NCBI GenBank assembly: GCA_022592435.1
Contig: JABYQS010000155.1
Span: 1 to 64,000 of the forward strand
Reading direction: 5' to 3'
Length of the DNA: 64,000 bases
Source of the DNA: Cerioporus squamosus
Taxonomy: Eukaryota; Basidiomycota; Agaricomycetes; Polyporales; Polyporaceae
Made by a program: the position numbers and the translations under genes. This document shows, piece after piece, positions 1 to 64,000 of the stretch; positions within the stretch are counted from its first letter, which is position 1; every line of letters starts with the position of its first letter. The notes beneath the pieces are model-generated. The model saw only the letters and a list, made by a program, of their open reading frames with translations. It did not search any database and was not told where the DNA came from.

Positions 1-79
1 GGCGACAAGGCTGGCAACCCGGACACTTCTCGCGCGCCCGTCGACTCGACACGGCACACTCTCCCTGTCCGCACGATGG

Positions 80-2794
80 ATGGCGAGTGCGTCCGCAGAC
101 TCGGTGCGTTCTACACCCCGCGCGCGTTCCAGACCCGCTGAACGCGTCCTTGCAGCTCAGGAAGACACCGCTGTACGATTTCCATGTCGCGAACGGTGCA
201 AAGATGGTCCCCTTTGCTGGGTACTCCATGCCGCTTTCGTACGGCAGTGTCGGCGCAGGTACGTGATACTTTGTTTCATTCGAACAAGAGATGCATCGCT
301 GTGGATTCCGCGGGTGGACCAAGGAGTGCAACTGTGCGGCCTCCTTCCCGACTCGGGACGCGGACGGTGAGGCTCTTTCGTTCCGGGGAAGTGAGCCTGC
401 GGGCTTCTGAAAGAGTACATCCTAGGGTCTGCTACATCGCCGAGTGCGCACGTCCGACGGTGCAGCCGGTTCAGCAACTGTGGAAAGCACCAACTCGCGG
501 TCTCTGCGGCTGACGAGGCAGCACAGAGGCGGCCCGACATACGCGATGAGGGCCGTGGCAGAGATCGTGGTGGGCCAAATCCAACCCGACTTCCCTCCCC
601 TCCGCCCTCCCTCCTGTGCCGCTTCCAGCCGCCCCGAGAGTGAGGGCCATGAAGTGAGACCGTGCGCTTCTTCAGCCACACTATCACGGCGTGCAGGATC
701 GAGAGCACGGGAACTGGTGTCAGCGGCACAGTGCGCCGTACATGCATTCAATGCACGGACAACGAGAATCGCAACATGCGTGTGGAACATGGGAAGACGT
801 GCCCGTTCCAGTTATCGCAGTCGCGTACCTTTTACCGACCAGTGGATGCATGCAGCTGCTGGCGTCTTCGTCAGGATCGACTCGCCCTTCGCATGCGCCG
901 TGCCGGTTAGAGGTCCGCCATGGGGTAGAAGAATGGGGAAACAGTAGAAGCACACGCAGCGGCCCGACAGGTCTGGGCAGCATTCATGTCCATGGCGGTA
1001 CAGGAGCCACCATCTGACCTCACAGCGCATAACTTGATCAAGCGAAATCGGGGATATGTTAGGTGATACGGAGTACCCGTGCCCGTTGCGCTCCCGCACG
1101 CGATGCACCCGAATTCCTCACCCCGCCCGCTCTGCTGTTATATCTCCCCCGCGACGCATCTTCATAAAGTTTGGCCCTCTGAAGAGTATCTCTGTCTGTG
1201 CGCGTACCTCGGACGCAAGAAGAGATGTCTTCGTGGATTCGTTATAGGGCCATGCTTGATCTCGGCTCGCTGTACCATCTATCACAATCAACTGGCGTCG
1301 CCCGCATCGGAGGCAGACCGAATACCTTCGAGACGTCGGCTGTCAGCACTCGCACCGATCTCGCGTGTGTTCGTTCGTACCTTAGACTCACATGGCCGCA
1401 CACACAGTCGCAAGTCACCACCACGTCCGCAATTCGGTCGGCCTCTTCGACGTCGGACACATGGTCCAGTCAAAGTACGTACCCGCGGTCTCCTTGTCCT
1501 GCGCGAGCTAACGCTTCCACCCGCAAGTTTCCGCGGCCCAACCGTAACCGCATTCCTCGAATGGCTTACACCGTCCTCCCTCAAGACTCTCGCGCCCTAC
1601 TCCTCCACCCTCTCCGTCCTCCTCAACGAGCGCGGCGGTATCATCGACGACACCGTGATCACCAAGCACGCGGAAGATGCGTACTACGTCGTCACCAACG
1701 CCGGCCGCCGCGACCGCGACCTCGCCTGGTTCAAGGACAAGCTGCACGAGTGGAACGCGGGCGAGAGCGCGAAGGCAGAGGGTCCAGTCGAGCACGAGGT
1801 GCTTGATGGGTGGGGTTTGCTCGCTCTGCAAGGTGCGTGTTGCACCAAGGTTCACGAAGAGTACAACTCAAGTGAGATCCCCGTGCGCAGGCCCCGAAGC
1901 CGCGCAGTATCTGCAAGGCCTCACCTCGTTCGACCTGCGCGAGCTCACCTTCGGCAAGTGCGCCTTCGTCCCCATCGAGGGCTTCAACCTCCACGTCGCC
2001 CGTGGCGGCTACACCGGCGAGGACGGCTTCGAGGTCCGTCCCCGTGCCCCTCTACCTACACTCTGCTCACCTTGCTGATGCCCTCGACGCAGATTTCCAT
2101 CCCGCCTTCCCAGACCGTCGACGTCGCCCAGCTGCTCTCAAAACCGCCCGTCCAGCTCACCGGCCTGGGCGCCCGAGACAGCCTCCGCCTCGAGGCCGGC
2201 ATGTGTCTCTACGGCCAGGACCTCGACGAGGACACCACGCCCGTCGAGGCCGGCCTCACCTGGGTCATCGGTGCGTCCCATCGTCCACTCCTTATCTCAA
2301 CCAAGTCGCTGACGTTCGCCGCGCGCGCAGGCAAGGACCGCCGGGAGACTGGCGCATTCATCGGCGCAGAAGGCGTGCGGAAACATCTGAAGGAGGGTCC
2401 GCCCAGGCGCCGAGTCGGGCTGACCGTCGAAGGTGCACCCGCGCGACGTGAGTGCTGTCTCGTCTCCGCACCCAGCGCTGTCGCTAACTCTCCCACCAAC
2501 GCACGCAGAGGGCGCAAAGATCTTCGCACCCTCCAGCGACTCGCAAATCGGTACGCCAGACCTTATTCCCCACCCCATCCTGGGGCCTGCTCCGACACCC
2601 TGCTGACCCTCGCCACAGGCACCGTCACGTCCGGGATCCCCTCGCCGACGCTGGGAAAAAACATCGCGATGGCGTACGTCCAGAACGGGTGGCACAAGAA
2701 GGGCACCGAGGTCGCCGTCGACGTGCGCAACAAGCTGCGCAAGGCCGTCCTGACCCCCATGCCGTTCGTCCCGACGCGGTACTATCGCGGGTGA
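80..2794 (+). CDS. GCV1: Aminomethyltransferase, glycine cleavage system T protein (mitochondrial)
   Basis: This is the T protein of the mitochondrial glycine cleavage complex. It moves the aminomethyl carbon from lipoylated H protein to tetrahydrofolate and releases ammonia. Family signatures appear in order across about nine exons: [20 protein letters not shown] (156-215), [13 protein letters not shown] (about 1430-1474), [12 protein letters not shown] (about 1633), [19 protein letters not shown] (about 1927-1983), [30 protein letters not shown] (about 2163-2222), and the C-terminal [19 protein letters not shown] and YYRG before the TGA at 2792-2794. The ATG at 80 gives MASASADS joined to LRKTP by an intron (104-155). 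The frame is open leftward to the window edge, so the targeting presequence may start outside the window and the true start is uncertain. Other introns are short except 259-1407. No frame break was seen. Confidence 0.9.
259..1407 (+). other. Unusually long (1149 base) intron of GCV1
   Basis: The donor GTACGT at 259 follows the codons for SVGA, and the acceptor CACACAG ends at 1407, just before the bases coding for [18 protein letters not shown]. The split codon (G plus TC) restores valine, so the T-protein sequence is continuous across the gap. All other introns of this gene are about 50-70 bases. I see no long conserved ORF, no clear terminal repeats and no poly(A) tract inside it, so whether an old mobile element caused the expansion is unproven. 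Confidence 0.75.
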
Positions 2795-3305
2795 GCCGTG
2801 GTATGCGGCGGCGTGGCATTCAACATGTCGTATATAGCTCCCCAGCACGGAGCGACTCCCTGATTGAGAAAACTGGTGCTCTTCGCGCCATCTTGACGGC
2901 TGACGACAGGGTAGACCTCGGGGGACCTTGACAGGATCGTCGTACTTTCGCACCAGTTAGAGACTAGCATCGCGTACTTGCTTGTTTCGATGCACATCAC
3001 TATCACAACCAAGCAGACGGACTCTGGGACCGAGCGTCGTTTGACTATGATTGTATTGGGCTGTACTAGCGAGTCGGAAAACGACGTACCTTCGCCCGCC
3101 CGTCGGTTAAACCTACCAAGTACGGTGACGCCGACAATGCACTGTGGCCACGACTGATAATCCCGACTGGCTCTTTCTCCTCCTTTGTGCACTCCGTGAA
3201 TCGGTCGCTGAGGGACGCTGTCTCTGACCGAAAACGGACCTACACCAGCGAAAGACACTCCGCCCCTATCTTGGACAACACCGCCCACGGCGCGCCTCCT
3301 GGTTT
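2795..3305. other. Intergenic, 3' flank of GCV1
   Basis: About 510 bases hold the GCV1 3' flank. I see no coding signature, repeat or RNA gene here. Confidence 0.5.
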
Positions 3306-3455
3306 GTGAAGAACAACGAACAACGTCAAGTCGTTGTCATCGCCTTCCAGCCTGCCATCTCCGGGCAGCAGCATCCGTCGCTCGTCCTGGCTCAGAACTC
3401 AAGCTCAGACGACCTGCACAAGCTCTTTGAAGTTGAGCTTGGACCGCGACCACCA
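3306..3455 (+). pseudogene. Fragment of a deaminase-like family gene
   Basis: The plus-strand frame reads QVVVIAFQPAISGQQHP then SLVLAQNSS. This resembles QVTAVAFRPSSP and FVLAQHTG in the intact N-terminal region of the gene just downstream (about 3640-3710). It also resembles the inverted copy at 10.1-10.9 kb. Nothing comparable to the rest of the protein surrounds it. I read it as a short relic of an extra copy directly upstream of the gene at 3458. Confidence 0.45.
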
Positions 3456-3457
3456 CG

Positions 3458-5392
3458 ATGTACGACGAGAACAATCCCGACTGGCTCGCACTCCTCCTCT
3501 GCGGACTCGACGAGATGGGCGAAACCCACCGGGACGCGCTTCCTGTGGCTGACGAGGCCCACGGCCAGGACAAACTTGAACTGCTTGAACTTGTCTTAGA
3601 CAGCATCGCACGTCTCCTGATCTTCGAAGACCGGAAACAAGTCACCGCCGTCGCGTTCCGGCCTTCCAGTCCATTGCGGCCGCCTATGTTCGTGCTGGCG
3701 CAGCACACCGGGGTTTTCAACAAGGTCGAGAACCACCTCCGTTACCTCGTCTCCCATGTCCGCAAGGTCCGCGAGCTCTACCTTGCGGCGGGCAATGATG
3801 ACGAGAACTCGTCTCCCGGTATCGGTGCATCGGTACCGATAGTGCCTCGGCAGAACGACCCTCTGCAGGCAGAGTACCTGCGCGGCGAGGTCGCTGCCAT
3901 CCATCACAGTTGGCAGAAGAGCAAGCGGCGCTGCAACAAGGACGAGTGCGCCACGACCTTCCTCGAGCTGCTCGTCGCAGAAGTCCAAGGTCCTCCCGCA
4001 GAGCAGCGCATTGGTACTGGTCGCGACGAGCAGGAGTTCCTGGCGTTGAGGGCGCAGGAGCTCCGGACGCTGAAGGCCCTCCAAGACTGCCTCGTGGAGG
4101 ATCGTGTCCGCCTCAACGCCGTCGGCCGGCAGATCGCGACCATACGCCAGCTCCTCTCGTCCTCGATTTGCCCTCGACTGAATGAGGACGACGGTGAATA
4201 CAAGATTGCCCCCGACGACGCAGTGGTGCTAATCAGGTTGCGACATGCGTACCACAACTTGCTGGGGTTCACGTCGGGCTCTCAGTCGCAGTACCTTTGG
4301 TCGCTGTGTAGCGACTGTGTTCGTGGTCAGTTAGTATCATGATACGATATTGGAACTTCCGGCGGGCTGACACATGCGCAGCTCGGTACGAAATTCAGAA
4401 AGCCCGGCGATACGACAAACAGTGTGAGCGCGACGAAGAGGAAAAGCACGGCGAGGGGGACGCCGAACGTCCGAGTCAACAGGCGCAGCAGAATGAGGAG
4501 GCACCGAAGCCGCCGTTCGACGTCGCAAAGTGGTTGGCCAAGGTTGCCTCTGTCAGTCTCGACTGCCTCCGGATCCGACGGATCTCCACGTCGGCCACGC
4601 ATGGCTACCACCCTCTTCGGCCTGCTGTTAAGTATCTCCACGTCCGACATTAGGGCTGTTCTTCCATATGTTGGCTGGAAAGACATTGAAGATGCTCAGT
4701 TACGCGCCGTAACCTGAGCAGGACGGCCTTTAAAGTCTCATCAGGTGCGTCTCTTAGCCGGCCGAGAATCGTGCTAGACTCTCAACACGATGTATGACCT
4801 CTAGGTCTCGTTCAGTCGGTCGACGAATCAGTTTCGGGCAGGGCGCACCCATTCATACACTGTGAATGCGCTCTGCTGGCACACCTCCACGATCAAGGGA
4901 TCGAGGACATCGTCGCGTACGTCGGTGAAACCTCCAAGTTCCTGCTGGCTGTGCGCGACGTACTTCGCGTGCTACCGCGAGGTCACTGGCTCCGTCATCA
5001 AGATACGAGAGACCCCGGGCCAAGGCCAGCTCGTGCAGTGGCGAATTCCCTCGCTCAGTAATTCGCGTGTGGAGGCGGACCTTCGCGGGAATATGAGCGA
5101 GAAGCTTATGGAGAAGCTGAAGGTACAGGCGCAAGTGGTTCGTACGCACCACCGTAACGCGTCGCAGAGCACGACAGCCTCCGAGCCGGCAGTACTGGGT
5201 CTCCCGCCCCGTACGTCCCAATTTACCCATTCACGCATGGCCGCGCTGATGTGCGACCGCTGTCAGCCACCGAGGACGAAGAGAGACGGGCAGTCCTTGA
5301 AGCGAATTACGCCATGTTCGCACTTCGGGCTATCTACTGAGCAGGCGATGGCTGCTTTAGGACGAGGCGACGGGCGTGCGGTGACGCGGTGA
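3458..5392 (+). pseudogene. OTT_1508-like deaminase family gene, frame broken between zinc-binding motifs
   Basis: Exon 1 (3458-4325) encodes 289 codons starting MYDENNPDWLALLLCGLDEM, a helical N-terminal region. A 56-base intron (4326-4381) leads to ARYEIQKARRYDKQ and an acidic, Q-rich stretch; that frame stops at 4653. From about 4817 another exon reads HPFIHCECALLAHLHD and YVGETSK. The sequence then continues one frame over as SCWLCATYFACYREVTGS and VQWRIPSL to a stop at 5392. HCEC plus a downstream C-x-x-C is the usual zinc-site layout of fungal OTT_1508-like (nucleic-acid/nucleotide deaminase fold) proteins. The frame change lies exactly between these two motifs. That the N-terminal exons and the deaminase part are one gene is inference from family architecture. 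A missed intron or an assembly indel could rescue the frame, but I found no usable splice pair. The substrate is unknown. Confidence 0.55.
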
Positions 5393-5395
5393 GAA

Positions 5396-5987
5396 GACAA
5401 AGGCCGAGAGCGTGCGAGAGATTGAGAGCGAGAGTTACGAGCAGCGGGCGGAGCGGGCCCGCAAGGTGGGCACCTCAATGTAGTTACAACATTGACGACG
5501 TTCGCCCCGAGCTGAAGTCTGAAGGTCAGCGTAACAGGTAACAGCACGCACAGTCGCCGTCGAGGCCTCGGTGGCTTGTGTCGTTGCTTTCGCCACATTG
5601 CCGCGAACTTGCAGCCCGTACAGAAACGGTGTCAAGAACCGGACGAACAACACAGGATCAGGCTCAAAACGTCATGGTGCGAAGGCAAGAGCGCAGGCTT
5701 GTCACTTCGCGCAAGATCGCACGTCGAATGTTGTACGCGCCGGTAAACTTAGTTACAGTAACTTGCAGTCTAGGACGCATGGAACTGACCTTTGAGGCCT
5801 GGACTGCAGAAACCCCTGCGCCCGTCTGCACCCACATCTCCCAAGAGATAAAAGAACATACATTGCCAAGTTTCCTACCATTCCAACCTCCAAAGCACGC
5901 CTACCGACCGCCGTTCCTCCCAGCAAACCATATCGTCACCAGACGCCGCACAGCACCCGTCCAGAGCCCTGGCTCAACGTCCAGTAC
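5396..5987. other. Intergenic between convergent deaminase-like gene and CRN1
   Basis: About 590 bases contain the 3' flanks of the convergent genes. No conserved coding frame, repeat or RNA gene was recognised. Confidence 0.5.
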
Positions 5988-8158
5988 TCAGCTATCGAGG
6001 AGCGCAGCGGCCTTACGCGCGTTCGCGCGCACGGTCTCCACCTGCAGCTCGAGGTTGCGGATCTGTGCGCGGGCTTCGCGCAGCTCCGCCGTCAGCCTCG
6101 CGTTCTCCTCCTTCAGCGCCGATACGGTTGAGTCCTGGTCACGGTTCGACGCACATGGCAAGATCAGGCCATCTGCGGTAGCACGAAACGTTGCAAACTC
6201 ACCTCCTGAGGGCTCGTATGTGAACGCGTCGGCTCCGCTCTCGGTGCAGGCGCAGGCTCCTCGTGCACAGCAACGACTGGAGCGGGCGCAGGCGCAGCAG
6301 CGGGCGGGGGCGCGGACGTCGTCTTCGTCGGTGCCGGGGCGGGCGCTGCTGCTTGAGAGGGTGCAGAGCCCGAGGCGGAGAAGACGGAGCCGTCGTCAAG
6401 GGAGACGAGCTTCGGCGGCGCGTTCTTGCCGGAGAAAAACTCTGCGGCGGAGAGCGCGGGCTCGGCGGAGGGCGCGGGCGGGAAGATGTCGGATTGGAAG
6501 GAGTCGGACTGCGTGCGCGAGCATGTTAGTGCAGATATGAAAACAAGGGACGCGGACGCACTTTTCGGGGGACGATGAAGGCGATGGCCTCAATGGAGTT
6601 CGCCGCGACTTTCAGCGCGCGCGCGATCTCGCAGTCAGAGACAGAGAGGCCGCGACGGGGGAGGAAGCACATCCCGCGCTGGGGCTCGGAGGACTTGTAC
6701 TCTGCGAGCGGGAACAGGTTGTCGTTCTCGTACTCGTAGTACCGGATGTTCCCGTCGCTGGGAGGAGCGTCAGCGTCAGCCACGCGCGAGTACCCGAAGA
6801 CTTACCCTTTGCCGGCGAGGAAGAGGATGTTGTTGTCCGTCCAGAAAGGCATGAGCACGCCCGAGGTCTGGTCGATGGTGATCGTCTTGACGTTCGATAG
6901 CGAGCCGGTCTCCCAGAGCGCCACCTGGCGGTCGCTCATCTTGCTGAAGCCGGTCGTGGCGATGCGGTCCTTGTCCCCCATCCATACCACGCGCGCGCCC
7001 TGCGTGAGTGAGTGAGTACGTACCGACGTGGGGAACATCGCTGGAAAGGACAGCCTTAGCCACCGTGTTCAGCCGCAGCATCTGGACATATTACTTTCGC
7101 GTGCCAATCAAGCCACGCAAAACGTAACATATCCCGAGTGCATTGGTCTACACCGTGCAGAACGGCAGAAAGGCATCGTCGCCCGGGCTGCTTGTCCGAA
7201 CGACGTCCTTTCTGCCAACTGACGAAAGGAACGGGACGTGTGGGGACGGAATACTCTTGGTATAACAGGTAGCGAGGATGAAACGTAAAGATGGCTGATA
7301 CCATGTCTGCCCTGAAATCCCGTGGCACGCGACACGCACCTTGATTCCGCCGTGGCCCTCGCCGACGCGCACAGGATCGCCACCAGCACGAGGATCGAAG
7401 ATGCGAATCTTGCGGTCGCGGCAGGTGGTGACGAGCAGGTTGCCCCACGGGTTGAAGGCGAGACTCTGGATGGCATCCGCATGGCCGCCGAGGACGGACT
7501 TGGGGCTCTCGGGGTTGGCGAGGTCCCAGAGCTTGACGACGTGGTCGCCCGTTGAGGTCGCGAGGACGTTGTTCGCCGTCGGGTGGAAGAGGACGTGGCC
7601 GACGCGGCGCGGGGAGACATCGATGCGGGCGACGGGGTCAAAGTCCTGGGGCTCCCAGCCGTCCTGGCCCCAGCCGTCGAACGCACCTGCCTCGACCTTC
7701 CAGATCATCGCCTTGCCGTCCTCGCCGGCGGAGGCAACGACAGAGTCGTTGAAGGGCGACCAATCGGTGTCGAGGACAGGGCCGGAGTGGCTGCGGGCGA
7801 GGGGGAGGAGGTCGGGGAGCTTGGAAGGGAAGCCGGCCGGGAGAGGCGCGAACGGCGAAGGGAGGGGTAGGATGGCAAACGCGCCGCCGCCCGAAGACTG
7901 CCAGTTGAGAGATACGTACCGCTGGAGAGGAGATGGGTGTTCGTGAGCTGTGCGGGTGAGGAGGACGTGGACGGCGTACGGTCGAGGCGGAGATGACGTT
8001 CGTATCCCATGCGCTGTTCGTCACCTTCACATTGTCGAACCCGTACTCCTTCTTGCCCTGCTGGCCAAAGACATGCCTGCGCGCGGTCGTCAGCGACGGC
8101 GGAGGACGGAATCGGCGGGCGCGTACCGATACTTGGATGCCCGCACGAATCGTGACAT
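5988..8158 (-). CDS. CRN1: Coronin, actin-binding WD40 protein
   Basis: Coronin binds F-actin and regulates Arp2/3 in cortical actin patches. The minus strand starts MSRFVRASKYR, an intron follows, then HVFGQQGKKEYGFDNVKVTN, the characteristic coronin N terminus. WD40 blades follow: SGPVLDTDWSPFNDSVVAS, GHVLFHPTANNVLATSTGD, KLWDLANPESPKSVLGGHAD, FNPWGNLLVTTCRDRKIRIF, then GARVVWMGDKDRIATTGFSK, DRQVALWE and DGNIRYYEYENDNLFPLAEY. A Ser/Pro/Ala-rich linker with many alanines leads to the C-terminal coiled coil STVSALKEENARLTAELREA and QIRNLELQVETVRANARKAA, ending LLDS and a stop at 5988-5990. All parts expected of a type I coronin are present with no frame breaks. The start at 8158 is fixed by the MSRFVR signature. 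A 340-base intron (7000-7339) interrupts GGIK and GARVVW. Confidence 0.93.
7164..7216. other. Strong stem-loop inside a CRN1 intron
   Basis: GGCAGAAAGG (7164-7173) and CCTTTCTGCC (7207-7216) are perfect inverted repeats. After a small bulge the stem can extend by CGTCG/CGACG, giving about 15 pairs and a loop near 19 bases. It lies in the middle of the 340-base intron 7000-7339. A small-RNA (milRNA or mirtron-like) precursor or a transposon remnant are both possible; no expression evidence is available. Confidence 0.5.
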
Positions 8159-8446
8159 CGCAGCCCAGTCACAGCAGATATGTGGTTTGTAGAATTAGAG
8201 ATGCGATAACCACAGCGCGGAATGCGGATTCACGGAGTACAAGGAGGGAGGAGGAGGAGGAGATCTGGAGGAGACGCATCCCGTATGCATCGGTACACAG
8301 CGACGCAGATCAGACGCGTGACCGCGGGATCCGCTGACTAAGCAGGCCCCTCGTTTAACCACACTGCCTCGCCATTCAGTCTCGACGTCTCACCAGTCCA
8401 AACACTCATCTGCCTTAGCTCTACCAGAAAGACACAGAGTCGAGCC
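8159..8446. promoter_or_regulatory. Divergent intergenic promoter of CRN1 and the HNH-type gene
   Basis: The 288 bases separate the CRN1 start (minus, 8158) from the start of the HNH-type gene (plus, 8447), so both promoters must lie here. A purine-rich GGAGGAGGAGG run sits near 8248. No clear TATA box was identified. Confidence 0.4.
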
Positions 8447-9865
8447 ATGTACGGCACATTGCTCGGCACTTCTTACGAAGCCGAATTCGACAAAATCCTC
8501 AACTCCGGGAAGACGACAGCACTCTTAGCTCAGGAGGCACGGAAGTATCTAGCCATCCTCGAAAACCCCGCCTATAGCGATGATAACATCCCCATATGGG
8601 TCAGACGACTCTCACAGCGCGGCTTGGATGGCTTCACGATCAAGAAGCTCATCGAAGCCATGTACCAAGGTGCGACGGAGGTCGGCCTTCCAGAAGGCCT
8701 GCGATACGCCTACATCGCCACATGCGCCTGTGGGGCACTCGCTCGTGAAGATGAACGTCTTACTCAGGAGGGCTGCGAAGAGCGCCTTGCTCAGGAATTG
8801 ACGAGATTGGCTACCAGATGGGTAGCGTACTTACATGTTATGGCCCTGTGAGCGCATCAAAGTTTTCACTTCACAATTCCAGGACCTCATCATATCGCGG
8901 CCCGGCCCAGTCGCTCCAGGTGACAGCGATCCTGAAGACCGCTTTGAAGCTGTCACTTACATGCACGGCGACACAGCCGCTGCGATCGACGAGGGCCCGG
9001 GTGCCAACCGTTGGAGAGAAGAGGTGAGCAATTGCCTTGTTTAGTCAATGCTTCCACTCATCCCAGATGCACCAGGTTGTTGAATAGACACAATTACACT
9101 TGTCTCTTGACCGGTGTCGTTCACCCGTCGATCCCAAAGGACAAAAACCCATCTGGCGCCATCGCGCTCAAGTTAGACGCTTTCCACCACTGTTCAGTTC
9201 TCCAAATATGATTCAAGTTCCAACGCTGCTAAGGACCACCTCAACTCCTCGAAGGTCAGTCACACGAGCTGGCCCCGCCGCGCACCTGTCTGTACTCGTT
9301 CTGACTGGTGTCCTCATAGACACGTTCCATCATACGACCATGGACATCCTCAAATCCTACATCGGCGGCATGGAGGACGACTACTTCTGACTTAAAATCG
9401 ATTGAAGCAGTGTTCGGCGATCTCAAGGACGAAAACGCACTGCTCCTCGAGCTGCAGAAGCACCAGAAGTTCGACAACTTCGAATGGTGCTTGTTGGAAA
9501 CTGAGGTTCGTTCTTCGCTCCTGAGTGCCTAATCGCCATAGCTGTCAGTCACTGTCCACATCCTGATCTGCCGCCAGGTGCCCAACACGTACACCGTGCA
9601 ATGGTTCGACGAGACAGTACGACATTGGCCCGGAGCACTCGCGCGCGAGGTCACGTTCGCAGACCGCAGCGAGCAACATCCTGGGTTCGCCCTCCCCAGT
9701 CCTCTGTTACTACGGTGGCATGCCGCTCTCGCCCATGTGTTTCACTTCAGCGGCGTCGCAGAGCTGTTCGGTAAGCTCAATGGCCCACCTAGCGGCGACG
9801 GGACCGCCATTCTTAGCCAGTCCGGCGACGCCTTCATGGCGCACGTTGTTATCTTCGATGGATAG
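8447..9865 (+). pseudogene. HNH-nuclease-type protein of basidiomycete family, probably decayed
   Basis: The first exon encodes MYGTLLGTSYEAEFDKILNS and on to about 8850. Later blocks are QDLIISRPGPVAPGDSDPED (8881-9022), then RCTRLLNRHNYTCLLTGVVH (9066-9125), which matches the RDxxxCxxTG opening of HNH/HNH_2 domains. Next come KYDSSSNAAKDHLNSSK, MDILKSYIGGM, KSIEAVFGDLKDENALLLEL and HQKFDNFEWCLLETE. The C-terminal block is PNTYTVQWFD, ALAREVTFADRS, LRWHAALAHVFHFSGVAELF, ending VVIFDG and TAG at 9863-9865. The family layout is clear. However, the expected AHI(I/F)P-type histidine motif after LKLDAFHH is garbled by a frame change near 9195, and another occurs near 9389. I read it as a recent pseudogene, although undetected introns could repair it. 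It shares a divergent promoter with CRN1. Confidence 0.55.
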
Positions 9866-10099
9866 GCGATATGCAGGTACGCCGAGCTCACGAAAGACGA
9901 ATTGTGAGTCAGCCAACAACAAAGCCAACGTCGTAGGAGGACCAACTTGAACTAACCACGAATACAGTCCGTACAGAGCGGCCAAAGGTACGGCGCCTCC
10001 TCCATGAGCCGGATAATGAGGTGATGGTCCATGCGCAGCCGTATGAGCACACGGGCGTCCGCGTCGGAGATCTCAGTGCCAGTCTCTCCGAGTCCCTCG

Positions 10100-10866
10100 A
10101 GAGGACCCCGCGCCTGTGCCCGAAAGACCTCTCCATGGACTCACGCGACGCTCTCGCCGACCGCCCGGAGGCGTTGAAACGTTGACGGCCCGCCACCGCG
10201 CAGCTTTGGAGGGCCCTCAGGCCTCAGGCCTCAGCGTCCGCTCCTCCTCCGCGTCCTCCTCGCACTGGCCCAGCGCGCTGATCCGCGGGGACCCCATCGA
10301 GGACGCCAGCGACGAGTCTCGCAAACCGTTCGTGCCGGCGCCGGGCCTCTTTCGCGAACCGCCGCTTTGCTGCTCTTCTCCCAACAGTGGTACGCCGCAT
10401 GGCCCGCGATCTCGCCTTCCTGGATCTCCCTCTGCAGCGGAGTGTTCTGCACCGCCGTGAACTCGAACACCGGTCCCTCGCCCCCAGTGTCCGGAGCGGA
10501 GGCGCTCTGAGTCTTGTCGTTCAAACCCTCCTGGAGTAAAAGTTCGCGGACCCGACGCAGATGCTCGACGAGGTGAACGAGGTGGTGCACGACATGATCC
10601 GCGATTCCCGTGTTCTGCGCCAGCACGAATCCCGGCGGATGCGTCGCGCTGCAGGCTGGAACGCGACGGCAGTGACCTGCGCCTTTTCTGCGTGGATCAG
10701 GAGGCGGGCGATGCTGTCCAAGACAGGGACGAAACGCTTGAGCAGTTTGTTTGTCCTTTGGGCGAGGCTCTTTAAGCACAGGGAGCGGTTTTTGGCGGTC
10801 TTCTATCTCGCTCAGTCCGCAGAGGACGCGTGCGAGCTGGTTCGGATCGTTGTCGTCGTACATCAT
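10100..10866 (-). pseudogene. Inverted second copy of the deaminase-like gene, frameshifted N-terminal part
   Basis: The minus strand begins MYDDNDPNQLARVLCGLSEI, closely matching MYDENNPDWLALLLCGLDEM at 3458. Similarity continues as VLDSIARLLIHAEKAQVTAV (a different frame, near 10700-10660), then FVLAQNTGIADHVVHHLVHL and RRVRELLLQ in the first frame. It then passes to a third frame matching the EQEFLALRAQELRTL part of the plus-strand copy (near 10150-10250). At least three frame changes separate these blocks, and no HCEC/CxxC deaminase module follows. It is a clear relic of the same family, in opposite orientation, 6.7 kb away across CRN1. Confidence 0.6.
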
Positions 10867-10956
10867 GATCGTCGTGGTCGCGGTCGAAGTTTGACCAGGA
10901 CGCCACAGCGCCGCTTCGAATCCCGGCCGCGGGCAATGCGACTCGTTCCACAGCAC

Positions 10957-11628
10957 CGGTAGAGTACTCAGACCTAGACTCCATGACGGTCGGCCTATCC
11001 GACCTTGCCTCTGACTGAAAAGCTTGAAGCTGTGGCAATCGCAAGACCATCCGCGCTGCGGCTAAACCTCGATTATATTCATATCCGTACGCGACGTCAC
11101 TAGTCACTCCGTATAAGCATGCACGATGAGACTCGCTCGACTGCGACTGCGACTGCGACTGCATTTCGAGTTCAACGACGCTGCACCAGTACCAGTAACC
11201 ACACAGCACAGCACGATTCAGAAGTCTACGAGTACACGTACAGTGGATTCACTTCGAATCGATTCGCGCAAGACGACGAGCAGAGAGCAATGGGACAGCC
11301 AAGACACAGGAGGGTGTGGGAGGAGACAGCAAAATGTACTAGTACGCTATGAGCCCTGGAGATGCACCATGAAACCCTGATAGAGAAAGAGAAGACCGGA
11401 AGAGCAGAAAGAATAATGATAGGCATGTAACGATGCGCAGGCAGGGAGCACGGCCCACGCCGCGAGCTGCAGAGCCGACATGCGTCGAGGAAGGGCCACG
11501 GAGGACGTCTGCGCCGGCGGAAGAGCGCAGCGCCGGGCGCCAAGGACCGAGAAGCCCATCGAAAGGCACTGGCAACGACAGAGGCGAGGTGAGGCGAGCA
11601 AAGGAGCCATCGTCGGCCACGCGTGGGC
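10957..11628. other. Intergenic, contains a short CGACTG microsatellite
   Basis: About 670 bases separate the deaminase-like relic and the ETT1-like gene. A short tandem repeat of CGACTG lies at 11139-11165. No gene was recognised. Confidence 0.45.
11139..11165. repeat. Microsatellite (CGACTG)n, about four copies
   Basis: The hexamer is repeated head to tail with no interruption. It is not inside a recognised gene. Confidence 0.7.
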
Positions 11629-13904
11629 TCACGAAACATCCATCGCATCATCCGCATCCCCCGCGCCGCACGCACCCAGATCCAGGTCCACCTCCCCCGC
11701 CTCCGTCTGCGCGCGCGTATACAGCTCCTCGCGCTTGTTCTCGTCCGCGGTCAGGTTCGCGAGCACGAGCAGCGCCTCCGCCAGCAGCGGGCTCACGTCC
11801 TCCATCTGCGCCGCCTGCGCGCCCACGAGCGCCGGGGTGAGCTGCCCCTTCGCGCGCTCGAAGAAGGAGATCGCCATGGCAAGGCCCTCTCGCGCCTCCT
11901 CCGCCTCGGAGGAGTGCAGCACCTCGACGTCGCCCGCCTCAAGCGCGGACTCCATCTCCTCGACGGGGGCGGAGCCCATGACGAGCCAGCACCGGCCGCG
12001 CGCGCAGAGGATCGGGCCGCGCCACGCGTCCATGTCGGCCTCGTTCTTCATCTGGTTGAAGACAGAGTCCGCCCAGGACGCCCAGTAGTGCCGCTGTGCG
12101 CCGGAGCTGAGGCGCTCTGCAACGCCGAGCACCTCGCTTGCGATCGTGAAGAGCTCCTTCGGGCGGGAGAACATGACCAGCGGATCACTCGCGGTGGACG
12201 ATTGCGCGTATGGGGAGGCGTAGTGCGAGGGTGGGGCGTGCGTGCCGGAGAAGTAGCCGGATGTCTGCGAGGGAGAAGACGAGGTACCCGGGGTGTGGAT
12301 GAAGGATGGATTGTGTGTATGTGAGTACTGCGGGTGCGGCATGTGGAAGATCCCGCGCGAGAACTGGTCCATCGCGAGGACCATGATGTCGTGCGCGGAC
12401 GCCGAGTACAGCGACATGCGGCGGGTCACGGGAGGGCGGAACTGCGCGATGGCGTGGAAGGGTGACGAGGTCGGCCATTGAGGTTCGGCCATGGAGAACG
12501 GCGAGCCGGAGGGGTAGTAGCAGTAGTCGCTCTGCGAGGCCGAGGACGCCTCGGCCTGTGTCTTGGCCATCTTCATGCTGTAAGTCACCTTCTCGTCCGC
12601 GAGGCAGACGAGCGTGCGGCCCCATACGATCGCCATACGCCAATCCTCGGTCGTGTCAAGGTTGGTGCCACCCACGCGACTGGGGAGGTTCTCGCCCGTC
12701 TCGAAGACGTCAAGCGCGGCGAGCCAGTACGTCGAGGGAGCGTCCGGCTCACCGGGGAGGACGATCGACGGGTCCTGCGCGACGAGGTTTCCGATGAGGA
12801 AGAGGGCGATGCCGAAGATGGCGTGAAACGCGGTCGGGAGCTCCGTGTGTCTGTGACGGGTGTGTGAGCGCGATGAGGACCGTCACGGTCTATGCGCGAG
12901 GATGCGGGGACGCACCGATGAGAGACGGTCGTCGCGCGTCTGCGATGCCAGTGCGAAGAACCGGCGGAGTCAGCATCGGACCAATCGCGGTTGAGACGTT
13001 CGTCCGTGGGTGTGATCGCATCTGGGGAGCGGCTCGTGCGGTGCACTGGCACGTCGGCATACACCACGGACGGGTCGGGGTGGTCGAGGAGGAAGCGGTG
13101 GCATTCGCGGATGACGGCGCGCAGGAGCGGGATCGCTTCGGGGATGTCTTCTGCTGGACGGGGGACATCAGTCATGGTGCGGTCTGGGTCGCGCCTGGTC
13201 GCGCCTGGTCGCGCCTGGTCGCGCCTAGACGGGGACGCACCGTCGTAGCGCTCCGCGGCGCGGGCAAAGAGCTCCTTGAGGTTCTCCCAGTCCTCGTAGT
13301 CGGCGGAGCGCACGGCCTTGCCCTTGGAGGACGCGTCGGACGCGGTGGACGTGGAGGGTGCGCGGGAGATGGAGTCAGGAGACATGGCGTGGATAGCTAG
13401 GCGGACTGGCGGAAGAGGGATGCGTAGGGGCGCATTATATAGCAGATGGTCAGACAGCGGGGTGCACGAACCGCGACCGGATGTCGGGGACGATGTGAAG
13501 TCCGAGTCGGAGTCAAAGTGGCCAGAGAGGCGTCTGCGCTTGGAGGAGGCGGAGGAGGAGGAGCGGGCGTCGTCGACCTCGTCTTCGTCCTCGTGGGGGT
13601 GCACGGGGAGGTCCCTGTGGGAGCTCGCGGCCGAGGGCGATCGGAGATGGACGGAGGCTGGGGAGACGGCGCGAGAGGAGGCAGCTGATGGTGAGTGCCA
13701 GGAGGGGGAGACGGAGGAGGAGGACGACGATGCGCGCAGAAAGTCGGCTATGCGCTCGTGCGAAAGCAGTTCCTGATTCGGCCACGGGAACGACGGCGCG
13801 GCTTGGGTTGCGCGTGCCTGGTGCTGCCGCCAGAGACCGCGGGGCCGTTTGCGCGACGGGGCGGGCAGCGACGGGACGCGGGTGGGCGACATGCACGCGA
13901 GCAT
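11629..13904 (-). CDS. Probable ETT1/Nro1-family protein (enhancer of translation termination), complete copy
   Basis: ETT1/Nro1 proteins are all-helical nuclear/cytosolic factors linked to translation termination in yeast and to hypoxic Sre1/Ofd1 control in fission yeast. Family-like blocks on the minus strand are DYEDWENLKELFARAAERYD, then after an 87-base intron (13154-13240) EDIPEAIPLLRAVIRECHRF and LLDHPDPSVVY. After a second intron come FHAIFGIALFLIGNLVAQDP, STYWLAALDVFETGENLPSR and DWRMAIVWGRTLVCLADEKV. The last block is PLLAEALLVLANLTADENKR then EELYTRAQ near the stop at 11629. The N terminus is a long Ser-rich low-complexity region (KRPRGLWRQ, DEDEVDDARSSSSASSKRRR). The start at 13904 (MLACMSPTRV; alternative 13892) lies just downstream of a TATA box. 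The protein is longer than yeast Ett1. Family assignment is from memory of motifs and is moderate. Everything upstream of about 12565 also occurs in copies 2 and 3. Confidence 0.6.
13188..13227. repeat. Minisatellite, 4 x 10 bases, in ETT1-like intron (copy 1)
   Basis: GTCGCGCCTG is repeated four times, the last unit ending in A. It lies inside the intron 13154-13240 of the minus-strand gene. Confidence 0.9.
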
Positions 13905-13947
13905 GGAGACGTCGAGAGAGAGGGCGGACAGCCCAGCGCAGGACGTC

Positions 13948-13955
13948 GTATATAT
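13948..13955 (-). promoter_or_regulatory. TATA box of ETT1-like gene, copy 1
   Basis: GTATATAT reads as a TATA box on the minus strand, about 45-60 bases upstream of the candidate start codons at 13904 and 13892. The same box is present at 22559-22566 in copy 2 and 31151-31158 in copy 3. Confidence 0.55.
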
Positions 13956-16334
13956 CGTTCGGGGCAGCCCACAGCCAGACTGCGTCCATGCACTCGCAGA
14001 GCAGTCCAGGCCAGTCCCTCCTCCCATCGCCATCATCCCGCCCAGTCCAGCCCCGCACAATATCAGTCAACCACAGCCCAGCCTCCCAGTCCGCCGCGTG
14101 CCCCGGCGATTTCCCGCCTCGACCTAGCCACAGTGCGTAGCCGTAACCTCAATCAATGACCAATGACCAGCTGCACGCTACCTCCCGACGCAGCACAACC
14201 TCCCGGAGGACCTCAACCCTACCACGAGATGCGAAGCGTTCGCAAGCCACCGTCGCTCGCCACCCGCGTCTTCTCTTGACCTCCAGTCTCCTCGTTGCGC
14301 CTCTCTCACGCTCCTCACTCGACGCACCTCGCCGCCCACCCTTGACGATGCTCATTCGTCCACGGCTGCTTCCTCTCTCCTCCGCTCGCCGCTCGCCGCT
14401 CTCTGCCCGCTGTCATTCGCTGGACGTCTCCGCGGACTCTTCCCGCACGCGCGCACACCAGGTAGTAGTCCGCAGACACTGTATCTCGCGGTGTGCACTA
14501 TATTGCTGACGTGAGTCACAGCATCTGGTGCATGCATACACCCTGGTAACCCGACGTGAGATTCCTCCTCTCCGCGTTCTGGTGAGCAGATCTGTCATAT
14601 TCCCTGTTCCCAGACACACTCACGTCAGTACAGAAGCTATACGTCCGCTCCGCGACTGTATGCGCAACCGGAGGTGTCCGTGATAGCCATCCGGAACTCC
14701 TTTGCCGGTCGAGCATTCCTGCGCACCGCACCTCCTCACTCGGTCGCAACAAGTCACATCTCGCATTCACAGGACGCCGCTCACTCAAGACCGGGAACAT
14801 CTTCGCCGGTATGCGGCCACACCAGCCCGAGTCTGCTCATCTGGCTCCCGGAGCTCTCGCACAACCAGTCCCGCGACTTCGTCCTCGATCTCGCCCGTGC
14901 TCACTTCCCGCTAGAACATCGCTCACAGAGTCTATCCCATACAGTAAGCATCACGCGACCGACCGAGCGATCGAATCCCGCTCATCAGCAGTGCACTCAG
15001 CAGTACAGCATGTTCAGACGAGCCGGACGCAGTCAAGAATCACGTCTCTATCGTCGCCGTGCCTCTGCCACCGCCGCTTCAAGACTCGCGACGAGGTACG
15101 TTCCACATACGCAACGCTGCCGCTCCTCCACGCTCACAGTCTTCTGATACATGCCGGTCAGAGTGTCCGCTCACCTCGCACGCGTTCAAGCCTTCCGCGC
15201 GCAAGCGGCGATGATTCCAACGCCGTCGGCATGGGCTCAATCACAACGCACAATGTATGTCTCTCCCTGTGCGATCCGGGACGCGATACTGACACCGCTC
15301 TGTTCTTCTGACTAGCCCTTCACCATCCGCGCCATGCTGCGCCCTTCTTCCGACGCCGTCACCACTCGACACTCTCATCGCGCTATCGAACCCCTGCACA
15401 GAATCACGACGTCCCGTAGCCTGCGTCGACCTTGTGCGGCGTCCTCAAGCTCCGTCCTCAAGCTCGGGCTCGTGCTCATCGCACACGACGTCTGCGACGC
15501 GACCCCGGACAGTGCAGCACTCGACTAGCAAGACACAGGCTTACTGGCGTTCTCCAGACGTGCGTCCCTCGTGCTCGGGCTCGTGGTTCGTGTACTGAAC
15601 TGTCTGTTCATTCGTTTCGAATCTAGATTACGTGCATCACTGTCCTACGCCACGCTACGTCGCGGGAAGCTGGGCCAGTACATCCAATAGTTCGACGACC
15701 TGTCTGCTGACCTCCTCACGCATAGTCGGTTCTCATCGTGACTCGGGACAAGCGAGCGGTACCTGTCGACGGTCCACTGCACGAACGTGCACCGGCACGC
15801 GCAGGCACCATTTCGACGGCCCCGCAGCGCTGCCCAGAGCACACGCCGCAGCCCGAACTCGTTCGCCGTCGTCTCCGCCACCCCACCCACCAACTACGGC
15901 CAAGCCTGCACTCTCCCGGTTCCCGACGTCTCATCCGGCTCCGTGCATCGCGGTCGGGTGATGCGCCCCGTCTGTTTTCTCACACAGCGCACACAGAACC
16001 TCGCACAACCCCTCGGACTCGCTCGGTCAGTCCCTCGACTACGACTCGGACACTGGTAGCCGGGTCACTACTCGGACGCGGCTACGGCTCCGCGACGTCG
16101 CCTGCGGCGACGAGACACAAGCACTCGGTACGCCCACCGCGTTTGCGATCCCGTGGATCCGGGAGAGCAAGTCAGTACTATACAAGCACCCGCCGGGCCG
16201 TCGTTCGCGGGCTGACTTGCCGGATGGACCCCTACTTTGGGGTGAGTACATGCAGTCGACGCACATAGGAAGGTATGCTCACCCGCGCGAGCTGACATCC
16301 CTCCAGCGCGATCCTTGTTCGCACATGAACGCCG

Positions 16335-16850
16335 TCCCGAGCACTCGGGCTTCGACCGTCGCTGCGGTTGTCGTCTTCCAAGGCGAGTTCGCATACACGC
16401 AGGCGAGCATGGCTGGTGAACGACTTACCTGAACAGCGGACGTCTATTTACGACGCCGATTGCGTCCAAGTCTCGCGTGATCTGGGACGAGCGTCAGCGT
16501 GCACTCGACGAGGTGCCGGACAGAAGCCGAAGGACGTACCGAGAGACAGGGCCTCGGACGCGCCCGCAAATGTCGGGAACACCGTTCCTCCCCGTCCGCA
16601 TCCGAGCATGCGGGCTTTGATCGCTGCGGCGCACCAGGACCCTGAGATAAGTTCGCGTCCATGCAAGCGACGATGAACGGTGAGCGACTCACCTGTGCAG
16701 CGGACGTCACTGGTCCTCGAAGCCCGCCGGCGATGCGTCCGAGTCTCGCGCGGCCTGGGACGGGTGTTAGCATCCATGCAGTCTCGACGATGGGCAGGAG
16801 AGAAGACGGTACGTAGAAGCCAGTTCCGGACGCGTCTGCCGATGCGCGCA
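16335..16850. repeat. Two degenerate tandem repeats of about 264-273 bases in X (copy 1)
   Basis: Shared blocks recur at this spacing: CCGAGCAcTCGGGCTT-like, GTGAaCGACTtACCT followed by CAGCGGACGTC (16436 and 16700), and GCGTCCaAGTCTCGCG (about 16462 and 16735). The equivalent region in copy 2 is about 24946-25461. Confidence 0.6.
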
Positions 16851-17840
16851 AGGTATGTCAGCCGGCGATACGCGCAGACCGAGTTGGAGATCGCACGTGC
16901 TCACCTGATGTCGGTTCAGAGGTACGTCGCCAGCGGCCGGTGTCGGTCCTGCGGATCCGGGAGTGTCAGCGCGACGAAGACACGACGGCCAGCATGCATA
17001 CCTCGCCCATGCAGCGCTTCAAGCATCGTCGAAGCCGGGAGAGAGGGAGAAGCCTGGACTTGGAGGTGAGCAGGACGCACAGGCCGCCGGGAGACGATCG
17101 GCATACCGTAAGTAATGCTCATCGCAGTGGCACGCAGGGCATCGTCCTGGAAGAACGAACATCAGCGTCGTGCTACGATGCCAGGCTACGGACCGCGAAC
17201 TTACCTGTTGTGTCGCTGTCTTGCCACACAACGCACGAGCTACCTGCCAGACGGATCTTCTCAGTGCCCTGGATGGCTCGAAGCGCGAGACTCGGGAGCA
17301 CACTTACCCCTGCCACTGCATCGCACGTCGATATCCGAGCTGCAGCGCGTCGCGGCAGAGCCCGAACCAGGAGCCGGGAGCCGGGAGATGAGAGGTGGGG
17401 GGAGGGCAGACGGGGACATGACGCCTCACCCGCGCCTCTCTCAGCCTAAGTACGTCGGGAGCAGGGCCCCGGGTCCGTGCGCCCGCGTGCGTTGTTTGGT
17501 GACCGTGTCTGCGTCCGAGGAAGTGCGGGTCTACGCGTCGGCGGTGTTGCAGGGCATTCTCGGCCAGCGGTGGTGGCGGACAGTGAGTACGTACTACGTA
17601 CTCTTGCATGTTCGATCTCGGTCGGTTTCCTATCTCGTTGGCAGCTGACATCAGTCACGGCATGTGGGTCGGTAGACGTTGGAATAAATTTTGTACCTCT
17701 CTATCGCTGTGAGACTGAGATCATATGCCTTGAGCACAGTGTGTTGAGTGGCATGCACAGTCACTTCGAGGAGAGTAGGATGCTCTCGGGATCTGTGCGA
17801 CAACTCGGAGTCGGTGGCACGGGAGGTTCGAGCAGAGGTG

Positions 17841-17846
17841 TATAAA
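17841..17846 (+). promoter_or_regulatory. Possible TATA box in X
   Basis: TATAAA follows a GC-rich stretch and precedes the moderate-GC part of X that contains the relic coding region. It is repeated at 26452-26457 in copy 2. Promoter activity is only a guess. Confidence 0.25.
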
Positions 17847-18366
17847 GCTTCCGAGTCCGGTCTAACCCTGAGAGTCGCACTCACGGTATCCCGAGTAAGT
17901 ATCCTTGAATGATCAATATTCGGGGGGACCCTTGATCAGGGCAGCGTATCCGACATCGGAACAAAGCTTGGGATGTCTGCAACCAGGTAGAGACATGACC
18001 TCGGAGCTGGTCCTGGAAGTACTAGACTTGCCACAGAAAGCGACAGTTTGAATATACGAGAGGACTGGCATAAGCATTCATGCGGACACAAAGGAGGTGG
18101 GGACTCTCTCGAACGGGCGGAAGGTTTAACCGGGAAAAACGAGTGTTTGAATTTGGGAGTGCCACATTCCGGATGAGAGGAGGCCCGGGCATGGGCTCCC
18201 ACGAAGCCAGGTTTCATGTGGGCAGCGGCAGGCAAACAGGAACTTTGCAAGCATAATGGACCTCCTCCAACCGACATACAATTATCAAGCAAGCGTGTGC
18301 ATACAAGACCTTCAGTGTGTCTAGTAGGACACTTTACTGTGCGGCATCATATGAAGGATGATATGA

Positions 18367-18743
18367 GAAATATGGCAAGCGTGGCCGTGGTACTTCAATG
18401 TCCCTTTTGGGAACCTCAGCGACATCCCCGGCGGCCAGCAGTCGCTCCACTCCATCCTCATCACCCTGCATGTTGGGATCCTGCGCTTCGAGCCTGTTGA
18501 CAACGACTTTGCCGACCTCGCAACCCAAAAGCTGTCCTCCCCAGTGCGCCCATCACGCGGCCCGCGCCGTGGTGCTTCGGCCCATTCGGGACAGACCAGA
18601 TCGGAACGAGCATGAAGAATGCATGCTTTAACAGCCGCAGGGAGCCGAGACGGCGTGTGAAGGATGGCCCGAAGACCCCGAAGATGGTGCTGGACTCGGA
18701 CATTGAGGAGGACACTGAGGTCGAGAGTGATGTCGATGAGTAG
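18367..18743 (+). pseudogene. Relic coding stretch in X, family not recognised
   Basis: The frame from 18367 reads EIWQAWPWYFNVPFGNLSDI, then PGGQQSLHSILITLHVGILR and FEPVDNDFADLATQK before stopping at 18615. Its composition looks like a genuine protein. A second frame overlaps (TDQIGTSMKNACFNSRREP, then VKDGPKTPKMVLDSDIEEDT) and ends with an acidic tail at 18743. The two frames together look like the 3' end of a gene interrupted by a frameshift. No start codon or upstream exons were found. The same stretch is at 26978-27354 in copy 2. Confidence 0.35.
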
Positions 18744-19980
18744 CAGTGGTGGATCTCTTGTGTCAGGCAGTGGACGAAGGAGCAAATGGGTGTTCATGCC
18801 AATCTATTGGCCGCTGGTGGCGGTGTTGGCTTCCGATCTTGCGGTAGCGGGAGCTTCCGGTGCTGAGACGTTTCAACGGCGCTGTGCAGGCCATGCTACA
18901 TAGGTATACCAGTGTCTTGCTGTGTTGGTGCAGCAGCCGGCCAGCTGTTGCCCTGTAAGGCTGAATGCACCTCCCGGCCGATGACTGCATTGAAACTGAC
19001 CGTGTACGAACCTAGAAGCCAACCCTGCAGCCATGCACTATTCGGCTGCGACGACTGCGCGCAATGTCAGATTTAGCCGAATTGTGCAAGACACGCACGA
19101 CTGGTACACACCCTGTACTCCCTGCCACACTTGTAAGCCTCTTGAGACTGCGGACGGTCGCTGTAAACAAGTAAGATATGGCTATCGCAGTTTCTGGTAC
19201 CCGGAAAGCTGCTACTTACCTTCATAAATTGCCCCCAGAGAGAATACACTGGAAGCGACGCAACGCGTATGGGCCGATAAGCGTCAGGTACCACACTTGA
19301 ATTGGGATGTCAGAGTGCCCTGGGAGAGCTAGGAATTTGCCGTCTCCGACACATGAATGTTCGCGTTAACCGGACCAGAGGCACTGCGTGTTGCACCCCT
19401 TCCTTCCTCCCACCACAGTGCATTCTGGCTTCGCCGTTGCCCTCTGGACTCTCCCGGCATCTGCGCGTCCTTTGGACTCCCCGGACGCAGACATAGCACT
19501 GCAGAAGACCGTGTTAGGTGAGGGCACTGCGTAGGGTTGCATACTTGCATCGGGCAGCACTGCACAGTGTTATGCACTGCTGCACTTGCCGTTCGCACTA
19601 GATGCATCATGCGACGCGCGAAGACACGATGGAGGTGTGGAGACCCGCACTGCTGTCCCGGGACCGCATCGGACGCGTTACGCGTCCGTCAACGTGTCCT
19701 GACCAGTTCTCCGAGGTGAGCATACTTCCAGCTCGATAGAATGCATCCTCGTACCGTTTGCATGGCTGCCGGCCATGGTCAAAATCCTTGAGGCCCGAGC
19801 TTTTCATCCTGCGAGCCTTCTGCTCGACCTCGATGTCAGGTAACGAGTCGTCAGCTCGTCCCCCACACTGCTGTAAGCCAAGGCTGGCGACGATTTCTTT
19901 CGTCGTCCGGCACGCATTCTCGCGTTCCAGACGACATGCACGGACCCCGGAAGACCTCCATGGTACGAGATATGTCCTAG

Positions 19981-20029
19981 AGGTACGTCAGAGGCTTCGC
20001 TGCCCATATACGCTGCTGGCGACGTACCT
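19981..20029. repeat. Stem-loop with AGGTACGTC arms, X copy 1 (first)
   Basis: AGGTACGTC (19981-19989) pairs with GACGTACCT (20021-20029). The right arm read in reverse complement is AGGTACGTCGCCAG, a motif that also occurs directly at 16920-16933. Confidence 0.55.
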
Positions 20030-20289
20030 GACGACCTGACTTCGCCGCAGGACCTCTCCAGACAAGCCCGCGCATCCGAGACAGCGCTGGGTAGGTATGT
20101 GGCCGAGGAGACTCTCGGCTTGATTCAGGCGAGTCAGTACGGCACTCTGCACATCTGCGAACGACTTTGTAGGCTTACCAAGTCGATGTCAGTTCGGTTC
20201 TCAGCGTGTCTCTGCACCGGTTCAATTCCAACGCTCTGGGCAGTTTATAGGTCTCCCGGGAGTCCTGCGTGACTGTCAAGCATGCTGTA

Positions 20290-20350
20290 AGGTACGTCAG
20301 AGGCGTCCAGGCTCTCGTGTCCTCGTCTGGCGACGTACCTGACAGCCTCA
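20290..20350. repeat. Stem-loop with AGGTACGTC arms, X copy 1 (second)
   Basis: This is the same arm pair as at 19981, with a different loop: AGGTACGTC (20290-20298) and GACGTACCT (20342-20350). Both stem-loops recur in copy 2 near 28591 and 28901. Confidence 0.55.
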
Positions 20351-21000
20351 GCTGATCTGCAACATCCAGAGCTCTCGGTCCCGCTCCACGGCTTTCGAGG
20401 TGCTCGGGTACCTGAGAGCAAGAGGAAAGGCCCCGGGTAAGTCAGTGCAACATGCAGCACGTCGAGAGCAACACATACTTACCAGTTCAACAGTCAACCT
20501 TCGCCCCGCGCCAGGTGCGTGTTGGTGGGCATCTAGCGGCCCGAAACGGACGTTGCTACCAGTTCAGCTCCGCAGGTGTCTGCGGATGGAAAGCGGCGAG
20601 CCTCCGCAGTGGTCTTCCCTCGGGCACGCGAGTATGTTGCCGGCTCTTCCGGGGCACCGAGCGCGATATCGGAGGTCTTCAAAGCGTGTATTCCAAGCTT
20701 CTGGGCGACGGAGGTCTGCTGCGGGAGAGTGAAGTCTTCAGCGGGCGCGCACAGCTCTCGGAACGGCGCAAGAGTTCTCAGGCATGTGGGCAACGAGATC
20801 TGCTATGGGGCGTATACGAAGGCGGGAGAGCGCAATTTCCGGAACACGGTAACGCGCGCGGTAGTTGTATCATAGCGAGTCTCACCATGGCTCTCCCTGT
20901 ACGTCCGAGTGTCTGCTCAGTGACATTTCCTGTACAATCCCTGTAGCTCTGTAAACCACCTCCCTGCTCCCGACCGCGCTCCCCACCCCCTCCCATCTCC

Positions 21001-22503
21001 CTACCGTGATTCTGCTGAGTCCCGTCCTATTTCCGGTCGAGCTACTCCCCCACTGCGCGCCTCACTCCGCTGCGCCCACCCAGCCACGAGGCTACCAAAC
21101 ACCCACTCGGCTGCTCGCGGAGAACGAAATATATTCGCGTGCGCTATGTACACGGCGAGACAGTCCTTGCGCGCCTCGGCCATCTTCATGCTGTAAGTCA
21201 CCTTCTCGTCCGCGAGGCAGACGAGCGTGCGGCCCCATACGATCGCCATACGCCAATCCTCGGTCGTGTCAAGGTTGGTGCCACCCACGCGACTGGGGAG
21301 GTTCTCGCCCGTCTCGAAGACGTCAAGCGCGGCGAGCCAGTACGTCGAGGGAGCGTCCGGCTCACCGGGGAGGACGATCGACGGGTCCTGCGCGACGAGG
21401 TTTCCGATGAGGAAGAGGGCGATGCCGAAGATGGCGTGAAACGCGGTCGGGAGCTCCGTGTGTCTGTGACGGGTGTGTGAGCGCGATGAGGACCGTCACG
21501 GTCTATGCGCGAGGATGCGGGGACGCACCGATGAGAGACGGTCGTCGCGCGTCTGCGATGCCAGTGCGAAGAACCGGCGGAGTCAGCATCGGACCAATCG
21601 CGGTTGAGACGTTCGTCCGTGGGTGTGATCGCATCTGGGGAGCGGCTCGTGCGGTGCACTGGCACGTCGGCATACACCACGGACGGGTCGGGGTGGTCGA
21701 GGAGGAAGCGGTGGCATTCGCGGATGACGGCGCGCAGGAGCGGGATCGCTTCGGGGATGTCTTCTGCTGGACGGGGGACATCAGTCATGGTGCGGTCTGG
21801 GTCGCGCCTGGTCGCGCCTGGTCGCGCCTGGTCGCGCCTAGACGGGGACGCACCGTCGTAGCGCTCCGCGGCGCGGGCAAAGAGCTCCTTGAGGTTCTCC
21901 CAGTCCTCGTAGTCGGCGGAGCGCACGGCCTTGCCCTTGGAGGACGCGTCGGACGCGGTGGACGTGGAGGGTGCGCGGGAGATGGAGTCAGGAGACATGG
22001 CGTGGATAGCTAGGCGGACTGGCGGAAGAGGGATGCGTAGGGCGCATTATATAGCAGATGGTCAGACAGCGGGGTGCACGAACCGCGACCGGATGTCGGG
22101 GACGATGTGAAGTCCGAGTCGGAGTCAAAGTGGCCAGAGAGGCGTCTGCGCTTGGAGGAGGCGGAGGAGGAGGAGCGGGCGTCGTCGACCTCGTCTTCGT
22201 CCTCGTGGGGTGCACGGGGAGGTCCCTGTGGGAGCTCGCGGCCGAGGGCGATCGGAGATGGACGGAGGCTGGGGAGACGGCGCGAGAGGAGGCAGCTGAT
22301 GGTGAGTGCCAGGAGGGGGAGACGGAGGAGGAGGACGACGATGCGCGCAGAAAGTCGGCTATGCGCTCGTGCGAAAGCAGTTCCTGATTCGGCCACGGGA
22401 ACGACGGCGCGGCTTGGGTTGCGCGTGCCTGGTGCTGCCGCCAGAGACCGCGGGGCCGTTTGCGCGACGGGGCGGGCAGCGACGGGACGCGGGTGGGCGA
22501 CAT
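21001..22503 (-). pseudogene. ETT1-like gene copy 2: truncated, fused to X tail, frame broken
   Basis: The copy contains the promoter, the N-terminal region and the middle of the ETT1-like gene. At 21177 it runs into X, where the frame continues after SMKMA as EARKDCLAVYIAHANIFRSP and stops at 21001, so the C-terminal half is missing. Compared with copies 1 and 3, one G is missing in the run near 22041 and one in the run near 22208, which disrupts the Ser-rich N-terminal frame. It can therefore make neither the full protein nor the intact chimera. Confidence 0.75.
21801..21840. repeat. Minisatellite, 4 x 10 bases, copy 2
   Basis: The same four-unit GTCGCGCCTG array as in copy 1. Confidence 0.9.
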
Positions 22504-22861
22504 GCACGCGAGCATGGAGACGTCGAGAGAGAGGGCGGACAGCCCAGCGCAGGACGTCGTATATATCGTTCGGGGCAGCCCACAGCCAGACTGCGTCCAT
22601 GCACTCGCAGAGCAGTCCAGGCCAGTCCCTCCTCCCATCGCCATCATCCCGCCCAGTCCAGCCCCGCACAATATCAGTCAACCACAGCCCAGCCTCCCAG
22701 TCCGCCGCGTGCCCCGGCGATTTCCCGCCTCGACCTAGCCACAGTGCGTAGCCGTAACCTCAATCAATGACCAATGACCAGCTGCACGCTACCTCCCGAC
22801 GCAGCACAACCTCCCGGAGGACCTCAACCCTACCACGAGATGCGAAGCGTTCGCAAGCCAC

Positions 22862-25800
22862 CGTCGCTCGCCACCCGCGTCTTCTCTTGACCTCCAGTCT
22901 CCTCGTTGCGCCTCTCTCACGCTCCTCACTCGACGCACCTCGCCGCCCACCCTTGACGATGCTCATTCGTCCACGGCTGCTTCCTCTCTCCTCCGCTCGC
23001 CGCTCGCCGCTCTCTGCCCGCTGTCATTCGCTGGACGTCTCCGCGGACTCTTCCCGCACGCGCGCACACCAGGTAGTAGTCCGCAGACACTGTATCTCGC
23101 GGTGTGCACTATATTGCTGACGTGAGTCACAGCATCTGGTGCATGCATACACCCTGGTAACCCGACGTGAGATTCCTCCTCTCCGCGTTCTGGTGAGCAG
23201 ATCTGTCATATTCCCTGTTCCCAGACACACTCACGTCAGTACAGAAGCTATACGTCCGCTCCGCGACTGTATGCGCAACCGGAGGTGTCCGTGATAGCCA
23301 TCCGGAACTCCTTTGCCGGTCGAGCATTCCTGCGCACCGCACCTCCTCACTCGGTCGCAACAAGTCACATCTCGCATTCACAGGACGCCGCTCACTCAAG
23401 ACCGGGAACATCTTCGCCGGTATGCGGCCACACCAGCCCGAGTCTGCTCATCTGGCTCCCGGAGCTCTCGCACAACCAGTCCCGCGACTTCGTCCTCGAT
23501 CTCGCCCGTGCTCACTTCCCGCTAGAACATCGCTCACAGAGTCTATCCCATACAGTAAGCATCACGCGACCGACCGAGCGATCGAATCCCGCTCATCAGC
23601 AGTGCACTCAGCAGTACAGCATGTTCAGACGAGCCGGACGCAGTCAAGAATCACGTCTCTATCGTCGCCGTGCCTCTGCCACCGCCGCTTCAAGACTCGC
23701 GACGAGGTACGTTCCACATACGCAACGCTGCCGCTCCTCCACGCTCACAGTCTTCTGATACATGCCGGTCAGAGTGTCCGCTCACCTCGCACGCGTTCAA
23801 GCCTTCCGCGCGCAAGCGGCGATGATTCCAACGCCGTCGGCATGGGCTCAATCACAACGCACAATGTATGTCTCTCCCTGTGCGATCCGGGACGCGATAC
23901 TGACACCGCTCTGTTCTTCTGACTAGCCCTTCACCATCCGCGCCATGCTGCGCCCTTCTTCCGACGCCGTCACCACTCGACACTCTCATCGCGCTATCGA
24001 ACCCCTGCACAGAATCACGACGTCCCGTAGCCTGCGTCGACCTTGTGCGGCGTCCTCAAGCTCCGTCCTCAAGCTCGGGCTCGTGCTCATCGCACACGAC
24101 GTCTGCGACGCGACCCCGGACAGTGCAGCACTCGACTAGCAAGACACAGGCTTACTGGCGTTCTCCAGACGTGCGTCCCTCGTGCTCGGGCTCGTGGTTC
24201 GTGTACTGAACTGTCTGTTCATTCGTTTCGAATCTAGATTACGTGCATCACTGTCCTACGCCACGCTACGTCGCGGGAAGCTGGGCCAGTACATCCAATA
24301 GTTCGACGACCTGTCTGCTGACCTCCTCACGCATAGTCGGTTCTCATCGTGACTCGGGACAAGCGAGCGGTACCTGTCGACGGTCCACTGCACGAACGTG
24401 CACCGGCACGCGCAGGCACCATTTCGACGGCCCCGCAGCGCTGCCCAGAGCACACGCCGCAGCCCGAACTCGTTCGCCGTCGTCTCCGCCACCCCACCCA
24501 CCAACTACGGCCAAGCCTGCACTCTCCCGGTTCCCGACGTCTCATCCGGCTCCGTGCATCGCGGTCGGGTGATGCGCCCCGTCTGTTTTCTCACACAGCG
24601 CACACAGAACCTCGCACAACCCCTCGGACTCGCTCGGTCAGTCCCTCGACTACGACTCGGACACTGGTAGCCGGGTCACTACTCGGACGCGGCTACGGCT
24701 CCGCGACGTCGCCTGCGGCGACGAGACACAAGCACTCGGTACGCCCACCGCGTTTGCGATCCCGTGGATCCGGGAGAGCAAGTCAGTACTATACAAGCAC
24801 CCGCCGGGCCGTCGTTCGCGGGCTGACTTGCCGGATGGACCCCTACTTTGGGGTGAGTACATGCAGTCGACGCACATAGGAAGGTATGCTCACCCGCGCG
24901 AGCTGACATCCCTCCAGCGCGATCCTTGTTCGCACATGAACGCCGTCCCGAGCACTCGGGCTTCGACCGTCGCTGCGGTTGTCGTCTTCCAAGGCGAGTT
25001 CGCATACACGCAGGCGAGCATGGCTGGTGAACGACTTACCTGAACAGCGGACGTCTATTTACGACGCCGATTGCGTCCAAGTCTCGCGTGATCTGGGACG
25101 AGCGTCAGCGTGCACTCGACGAGGTGCCGGACAGAAGCCGAAGGACGTACCGAGAGACAGGGCCTCGGACGCGCCCGCAAATGTCGGGAACACCGTTCCT
25201 CCCCGTCCGCATCCGAGCATGCGGGCTTTGATCGCTGCGGCGCACCAGGACCCTGAGATAAGTTCGCGTCCATGCAAGCGACGATGAACGGTGAGCGACT
25301 CACCTGTGCAGCGGACGTCACTGGTCCTCGAAGCCCGCCGGCGATGCGTCCGAGTCTCGCGCGGCCTGGGACGGGTGTTAGCATCCATGCAGTCTCGACG
25401 ATGGGCAGGAGAGAAGACGGTACGTAGAAGCCAGTTCCGGACGCGTCTGCCGATGCGCGCAAGGTATGTCAGCCGGCGATACGCGCAGACCGAGTTGGAG
25501 ATCGCACGTGCTCACCTGATGTCGGTTCAGAGGTACGTCGCCAGCGGCCGGTGTCGGTCCTGCGGATCCGGGAGTGTCAGCGCGACGAAGACACGACGGC
25601 CAGCATGCATACCTCGCCCATGCAGCGCTTCAAGCATCGTCGAAGCCGGGAGAGAGGGAGAAGCCTGGACTTGGAGGTGAGCAGGACGCACAGGCCGCCG
25701 GGAGACGATCGGCATACCGTAAGTAATGCTCATCGCAGTGGCACGCAGGGCATCGTCCTGGAAGAACGAACATCAGCGTCGTGCTACGATGCCAGGCTAC

Positions 25801-28800
25801 GGACCGCGAACTTACCTGTTGTGTCGCTGTCTTGCCACACAACGCACGAGCTACCTGCCAGACGGATCTTCTCAGTGCCCTGGATGGCTCGAAGCGCGAG
25901 ACTCGGGAGCACACTTACCCCTGCCACTGCATCGCACGTCGATATCCGAGCTGCAGCGCGTCGCGGCAGAGCCCGAACCAGGAGCCGGGAGCCGGGAGAT
26001 GAGAGGTGGGGGGAGGGCAGACGGGGACATGACGCCTCACCCGCGCCTCTCTCAGCCTAAGTACGTCGGGAGCAGGGCCCCGGGTCCGTGCGCCCGCGTG
26101 CGTTGTTTGGTGACCGTGTCTGCGTCCGAGGAAGTGCGGGTCTACGCGTCGGCGGTGTTGCAGGGCATTCTCGGCCAGCGGTGGTGGCGGACAGTGAGTA
26201 CGTACTACGTACTCTTGCATGTTCGATCTCGGTCGGTTTCCTATCTCGTTGGCAGCTGACATCAGTCACGGCATGTGGGTCGGTAGACGTTGGAATAAAT
26301 TTTGTACCTCTCTATCGCTGTGAGACTGAGATCATATGCCTTGAGCACAGTGTGTTGAGTGGCATGCACAGTCACTTCGAGGAGAGTAGGATGCTCTCGG
26401 GATCTGTGCGACAACTCGGAGTCGGTGGCACGGGAGGTTCGAGCAGAGGTGTATAAAGCTTCCGAGTCCGGTCTAACCCTGAGAGTCGCACTCACGGTAT
26501 CCCGAGTAAGTATCCTTGAATGATCAATATTCGGGGGGACCCTTGATCAGGGCAGCGTATCCGACATCGGAACAAAGCTTGGGATGTCTGCAACCAGGTA
26601 GAGACATGACCTCGGAGCTGGTCCTGGAAGTACTAGACTTGCCACAGAAAGCGACAGTTTGAATATACGAGAGGACTGGCATAAGCATTCATGCGGACAC
26701 AAAGGAGGTGGGGACTCTCTCGAACGGGCGGAAGGTTTAACCGGGAAAAACGAGTGTTTGAATTTGGGAGTGCCACATTCCGGATGAGAGGAGGCCCGGG
26801 CATGGGCTCCCACGAAGCCAGGTTTCATGTGGGCAGCGGCAGGCAAACAGGAACTTTGCAAGCATAATGGACCTCCTCCAACCGACATACAATTATCAAG
26901 CAAGCGTGTGCATACAAGACCTTCAGTGTGTCTAGTAGGACACTTTACTGTGCGGCATCATATGAAGGATGATATGAGAAATATGGCAAGCGTGGCCGTG
27001 GTACTTCAATGTCCCTTTTGGGAACCTCAGCGACATCCCCGGCGGCCAGCAGTCGCTCCACTCCATCCTCATCACCCTGCATGTTGGGATCCTGCGCTTC
27101 GAGCCTGTTGACAACGACTTTGCCGACCTCGCAACCCAAAAGCTGTCCTCCCCAGTGCGCCCATCACGCGGCCCGCGCCGTGGTGCTTCGGCCCATTCGG
27201 GACAGACCAGATCGGAACGAGCATGAAGAATGCATGCTTTAACAGCCGCAGGGAGCCGAGACGGCGTGTGAAGGATGGCCCGAAGACCCCGAAGATGGTG
27301 CTGGACTCGGACATTGAGGAGGACACTGAGGTCGAGAGTGATGTCGATGAGTAGCAGTGGTGGATCTCTTGTGTCAGGCAGTGGACGAAGGAGCAAATGG
27401 GTGTTCATGCCAATCTATTGGCCGCTGGTGGCGGTGTTGGCTTCCGATCTTGCGGTAGCGGGAGCTTCCGGTGCTGAGACGTTTCAACGGCGCTGTGCAG
27501 GCCATGCTACATAGGTATACCAGTGTCTTGCTGTGTTGGTGCAGCAGCCGGCCAGCTGTTGCCCTGTAAGGCTGAATGCACCTCCCGGCCGATGACTGCA
27601 TTGAAACTGACCGTGTACGAACCTAGAAGCCAACCCTGCAGCCATGCACTATTCGGCTGCGACGACTGCGCGCAATGTCAGATTTAGCCGAATTGTGCAA
27701 GACACGCACGACTGGTACACACCCTGTACTCCCTGCCACACTTGTAAGCCTCTTGAGACTGCGGACGGTCGCTGTAAACAAGTAAGATATGGCTATCGCA
27801 GTTTCTGGTACCCGGAAAGCTGCTACTTACCTTCATAAATTGCCCCCAGAGAGAATACACTGGAAGCGACGCAACGCGTATGGGCCGATAAGCGTCAGGT
27901 ACCACACTTGAATTGGGATGTCAGAGTGCCCTGGGAGAGCTAGGAATTTGCCGTCTCCGACACATGAATGTTCGCGTTAACCGGACCAGAGGCACTGCGT
28001 GTTGCACCCCTTCCTTCCTCCCACCACAGTGCATTCTGGCTTCGCCGTTGCCCTCTGGACTCTCCCGGCATCTGCGCGTCCTTTGGACTCCCCGGACGCA
28101 GACATAGCACTGCAGAAGACCGTGTTAGGTGAGGGCACTGCGTAGGGTTGCATACTTGCATCGGGCAGCACTGCACAGTGTTATGCACTGCTGCACTTGC
28201 CGTTCGCACTAGATGCATCATGCGACGCGCGAAGACACGATGGAGGTGTGGAGACCCGCACTGCTGTCCCGGGACCGCATCGGACGCGTTACGCGTCCGT
28301 CAACGTGTCCTGACCAGTTCTCCGAGGTGAGCATACTTCCAGCTCGATAGAATGCATCCTCGTACCGTTTGCATGGCTGCCGGCCATGGTCAAAATCCTT
28401 GAGGCCCGAGCTTTTCATCCTGCGAGCCTTCTGCTCGACCTCGATGTCAGGTAACGAGTCGTCAGCTCGTCCCCCACACTGCTGTAAGCCAAGGCTGGCA
28501 ACGATTTCTTTCGTCGTCCGGCACGCATTCTCGCGTTCCAGACGACTTGCACGGACCCCGGAAGACCTCCATGGTACAAGATATGTCCTAGAGGTACGTC
28601 AGAGGCTTCGCTGCCCATATACGCTGCTGGCGACGTACCTGACGACCTGACTTCGCCGCAGGACCTCTCCAGACAAGCCCGCGCATCCGAGACAGCGCTG
28701 GGTAGGTATGTGGCCGAGGAGACTCTCGGCTTGATTCAGGCGAGTCAGTACGACACTCTGCACATCTGCGAACGACTTTGTAGGCTTACCAAGTCGATGT

Positions 28801-29610
28801 CAGTTTGGTTCTCAGCGTGTCTCTGCACCGGTTCAATTCCAACGCTCTGGGCAGTTTATAGGTCTCCCGGGAGTCCTGCGTGACTGTCAAGCATGCTATA
28901 AGGTACGTCAGAGGCGTCCAGGCTCTCGTGTCCTCGTCTGGCGACGTACCTGACAGCCTCAGCTGATCTGCAACGTCCAGAGCTCTCGGTCCCGCTCCAC
29001 GGCTTTCGAGGTGCTCGGGTACCTGAGAGCAAGAAGAAAGGCCCCGGGTAAGTCAGTGCAACATGCAGCACGTCGAGAGCAACACGTACTTACCAGTTCA
29101 ACAGTCAACCTTCGCCCGCGCCAGGTGCGTGTTGGTGGGCATCTAGCGGCCCGAAACGGACGTTGCTACCAGTTCAGCTCCGCAGGTGTCTGTGGATGGA
29201 AAGCGGCGAGCCTCCGCAGTGGTCTTCCCTCGGGCACGCGGGTATGTTGCCGGCTCTTCCGGGGCACCGAGCGCGATATCGGAGGTCTTCAAAGCGTGTA
29301 TCCCAAGCTTCTGGGCGACGGAGGTCTGCTGCGGGACAGTGAAGTCTTCAGCGGGCGCGCACAGCTCTCGGAACGGCGCAAGAGTTCTCAGGCATGTGGG
29401 CAATGAGATCTGCTATGGGGCGTATACGAAGGCGGGAGAGCGCAATTTCCGGAACACGGTAACGAGCGCGGTAGTTGTATCATAGCGAGTCTCACCATGG
29501 CTCTCCCTGTACGTCCGAGTGTCTGCTCAGTGACATTTCCTGTACAATCCCTGTAGCTCTGTAAACCACCTCCCTGCTCCCTACCGCGCTCCCCACCCCC
29601 TCCCATCTCC
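22862..29610. other. Region X, copy 2
   Basis: Content is as for X copy 1, offset by about 8611. The part up to about 28.5 kb looks identical. From about 28.5 to 29.79 kb scattered substitutions appear, for example near 28500, 28547, 28578, 28752, 28804 and 28898. Confidence 0.7.
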
Positions 29611-31095
29611 CTACCGTGATTCTGCTGAGTCCCGTCCTATTTCCGGTCGAGCTACTCCCCCACTGCGCGCCTCACTCCGCTGCGCCCACCCAGCCACGAG
29701 GCTACCAAACACCCACTCGGCTGCTCGCGGAGAACGAAATATATTCGCGTGCGCTATGTACACGGCGAGACAGTCCTTGCGCGCCTTGGCCATCTTCATG
29801 CTGTAAGTCACCTTCTCGTCCGCGAGGCAGACGAGCGTGCGGCCCCATACGATCGCCATACGCCAATCCTCGGTCGTGTCAAGATTGGTGCCACCCACGC
29901 GACTGGGGAGGTTCTCGCCCGTCTCGAAGACGTCAAGCGCGGCGAGCCAGTACGTCGAGGGAGCGTCCGGCTCACCGGGGAGGACGATTGACGGGTCCTG
30001 CGCGACGAGGTTTCCCATGAGGAAGAGGGCGATGCCGAAGATGGCGTGAAACGCGGTCGGGAGCTCCGTGTGTCTGTGACGGGTGTGTGAGCGCGATGGG
30101 GACCGACACGGTCTATGCGCGAGGATGCGGGGACGCACCGATGAGAGACGGTCGTCGCGCGTCTGCGATGCCAGTGCGAAGAACCGGCGGAGTCAGCATC
30201 GGACCAATCGCGGTTGAGACGTTCGTCCGTGGGTGTGATCGCATCTGGGGAGCGGCTCGTGCGGTGCACTGGCACGTCGGCATACACCACGGACGGGTCG
30301 GGGTGGTCGAGGAGGAAGCGGTGGCATTCGCGGATGACGGCGCGCAGGAGCGGGATCGCTTCGGGGATGTCTTCTGCTGGACGGGGGACATCAGTCATGG
30401 TGCGGTCTGGGTCGCGCCTGGTCGCGCCTAGACGGGGACGCACCGTCGTAGCGCTCCGCGGCGCGGGCAAAGAGCTCCTTGAGGTTCTCCCAGTCCTCGT
30501 AGTCGGCGGAGCGCACGGCCTTGCCCTTGGAGGACGCGTCGGACGCGGTGGACGTGGAGGGTGCGCGGGAGATGGAGTTGGGAGACATGGCGTGGATAGC
30601 TAGGCGGACTGGCGGAAGAGGGATGCGTAGGGGCGCATTATATAGCAGATGGTCAGACAGCGGGGTGCACGAACCGGGACCGGATGTCGGGGACGATGTG
30701 AAGTCCGAGTCGGAGTCAAAGTGGCCAGAGAGGCGTCTGCGCTTGGAGGAGGCGGAGGAGGAGGAGCGGGCGTCGTCGACCTCGTCTTCGTCCTCGTGGG
30801 GGTGCGCGGAGAGGTCCCTGTGGGAGCTCGCGGCCGAGGGCGATCGGAGATGGACGGAGGCTGGGGAGACGGCGCGAGAGGAGGCAGCTGATGGTGAGTG
30901 CCAGGAGGGGGAGACGGAGGAGGAGGACGACGATGCGCGCAGAAAGTCGGCTATGCGCTCGTGCGAAAGCAGTTCCTGATTCGGCCACGGGAACGACGGC
31001 GCGGCTTGGGTTGCGCGTGCCTGGTGCTGCCGCCAGAGACCGCGGGGCCGTTTGCGCGACGGGGCGGGCAGCGACGGGACGGGCGTGGGCGACAT
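29611..31095 (-). CDS. ETT1-like gene copy 3: truncated chimera with X-derived tail
   Basis: The frame from the start at 31095 (MSPTPVPSLPAPSRKR) through the acidic and Ser-rich region and the helical blocks is open when the 67-base intron is removed. It includes FHAIFGIALFLMGNLVAQDP and DWRMAIVWGRTLVCLADEKV. It then passes the unit boundary at 29788 into the tail KARKDCLAVYIAHANIFRSP, and stops at 29611. About half of the conserved domain, including the EELYTRAQ end, is replaced by roughly 57 X-encoded residues. The TATA box at 31151-31158 and unique upstream DNA are retained, so it could be transcribed. Whether it yields a stable or dominant-negative protein is unknown. Confidence 0.5.
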
Positions 31096-31475
31096 GCACG
31101 CGAGCATGGAGACGTCGAGAGAGAGGGCGGACAGCCCAGCGCAGGACGTCGTATATATCGTTCGGGGCAGCCCACAGCCAGACTGCGTCCATGCACTCGC
31201 AGAGCAGTCCAGGCCAGTCCCTCCTCCCATCGCCATCATCCCGCCCAGTCCAGCCCCGCACAATATCAGTCAACCACAGCCCAGCCTCGAGTCCGCCTCC
31301 GTCCGTCCCATCCCTGCCCGCGCTTGTCCCCGGCCTCGACCTAGCCACAGTGCGTAGCCGTAACCTCAATCAATGACCAATGACCAGCTGCACGCGACCT
31401 CCCGACGCAGCACAACCTCCCGGAAGAGCTCAACCCTACCACGAGATGCGCAGCGTTCGCAAGCACCCCCTCGCA
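29788..31475. repeat. Partial third copy of the unit (ETT1-like 5' half only)
   Basis: The copy repeats only the ETT1-like 5' half and its promoter. Similarity to copies 1 and 2 stops near GCGTTCGCAAGC (about 31470), after a stretch of smaller differences from 31290. It has about a dozen substitutions relative to copy 2. Beyond it the sequence is unique, not X. Confidence 0.9.
30411..30430. repeat. Minisatellite, 2 x 10 bases, copy 3
   Basis: Only two GTCGCGCCTG units are present. The intron is therefore 20 bases shorter (67 instead of 87), so it can no longer be read through in frame. Confidence 0.9.
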
Positions 31476-32246
31476 GCCCGCGACCTGGGAACTTCCCCCA
31501 TCTCCCAATGAGACCCATCATCCAATCGTCGCCTTTGCAGCGTCGATACCGCGGCCATCTCTCTCTTCGAACATCACACCTCCGCGACTTGCTACGCGCT
31601 CATGGCAAGATGTTCCTCAACAGCCCCTTCCCAACGCCACTGAGCAGCGACGGCGTTCACGGCATCCGTGAGCCTTCTGAGCCGGTGCGCGAACGTCCGA
31701 TCCGCTCTCCCACTTGTGCCGGGCCCTCCTGTGGGACTCGGGGTGGCGGGAAGACGAGAAAAAGTGTCCGGTTGACGGGCTACGTGTTCAGAGAAGCCCG
31801 CTGACGGCCGCGGATTCACAACGCGAGCCAATCAGGGAGAGGTGCGCTGATACCGAGAAGTGAACGCAAGTGTCCATTGAACATTCGGACTTGGCAAGCA
31901 GAAGCGCAGAGGTGACGTGCTTACTGGCGAGGCCGTAAGAATCGCATGTGTCCCGGCACTGGGGGCAACAGCGCTACATGTCACTTGCCATGAACGCAGC
32001 ATTCCTCCGGGTCCGATTCCTACAGCGTGGAGTGTGCTCATTGTGGCATGAGATAGCTCGGACGCTGGCTCTTCGTGTGTCGAAATGTCATCCGGGTCAT
32101 CACATGCGAGTGGCCACCGGTCAGTCGCAGTGCTCCCGAGGAGGATGGGTCGGTGGCCCCGGGAGCTCAACGTGCCCGATATCTCCCAAGCTTACGAATT
32201 TAGCCTCGTTGCTGATACATCGCAGCGACGTACCATATACATCGTA
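31476..32246. other. Intergenic between ETT1-like copy 3 and the TIR element
   Basis: About 770 bases that presumably include the ancestral upstream region of the ETT1-like gene. I saw no convincing coding frame or RNA gene. The last part matches the 3' flank of the second reductase gene (GCGACGTACCATATAC here, GCGACGTACCGTATGC near 37277). Confidence 0.5.
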
Positions 32247-32651
32247 AGGTAGGCCCAGCACAGACTCGACTACGTCATGTGATCGAAATCTGTCACGCTG
32301 GGTCGGGTTTGGCTGGGCCGCGACAATGGAATTCAAACTTGAATGCAGGTAGCCACCAATCGCAAAATCCGGAACCAGCAGTCGATAGCGAAAGTGCTTT
32401 TTGACATTATTGTGGTTCTTGATTTTTAATGGAGGGCGTTGACCGAGAGCCTATCGAAAAGTTTGCACTGGCGCTTGGTTTCTTTGAGGCATTTCCGCAC
32501 CGCGCGCGTCGACAAGTCTGGTAGGCGCTGCCAGGAAAGGCAGTGAAAGCCGGTTGCAGACCCTAGAATCGTTCTACAGGTTCGATGCACGTGAGGGGTC
32601 ACGGGCGCGTCACACCATCACGACGTAGTCGAGTCTGTGCTGGGCCTACCT
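32247..32651. mobile_element. TIR element (MITE) with TA target duplication, 405 bases
   Basis: The ends are inverted repeats of about 30 bases beginning AGGTAGGCCCAGCACAGACT on each strand, nearly perfect. TA flanks both sides (32245-32246 and 32652-32653), as for Tc1/mariner-type insertions. The interior (32340-32580) is AT-richer than its surroundings and has no transposase frame, so the element is non-autonomous. It sits just beyond the stop of the reductase gene at 32700. Confidence 0.75.
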
Positions 32652-32699
32652 TATCATCATGAACAAAATATATGCCATGTCCCTCGAAGCGCCGCCTAG

Positions 32700-34376
32700 T
32701 CACAGCTGTGGCCTGGCACTGGCCCCCTCCCTGTGCCTGCGCAGAGCCTGGTTCTGAACGACGAGCAGCAGCGCATACAGCGTCTCCATCCTCTGCCCCA
32801 GACAACACAGTGGCTGTCAGTGCCTAGGTCACGTAGGACGAAACGGCACTCACCGGCATATCCACCCCCGCCCTCCGCCCCATCCTCACGACCTCCCCAA
32901 CAACATGCTCGACCTCCATCGGCCGCCCGGCCTGGACGTCCACCAGCATGCTCGGCAGGTGCTTGCTGTCCGGCCGCGCGTGGATCCGCGCCGTGTTCAG
33001 CAGCGTCTTGTACGCCACGTCCGCGTCGATACCGTCCACGCGTCGATCCGGATCCTCCGGGGACGCAAACACCGCCTGGCCGAGCGCAGACAGCTCCTGC
33101 AGCGCGTCGTACAGCAGCGGGACCGTGTACTGCCCGAGCGCAGGCGCCGCACGCGGCACGTCCGCCGTCCGCCTCTCGCTTTCGCTCTCCGTCTGCGGCT
33201 CGTTCTCCGACCGTCCCCCCTCCCTCCGCCCCAGCCGCGCTTGAGTTTGGGAGCTCTCCCCAGGGTACGAGTCGACGTGACCGGGCTCGCACTCTAGGGG
33301 GCGGAAGAACGCCCTCAGCGACTCCCGCGCGAGCGCCGCGGACGCGCCCAGCACGGCGTTCCACATGTTCTTCGCAAACTTGACGCGCTGGATCTCGGGC
33401 ACGACCGTCACCTCGCTCCCGCCCTCGCGCAGGAGCGCCGCGAGCTCCTCGAGGAGCGCGGCTTCCGCTGGCGTGTTCTCCGCGGCGGCGACGTTCGTGC
33501 GGCGGTAGATGCCCATCGACACGCGGTCCTGTATGTGCGCCGTGATGCGCGGATGGTGAGTAAGCGCACAAGTTACAGCGGGCCAGCAGATGGCTCGAGA
33601 GGAGGAGTACTGACAAAGTCGTTGTGCTCGACGACGTTCTTCTCGACGAGGTTCGTCCCGATCCACACCCCCGTGCTCACGATGCGCGGCTCCTCGTCGG
33701 GCTTCAGCGTCTTGAGCGCGTCGTACAGATCCGTCTCGACGCCCAAACCGTTCTGCATGAGCACATACGTCGGCTGCGGGTGCTCGTTCGCGTACGGGGC
33801 GGAGAGCAGGGGCGCCAGGAGGGCGGGGGCCCGCTGGAGCTCCGGGATCGCCTTCGTCGTGAGGAAGACGTAGGCGTACGGCCGATCGAGTGCGTCCGAG
33901 AGCCTCGGGAGCACTGCACGCGTTTGGAGCACGGTCGGTCAGTCCGTCGCTACCGCAGCAGATGTGTATGAAATTGATGCGGACGTACGCCGGTCAGGCC
34001 GCCATCCCTGGATGTTCCCGTACTTGCCGCTCCAAAAGTCCATTCCGTGGGCTATATCGCAGGGGAGAGAACGACTCGTGAGTCAGCAACGTGAAGTACT
34101 AGCGGGAGAAGGAGAATCCCGGATGCTCTGCCCAGGACAACACCGACCGTTTGCAACCGCGTAGTTGCTTCGCGCGACCACGGACACGCGCGCACGGCCG
34201 CTTCTCTTCAAGATCAGCGAGTCTGGTGGTGGTTATCGCGGTCATCCGCGGGTGCGGGGTGGCCTCGCACGCGTCAGCCTTCCATCTCTCGCAGGCTAAG
34301 CCAGATGGACAAACATACATATCGCACCCACGGCACCGTAGCCGACGAGCAGGACGTCCTTGCAATGGGAGGACAT
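32700..34376 (-). CDS. 2-dehydropantoate 2-reductase (ketopantoate reductase), copy 1
   Basis: ApbA/PanE-family NADPH-dependent reductase, which in the classical pathway converts ketopantoate to pantoate for coenzyme A synthesis. The minus strand starts MSSHCKDVLLVGYGAVGAI, carrying the N-terminal GxGAxG nucleotide-binding motif. It continues SLILKRSGRARVSVVARSNY, HGMDFWSGKYGNIQGWRPDR, ALDRPYAYVFLTTKAIPELQ, TYVLMQNGLGVETDLYDALK and PRIVSTGVWIGTNLVEKNVV. The C-terminal ApbA domain follows: VPEIQRVKFAKNMWNAVLGA, LLNTARIHARPDSKHLPSML, VQAGRPMEVEHVVGEVVRMG and RMETLYALLLVVQNQALRR, with the stop at 32700-32702. About six short introns are present and no frame breaks. A Ser/Glu/Arg-rich insertion (ESERRTADVP region) lies in the C domain, as in the second copy. 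It is paralogous to 37347-39009. Fungi often have several family members, so the physiological substrate is not certain. Confidence 0.88.
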
Positions 34377-34450
34377 GATGTTCGTGTCCAACGTTTATGG
34401 CCCGAGCGCCCGAGGTTGTTGACGCGACATACTACTTAAACGCCCTTTCC

Positions 34451-34460
34451 TTATCTTATC
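34451..34460 (-). promoter_or_regulatory. Paired GATA sites upstream of reductase copy 1
   Basis: TTATCTTATC is GATAAGATAA on the coding strand, two overlapping-phase GATA-factor sites about 80 bases upstream of the start at 34376. The same pair lies upstream of reductase copy 2. AreA/NreA-like nitrogen control is a possible meaning. Confidence 0.4.
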
Positions 34461-35764
34461 GCGCGGCTTTAAGTTTCAAGTTACTTACTCTCTTCAACAT
34501 TTTCTTCAAGGCGAAGCTTGAAGCTCGAAGCTTGACCGCCACCATGATGGCCATAAGTACAGTCAAACCCTGGGCCTTCTTTCTCCTCTTCGTCCGAGAT
34601 GCTATCTGTCATCCACAGACATTCAAGACCGAGCTTCTCCTGCATCTGACGCACGGCCAGATCCTCCCCTCGGACCCTCCCCCATTCGAGATCCGAAAGC
34701 GCGTCATGCAAAGCCTGGCGAACAGACTCCGCTAGTAGTAGTAGACCATTTCAAGTTTCGACGGTGGCCTTCGCGCGCCCTCGGAGTGATTGCACCCGAC
34801 TTAGAGCCGCGTGTACTTAGAACGGGCCCCGGGCCTGTGGACCACATGCAGCGCATGCAGACTGCGTTCCTTCAAGTTGGCAAGACCGACGCGTCTATGC
34901 GATGGCGGTGTGTTTCCTAGTGATCATCCGGTAATTGACATTCACTTTTGACAGTGACTTTGTCCTCCGTTGTGTGGCGGAGTGCTGCCGCCTGCGGCCG
35001 ACCTGCGACACCACCTCGAGTCCCCTGGATGCCGAGGATGTCCGTCGCGAATGTAAGAGGGGTAGTTCCTCATAGAAAATATCGCAATCAGAGGGCCTCA
35101 TGTTCCCGGTGGCAGCGTAGGTGAGCTTCTATGGTCAACCTAAGCTCCTCACTAGCTCATGTGCGTATAATCAGGGTTCTCAGCCCCGCCGAGTCAGACA
35201 TCAGGTACTCAAAAGCGGCAAAACAACCCTTTGTATACTGGACCACCGGCCCCGTTGATATATTCTCCAGGCATACATTCAAACCACTGACGCAGGCGTT
35301 CCACGTCTGTGATCTGCGCGTCGCCTTAGCGCATCAAGATGCGGCGCACGCCACGCCGAGCACTGTCGGGTGCGCCATTTCATGTGTTGTGCACCGTCTG
35401 AAATTGAAACCAAGGTTACACTATAACATTAGCCCCTATCAGCACCCGCTTCTCGGTACTCGTGGATGCCTGCACATGGACGAGCGCCGCTCGAGCCTTG
35501 ATGACGGGATGATAGAGCGCGACGAGGCATAACAACACGACGTGGATGCGTTACGAGGCGCAAAACGATGTCAAGTGTCCGACACTACCATCCGCGAGCA
35601 TCATGCAGTTCAACAGGCTTAGCTCCACGGTATCGCCTATCGCGCAACTGCCAACCACACAACAAACCACCATGGCAGTGGTGCACACGACGAACGACGG
35701 CCATGCCGGGGCACACTGATCAGCATGGCCCCGTCGTCGGGTCGTAGGTTCATCCGAGCCTCGG
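34461..35764. other. Intergenic, nothing recognised
   Basis: About 1.3 kb between the divergent reductase and secreted-protein genes. A short CTAG(TAG)n run lies near 34732-34744. Open frames here (up to 133 codons) lack family resemblance or typical composition, and I do not call them. Confidence 0.45.
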
Positions 35765-35770
35765 TATATA
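35765..35770 (+). promoter_or_regulatory. TATA box of the secreted-protein gene
   Basis: TATATA lies about 102 bases upstream of the ATG at 35872, in a CCTCGGTATATAACTTGG context. Confidence 0.55.
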
Positions 35771-35871
35771 ACTTGGAGGTGGTGCGGAGAGTGACGATCA
35801 GTGCCCTTCGTTTGCTCGTTCGACGCCCCGACTTGCCCATTCGCTCCATCTTCAAGGGACAGTCCACAAAG

Positions 35872-36721
35872 ATGTTCGTCGGCACGTTCTTCGCGCTTTC
35901 TCTCCTGAACTCTGCTCTCGTCACCGGCCATGCATTGCCCCGCGGCGGCTCCGCAGCCCGTGACGACGGACCTGCAAACGGGGATCTACTTGCTTCGTGC
36001 CCCGGCGGACCCGGCTCCCCCAACGTCGAGAACGCGGACAAGTGTACCTTGATCAACATCGTCGACAACCCGGACGTCCGCCTCTGGACTATCCTCGGCG
36101 ACCCCCAGCTGAAGTGCGTATCCGACATATCCCGTTACTTCCCGAGCGTGTTGCTGACGCCATGCACCACCGAACAGCTGCGGCGGCGCCACTGAGGATA
36201 TCATGGTCACCATCGGCGGAGAGACGACAGTCACGCAGACGACGACTGTCAACGCAGACTTGGGCATCGACCTAGAGGGCATCAGCGTCGGCGGCGGCGT
36301 GTCGGACTCGGAGTCGACGAGCGCGACGGAGTCCAAGTCGATCCAGTACTCAATCCCGCCCCTGCGTCAGGCCGTGTACGTCGCCGGGGTCGCGTACACG
36401 TCCGAGACGGGCAACGTCCAGGTCAACTACGGGTCGACGGTGGACGGCCACTACATCGTCAGTGCCTTTCCCGTCTTTCGTGTCCCGAGTCTCCGTGGTC
36501 GCAGCACTCACGTCTTCGGTGCCGCTTTGATTGTGCAGTGGTACACGGGCACCACCATCACGAAGCTCACGCCCAAGGGCAACGATGTCGAGTTCGACGT
36601 GCATGAGAGCGCCTGCGGTGAGTTTGATGGATGTGTTAGGATCGCAGTGGCGTGCCCCAGACTGACGCGGACCTGCTCAGGTACCGACCCGCGCGACCTC
36701 AGCGGCTTCAACGGCAACTGA
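35872..36721 (+). CDS. Small secreted protein of unknown function
   Basis: Four exons (35872-36113, 36178-36457, 36539-36617, 36681-36721) join in frame to give 213 residues. The N terminus MFVGTFFALSLLNSALVTGH is a clear signal peptide, followed by ALPRGGSAARDDGP. The mature part has DKCTLINIVDNPDVRLWTIL, QLNCGGATEDIMVTIGGETT, a Ser/Glu-rich ESTSATESKS and a Tyr/Val-rich segment (PLRQAVYVAGVAYTSETGNV). It then has WYTGTTITKLTPKGNDVEFD, ending SACGTDPRDLSGFNGN. A few cysteines could form disulfides. The alternation of Thr, Val and Gly suggests a beta-rich fold. I do not recognise the family; an extracellular or cell-surface role is inferred from the signal peptide only. It lies between two duplicated reductase genes. 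Confidence 0.75.
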
Positions 36722-37346
36722 ATGTTCAGTGTTTCAACATGTGTCTGCCTAAGGAAAGGATCACGCGGTCGCGTTGCTGTTATGGGATAGGCCTTCCATC
36801 AAGACGAAACGGGAACGAGTAGACAGCAGACGCGCCTCGAGAGCAGGAGGAGATGCGCGAAGGTTCTAGGAAAGGTTATAGGCCATAGCTTCTTTGTCTC
36901 AGTCTGTTTGCACGGTCCGTTCGGCTGGTACTCGTATTCAAGAAACGCTCTCAGCGACTGCGAACTGTAATCTCTCTCTTGTCCACCTTCTCCCCTTGCT
37001 CGCGTATGGACCACTCGCCCCTGAACGAATCGCGCTGTCATGGCCGGCAGCAATGCGAGGGCAGATTTGCACTTCTCGCGCGACCGATGAGTAGGCAGCA
37101 CCAGCATATTTCACGGCTCATTCGGATGACATTGGCATGTGCACGGCGACCGAGGTCCAAGAGCGTGTCCGAACCAGCTATTATACGAGTACAAATCCGT
37201 CGTAGACTTCCAAAGGTTTCCGTGAATTCTGATAGTGTGTTCCTGAAGGCCATGAAGAGTAGCTGGCTTCTGTAGCGACGTACCGTATGCGTATGATGTG
37301 TTTGACCAAGACATCCAGGCTGATACTTCCTTCCCACTGGGCCGAG
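36722..37346. other. Intergenic between convergent secreted-protein and reductase copy 2 genes
   Basis: About 625 bases. The segment near 37270-37300 matches the flank of the TIR element beside reductase copy 1 and so marks the uninserted version of that site. Nothing else was recognised. Confidence 0.5.
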
Positions 37347-39009
37347 TCACGGCCAAGCACCGGCACCGTCCTTGTACCTGCGCAAGGCCTGGTTCTGAAC
37401 GACGAGCAGCAGCGCATAAAGCGTCTCCATCCTCTGTACCGCACCGCACAAATCCCATACTTATCGTGTCAGCATCATATATCGAACGACTGACAGAGTC
37501 AGGCGATTATCACACTCACCGGCATGGCCACCCCCGCTCTCCGCCCCATTCTCACAACCTCCCCAACGACATGCTCGACCTCCATCGGCCGCCCGGCCTG
37601 CACGTCAACCAGCATGCTCGGCAGATGCTTGCTGTCCGGACGCGCGTGAATCCGCGCCGTGTTCAAGAGCATCTTGTACGTGGCGTCGGGATCGAAGCCT
37701 GCCACAGGGTCCCCTGGATTTTGTGGTGGCGCAAATAGGGCCTGGCCAAGTGCCGAAAGCTCTTGCAAAGTGTCGTACAGGAACGGGATCGTGTACTGCC
37801 CGAGCGCAGGCGAGGCACACGGGACATCCGCCGTCCGCTTCTCGCTCTCGGTAGCCGGATCGGACCGTCCCCCGGACTCCTCCCGACTTTGAGACTCAAC
37901 AGCAGAGCCGTCCTTGCCCTCGTAACCAGGCTCGCACTCTGGTGGTCTGAAGAACGCCCTCAGTGACTCCTGCGCAAGCGTCGCAGACGCGCCTAGCGCG
38001 GCGTTCCACATGTTCTTCGCGAACTTGACGCGCTGGATGTCAGGTACGATTGTCACCTGGCTCCCACCTTCCCGTAACATAAACGCGAGCCCGTCGAGGA
38101 GCGCATCCTCGGCGGGAGTGTTCTCGTTCGCAGTGAAGTTCGGGGGGCGGTACAATCCCATCGAGACGCGGTCCTGTGAGCGCGCCGTGGGTCAGTACGA
38201 GCATCAACGGAAGAAGCCCGAGGGAAACTTGAAGAACGGACTGACAAGGTCGTTGTGCTCGACCGGGTTGTGCTCGACCACGTTATTCTCGACGAGGTTC
38301 GCTCCAATCCACACCGCCGTGCTCACGATGCGCGGCTCCGCTTCGGGGTTCAGCTTCTTGAGCGCGTCATACAGATCCGTCTCGACATTCAAGCCGTTCT
38401 GCATGAGCACATATGTTGGCTGCGGGTGCTCGTTCGCATATGGGACGGAGAGTAGGGGCGCCAGTAGGTCGGACGTGCGCTGGAGCTCGGGGATGGCCTT
38501 GGTAACGATAAATACATAGGCGTACGGCCGATCGAGTGCGTCTTCGAGTGTTTGCAACACTGTGAGAGTGATCAGTCCGCTGGTACTGCAATAGCACTAC
38601 AGGCAATCGAAAGGGACTGCGGCGTACAGCGGTCAGGTCTCCATCCATGGATGTTCCCGTACCTGGCGCTGCGAATGTCTATTCCGTGGGCTATATGGCG
38701 GGAAGAGAACGGACTTTGAGTCAATATCGGGATAAGAAGGATCCTGCCCGTGACACTCACCGTCTGCAACTGCGTAGTTACTGCGCGCAACTACAGTCAT
38801 ACGTGCATGACCGCCTCTCTTCAAGATCAACGAGTCTGGTCATGGCGACGGTGGTTATTGGCGTGGTGGTCCGGAGCCGGGAGGAATGGTTTCGCGCGCG
38901 TCAGCCTTTTCTCTCTCGCTGCCTGGCTCAAAGTACATGACTCACATATAGCACCGACAGCACCATATCCGATCAGCAAAACGTCCTGGAGATGGGACTC
39001 GGAGGTCAT
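37347..39009 (-). CDS. 2-dehydropantoate 2-reductase, copy 2 (tandem paralogue)
   Basis: The exon structure and sequence match the gene at 32700-34376. The start is MTSESHLQDVLLIGYGAVGA at 39009; an in-frame ATG at 39024 is an alternative. The following blocks are ILKRGGHARMTVVARSNYAV, ALDRPYAYVFIVTKAIPELQ, TYVLMQNGLNVETDLYDALK, PRIVSTAVWIGANLVENNVV, VPDIQRVKFAKNMWNAALGA, TARIHARPDSKHLPSMLVDV and METLYALLLVVQNQALRR. It stops at 37347 with the ending KDGAGAWP, unlike copy 1. In the last 45 residues before the final exon the two copies are almost identical, while the acidic insertion has diverged. Both frames are intact. The duplication includes the promoter GATA pair and the 3' flank. Confidence 0.87.
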
Positions 39010-39085
39010 GGAGTTCGTGAACATTGACAACGTGGACTCCGACTTGGAGAGCGCCCGAGGTTGACACGATCTAAGCGCGCCATGC

Positions 39086-39095
39086 TTATCTTATC
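39086..39095 (-). promoter_or_regulatory. Paired GATA sites upstream of reductase copy 2
   Basis: TTATCTTATC recurs at a similar distance upstream of the start (39009) as in copy 1. The bases just downstream of it toward the gene (GCCCGAGGTTG near 39053-39063) are also shared. Confidence 0.4.
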
Positions 39096-39240
39096 GCATT
39101 CCCACTTCAACCTGACCACGATGTCCGAGTCCGAGTCAACCCTTATATCTTCCACTTCGTTCGTCTGCGGAGAGTGACTTGTCGGGACCTCCGGTGGCTA
39201 CTTGTTGATTGGCGAAGCCATCAATATCCGTGTCTTGTCG

Positions 39241-41097
39241 ATGCGATTCTCTACTATCTCGTGGTTCCTAGCTACGATCATGTCTACGCTCCCTCTGGTT
39301 TTGAACGCCATCGCGGAGGACCAAGCGGCGATTGAGCTCCCCGTACAGAGTGCACCCGCTTCTCTGCCAGTCTCGAATCCTACCAAGTCGTTCTGGGTCG
39401 ACACTCCCGGAGCAAACCCACTCGCGAAGGAGGGTAGCACCGGCACGCTCACGCATGACGCGGACATTTGCATCGTCGGCTCGGGAATCACCGGGGTCTC
39501 TGCTGCGTACCATCTGTCGAGCCTACTTGCGGCAGAGGGCCTGGATGGTGGCAAGGACTTGAAGGTTACCATTCTTGAGGCGAGAGACTTCTGTGAGCAG
39601 TCTTTCCGTCGGTAAGTTGTGCCGTGAACTGACATCATCTGCGTGCAGGTTCAGGCGCCACGGGTATAATCATCGCAACAATCAACTGGTCACAGTATCA
39701 CTGATTGAACTCGCAGGTAGGAACGGAGGGCACCTCACGCCCGCATTCTTTCAGGGAGTTGTCGGCTACTCCGCGCTCTATGGGACTGAGGAAGCCGTCC
39801 GGGCGATCGCTCTCGAGCAGCACACGGCCTCATCCATCGTGAAGCTCATCAAGGATACTGGCGCAGAGGGCGCAGTCGATCTTGTTGAAGGCGGACATAC
39901 GACCCTGCTCTTCACAGAGCCTGAGATCGATGTGGCAAAGGCCGACTACGCTGCTGCGAAGGCTGCGGGTATCAACGTCGAGGACGTCAAGTTCCTGAGC
40001 AAGGAGGAAGTGAACAAGGTAGGCGTGACCTCTACCTTGACTTGATCTACACTAATTTTGTTACGCATCCGCAGACCTACGGGGCTGAACACCCCGGTAT
40101 CCACGCCCCGGGGCACAATCTCTGGCCACCCAAGCTCGTCACGCACCTCTACAACCTCACGAAGCAGACCCTCGGCCCGAATCTTACTCTGCACACCAGC
40201 ACGCCCGTCACCGTGATTGCTCCCATACCTGCCACCTCCGACACCTCGTCGCGACGTTGGAACCTGACGACCCCGCGCGGATCTATCGCCTGCTCATACG
40301 TCCTGCACGCTACCAATGCCTACGCATCGCACCTCCTCCCGCACATGCACGGCCCCTCAGGCATCATCCCCACTCGTGGTCAGATCATCGCACTCCGCGC
40401 CGCCGCTCCCCTCTCCAACATCACGAAGTCGAGCTGGGACGGGAACGACGGCTTCGAGTACTGGTTCCCTCGTCCATTGACTGGCGACGAGACAGAACCC
40501 CTGGTCATCCTTGGCGGAGGCCGCGAGTCGACGAGGCCGAAGTTTGAGCTGTACACGGTCGACGACGCAAGCGTGAACCCTGTGGTTGGGGACACGCTGA
40601 GAAAGTTCTTGCCTGCGGCGTTCCCGGGCAAGTATGAGCCTGGGCGGGAGCCGGAGATGGAATGGGTGAGCCTGCCTCGCATCTACGCAGATATCGAGAC
40701 GACTGACCGACGTTTTGTAGACCGGCATCATGGGCTACACGAAGACGCACGACCCATTTGTGAGTCTTGCTTTTGCCTGTGGTTTTGCAGCACGCACTCA
40801 CAGCGTCATCGGAATGCAGGTCGGCCCCGTACTCGACGCGACCCAACCTGACGCGTACAAGGGCCAGTTCATCGCAGCCGGATACACCGGGCACGGCATG
40901 CCCCGCGCGTACGGATGGTGAGTCCGACTTCTTCTGCGCATATTCGCGAGTCATTTGCCTCGCCTTAGACTGACCGCAACGCTTCCAGCGCCGAGGCTGT
41001 TGCAGCCATGATCTTCGCAGACATCACAGGAAAGGAGTTCGCGGTACCAGACTGGCTCCCGCGACACTACTTGACAAAGAACCGCCTGATTGAGTAG
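39241..41097 (+). CDS. Secreted FAD-dependent oxidoreductase (DAO superfamily)
   Basis: The protein starts MRFSTISWFLATIMSTLPLV, a signal-peptide-like segment. The dinucleotide-binding fold is ADICIVGSGITGVSAAYHLS (GxGxxG) near 39462-39520. SGATGRNGGHLTP follows, the flavin-contact motif of DAO-type oxidases, then GIHAPGHNLWPPKLVTHLYN, SYVLHATNAYASHLLPHM, IIPTRGQIIALRAAAPLSN, GFEYWFPRPLTGDETEPLVI and LGGGRESTRP. It ends TGIMGYTKTHDPFVGPVLDA, GQFIAAGYTGHGMPRAYGCA and the stop at 41095-41097. Exons are 39241-39592, 39649-39663 (15 bases), 39717-40018, 40075-40665, 40721-40759, 40820-40918 and 40989-41097. No frame break was seen. Substrate (an amine or amino acid) is not inferable from the sequence. 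Confidence 0.87.
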
Positions 41098-41238
41098 CTG
41101 CGTCGTAGAAGCTCCAGTCAAAGCGTGTCATATTCAGTACACCAATGCTGCGGATTCGCGCGCACATGGAGTGGTATGCCTCCGAGACCGGAAACGTAAA
41201 GAACAGCAATGAAGGGCAAATGCAGCCCCTGGTACATA

Positions 41239-43025
41239 TCAGTAGTTCTCATCATGAAACCGGAAGTAGGATTTGTTCTGTAGCCTCTCGTCGCTCACAG
41301 CTGCATGGCACTCCGCTTCGCCCATGTCCTTCCAAGCACCGTCCTCTTCCCGTATATTTCCTTTAATCCCAAGCCCGTCAAACTCCCCCAAGACGCATCG
41401 CAAGGACGGAATCAAGGCGGTCATCACATTCACCGCCCGCATATCAGACTTATACGCTTCTGCTGCGCGTGGCCGGCCCCATACTGTAAATCAGGGTCCG
41501 ATGTCCCGACCGTAGAGTCGATACAGAAGCGTATGGTATGACACTCCACCGCCTTGCAAGCAACGTCCCAACGTATCCTGCACGTACATATCCGAGCGTT
41601 CTCAGCAAGACCTCGATCGTATGGTATGAACGGCTCACCATGATATCATAAAGCCCCATCTTCACGAGCATACGGTCTTCCATCCACAGGATCAGATGCG
41701 TGACGATGCGGGTCATCCCAAGGGGTCCAGGATACATACGTGGGGCCGAGTTAAATTTGAGGTCCCAACCATATGTGTACTCAAAGCAGCGCGGCTTCAC
41801 ATCGTCCCAGGACTGTTGGAAAGGTTTCAAGGTCCTTCCCAGTGGCGCGGAACACTCGCAGACGATCTACCGGACACGTCAGGCCTAGAGCATACGCCGT
41901 AGTCACTGTGTCGATGCTCAGGTGCTCGAGCACGGGCAACGAGCCATGTGCGAGCTGCCAGGCCCTGTTCCTCCTCCGCAGCAGGTCAACCTCAGGTGTA
42001 ACAATGGACCCCCTTGCCAAGTTAAGGTCCTCTGCAATTCCGCGTCGAGGTACGCGCTTGAAAGGGACAGCTCTCGAATGGCGGGGAAGAGGGTGACAAG
42101 TGTGTGGACGCCCTCGGCTAGGTGATAGTTCTGAGGTGAAGGCGGCGCACTGTAGGGAAATGACCAGATTGTGCACAAAGTCGGACCCGTTGCAAGGCGA
42201 GATTTTCGAGTTTCGCGGAGGGAATCCGCAACATGGGACACGGGTCGGCGGCAGGGGAGTCGACGGCATCCGGCATCGACATGCTCAAGTGCACCGTAGT
42301 GAGTGGAGCCGTAACGTCGGAGAGGATGTCGCCGTGCGTGCCTTGTTCAACGTCATTCAATGTGATGCACGTGAGTCGAGCCATGTTTGCGAGGACGGCG
42401 CGGAGATGGACAGAATCGAATGCTTCGACATTGTCTAGTGCGAGAGAAGTGATGTTCGACGCATCGCGAAAGATCTCTGACGCAAGGTGTACCCCCTCAC
42501 TTTGCGAGATATCGGGTTCTTTGAGAAACAGCAGGTGCCCAGATGGGGAGAACTCCCACTGCTGCTTGCAGTCCTTCCGACGCGTCGAGTATTCGAACCT
42601 ATGCAACAAGCGCACGCGGGATGACTCCGAGCCTCCGTCAAGGTGCAGGGACTGGTGGAAACCCCGCAAACGCATGAGGCCAATGGGTCCAGCACCATTG
42701 ATGAGCTCCGGCAGTAGTGAGTCGTAGAGACTTTTCGATGTTCTCAAGAGACGCGACAGGTCCGCGCGATCCAGGGAGGGGTGATGTGCAGAAGTACGTC
42801 TATGGGCAGCTTGTACAGGGAAGGAGTCTTGTCTGGATCGCTATCATCGCATACGGCAAATATTCTCAGCATGATCAGAGATATAGACGAAACCGTGAGG
42901 CACTCACCGCTTGTGCTGACCACTGCCAATGGTTGGGACGTATGATCTATGATCCATGGCGATCGGGAAACTCCTGACGGACTAGCAAACAGACCATCTA
43001 ATTCGCAGTGCACTGCTTCGTACAA
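41239..43025 (-). pseudogene. F-box/LRR-like family member A, several frame breaks
   Basis: The minus strand carries KLPIDVLLHITP, an F-box-like start. The next part, SLDRADLSRLLRTSKSLYDS, is one base out of frame. It continues LLPELINGAGPIGLMRLRGF, SEIFRDASNITSLALDNVEA and LTCITLNDVEQGTHGDILSD. After TVRRLHLRT another frame gives LAEGVHTLVTLFPAIRELSL, and a third frame gives EVDLLRRRNRAWQLAHGSLP. The C-terminal part is TRIVTHLILWMEDRMLVKMG and ALIPSLRCVLGEFDGLGIKG, with the stop at 41239. Three changes of frame without plausible introns suggest a pseudogene. No ATG was found in frame near the F-box. Homologous to 43368-43888 and 48867-50451. Confidence 0.55.
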
Positions 43026-43109
43026 AGTGGTCTTGATCCAGTAATCGGAGACAGTTCTGAATCAGGTTGCTTGTGGATGGAGGTGTGGTTTGAGAGTGAG
43101 TGGCGCAAG

Positions 43110-43888
43110 CGCCTGCTTCTGCTTTCTGAGCGGCATCTCATCGTCGATTCGTCGACTACTTACTAGCACTCCTCATCCTCCTTCACCACCACCGCCACCA
43201 CGCTAGAGCGACACAACGCCGGACAGACCTGAGAATAATACAGAAAGGTCATTGACGCACGTTCAAGATTCGTCTGTACATATGTTCGCGTCCGAATGCA
43301 GACGACTGCCATTGCGCGACGCTACTCAGCTGATCCAATTAAATGACTACAGCAGATGAGCATGATGTCAATACTTTTCGTTCAGCCTCTCTTGTCTCAT
43401 AACCTCGCAACACTCCGCATCATCTAGGTCCTTACCCGTCATTCCGTCCTCCAGAACCATCCTACCCTTCACACCGTGCGCGGTGAAGCCTACCAACTCG
43501 CACCACAACGACGGAACGAGCCTACATATCGGCTTCACGGCCGCAGGCACTCTGGATTTGTGCTCTTCTGCCGCACGTTCCGGCACCCGAGGGTGTCTAC
43601 CCCGCAAAAGAAGGCTCGCCGATGACTCCCCGGCGGTGGAATTGACTTGAAGGCGCAAATGCGTCACTGCGCCCCGCTGCAAATGGCGCCCCAGCTCCCG
43701 TCTGCATGTTCATCGGTCAGTTGCGTCTTGACAGAGTGTAGGCTCACCATGATCTCCTCCAGCGTCGAGATCGCAAGCACGTCGTCGTCGATCGATACCA
43801 CTAGATGCGTTACGATCCGCGTCCTTCGAAGTTGGCGATAGACTTGAGAAATCGCGGCACCGTCTCGTGGAACGAGTTCGGACCGCCA
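43110..43888. repeat. Inverted-duplication arm 1 (pairs with 49929-50720)
   Basis: The fragment of family member B plus about 260 bases of 3' flank, for example ACTTACTAGCACT near 43160 and GTCATTGACG near 43247, matches the reverse complement of the 3' part and flank of member C. Confidence 0.7.
43368..43888 (-). pseudogene. F-box/LRR-like family member B, 3' fragment only
   Basis: The fragment encodes GPNSFHETVPRFLKS, then in another frame RTRIVTHLVVSIDDDVLAIS and TLEEIMVSLHSVKTQLTDEH. After another frame change come GAVTHLRLQVNSTAGESSAS, ERAAEEHKSRVPAAVKPICR and LDDAECCEVMRQERLNEKY, ending at 43368. All of this matches the 3' end of member C. Similarity stops abruptly at 43888, with no F-box or LRR part upstream. 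Confidence 0.65.
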
Positions 43889-44094
43889 GCACAATTGCAA
43901 CCTCGAGAAGCAAATCTGACATGGACTACAACCGGCGCCGATTCCGAAAAGTTGTTCCTAGATACTATGCAGATGTTCTCTGAGCGACTAGCACCAGAAA
44001 AGGAGCAGTGATCTAACCCAGTTGACGGGCTTGTGTTTGCAGCACTCGAGCTCAGGGGCTGAATCGCGGTCATGGTATACTGATTGCATTCGTG

Positions 44095-45413
44095 TCACGA
44101 GCAGAAGAGGACTACGGCCTCGAAGGTCGTGAATGTAACCATATTTACCGGTATTGCGCTGCAACAGAGCGGCTCGCATCAGCATCCACACCGCGATCTC
44201 ACCGCCACTCGGACGGGGATGCACATACCGAATCAGTGTCGGCGCAAGTCCGCGGAAGAACACACCGAGGCCCTCTGCGCGATACGACGCGACGATGGTC
44301 GACCACGTCGAGCGATACGGGTTGCCCGGTAGACCCGGGGGCGTGCTCTGCACGCGGGTCTTCACGACGTCGAACGGGAACGTGACAACCCAGCCTGCGA
44401 TCCCGGCCATGCCGCCCGCGACGAGCATCGCCGGCCACGAGTGCGTCGCGAGCGTCGACGCGACCTCCTTTGCGGGCGAGTCCGCCGTGTCGTGCGTCGG
44501 GGGCTCGTGCGGGCGCGGCCAGAGGCGGAGGGTGGCTTCGTAGGCGGCGAAGTACGCGCCGTAGCCGGTGTCGCGCAGGGCGGTCGCGGTGATGCCGCGG
44601 TAGAAGCCGCGCAGGCCGTGGGTGCGCCAGAGGTGGAGAATGACGTCGCGGTCGCGGAGGGGTGGTACAGATGCGGACCCGGTAGTTCGGACGAGGGATT
44701 GTTGGTGAATCTTGATGAGCTCGGCGGGGGTGGTTATTAGTCTGCAGTTGCCGGAGGTCAGTGAGGTCGTGCAGTACGTGAAGAACGAGGGGGAGAGACG
44801 TACGAGGATATGATACCTGTTCCAGCGCCTGCAAGGTTAACTTGTGTGAGTGTAGGGGTAGCGCTAGCATCGTCCAGTTGTGCATGCAACAGAGAACGAT
44901 AGGAAGAGAAGACAAGTCCGTTCAAAGGCGGGGCGCCAGCCTGAGTATGCGGCGGGAGCGTAGCGCGGCAGTCAGTCAACTGAGTCGGGGTGCGCCGCGT
45001 TCTCGGACGTACCAAGGGCGCAGTGATGCCACGGTAGAGACCTCTTATACGTTCCTCGCGCACAATGGTGAAGAACGCATGGGTCGCAGAGCGGTACCTG
45101 GATGCTGTCTGTGGGTTCTGAAAGCGCACCTTGACTGCGTCCGAGTCGTAGGTTAGACCGAAGTACCGCATGCTGACCGTGCCAAGGTGCTCACCGGTGT
45201 CAAACGGATACCCGACGACTACCGCTGCCATCCCTGCGCAGTCGTGCGTGAGAGTAGTCCTGGCGTTCCGGGAGGTTTGACATACCCGCCATGGTTCCAG
45301 CGAAGAAATCGAGAGCGGGGCTGATTTCTGGAGAACGGGAGTTCAGTACGACCTCACAGACGGCCAATTTCGCGCGACATACCAGTCCCCCTTGTCTGCT
45401 TGGATTCTGACAT
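44095..45413 (-). CDS. Mitochondrial carrier family (SLC25) protein
   Basis: An inner-membrane metabolite carrier with three repeats. It starts MSESKQTRGT, then after an intron EISPALDFFAGTMAG. The first repeat has MAAVVVGYPFDT joined by an intron to VKVRFQNPQTASRYRSATHA and FFTIVREERIRGLYRGITAP. The second has PLNGLVFSSYRSLL, NLAGAGTGIISS and, after an intron, a PAELIKIHQQSL-type motif then DVILHLWRTHGLRGFYRGIT. The third has MLVAGGMAGIAGWVVTFPFD then VVKTRVQSTPPGLPG and GLGVFFRGLAPTLIR. The last exon reads AIPVNMVTFTTFEAVVLFCS, with the stop at 44095-44097. All three Px[DE]xx[KR] motifs are present. VRFQNP and the overall pattern resemble the carnitine/ornithine/Ymc branch, but the substrate is uncertain. 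It is divergent from ABP1. Confidence 0.85.
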
Positions 45414-45643
45414 TATTCTGTGGCTTCTGGAGGACTATGGAGGTGGAAAGAAAGGTGCAAGTTCCGAACCGATGTGGTAGGCGATGGTGGTCATGTTCAA
45501 GTTGTGCAAGCGCCGAACCTACATCATCGCCTCGAGCAAATCCGACCAAGTCCCGCAGCTCTTGTCTTCCGACCACCACGTCCTTCCTTGTCTCCCAACT
45601 ACAGCGCCGACATTAGCTCTGACCATAACTCGCGACGAGTGCT
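45414..45643. promoter_or_regulatory. Divergent promoter of the mitochondrial carrier and ABP1
   Basis: Only 230 bases separate the carrier start (minus, 45413) and the ABP1 start (plus, 45644), so the two promoters are shared or overlap. No TATA box is obvious. Confidence 0.45.
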
Positions 45644-48228
45644 ATGTCTCTGCAGGTCAATCTTGCGAGCAGAGACTTGACGCAGGCCTACCAGGACGTC
45701 GTCAATGCTCGCGGCATAGATTGGGCGATCTTCACGTACGACAAGGGCACCAATGACTTGAAGGTTCAAGCGACGGGAAATGGAGGCTTAGAGGAACTGC
45801 AGGAGGAGTTCTCCGACGGCAGGTGAGTCATGCGTTGTCTCGCAGTGACGGACTCGAGACGACATCCGCGCCAGGATGCAGTACGCGTTTGCACGCGTCA
45901 AAGACCCGAATGTGAGCCACTCTGCGTCCTCGTCACACCCCGAAAGCTAAATGTGCTCTACAGAGCGAGCTTCCGAAGTTCGTGCAGATCAACTGGTGCG
46001 GTGACGGTGTACCCGTGGCCAGGAAGGGCCTCTTCCACTCCCACTCTAGCGCGGTGGCCAACTTCTTGCGCGGCACCCACGTCGTCATCAACGCGCGGAA
46101 TGAGGTGTGTGAGCTACACATCTGCGCGTTGAAAAGCACTGATAGTTGGGGCAGGCGGACGTCGAGCCTTCTCTGATCATGAAGCGCGTCGAAGCGGCGT
46201 CTGGCGTGCACTACAGCGCACAGAAGGAAGCACCTCGCAAGTTCGAGCCTATCGCCCCCGTAGGTACCAGCTACAAGCCGATAGGCAGGCCCGACATCGC
46301 TGGTCTTCGCTCCGGTGCTCCCTCCGCGCCGCCTCCTGCGCCGGCTGCCTCGAAGCCGTCCATCCCAAGCGCACCGCGCTCTGTGCCGATGGCGCCCTCC
46401 CCTGCTCCGGGTCTTGGCAAGGTTCCGGTCGCCAACAAGGCACCTGCAGATGCGTGGCCCGACGAAGGTGACAGCTTCGCGCCGCCTCCGCCGCCACCCG
46501 CTGCGTCGCGTCCAACGCCGAGCGCGCCCAAGGCCGCTCCCTCTGTACGTATCCCTGCATGATAATTTGCGGGTGAGAAATCGTCTAATGTCTGGCAGCC
46601 CGCCGCTCGGTTCACTCCTGCTGCGCATGCTCCTGTCGCGGCCTCTAATGTGCCGACCAAGCCCGCGGAGGACGACAAAATCGGCCCGGTCGGGACCAAC
46701 TACACTCCCATCAAGCTCCAGCCCAAGAAGCTGGTGAACCCCTTCGCAGCTAGGGAGGCTCAGAACCAAGCCGAGCCCGCCGCTCCCAAGCCGTCGCCTG
46801 CGGTGGTGCGTTCAACCGCGTTGAATGCTCTGTGGCTCGCACGCAACTGACGTACCGTCACTTGTAGGCGCGAAGAAGCTAACCTGGAGCGAGCGGCAGG
46901 CATTGGCGAAGAAGCAGCAAGAGGATGACGAGGCTCGAGCGAACTCTGCACTCGCATCGCAGCCCGCCGCGCCTTCCTTCCGTGGAGGAGTCCCGCCGCC
47001 GCCCCGCGTGCCTGCGATGCATCCTCCACCCGTCGCTGCTGAAGAGCCAGAGGAGGAGTATACTCCGGTGAGCTGAATGATATCCACTCTCAACCGCCCT
47101 GTACTGACACCGCGATACTCAGCCGCCGCCGCCGCCGCCACCCCCGGCGGTACCCAGTGCCAGTCGCCCGATTCCCGCCGCGTCGTCGGTGGAGGAGGCT
47201 GCAGCTCCTCCCCCTCCTCCCCCACCGCCCCCGCCTCCTCCGCCCGCTGTAGCGCACTTTGAACCGGAGCCGGAGCCAGAGCCTGAGGCTGCGCCCCCGC
47301 CGCCGGTAAGTCGTGCGCCATAATTGCCGTGTGCGTGGAGCTGATCCTGTTGTAGCCTCCCCCGCCCCCTCCACCTCCTCCACCGGCTGCACCGGTTGCT
47401 GCCCGTGAGCCAGAGCCGGAACCGGAGCCCGAGCCCGAGCCCGCGCCTGCTCCCGCCCCCGCTGCCGCACACGCTCAGGGCCAGGGTTTGTGCGCGATCG
47501 TTCAGTACTCTTACGAGGTCAGTCAGTCGCCTCACCCTCGCTGGACTTCGACCTGACGTGTCTCGCAGGCGCAAGAAGACAACGAGATGGACCTCATCGA
47601 AGGAGAGCTCATCGAACAGATCGAACAGCTCGACGAGGGCTGGTGGTCTGGCGTCGGTGCCGGCGGCTCGAAGCAGGGTCTCTTCCCAGGTACGTAGCGA
47701 CTCTCTGGCGGATGAGCAACGACTGACGGCGAGTGTAGCGAACTACGTCGAGATTGTCGAGCAGGAGGCTGCGCCCGCTACGCCTCCTCCTCCGTCTCCT
47801 CCTCCGCCCCCGCCTCCGGTATGCGTTCATCGCGTTCATGAAACAGCAACGACGTACTAACCGGTATGTAGCCCCCTGCTCCTGCGCCGCCCGCTGTGGC
47901 TGCTCAGCCCGAGCCCGAGGCCGAAGCGGAGGAAGACCTTGGCTCATGGGCCATTGCGCTATACGAGTACGTCGCCGTCTTTGTTCCAGCCGTTTGTGAG
48001 ATGCTCATCGGCCTTTTGCAGCTACGACGCGGGCGAAGACAACGAGATATCGTTCAAGGAGGGAGACCGGATCACGCACATCGAGGCTGCGTCGGACGAT
48101 TGGTGGCAGGGCACGGACAAGAACGGCAACGTTGGGTTGTTCCGGGTGAGTCTTGTTGCTTGTTTGTCGTTCGTGCGGTTCGTTGACGTGGGTTGTGTAC
48201 AGCGAACTACGTCGAGCTGCAGGCGTGA
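45644..48228 (+). CDS. ABP1: Actin-binding protein 1 (ADF-H domain, proline-rich region, two SH3 domains)
   Basis: Abp1/drebrin-like adaptor that binds F-actin, activates Arp2/3 and recruits endocytic partners to cortical patches. The N-terminal ADF-H domain starts MSLQVNLASRDLTQAYQDVV and NARGIDWAIFTYDKGTNDLK, then ELPKFVQINWCGDGVPVARK and ANFLRGTHVVINARNE. EPSLIMKRVEAASGVHYS and repeated VGTSYKPI / VGTNYTPIKLQPKKL motifs follow, then the acidic, proline-rich linker with a KKLTWSERQALAKKQQ helix and long polyproline runs. SH3-1 is LCAIVQYSYEAQEDNEMDLI, ELDEGWWSGV-like and GLFPANYVEIVE. SH3-2 is WAIALYDYDAGEDNEISFKE, SDDWWQGTDKNGNVGLF and ANYVELQA, stop at 48226-48228. About ten short introns occur, several inside polyproline tracts. 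Both SH3 domains keep the ALYDY-like, WW and NYV residues. Confidence 0.92.
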
Positions 48229-48866
48229 TGAAAGAGTAGCGTAAGTCATGGACTGAAGGATAGGTTGGGAGCGGGTTAGGTTGGGAGCGAACTGGAATAG
48301 TGGAACTCTTGAATGGAATATCGTTTCTGAGCTATACGTACACGGGTTGCATACCAGTGTCCGAGTCGAACACTCAGTATATAGCGAGAAAACACGCCTG
48401 TGGAATATGGTACGTCCCTCTCCGTGCATCGCCAACTTTCGTCAAACTCATCAGTGCAATGATCACCAGTGGCAGATAGGAAATCTACTGAGTGCGCTAG
48501 ATTGCCTCTCTCGGTTCCGTGGCAGCTTGCCAGGAAGTCGACTTACCTTTCGGGACATGGCCCCGGTGCTCTCGCTCCATGGGTTCTTTCGAGGTTTACC
48601 TGTTAAAGCTTGCGTCGCAAACACGCCTCGATCGCTTTCTTATCCTCGTCCCACCATCTGCCCTCGTCCCACCAGTTGCTGGACGTCCTACACAAGGATC
48701 ACTGTACGCACTGGCTTTCTACGTACGGGGATTGTACTGATGCGTACACTCGCCAGGTTATACGAGATGAACAGTCCTGAGCAACGCGTTAGTGGCGGTA
48801 AGATAATAGGGAGGTCAGTTCATCTGGATTTCTAGCAAGATCTCGGCCGCTTATGTGTTGCGACAC
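48229..48866. other. Intergenic between ABP1 and F-box-like member C
   Basis: About 640 bases. A 184-codon frame (48281-48835) is open, but its composition is not protein-like and it resembles nothing I know, so I do not call a gene. Confidence 0.4.
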
Positions 48867-50451
48867 ATGTGCAACAGAGATCCTGGTCTCAACAAGCCTG
48901 CTCCTCTGCTTGTACTGCCCTTCGACGTACTCCTACGCATCATACCCTGGCTAGGCTGAGCGGACTTGTCGCGCTTCCTCAGAACATCGCAAGATCTCTA
49001 TGATGCGTTGCTCCCGGAGCTCATCGAGGTAGCCGGCATCATCTCCCTCTCGCACATCCGGACATTCCACCGGTTCCTGCGTCTCGGTGAATGCTCGGAC
49101 TCACCCCGCGTGCGATGCTTGAACACGTTTGAATACTCCTCTTACGCGCACCGAGTTCAGAACGATGCGGGTGCCTCTTCAAACGAAGGAGCACAAATCG
49201 CGTCCCAAATCCTCGGAAGCGCTTCCAACCTCACATCCCTCACCCTCGACACCGTCGGAGACTTCGACGCCAGCCAGCTCCGCACGATCCTCTCGCACTG
49301 GTCCGTCTCACATATGTTGACCTTAGACGCGTCGAGATAGACTCCCACCGGGACATCCTCCTCGACATCACTGCCCCGCTCACTACAGTGCGGCTGTCCA
49401 TGTCACTCCCAGACCACGCCGCTGCGACCGATCCGTCTCCCATGCTGCATGCGCTCGTCTCTTCTACCACCGTCGAAACACTCTCCTTGCAGAACGTCCA
49501 GCTCACCCCGCAGTCAGGCCCGTTCCCTGCAGTACGCCGACTCGAGATTACAGACTACTACCTGTCGTATGGCAAGGGAGCGGAGACGCTCCAGACTCTA
49601 TTCCCGGCCGCCCGGGAAGCGTGGCTCTACAACCTCTACCTCAACCCAGAGTTCCGATACCGCCTCGAAAGGAGCTGCGGAGTGTGGCCCGAGATGGAAG
49701 AGCTGCGCAAACGCAACCGGGACTGGCAGCTCGCGCATGGCTCCGAGTCATGGCCCTCTCTGGGGTACCTGCGCGTCGACGGGGAGTACGCCGCGTACGC
49801 GCTCGCGCTGACGAGCCGCGTCGACCGCCTGGTGGTGTTGGTGTCCGGGACGGAGTATCGACTTCTGGAGACGCTGTTCGAGGAGATGCGGCCGTGCTGC
49901 TTCGGCTTCTACGGTGGGGACGGCGGGGGCGGTCCGAACTCGTTCTACGAGACGGTGCCGCGCTTCCTGAAGCCTAGTCGCCAAGACGCGGATCGTGACG
50001 CACCTGATGGTGTTGATTGACGACGATGTGCTTGTGCTCTCGACGCTGGAGGAAATCATGGTGTAGCCTAGCCTACACTCTGTCAAGGACGAGCAACTGA
50101 CCGATGGACATGCAGACGGAGCTGGGACGCCATTTGCAGCAAGGCGCGGTGACGCATATACGCCTTCAAGTCACATATACCGGCGGAGAGGCGTCGTCGA
50201 GTTTTCCGCTGTGGGCTAGAAACCCTCGTGCGCCGGAACGCGCGGCAGAGGAGCACAAGTCCGGAGTGCCCGCGGCCGTGAAGGCGATATGTTCGCTCGT
50301 TCCGTCGTTGCGGTGCGTGTTGGACTTCACCGCACACGGTGTGAAAGGAAGGATGATTCTGGAGGACGGGTCGATGGGTAACAGTAAGGACCTAGATGAT
50401 GCGGAGTGTCACATGGTTATGAGACGAGAGAGGCTGCAGGACGAATATTGA
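48867..50451 (+). pseudogene. F-box/LRR-like family member C, with premature stop and frameshifts
   Basis: The start MCNRDPGLNKPAPLLVLPFD leads into an F-box-like segment, but a TGA interrupts IIPWLG and ADLSRFLRTSQDLYDALLPE near 48958. It continues IISLSHIRTFHRFLRL, SQILGSASNLTSLTLDTVGD, and after a frame change YVDLRRVEIDSHRDILLDIT, APLTTVRLSMSLPD, VRRLEITDYYLSYGKGAETL, EELRKRNRDWQLAHGSES and GPNSFYETVPRFLKP. Another frame change precedes TRIVTHLMVLIDDDVLVLST and LEEIMV with a stop. A last block QGAVTHIRLQVTYTGG to RRERLQDEY ends at 50451. The TGA lies where members with an intact frame have Asp-Arg (LDRADLSR), consistent with a CGA to TGA change. Probably a pseudogene. Confidence 0.55.
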
Positions 50452-50720
50452 CATCATGCTGAGGTCTGCCGTAGTATACTGATTGGATGGGCTGAGTAGC
50501 AACCGTTCGGATCGTGCATCCCGACGCGAACATACATATGTACATACGGATCTCGAACGTCACCGTCAATGACCTGTCTGTATCATTCTGAGGTTTGTTA
50601 TCCGTTGTGTTGTTCTAGCGTCGTGGTGGTGGTGGTGGTGGAGGAGAGAAGTGCTAGTAAGTGGTCGACGACTCGACGACTTCGGAGATGGGATGAGTCG
50701 CCGCTCAGAATCTGCATCCA
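49929..50720. repeat. Inverted-duplication arm 2 (pairs with 43110-43888)
   Basis: This is the 3' part of family member C and its downstream flank, including GTGCTAGTAAGTGGTCGACG near 50651. It matches arm 1 in reverse complement. The two arms enclose about 6 kb holding the mitochondrial carrier and ABP1. Confidence 0.7.
50622..50641. repeat. Microsatellite (GTG)n
   Basis: A GTG repeat of about six units in the flank of member C. The matching position in arm 1 has a shorter, imperfect CACCACC run near 43185. Confidence 0.6.
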
Positions 50721-50985
50721 AGTAACCACTGGTTGAGCCATCGGAAAAACCACCAGTATGCAGATCCAAACTGTGGTGAGCGGATACATCGCGCGATACG
50801 AAGCAGTAGAATGACAATTGAGTATACTACATGAGTGGTGTGTGCTAGATAATACAATACGATGCGAATCGTCTAAGTGATAGTCTGTGTCTTCTGTGGG
50901 TGGCATTAAACGTAGCATACGATACCCGTTCCTTCCTCCATCAACTTGTCCATCAATCGTACCGTCGTCCTCAAGCAGCACATCA
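50721..50985. other. Intergenic, 3' flanks of member C and HSP78
   Basis: A short convergent intergenic region. No feature was recognised. Confidence 0.4.
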
Positions 50986-53900
50986 TCACGCAGAGGACGC
51001 CGGCTCACCATGCTCGTCCTCGAGGTTCGCAATAGGCGTCGACGACGTCACGATCGACGAGTCCGGTGCGTGGTTATCCCGGATCTCCAACGTCTTCCCG
51101 TCCTCCGACGCCCGAATCTGCACCGTGTCGCCGTCCCTGCAGCACCATCCGAGTCAGCCAACACGCACCACATGCACCCCACCGACATGATATGACACAT
51201 ACCTGATCGTCCCCTTCAACAGCTTCTGCGCCAGCGGGAACAGCACCTTCGTCCGCACGATCCGCGCAATCGCCCGCGCGCCATACACCTCCGAGTACCC
51301 CTCGCGCATGAGCCACTCGCGCGCGCCCGCGTCCGCATCGAGCGTGATCCGGCGGTGCCGCAGCCGCTCCGCGACGTCCGCCAGGCGGAGGTCGACGACC
51401 TGCAGGATCGACGCCTTCGAGAGCTTGTTGAACACGAGCATCGAGTCGAGCCTATTGAGCAGCTCCGGCGGGAAGTACTCGCTCGTGCGCTCGAGCACCT
51501 CGTCGCGCGCCTCGGGGGTCACGACCCCGTTCGCGTCCGACGCCGACGCGTGCGCGAGGATGTCCGAGCCGATGTTGCTCGTCAGGCAGATGATCGTGTT
51601 CTTGAAGTCGACCTTGCGGCCCTGCGAGTCGGTGACGCTGCCCTCGTCGAGGATCTGGAGCAGGATCATCGCGACGTCTTTGTGTGCCTTCTCGAGCTCA
51701 TCGAGCAGGATAACAGCTGCGGGAGGACTGGGGTTAGGTGGGGACAGACGAAGAGGGAGAAGCCAACTCACCATACGGCTTGCGACGGACGGCTTCTGTG
51801 AGCTGACCGCCCTCCTCAAAGCCGACGTATCCAGGCGCTGCTCCAATAAGGCGAGAGATCGTATGCCGGTCGTGATACTCCGACATGTTGATGTTGATAC
51901 TGCAAGAGCTCTCGTCAGCGGACACATCCATTTGTCCGTCCTCAAGACAGAACTCACAGTCCCCGCTGCTCGTCGTTGAACAAGAACGCAGCAAGCGCCT
52001 TGCACATCTCCGTCTTGCCAACACCGGTAGGCCCGAGGAACAGGAACGAGGCCACAGGGCGGTTCGGTGCCTGCAGCCCTGCACGGGAGATCCTGACCGC
52101 GTCGCTGATGGCCTCGACGACATGGTCCTGGCCGACGACGCGCTTCTTCAGGGTGTCTTCCATCTACATAGCGAGGGCAATGTCAGCACCAGAACAGAGT
52201 ATATCAACCGAACCCCACTCACATGCACGAGCTTCTCCCGCTCGCCCTTCAACAAACTCTGCACGGGGATACCAGTCGCCTTCGCCACCACCCGCGCAAT
52301 GTCTGCACTCGTCACCCTGTCATGCAGCATCGCCAACGGACCCTCCGCATCCTCACTCTCGCCCCTCTCGCCCTCCGAGGGCAGCTGCCTCTCCAACTCT
52401 GGAATCGTCGCGAACCGCAGCCGACTGGCCTTCTCGTACTGCCCCTGCCGCTGTGCGATGTCGAGCTCGCGCTTCGCCTCCTCGAGCCGCGCCTTGATGT
52501 CCTTGATCTTGTCGAGCCGCGCGCGCTCCGCCTGCCACACCTGCGTGAGCTGCTCGGCGAGCTCGCGCTTCTCCTGCAGCGTGCTTTCGACCTTCTGCCG
52601 CCGCTCGACGCTGAAGACGTCCGTCTCGTTCTTCAGTGACTCGCGCTCGATTTCGAGTGTCATGATCTCCCGGTCGAGCGCCTCGAGCTCGTCGGGCTTG
52701 CTTTCTTGAGCGAGACGTAGCGCGGAGGCGGCCTCATCGACGAGATCGATCGCCTTGTCGGGGAGGAACCGGTCGGATATATAGCGCGAGCTATAAACGG
52801 CCGCTACGGGGAGATCAGCGCCGCGGTCGGCATACCACGCGCAGAAGACTTACCAGTAACAAGGGCGCTGTCCGAGATGCCGACTCCATGGTGCACCTCG
52901 TACCGTGGCTTGAGACCGCGCAGAATGGATATGGTTGCCTCCACTGTCGGCTCGTCGATCTGCACAGGCTGGAACCGACGCTCGAGGGCAGCGTCCTTGC
53001 CAATTGTCTTGCGGTACTCATCTGGCGTCGTCGCACCCACGAGCTGCAAGCCGCGAGCCAGCGCAGGCTTTATCATTTGACCGGCGTCGATGCTTCCTTC
53101 AGCCTTGCCAAGGTTGAACAGGGTGTCTGTAGGGGTTGTCAACAATTGCGCAGAAACCCGTGCGCTCACAAACACTTACGGAGCTCGTCGATGAAACAGA
53201 TAACGTCCCTGGCCTGTCAAAGTATTAGTAACACTCCGTGCAAACCTACGCGAACAGATACGCACCTCATCTTCGATGTCCTTAATCAACGCCTTGAACT
53301 TCTCCTCGAACTGGCCACGGATGCCTGACCCAGCCATGATGGCAGCCAGGTCTATCGATAGCACGCGCTTGTTCTGCAGAGACTAAAGGCGCAGTCAATG
53401 ACACCTGCTTAAACCATGGCTACATTGCGACTTACCTCCGGCACCTCCTTCGCGACTATCCGCTGGGCAAGGCCTTCCAGAATGGCAGTTTTACCGACAC
53501 CAGGCGGACCAATGAGCTGCGGACCCACCATGAGGATTGAACGTACAAATTCGAAGGAAGCTAGATATACGCACAACTGGGTTCGACTTCGTTCTGCGCG
53601 ACAGGACTACGCAACGTCAGACCTCGCAAGACACGCTCACTGTGTAGATACGACTCACTCTGTATCGTTCGACGAATCTCTGCAAGTGCATGAGTGTCAA
53701 TTATCTGGCTCGGCTGCGAATCAAGAAAGGATGGACGCACCTTCGTCGCGGCCAATGGTGGGATCGAGCTTGCCGTTCTTTGCGAGCTCCGTCAAATCGA
53801 CACTCTGCAACGAAGTGTAAGTCAGTAACTCGTCGAGTGGCACTTCGGAAAGACTGCGACGCAAGGATGTCTGCTGGCGACAAGTCCAGGAGGAGGTACA

Positions 53901-54600
53901 GTTCCAGTAGGCTTGTTCGGTGCGCTAGCAATGACCATGAAGATCAACGCGAGCCCCAGCCTCGCCACAGACTCTCCTGGATATGGAACGGGGCAAAGAG
54001 AGGCGTTTGGCAGCAACTCAGCCCGGGACGCTGAGAAGTCCATCGCCCGACCCTGAACGGCCGGGAGCAGCCCCCGTTCGTCGTCTGTCCGAGTTGAGCA
54101 TCTGACGATACCCGACACACCCGCTCAAACCATGATGTGCAAACCCGCTGGCACCGTGCCCGGGCATGCAGTGTGTTCCCGGGATGCCGTGTCATGCCTA
54201 CACTCAACCTTCCAGCCAAGTGAAAAGCCAGCGCTGCAGGGAAGTCGGGCGCGAGCCACGATAGGGGTTAAAAATGCAAGAGAAACCCTCCAAGCGCGCA
54301 GACCTTGACAGAGCCAAAATACTCGGAGAAGAAGGGATATGGACTCACAAATTCCTTGAGAGCGTCGCCCTTCTGACGTTGCTGACCCATGGAAAATCCG
54401 GGGAACCCTCCGCCTCCCATACCTCCTCCGGGAGGCCCTTGAGCATAGGACCGCGATAGAACGAGCGGCGCTGTCACTCTTGTGCATGGCGAAAGGCGGG
54501 AGAGGGGAGCGCGACGAGGAAGAGGCGGGATTGCTGAGCGGGATAGAGGTCGCTTCGGCGGGAGCGTAAAGTTGGTTCGAGCAAGCTGTCTTCTGAGCAT
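50986..54600 (-). CDS. HSP78: Hsp78/ClpB-type AAA+ disaggregase (mitochondrial)
   Basis: Mitochondrial Hsp100 chaperone that threads aggregated proteins through an AAA+ hexamer together with mtHsp70. The start [20 protein letters not shown] is a basic, Ser/Arg-rich presequence, followed by [17 protein letters not shown] and DALKEF. After a long intron the D1 module is [36 protein letters not shown], the Walker A GPPGVGKT, the Walker B FIDELHT, and [20 protein letters not shown]. The middle coiled-coil domain includes [20 protein letters not shown] and [21 protein letters not shown]2 has [20 protein letters not shown], Walker [30 protein letters not shown], Walker [10 protein letters not shown], and sensor/arginine region [20 protein letters not shown]. 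The end is [20 protein letters not shown], stop at 50986-50988. As in known Hsp78 proteins, the bacterial-type N domain is absent. At least ten introns are present and no frame break. Confidence 0.92.
53805..54348 (-). other. Long (544 base) first intron of HSP78
   Basis: The donor GTGAGTCC follows DALKEF and the acceptor TTGCAG precedes SVDLTELAK, so the protein is continuous in phase. The other introns of this gene are about 45-70 bases. No terminal repeats or coding relic were recognised in it. Confidence 0.75.
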
Positions 54601-56210
54601 GAAGATATAAGAGCAGATAGCGAAAACAAAAGAGTTAAACCAAGAGTGGATGCAAGAAGAGAGAAAGAGAGGAGGAGGACGATGACGAGATGCCCTATTT
54701 GACTGGCGCCCGACGCGATCACGTTCGCGTCTCCGGCGCTTGCCAGAATCGCCCAGAACTTGCGCAGAAACTTGGAGGTCCTTCGCTCGTCGTTGCGCCT
54801 CGGCCGTCGTACAAGTCAGTTCAGTCTGAGTGAAGACTTAGCAAACTTGACCTGATTACATCCCTCATTTTTGCTCGCGAGTCGCTTTGCGAACTTCACA
54901 CTGCAATGAGCATCGCGTCAGGACGCGTCAGTCTGGAGCCCGGACACCAACTGCGGCATACTGGAGATTTGTAAGTTCAACGTTGTTCTCGGCGATACTC
55001 GGACCACGCGCAGCCACAGTAACTTTCCAAATTGCATCCCATACCAGGTTGGGCGCGGTAAAGCCTGCCTAACTTACCTAAAGATGAAGCGGTGCGCACA
55101 GGGAAGCTACAACCCTGCCGACATGATCAGCAATCCACCCCGGGCCAACGCAATCGAACTCAGACTCAGCACTCAGTACTCACCGCTTGCGATCACTACT
55201 ACTAACAGACCTACGTAGTCCGGGGACTCGCGAGTCCCGTTGCTCACTGTCCATCTCGACAGAATTGCCGCAGTGGCAGAGATATTGTCAGTGGAGAACA
55301 AGTGGAGAATGCCCGGGTCACCAGCGTGTGTGCAGGTCAGCAGTAAGTCGTGACAGTCCCGCAGATGACGGTAGGAGGAGGAAGAACCGCGGTGGATTCA
55401 GGGGGTACTATGCATGTAGTTTGGAATGAAGTAATCGATTCGGTACGACTCGCGTTTGGGCGCCTAGTGCATACTGACCACCGGCTTCATCCCCATCTAT
55501 CGTGATTCGTCTCTATCACCCCAATAACTGCTCACAGCAGTGCAGTATCTCTCAGAAGCTCTCCTACGACGTTCAAAAGGCTGCAGTTGTTCTCTCGGGC
55601 TGATTCGACCACGCTCGCGTGTCCGGCACTTGCCGAAGCATCCAGACTTGTCAAAGCCGCCAACCACTACAAGTTGACCACTAATACCACCGAAATCTGC
55701 GCGATCGTCTTGCTACTACGAACCCACTGTGCATCCCATATGCTCGGCTCACCCACCCAACAGACGCAGGTACCATCGCAACTGTGGTTTCACTATGCCA
55801 GTGACGACTTCCTGAAATCCTATGCATGCGATTGAAAATAGTTCGGTGTTGGTTCAGACGCTCTCCAACAGATACACCCTCCTTCTCCTGACGACGTAGA
55901 ACATCGCCTATCTGAACAGCCACTCCCCTGTTTGCCTGTGGATTCATCAGGCTCCTGTACGATCTCGATTGCAACAGCGTAACCCGCAAACGTCTAGCAC
56001 TGTCCGCACTGCGCCCCTAGCAAGGCCGTCTCGATTGTAATCCGGTACACTGGTTTGGCTGCCGGTAAGCCTTCTCTTGGCAAGCTTCTATGCGACATGC
56101 GATCGATCCTCACACTTCCAGTGCGGAGCTGGACTACGTATGTCGCGCTCGTTCCGAGGTATATGAGGCCGGCCCCAGGCAATCTTGCGCCACACGCACA
56201 CGCATCCAGG
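54601..56210. other. Intergenic, HSP78 5' flank and upstream of F-box-like gene
   Basis: About 1.6 kb without a recognised gene. Related 45-base segments (CGTTCGCGTCTCCGGCGCTT near 54724 and CGCTCGCGTGTCCGGCACTT near 55611) lie 0.9 kb apart. They could be ends of an old element or chance. Confidence 0.4.
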
Positions 56211-57727
56211 ATGGCTCTCAACCTCGACATACTTGCTGAAATCATCCTCTACCTCCCCCCCGATTGCGCACTCGTGTATGGCGCAACTTGCGCCTTCTTA
56301 CGACCGCTCGCCATTCGACATGCAGTCGCAGATGTCGTCTTCACTTCGGCGAAGCATCTTCGGATGTTCATCGACTTCATGCTCGCGGACGCGACTCGCT
56401 GTCCCTATCTCCGGAGACTCGTGATCCTCGATGTCCTCTACATATCCTCCTTTACCTCCTCCTTAAGCGACGACGTCGATTGTCTCGGCCAGCTGTTGAA
56501 CCGTGCGACAAACCTCGCAGTCCTTGCCATCCCTTCCTCGGAGATGCTCTTCATCTTCAAGGAGCGTTTTCTTGATACTGTAGCCTCGCTGGAGTCCCTC
56601 ATATCGCTCTCTCTTACTGAGTTCACTAGTGACTGTGGACTGCTCCACCAACTAGTATCCGCACCTCGCCTCCAGCGTCTCGTCCTGTCCAAGGAGATAA
56701 CCGTCTTCCCAACCTTGACGAGAAGGTCGATGTCCCTTCCACCGATGCCGAACCTTCACACGCTCGTGCTCAAAAGCATATACCGCCCTCCTTTGCTCTC
56801 AACTCTCCCCGTTCTCGCGCCCGCTATCCGCAGCCTACAAGTCGCCGATCTCACATTCTGGTTGGAGGACCTCAGCCAAGCCGAGCGACCATGGTGGGAG
56901 TCCCTCGAACACATGCGCGGGGACATACACTCCTTGTGGTCTGTGCGCATACCACGTCCAGTCACCGAGCTCCAGATAGATGGCACGCTCGACCGGCAAC
57001 GCGATTGGGATCCGGCCCCCTGTTCGAAGTGCTCGCGGCGGCATCCCCGAAGCGACTGTCTATGGCGATGCTGGCGAGCTTCAATCAGCCGCTGTGGCGC
57101 ACGTATGCTCCCGCGATGCCCCGTCTGCAGTTCATGGAACTGATCGTCATCGACCACGATCCTTCCTCTCCAGATCTCGAGTATTGGCTGGTGAGCATCG
57201 GTCGTCATCCTTCTCGCTGATTTTAATCACCATCCCACTATGTTTTGCAGGAGAACATGGCGCAGGTTGGTCACAGCGCTCTCTTCGCGCTCGCCATATA
57301 CGTCCTACGGCCATGTCAGGACCAAAGGCAGCATCCGATGATACCGAGCGCAGGCCCGATCGATATGCACTTGTCGTCCCGCCTCCTGGCTGCGATCAAG
57401 CACTCGCTCCCGTCCTTGCGCTTGCTCGCGCTCTCCATCGGCCTACAGCCGTCTTTCAGGAAGGGTCAGGACATCGACATGTACTCCGTCTTCGACGGGC
57501 CGCAGTTCAACTGGTGGACCCGGGACGATCCGTCAGGTTTGACGACAAAGGGCCCGACAACCAGGCGGCACGCGATAGACGGGAGCGGGCACAACGAGAA
57601 GGATGACCGTGCTCGGAGTTGGCGGCGAGTCGAAGAGAAGAAAGGCTCGGTCCTCTTTGCTGAGCTCCGCACAGCGAACCTCGAGAGACAGACCGACCAG
57701 GAGGCGTTCATATCGCTGTATACGTGA
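56211..57727 (+). CDS. F-box-like protein, one frame shift in a C run
   Basis: The start MALNLDILAEIILYLPPDCA is an F-box-like helix pair. A leucine-rich series follows: RRLVILDVLYISSF, DCLGQLLNRATNLAVLAIPS, SLESLISLSLTEF, APRLQRLVLSKEITVFPTL, MPNLHTLVLKSIYRP and AIRSLQVADLTFWLEDLSQA. Near 57020 the frame changes at GGCCCCCTG: ELQIDGTLDRQRDWDP is followed one frame over by LFEVLAAASPKRLSMAMLAS and FMELIVIDHDPSSPDLEYWL. An intron (57190-57250) then leads to ENMAQVGHSALFALAIYVLR, and the stop is at 57725-57727. The five-C run makes a sequencing or replication slip likely, so the gene may be intact. An SCF substrate-adaptor role is inferred only from the fold. Confidence 0.6.
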
Positions 57728-57938
57728 CCATTGACTCAACAGGTCGTGCTGCGGTTTCGCTGCGGTTTATGATCACCATCTCGTGCATGCGAACCGTCTA
57801 CTTAGGTGCCGGCATGGGTGTGACCTCACGCGCGCGGGGTGCTTCGACAAGTCTCAGGGTTCTGACATGCAACAGACGCCTCGTACTGCTATATGATCTC
57901 GAGGCTTGACGGCTCACAGGCTCAGACCTACTCTCGCC

Positions 57939-59183
57939 ATGGGATTCGCACTCATGGACACTCTCCCCGTCGAGCTTCTTTCCTCAATATTCTCCTTCGC
58001 TTGTACAGATGGCGGATACACCGGTGCCAGCCTCTCCGCCATCTCGAACCGCATCCGCACCCTGTCCAGACCCTACTCATTTCAAAGCATCGCGCTGTTC
58101 AGCTGGACACAAATCGTCGCGTTCTCCTTATTCCTGCACACCTGCCACGCCGCTCAAACTCCACTTTACCTCCGCTTCCACTGCCATCATTTATACATGA
58201 CCGACCGCAGGAGCGCTTGGCCATCACGGGTCTGCCATGGTGGCGACAGCCTCAACTGCGACCGTGACAGCCTGAGTCTCTCCAGCCCCGACGTGCAAGA
58301 CGCGCCGAATGCGCCCGGGTCCCACGCGGAACATGCGTACCACATCCTCACCCTCCTGGGACCCCACCTCCGTACCCTCACGCTGCTAGCCTTCGAAGAG
58401 CCTGATGCGTCTTCAAGCATTAGCACCTCACTAAGGTTCCCCTTCCTAGAGGAGCTCACCATCCACGGCTCCTTCTTTCGCAGTCTAAAACACGCCGGGT
58501 CACGAAACCTGTGCACACCGCCCTTGCGTCGTCTTCACATCATCCAGAACGTCACGTTCGAGTACGAGTTCGTCAAGCAGGTCTCGGAGCTCGCTCCAGC
58601 GCTGACGCACCTGCGGCTCTCGGAGCTGAGCACCGCGATGCACCACATTGGGGACCTCGTACACACCGGCGTCGCTTCCATTATCAGAGTCGGAGGTCCC
58701 GGCAATGACGACGAACACCGCGCCTTTCCAAGAACGCTGGAGAAGCTCGTCTTGCAGTTCCGGAACGAGGACTGGGACGTCTCCTCAAACCAGGCGTCCG
58801 ATTCAGTGCCCGTAAGTAGCGCGTCGTTATTCCGCTGTCGAAGTCGAAGTTGGACTGACCGGTGCGGTCAGCTCTCCGCATATCGCACTGCGTACTTGGA
58901 GGCGCAATTCAAGTACATGTTGTCGACGCTGTGGCGCTACATTAAGGCCGACTCGAAGAGACGCGTCGTGGTGCTCCGGCCATACTCGCACGACGAGGCG
59001 AAGGCGCATCCTCAGTCAGGTCACGCGGTACCGACCGCGCAGCAGTGTTGTGCGGACGTTGAGCGGAGCTGGAAGGCACGCGCCGCAGGGGAGGACGGAC
59101 TGTGGGACGTGAAAGACTCGGACATACTCCTTGCGTATGATCATCGCGGTCCGCTTGGTCATGAGAGGCGAGCCTTCTCATAG
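57939..59183 (+). CDS. F-box-like protein of the mushroom-expanded family
   Basis: The start MGFALMDTLPVELLSSIFSF is the typical N-terminal F-box-like motif, followed by ACTDGGYTGASLSAISNRIR and PYSFQSIALFSWTQIVAFSL. Leucine-rich segments continue as HAYHILTLLGPHLRTLTLLA, LEELTIHGSFFRSLKHAGSR and LAPALTHLRLSELSTAMHHI. A 60-base intron (58812-58871, branch CTGAC) is in phase, so the frame also stays open if it is retained. The C-terminal part is LSAYRTAYLEAQFKYMLSTL and WRYIKADSKRRVVVLRPYSH, ending at 59183. The gene is intact, in contrast to the other F-box-like genes here. The target is unknown. Confidence 0.75.
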   Translation: MGFALMDTLPVELLSSIFSFACTDGGYTGASLSAISNRIRTLSRPYSFQSIALFSWTQIVAFSLFLHTCHAAQTPLYLRFHCHHLYMTDRRSAWPSRVCHGGDSLNCDRDSLSLSSPDVQDAPNAPGSHAEHAYHILTLLGPHLRTLTLLAFEEPDASSSISTSLRFPFLEELTIHGSFFRSLKHAGSRNLCTPPLRRLHIIQNVTFEYEFVKQVSELAPALTHLRLSELSTAMHHIGDLVHTGVASIIRVGGPGNDDEHRAFPRTLEKLVLQFRNEDWDVSSNQASDSVPVSSASLFRCRSRSWTDRCGQLSAYRTAYLEAQFKYMLSTLWRYIKADSKRRVVVLRPYSHDEAKAHPQSGHAVPTAQQCCADVERSWKARAAGEDGLWDVKDSDILLAYDHRGPLGHERRAFS

Positions 59184-59346
59184 GCAATCGAACGAGTGCG
59201 TGAACCGTGCCGCGCTTCACGCTTCACTAGTTGACTTCAGAAACGTCACAGAGTACATCTGACAATACGCATAGACAACATGAGAGCGACACCGCCGATC
59301 AGCGAGGTTCAAGATTTCACAGCTGGAGCACGTACATACGGTCATA

Positions 59347-60171
59347 TCATCGGAATGTATACGGTGGTGGCACAACTACTGGGTCGACCAGCCTCATGCC
59401 CGAGTCCATCTCTTGCGCTACCAGCACCGTCCGGGATCCTTCCTTACCACTAGACTTGGCCTTCGATACCGACGGCGAGCGCGCCGGCCCGAGCTTCAAG
59501 TGTGTTGGCGGTGGACTAGAAAGCAGCGGCGTGCCATCCAGGAGGCCGGCGCTCTTCTGCGAGTCTGGCCAAGTACTTTTTTCCGAAGAGAATGGCGTAA
59601 TCGTCAGCGCCGCAGAGAATGGGTCGGAAGACATAAGGGAGGTCGTGAGCGGCGGAGAGGGGAGTGGTTTCTCAATCCACAGTGGAGGCGGACGAGTGAT
59701 GGTAGAAGGGGTGAAAAGCGCTAGACTGTATTTGCGTGCTTTACGCGGTGCTTCGAGTACGGGACGAGACTCCGCTACCGCGAACAAGTCAGTACCGCAC
59801 GACCGCACCATGCTGGCAATCAGCACTTACTTATCCAGACCTGGGACGGAGCACATCGACGACTCTTCCTGCGCTTCGTGAGCCAGTACCCGAGAAAGAT
59901 CGCCCCCATGAGGAGGACAACGCTGCCCGCAGCTGCTGCGCCAATTATAGCATCTGTCTGGTTCTTCGACTGAGGGTTGGCTGAGTCGCGTGAAACACCC
60001 TCCCGGATGTCATCATGAGGGCGCCCTCGGTAGTCATGAGGATGCTCATTGCGGCGGTGAAGTTGAAGGTATCCGGTCATCCAGTACGAGTCTGTGACAG
60101 CAGAGGATGTTCAATACGAAGTGAATTCGCGACGGCTTGAGCATACCTGCTATTGAGCCAATGAGCACCAT
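59347..60171 (-). CDS. Single-pass membrane protein of unknown function
   Basis: The minus strand starts MVLIGSIA, and an intron leads to DSYWMTGYLQLHRRNEHPHD and SANPQSKNQTDAI. The membrane segment IGAAAAGSVVLLMGAIFLGY follows, with stop-transfer WLTKRRKSRR. After an intron of about 55 bases (branch GTACTGACTTG) come ESRPVLEAPRKARKYSLALF, PSTITRPPPLWIEKPLPSPP and a Ser/Pro-rich tail ending PPPYTFR at 59347. One TM helix with a short N-terminal and a long proline-rich cytosolic part resembles many mushroom membrane proteins, but I recognise no family. Further 5' exons encoding a larger ectodomain could lie at 60.2-60.7 kb; I could not establish them. Confidence 0.5.
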
Positions 60172-61097
60172 GGCTTCCTATACTCGTGGTATCCTCAACA
60201 CCGGGAGAAGATCATAGGACGAGTTGCGTGAATGCTGATCGCGAGAGGTGAGCGGGTCGGGACACGGCACGAGTGAAGAAAGCGAAGAGCAAACTGAGGA
60301 CCAGCTCAACCGGGAGGAGGAAGTCAACTTCGAAGGAAGTCCACTGCATACCGTCCTATTTCTCGTCAAGCCCCTTCGCAAACGGATGCTATAAGGCGCG
60401 TCTGTTTGCTGTAAACGCGCTCGCACGAGCGGCAGAACCTCATCATATCTCCGGGGACACATCAAGCCCGGTCTATGCGGACGAATCGTGAGGAGAGGTA
60501 CGGTGGCGTCGTCATGGCGATATGCACTTACGGTGGTGTTGCGCACCAACAGACAGATCCTCGTGTCGAGAAGCTTGACGTTCCGGTAGGCTGTAGCAGA
60601 CCGCTGCAAGAGCCCGACTACCAAGCGTGGAACGGCCTTCCTGTCATGTTGGGATGAGACCATGACAGATCCGGTGCTTGAGACCCCGGTGGCGTAGTTC
60701 GAGGTGCGAGGCGATACACTGTTACAGTAGCGTCAGTCTACGGGGTAAGTACTCGATAGCGATCGAGTGACTTCACCTCTGATACTGGCGTAAATTCCGA
60801 CAAGCTCGGAAGGAGGACTAAAAGCAGGGAATTCGCACCCAGGCTCCGAGTATGCCAGTGTAAGTACGTTGCTGATGTACATCTATACGGCATGGCTACT
60901 CAGGGCCGCAGGCTGCAGTCCTGCAGGAGTACATGGAATCGCCGGAAAGGCCGACTACTCCTATGTACAACCGTCCACATATGCCCAGAGTCCCCGAACG
61001 TGTTTGTGGATGTTAACCTCTATCATACGAGGCATGCAGGAAGGCGTGTATGAAGGGAGGCAACAGGACCGTCAAAGGCAGCAACTCGGAAGCGTTA
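60172..61097. other. Intergenic, nothing certain
   Basis: About 925 bases. A minus-strand frame (60178-60663) is open but not protein-like. No repeat or RNA gene was recognised before the TIR element at 61098. Confidence 0.4.
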
Positions 61098-61706
61098 CAG
61101 CTATTTCCAAAACAAGTGGCCGCGCGACTCCGACTGACGCGCTTGCAATTTCGACGCGAGAAATTGAAGAAATTCGTGTGAGCTCTGAATACGCCCCTAC
61201 GGGTCCTCATTACAATACTGGAGGACTGAACAGACAATCGTCAGTCTGTGTGAGTATCTTGGGGCGTGTAGGAGTGCGCTGTAGCCGGCTAGATGCGCCA
61301 GGTCACATCCAGATGTTGAATAGCTCTGAGGTTGAGAAACAAGTGCCCTTCTACACCGTCGCTCCTCAAAGTCATCTTGGGTATTATTGAATTGATTATC
61401 TTTCAGTTCCGATGCTCTCTATGCCTCGAGAAGGGGAATCCTTGATTGTAGACGACGACCGTCACCGGAGACTATAGGCGCCGAATGACCGACTCGCAGC
61501 ACCGAGCAGCGTCGCCGGCTTTCTGCCCTCTCGCTGTCTCGTAGGGTCTCGCAAACTCACCGACAGACCCACGCGGCCCCTTAGAAGCTCAGATAATTGA
61601 ATGCGTACGCTCGCGAGGCCAGCACAATTTCAGGAATTTCTCGAATTATTCGTGCAAAAAGTGCAGTGCGCAAATGGCGCCCGGCCACTTGTTTTGGAAA
61701 TAGCTG
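61098..61706. mobile_element. TIR element (MITE) with TA target duplication, 609 bases
   Basis: Both ends read CAGCTATTTCCAAAACAAGT then GGCCG inward, a perfect inverted repeat of 25 bases. Looser similarity continues for another 60 or so (AAATT and GAATT-rich). TA is present on both sides (61096-61097 and 61707-61708), as for Tc1/mariner/pogo-type insertions. No transposase is encoded; frames inside are short. It is not related to the element at 32247. Confidence 0.78.
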
Positions 61707-61708
61707 TA

Positions 61709-62254
61709 TTCGCTCTCGGTATATCAACCTCAGACTGCTTTCATGTCATAACTTCCCGACTGGAAGTCTCATGGGCCATGGCGAGATTTCATTCGTATTT
61801 CATTCATGTTTGAGCTACTACGACCTATGACTAGTCAGTTGACGAAAGGCTAAACAGAGAATCAACATGCAGAAGTGCATGAGGTCTTCGTAGCGGAGCT
61901 AGTCGAGTGTGTCGCGCGAACCCTTGCAAATAGGTGCCACGTTTGCCGTCCAAACGCGTGACGTCACGCGACAGACGCGTCCTCGTGACAACGCGTTTGG
62001 CTCCTTCAACTTAACTTCAAGTTGTTCTTTGGTTGGTCTCGCACCTCCACTCCCTGGCGAGGCATGCAGCTACCACCGAGTCACACATCAGGATGTTGCA
62101 CTTCAAATATCGAGACGACAAGGACAGTGAAATTACTAGGAGAGGTACGGATGATAGCTGACAACTAAAGACGTGCGTACGATAGACGAAAACCATCCAT
62201 AGAATAGACTGACGTGTGTAAGGTATCGAATCCTAGACTGTTATCCGATAGTGC
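61709..62254. other. Intergenic between TIR element and MYND gene
   Basis: About 545 bases. The only notable content is the MluI-box/CRE cluster listed separately (61951-61999). Confidence 0.45.
61951..61999. promoter_or_regulatory. Cluster of three ACGCGT boxes and a TGACGTCA palindrome
   Basis: ACGCGT occurs at 61954-61959, 61975-61980 and 61991-61996, and TGACGTCA at 61959-61966. The cluster is bounded by a perfect inverted repeat, CAAACGCGT and ACGCGTTTG. ACGCGT is the MluI cell-cycle box bound by MBF-type factors and TGACGTCA is a CREB/ATF site. No gene starts nearby in this window; the MYND gene ends at 62255. Confidence 0.4.
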
Positions 62255-63441
62255 TCAGACAGCTTCTGAAAAGGGGGTATCAAGGGCTTCCGGGTGCGTG
62301 CTGCCCGACTTCGGCTGGCGGGGCCCACAGACGGCTTTATGCCGCGCCCAATCCTGGTAGTGAAATCGTCTCAGCGACGCACGTATATGTTCGTTGTCAG
62401 AGCCTCTCACCTTCCGCTGACAAGCCTTGCTGCAATAGCTCGGCGTGTCCTCAGGCGCACAAGAGCCTGCACACCGTCTGAACTGGCGCGCCTTCAACGA
62501 ACGGAATCCGCACGACGGCTCCGCGCACATGTAACGAGAGGGAGCCAGACGCATCTTCTCCAGGATGCGCTGTCGGACGTCGTACGCCCTCCACAGCTGC
62601 CTGTACTTCCCCTCCCCAAAGCGCTCGCCCCCACGGACGTCCTGGCCGTGTGCCTCTCCGAGCTGCAGGACGACGTCGGCGATCTCGAACGCGCCGGGAA
62701 ACCGGAGGCCGTGATCGATAGCTGCGTGCGCGTCCATGACCGCGTGGAGGAGATCCGGATCCTTGAGGTATGCGGACAGAGTGCCCGCGGTGTCCTTCAG
62801 GCGGTACTTGGTGAGGTAGGCGAGCGCCGCCGCGCCGTGTGCGTGGGTGTGCTCCGTGTCGGATACGGAGAGGCTCTCCACCCGTTCGTAGGCTCCGTGG
62901 CGCTTGAGAACGATGTCGGTGAACAAGAGAGCCGCCTCTGGTTCGAAAGGAGCACCGCATCCTGTAGCACACCTGTGACGACACCGTACTCAGTAAAGCG
63001 TCGCAGCTGGACTCGGCTTTGGAAGGGGACACACCGTGCTGCGAGCTCCAGGATGCTCTCGGCATCCGTGGCAGCCTTCGCCATGACGCTGTCTGTGGGG
63101 GTGTCGGTGATGTAACGGGCCATCCCGGGCACACACTTGCGGCAGTCAGAGCCGCACTCGTATGCGTCGTGGTATGCATCGCGTCGGAACGCCATGTAGC
63201 TCTCGAGGTTCGGAACCATGGGCACGCTCAGGCTCCCCGACGACTGGCAGCAATCGGTGCGCCAAGTTGATCCTACTGAGCAGTTACTGCTGTACGTCGT
63301 GAGAGGCTCGCATGGTGGCGGAAAGGCTGATTCCAAGGGGGAGGTAGGTTCCGGACTGGTGGGAGGAGTGGATATATCGGAGTCGCTCAGGCTGCATGTG
63401 GACCAGTCCGGAGTAGAAGGTGTGCTGCAGTTGGATGACAT
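62255..63441 (-). CDS. MYND zinc-finger protein, one frame shift
   Basis: The start MSSNCSTPSTPDWSTCSLSD is Ser/Thr/Pro-rich, followed by AYECGSDCRKCVPGMARYIT and RFTEYGVVTGVLQDAVLL. One frame over, FEPEAALLFTDIVLKRHGAY continues with HGAAALAYLTKYRLKDTAGT, LLHAVMDAHAAIDHGLRFPG and RQRILEKMRLAPSRYMCAEP. The MYND domain is CAEPSCGF, FRRCAGSC, SYCSKACQRK, then after an in-phase 57-base intron (62354-62410) DWARHKAVC. All metal ligands are visible. The stop is at 62255. The frame change near 62962, at CTCCTTTCG, is not explained by an intron; it may be a sequencing indel or an early pseudogene. MYND domains mediate protein interactions; no partner can be inferred. Confidence 0.65.
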
Positions 63442-64000
63442 CTAAAACGAGAGACTATGGTCAGTATATGGCACGCTGGCACTGGCAGAAGCAAGGAATG
63501 AATGAAAGTTGGTATGGGATCGCGAAAGAGGTGGCACAAGGGCTCCTCCTTCCGGGCTTCGGCCACGCAATGACGATCTCGACGGCGTCGCGTAAATATC
63601 CGAGCCCGGCAGCGCAGGTAGCCGACGTTAGCTGCCACTTTGCTGAGGCTGAGCTCAGCTCAGCCCACCGATACTGTGTAGCGTGGTGGCGGGATGTATC
63701 TGCATACCTGGCGAGAAACAGACATGGGCGACTTCCGAAGGTCGCATGCATACTACTACTACTGTAGCAGGAGCTAGACGAACACAATGCCCGCCGGTCG
63801 CTGCAGTGCATGTTTTGTTCCAGGTGTGTCCTCACGACATATCTCAGTAAGGACCTGAGCCGTAAGGCCATACCCAAGCAAGACGAACATGGCGAGTCAC
63901 GTCGCGGCTCTCACTAACCTTCAAGAACAGGGTTCCAAAGTCGAGAAGCGATGTAGGACAGAGAACGCCAGTGAGAACAGGATGAACGCGAAATGCCGAC
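63442..64000. other. Window edge, 5' flank of the MYND gene
   Basis: About 560 bases holding the MYND gene promoter side and unassigned sequence to the edge. A short (TAC)n run lies near 63748-63761. No gene was recognised. Confidence 0.4.

Follow-up and report, generated by a model that had tools for sequence, protein, structure and literature searches.

Introduction

Tandem arrays evolve by unequal crossover and gene conversion. The arrays described here resemble products of these processes in their copy-number differences between haplotypes and in the homogenised copies of their repeated host segment, but a spacer family shared by unrelated genes is left unexplained. Other systems come close in different respects. 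For the 17-kb region B of the wine yeast Zygosaccharomyces bailii, the published report argues for integration of circular DNA, and the likeness lies in multi-copy insertions in a fungus for which tandem integration and re-excision are proposed (PMC3053389). The Z. bailii insertions, however, are circular permutations whose breakpoints show little or no similarity (PMC3053389), whereas the right end of X, the spacer of the present arrays, is near-fixed and each locus bears a duplication of host DNA. In maize, alternative transposition of Ac/Ds gives tandem direct duplications (PMC3744419); here the likeness is that a transposon reaction directly makes a tandem duplication of host DNA, although the Ac/Ds junctions bear 8-bp target duplications (PMC3744419) and X shows neither inverted-repeat ends nor a transposase. 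Lastly, Helitrons are described as making circles and, when one end is read through, as mobilising the host DNA alongside (PMC4778049).

The DNA considered here, referred to as the window, is a stretch of 64,000 nucleotides of the polypore Cerioporus squamosus (positions 1 to 64,000 of contig JABYQS010000155.1, assembly GCA_022592435.1; C63 below). Together with other contigs of this genome, it reveals a spacer family, X, that at three loci separates tandemly repeated segments of unrelated host genes, a finding that is new and suggests an element spreading by partial target duplication. Among the papers listed in literature searches, none described X-like arrays in polypores, which is no proof of their absence. 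If the suggestion is true, it describes a gene-sparing integration via kilobase target duplications that differs from the transposon classes considered below and that would repeatedly amplify gene parts in tandem (ETT1-like and HbrB-like), as well as an entire reductase gene of the sphingolipid type. If it is not, the loci are still a clear case of one spacer family with nearly one breakpoint at three unrelated places.

Results and Discussion

Organization of the array at the ETT1-like locus

Comparison of the window with itself gave the order A-[b-X]-[b-X]-b-C, i.e., A-b1-X1-b2-X2-b3-C, where b is 1.7 kb and X is 6.9 kb in length. This agrees with the first-pass annotation, which had listed a gene's 3' half, its 5' half, X, 5' half, X and 5' half, followed by upstream DNA. 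Positions 12562-22879 match 21175-31482 directly at 99.2% identity over 10,335 columns, and 12562-14268 match 29785-31482 at 96.3%. These matches are not due to chance, and the array is real. Segment A (11629-12561, minus strand) holds the 3' part of an ETT1/Nro1-like gene, from codon ~218 to the stop as placed by protein mapping, and is joined to b1 (12562-14268, minus), which carries the promoter side and codons 1 to ~217 and completes the gene. X1 follows (14269-21174, plus), and its right end is read into by b2 (21175-22879, minus), the second copy of the 5' part. X2 (22880-29784, plus) has no substitutions relative to X1 up to ~28500 and 16 beyond that point, while b3 (29785-31482, minus), the most diverged copy in C63, is joined to C (31483-39000), the upstream flank past the array. 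Both X/b junctions in C63 read GCGCGCCT(C/T)GGCCATC, as had been claimed when the two unit junctions were called the same. From ~14268 and 31482 on, the sequences that follow b in X and in C are unrelated, and b lacks a sharp boundary on its promoter side, b1 and b2 differing from b3 by indels and substitutions in the last ~280 bases.

The earlier view that the array interrupts the ETT1-like gene was not borne out. A and b1 are contiguous and encode a full protein of 527 aa (P0001; codon 1 at 13385, stop at 11629), of which aa 119-527 map to 12858-11632 in a protein-to-DNA mapping and which is 99% identical to the hypothetical protein C8T65DRAFT_760617 of C. squamosus. Since the gene is whole in A+b1, b2 and b3 are extra 5' parts. 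Neither P0001 nor the frames of the window gave a Pfam match at E ≤ 0.1. Homologs of P0001 number 335, with 120 listed at 44-99% identity, and among the matches listed at least four carry PF12753, the Pfam family of Nro1/ETT1 proteins. On the strength of homology to these PF12753 proteins, the gene in b is assigned to the ETT1/Nro1 family. No empty-site allele turned up among the matches when this genome was queried with the left flank, the right flank and b, which leaves A-b-C as an ancestral state that we infer.

Haplotypes and the number of X units

The array structure is present in both haplotypes and is not confined to C63. The other haplotype comprises contigs C713 (14,357 bp) and C775 (12,982 bp), with haplotype differences of 1.1% in the left flank and 1.4% in the right. 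C713 reads A-b-X-b, the last b being partial, and C775 reads X(tail)-b-C, so that C adjoins the last b there as well; their 2.6-kb overlap contains one mismatch and 11 gap openings spread along its length. The simplest reading is that this haplotype carries one X unit, although no single contig spans it.

The two units of the C63 array are free of substitutions for ~7.3 kb (b1 and b2, 0/1423), after which unit 1 switches to the sequence of the other haplotype. Judging from these patterns, the second X of C63 is unsafe and would stem, with roughly equal chances, from a recent out-of-register exchange or from an assembly that switched haplotypes. In the latter case, to which we give slightly less than an even chance, the two-unit C63 would be a product of assembly along a path that left haplotype A (that of the window's flanks), took the X tail and b of haplotype B and returned to haplotype A, both haplotypes then having one unit. 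Such a path would account for the finding that X1 and X2 share 0/5193 substitutions over 14269-19461, yet the tail of X1 has 0/1709 relative to haplotype B and 16/1712 relative to X2, and it is in keeping with the fact that C713 and C775 both end within the repeat. However, b1, which is joined to the haplotype A flank, is free of substitutions relative to the last b of haplotype B (0/1426), suggesting a real exchange, whereas the allelic b1 pair differs at 16/1426. A non-allelic b tract common to both haplotypes therefore points to unequal exchange between b copies. The assembly explanation is also opposed by the HbrB-like arrays described below, which hold at least three diverged units, so multi-unit arrays do exist. 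The single-unit structure is left untouched by the assembly-product reading.

X belongs to a repeat family with a near-fixed right end

X queries matched relatives in contigs C545 and C60. In the 6 kb of C60 examined, the sole part shared with X is the gene of a 194-aa protein family, and the right-end motif had no match on that contig. The right end of X also recurs in C545, at four sites in C80 and at three in C479, those of C80 and C479 lying 8-10 kb from one another. A conserved block at this end lies at 21011-21152 in X1 (plus strand; 82% identity to C80/C479 and ~80% to C545) and at 29621-29762 in X2 (plus), and occurs at 12 places: two in C63, one each in C713, C775 and C545, four in C80 and three in C479. 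C80:1-9000 is colinear with X of the window from ~16.2 to 21.15 kb, the similarity being broken into short islands (68-89% identity). With up to two mismatches allowed, the motif CCAGCCACGAGGCTACCAA was matched 19 times (reversed control pattern, 0); 12/19 are in X arrays (11 exact, one with 1 mismatch) and 7/19 are outside these arrays, one of them, in C31, with 1 mismatch and six with 2.

Among the three loci, homology covers the last 1 kb of X (local-alignment z of 51.5, 32.6 and 31.8, from shuffles of two-base blocks, 60 each). Between C63 and C80, no homology was detected over the first 1 kb of X (z 1.7) or between the host segments (z 1.4); a left-side stretch of C545, which is not the true left end, scored z 1.7 against C63 and 5.0 against C80. 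By sequence comparison, then, X is classed as a member of a repeat family in which the right end alone is clearly conserved. Right-end homology between C63 and C80 stops 22 and 13 bases short of the respective host junctions, and homology with C545 reaches to 3 bases from the latter's own junction, corresponding to 76 and 63 bases inside the C63 and C80 ends. The right end of X is thus near-fixed but not exact: at every locus it comes to within 3-22 bases of the host junction. The first-pass annotation had suggested that X would be foreign to this locus (a circle, plasmid-like or captured DNA). X is not confined to the ETT1 locus but belongs to a repeat family that this genome carries. A plasmid origin was set aside after X1 found no match in a plasmid collection, a weak test given its mostly bacterial records.

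Related X at two further loci, flanked by directly repeated host DNA of unrelated kinds

The two further loci are the HbrB-like arrays and C545. Estimated from spacings, spacers measure ~6.3-8.4 kb in the former and at most ~8.8 kb in the latter. A full copy of the host gene was shown to be kept at two of the three loci.

In C80 and C479, the unit includes 1.9 kb of host DNA, at unit coordinates 2872-4807, that carries part of an HbrB-like gene (PF08539, E 3e-31), and nine HbrB-like copies were located: four in C80, four in C479 and one in C213. The unit match begins at 2872, just past the right end of X, in 2/2 contigs (C479 and C213), and the last copy of the array ends at 4807 in 2/2 contigs (C479 and C80). 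By analogy with the ETT1 locus, the 2872 side would be the gene side. C213 was considered as an empty site and rejected, as the contig ends at 35104 within the repeat and represents an array start. The HbrB units are mosaics, most 300-base bins being >90% identical and others 77-88%. The 8-10 kb spacing in C80 and C479 had also suggested rDNA or extrachromosomal rDNA, which was rejected because Rfam searches of the window and of three further stretches of this genome gave no match at gathering score.

In C545, the stretch at 181000-182637, beside the right end of X, recurs at 192223-193893 with 96% identity, i.e., 11.2 kb away, and another piece, of 53 bases, follows 620 bases farther on. Exon-like matches to residues 1-336 of protein P0130 are present in both copies (180257-181620 and 191479-192844), and therefore a whole gene is duplicated around X at this locus. 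Stops inside some of these matches are probably introns. From the names of its homologs, P0130 is a putative 3-ketodihydrosphingosine-reductase-like protein. Three such reductase-like proteins are encoded on one 215,602-base contig of Lentinus tigrinus.

How X may have come to lie between host-gene copies

An end that is near-fixed, targets that are unrelated at the three loci, and host DNA repeated directly on either side of X together argue for an element that duplicates a long target segment. We consider it an even chance that an element-like X was inserted with a kilobase-scale target duplication and that the arrays were later changed by b-b recombination. In a past event, X would have come to stand between two copies of b (1.7 kb), converting A-b-C to A-b-X-b-C; the gene would have stayed whole as A+b1, with a second 5' part left upstream, adjoining C. 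X would be the moving part and the host segment would have been duplicated during insertion, perhaps because the two ends of X joined different sister copies of the target, at positions separated by ~1.7-1.9 kb or more, or perhaps because a replication fork switched from target to X to target. Out-of-register homologous recombination between b copies could later change the number of units and homogenise the b copies. Several findings count against target-duplicating insertion: X has no Pfam transposase, terminal inverted repeats (TIRs) or short target duplication; its left end is unconserved, its right end inexact and no empty site was seen; and the host segments differ in kind, being an ETT1 5' part, an HbrB-domain part and, in C545, a whole gene plus flank. 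Since the X copies are old and degenerate, movement of X is likewise something that we infer, and with only three loci, their likeness in size and orientation may be due to chance.

The first-pass annotation had instead proposed single-crossover integration of a [b+X] circle, in which a circle, single or dimer, entered A-b-C through b. The layout does fit, and a similar one recurs at the two further loci: integration would yield exactly the observed order, the X/b junctions are near-identical, and at the ETT1 locus direct copies of the homology segment flank the insert while the target gene is restored. The wine yeast offers a precedent, its report arguing for circular-DNA integration and suggesting tandem integration with re-excision (PMC3053389). 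Nevertheless, a circle presupposes that b and X were already joined at both ends, so their first joining stays unexplained; three different host segments would need the same history; and unequal exchange provides the unit number without a circle. Because b-b recombination after the first event suffices for unit number, the circle is not needed, and we regard it as improbable as the origin of the array; a [bX] circle could still have arisen as a by-product or vehicle of later recombination.

A tandem duplication with filler, in which break repair duplicated b and captured a copy of repetitive X at the junction by template switching with no element involved, would need a single event, two template switches sufficing to produce A-b-X-b-C. 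It would suit an X without Pfam domains, and the A side and the X/b junction do share a short sequence similarity. Captures at random, however, would hardly have stopped within ~76 bases of one X position at all three loci, or have yielded X-family spacers so similar in size, and we judge this route, too, to be improbable. Insertion of an element-like X with duplication of its target is the reading retained below.

Contents of X and comparison with transposon classes

No Pfam domain was found in X in any of its six frames, and no tRNA within 11000-33000 of the window. The marks of Helitrons are a 3' CTRR with a hairpin, an A/T target, and a Rep-helicase or relation to an element with one. By eye, the right end of X shows neither a CTRR end nor an A/T insertion site, and there is no structure signal in the right-end block and no Pfam enzyme domain in X. 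A structured RNA at this block was dismissed, as folds were unremarkable in 6/6 cases (z -0.78 to 0.77). A non-autonomous Helitron copy would lack the enzyme, so the verdict against a Helitron rests on the ends. As to DNA transposons with TIRs, 0/19 inverted pairs join the two ends of X and its flanks are kilobase repeats; as to LTR retrotransposons, the flanking repeats are host-gene DNA and the six frames of X hold no Pfam domain. X fits neither class.

X1 contains a relic of a polypore gene family (18378-18743, plus strand; 84% DNA identity to an open copy in C545). The open copy encodes a protein of 194 aa (P0121); the relic is 7 bases shorter and frameshifted, alike in X1, X2 and the other haplotype. 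Eight other proteins of the family were found, three of them named as Trametes versicolor. Viral relatives were sought, but of 10 pattern matches in viral contigs none was confirmed. The 194-aa protein had no match in the PDB at E ≤ 1, and its AlphaFold model (mean pLDDT 65, pTM 0.52) was too weak for a fold search.

Taken furthest, target-duplicating insertion would make X an undescribed class of fungal mobile element, one that duplicates a target segment of at least 1.7 kb, spares the host gene, amplifies [gene segment + element] arrays by homologous exchange and leaves extra open host-gene parts (the ETT1 5' part and the HbrB-domain part) with their own upstream DNA. We hold this wider claim to be unlikely. 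Both HbrB domain parts were matched without internal stops in 9/9 located copies. In three of the eight other copies, codons differing from C80 unit 1 non-synonymously and synonymously numbered 10 and 3, 9 and 2, and 15 and 5, counted in a stop-to-stop frame that probably takes in some intron or non-coding sequence; within the first HbrB exon, the same three copies differ from C80 unit 1 at only 1, 1 and 2 codons.

Gene copies at the X loci

At the third locus of the X spacer repeat, contig C545, a 3-ketodihydrosphingosine-reductase-like gene is duplicated around X, and the far copy carries 620 bases (193894-194513) that are extra relative to the copy adjoining the right end of X. These bases are located between a 53-base piece and the remainder of the far copy. 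Three paralogs of the reductase (P0131, P0132, and P0134) are all listed on one Lentinus tigrinus contig of 215,602 bases; therefore, judging from this shared contig, linked copies of the gene may also occur in Lentinus. C545 additionally contains an open gene (5182-5703 of the C545 stretch L036) for P0121, a 194-aa protein with an acidic tail that belongs to an unnamed polypore protein family. Searches of Pfam and PDB returned no match to this family, and the AlphaFold model of P0121 was weak.

Outside the known arrays, the right-end motif of X was matched with one mismatch at position 22193 of contig C31, which may be an additional X locus. In the arrays of HbrB-like gene parts (contigs C80 and C479; stretches L042 and L045-L055), the units are block mosaics in which bins of 77-88% identity occur amid bins exceeding 95%, as if at least two diverged versions had been shuffled.

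Features of the window outside the array

In the flank upstream of the array, an insertion of ~410 bp (32245-32653) is bounded by 35-bp terminal inverted repeats. The other haplotype lacks it (contig C775, ~3797), TA is present at the site, and the insertion is a polymorphic MITE-like element; among the matches listed, it recurs elsewhere in the genome at eight near-full places and one partial place. The same flank holds a tandem pair of ketopantoate-reductase-like genes (32710-34370 and 37351-38997), both with PF08546 and sharing 73% DNA identity. Self-comparison of the window also revealed an inverted repeat pair (43141-43887 and 49928-50679), 80% identical and separated by ~6 kb.
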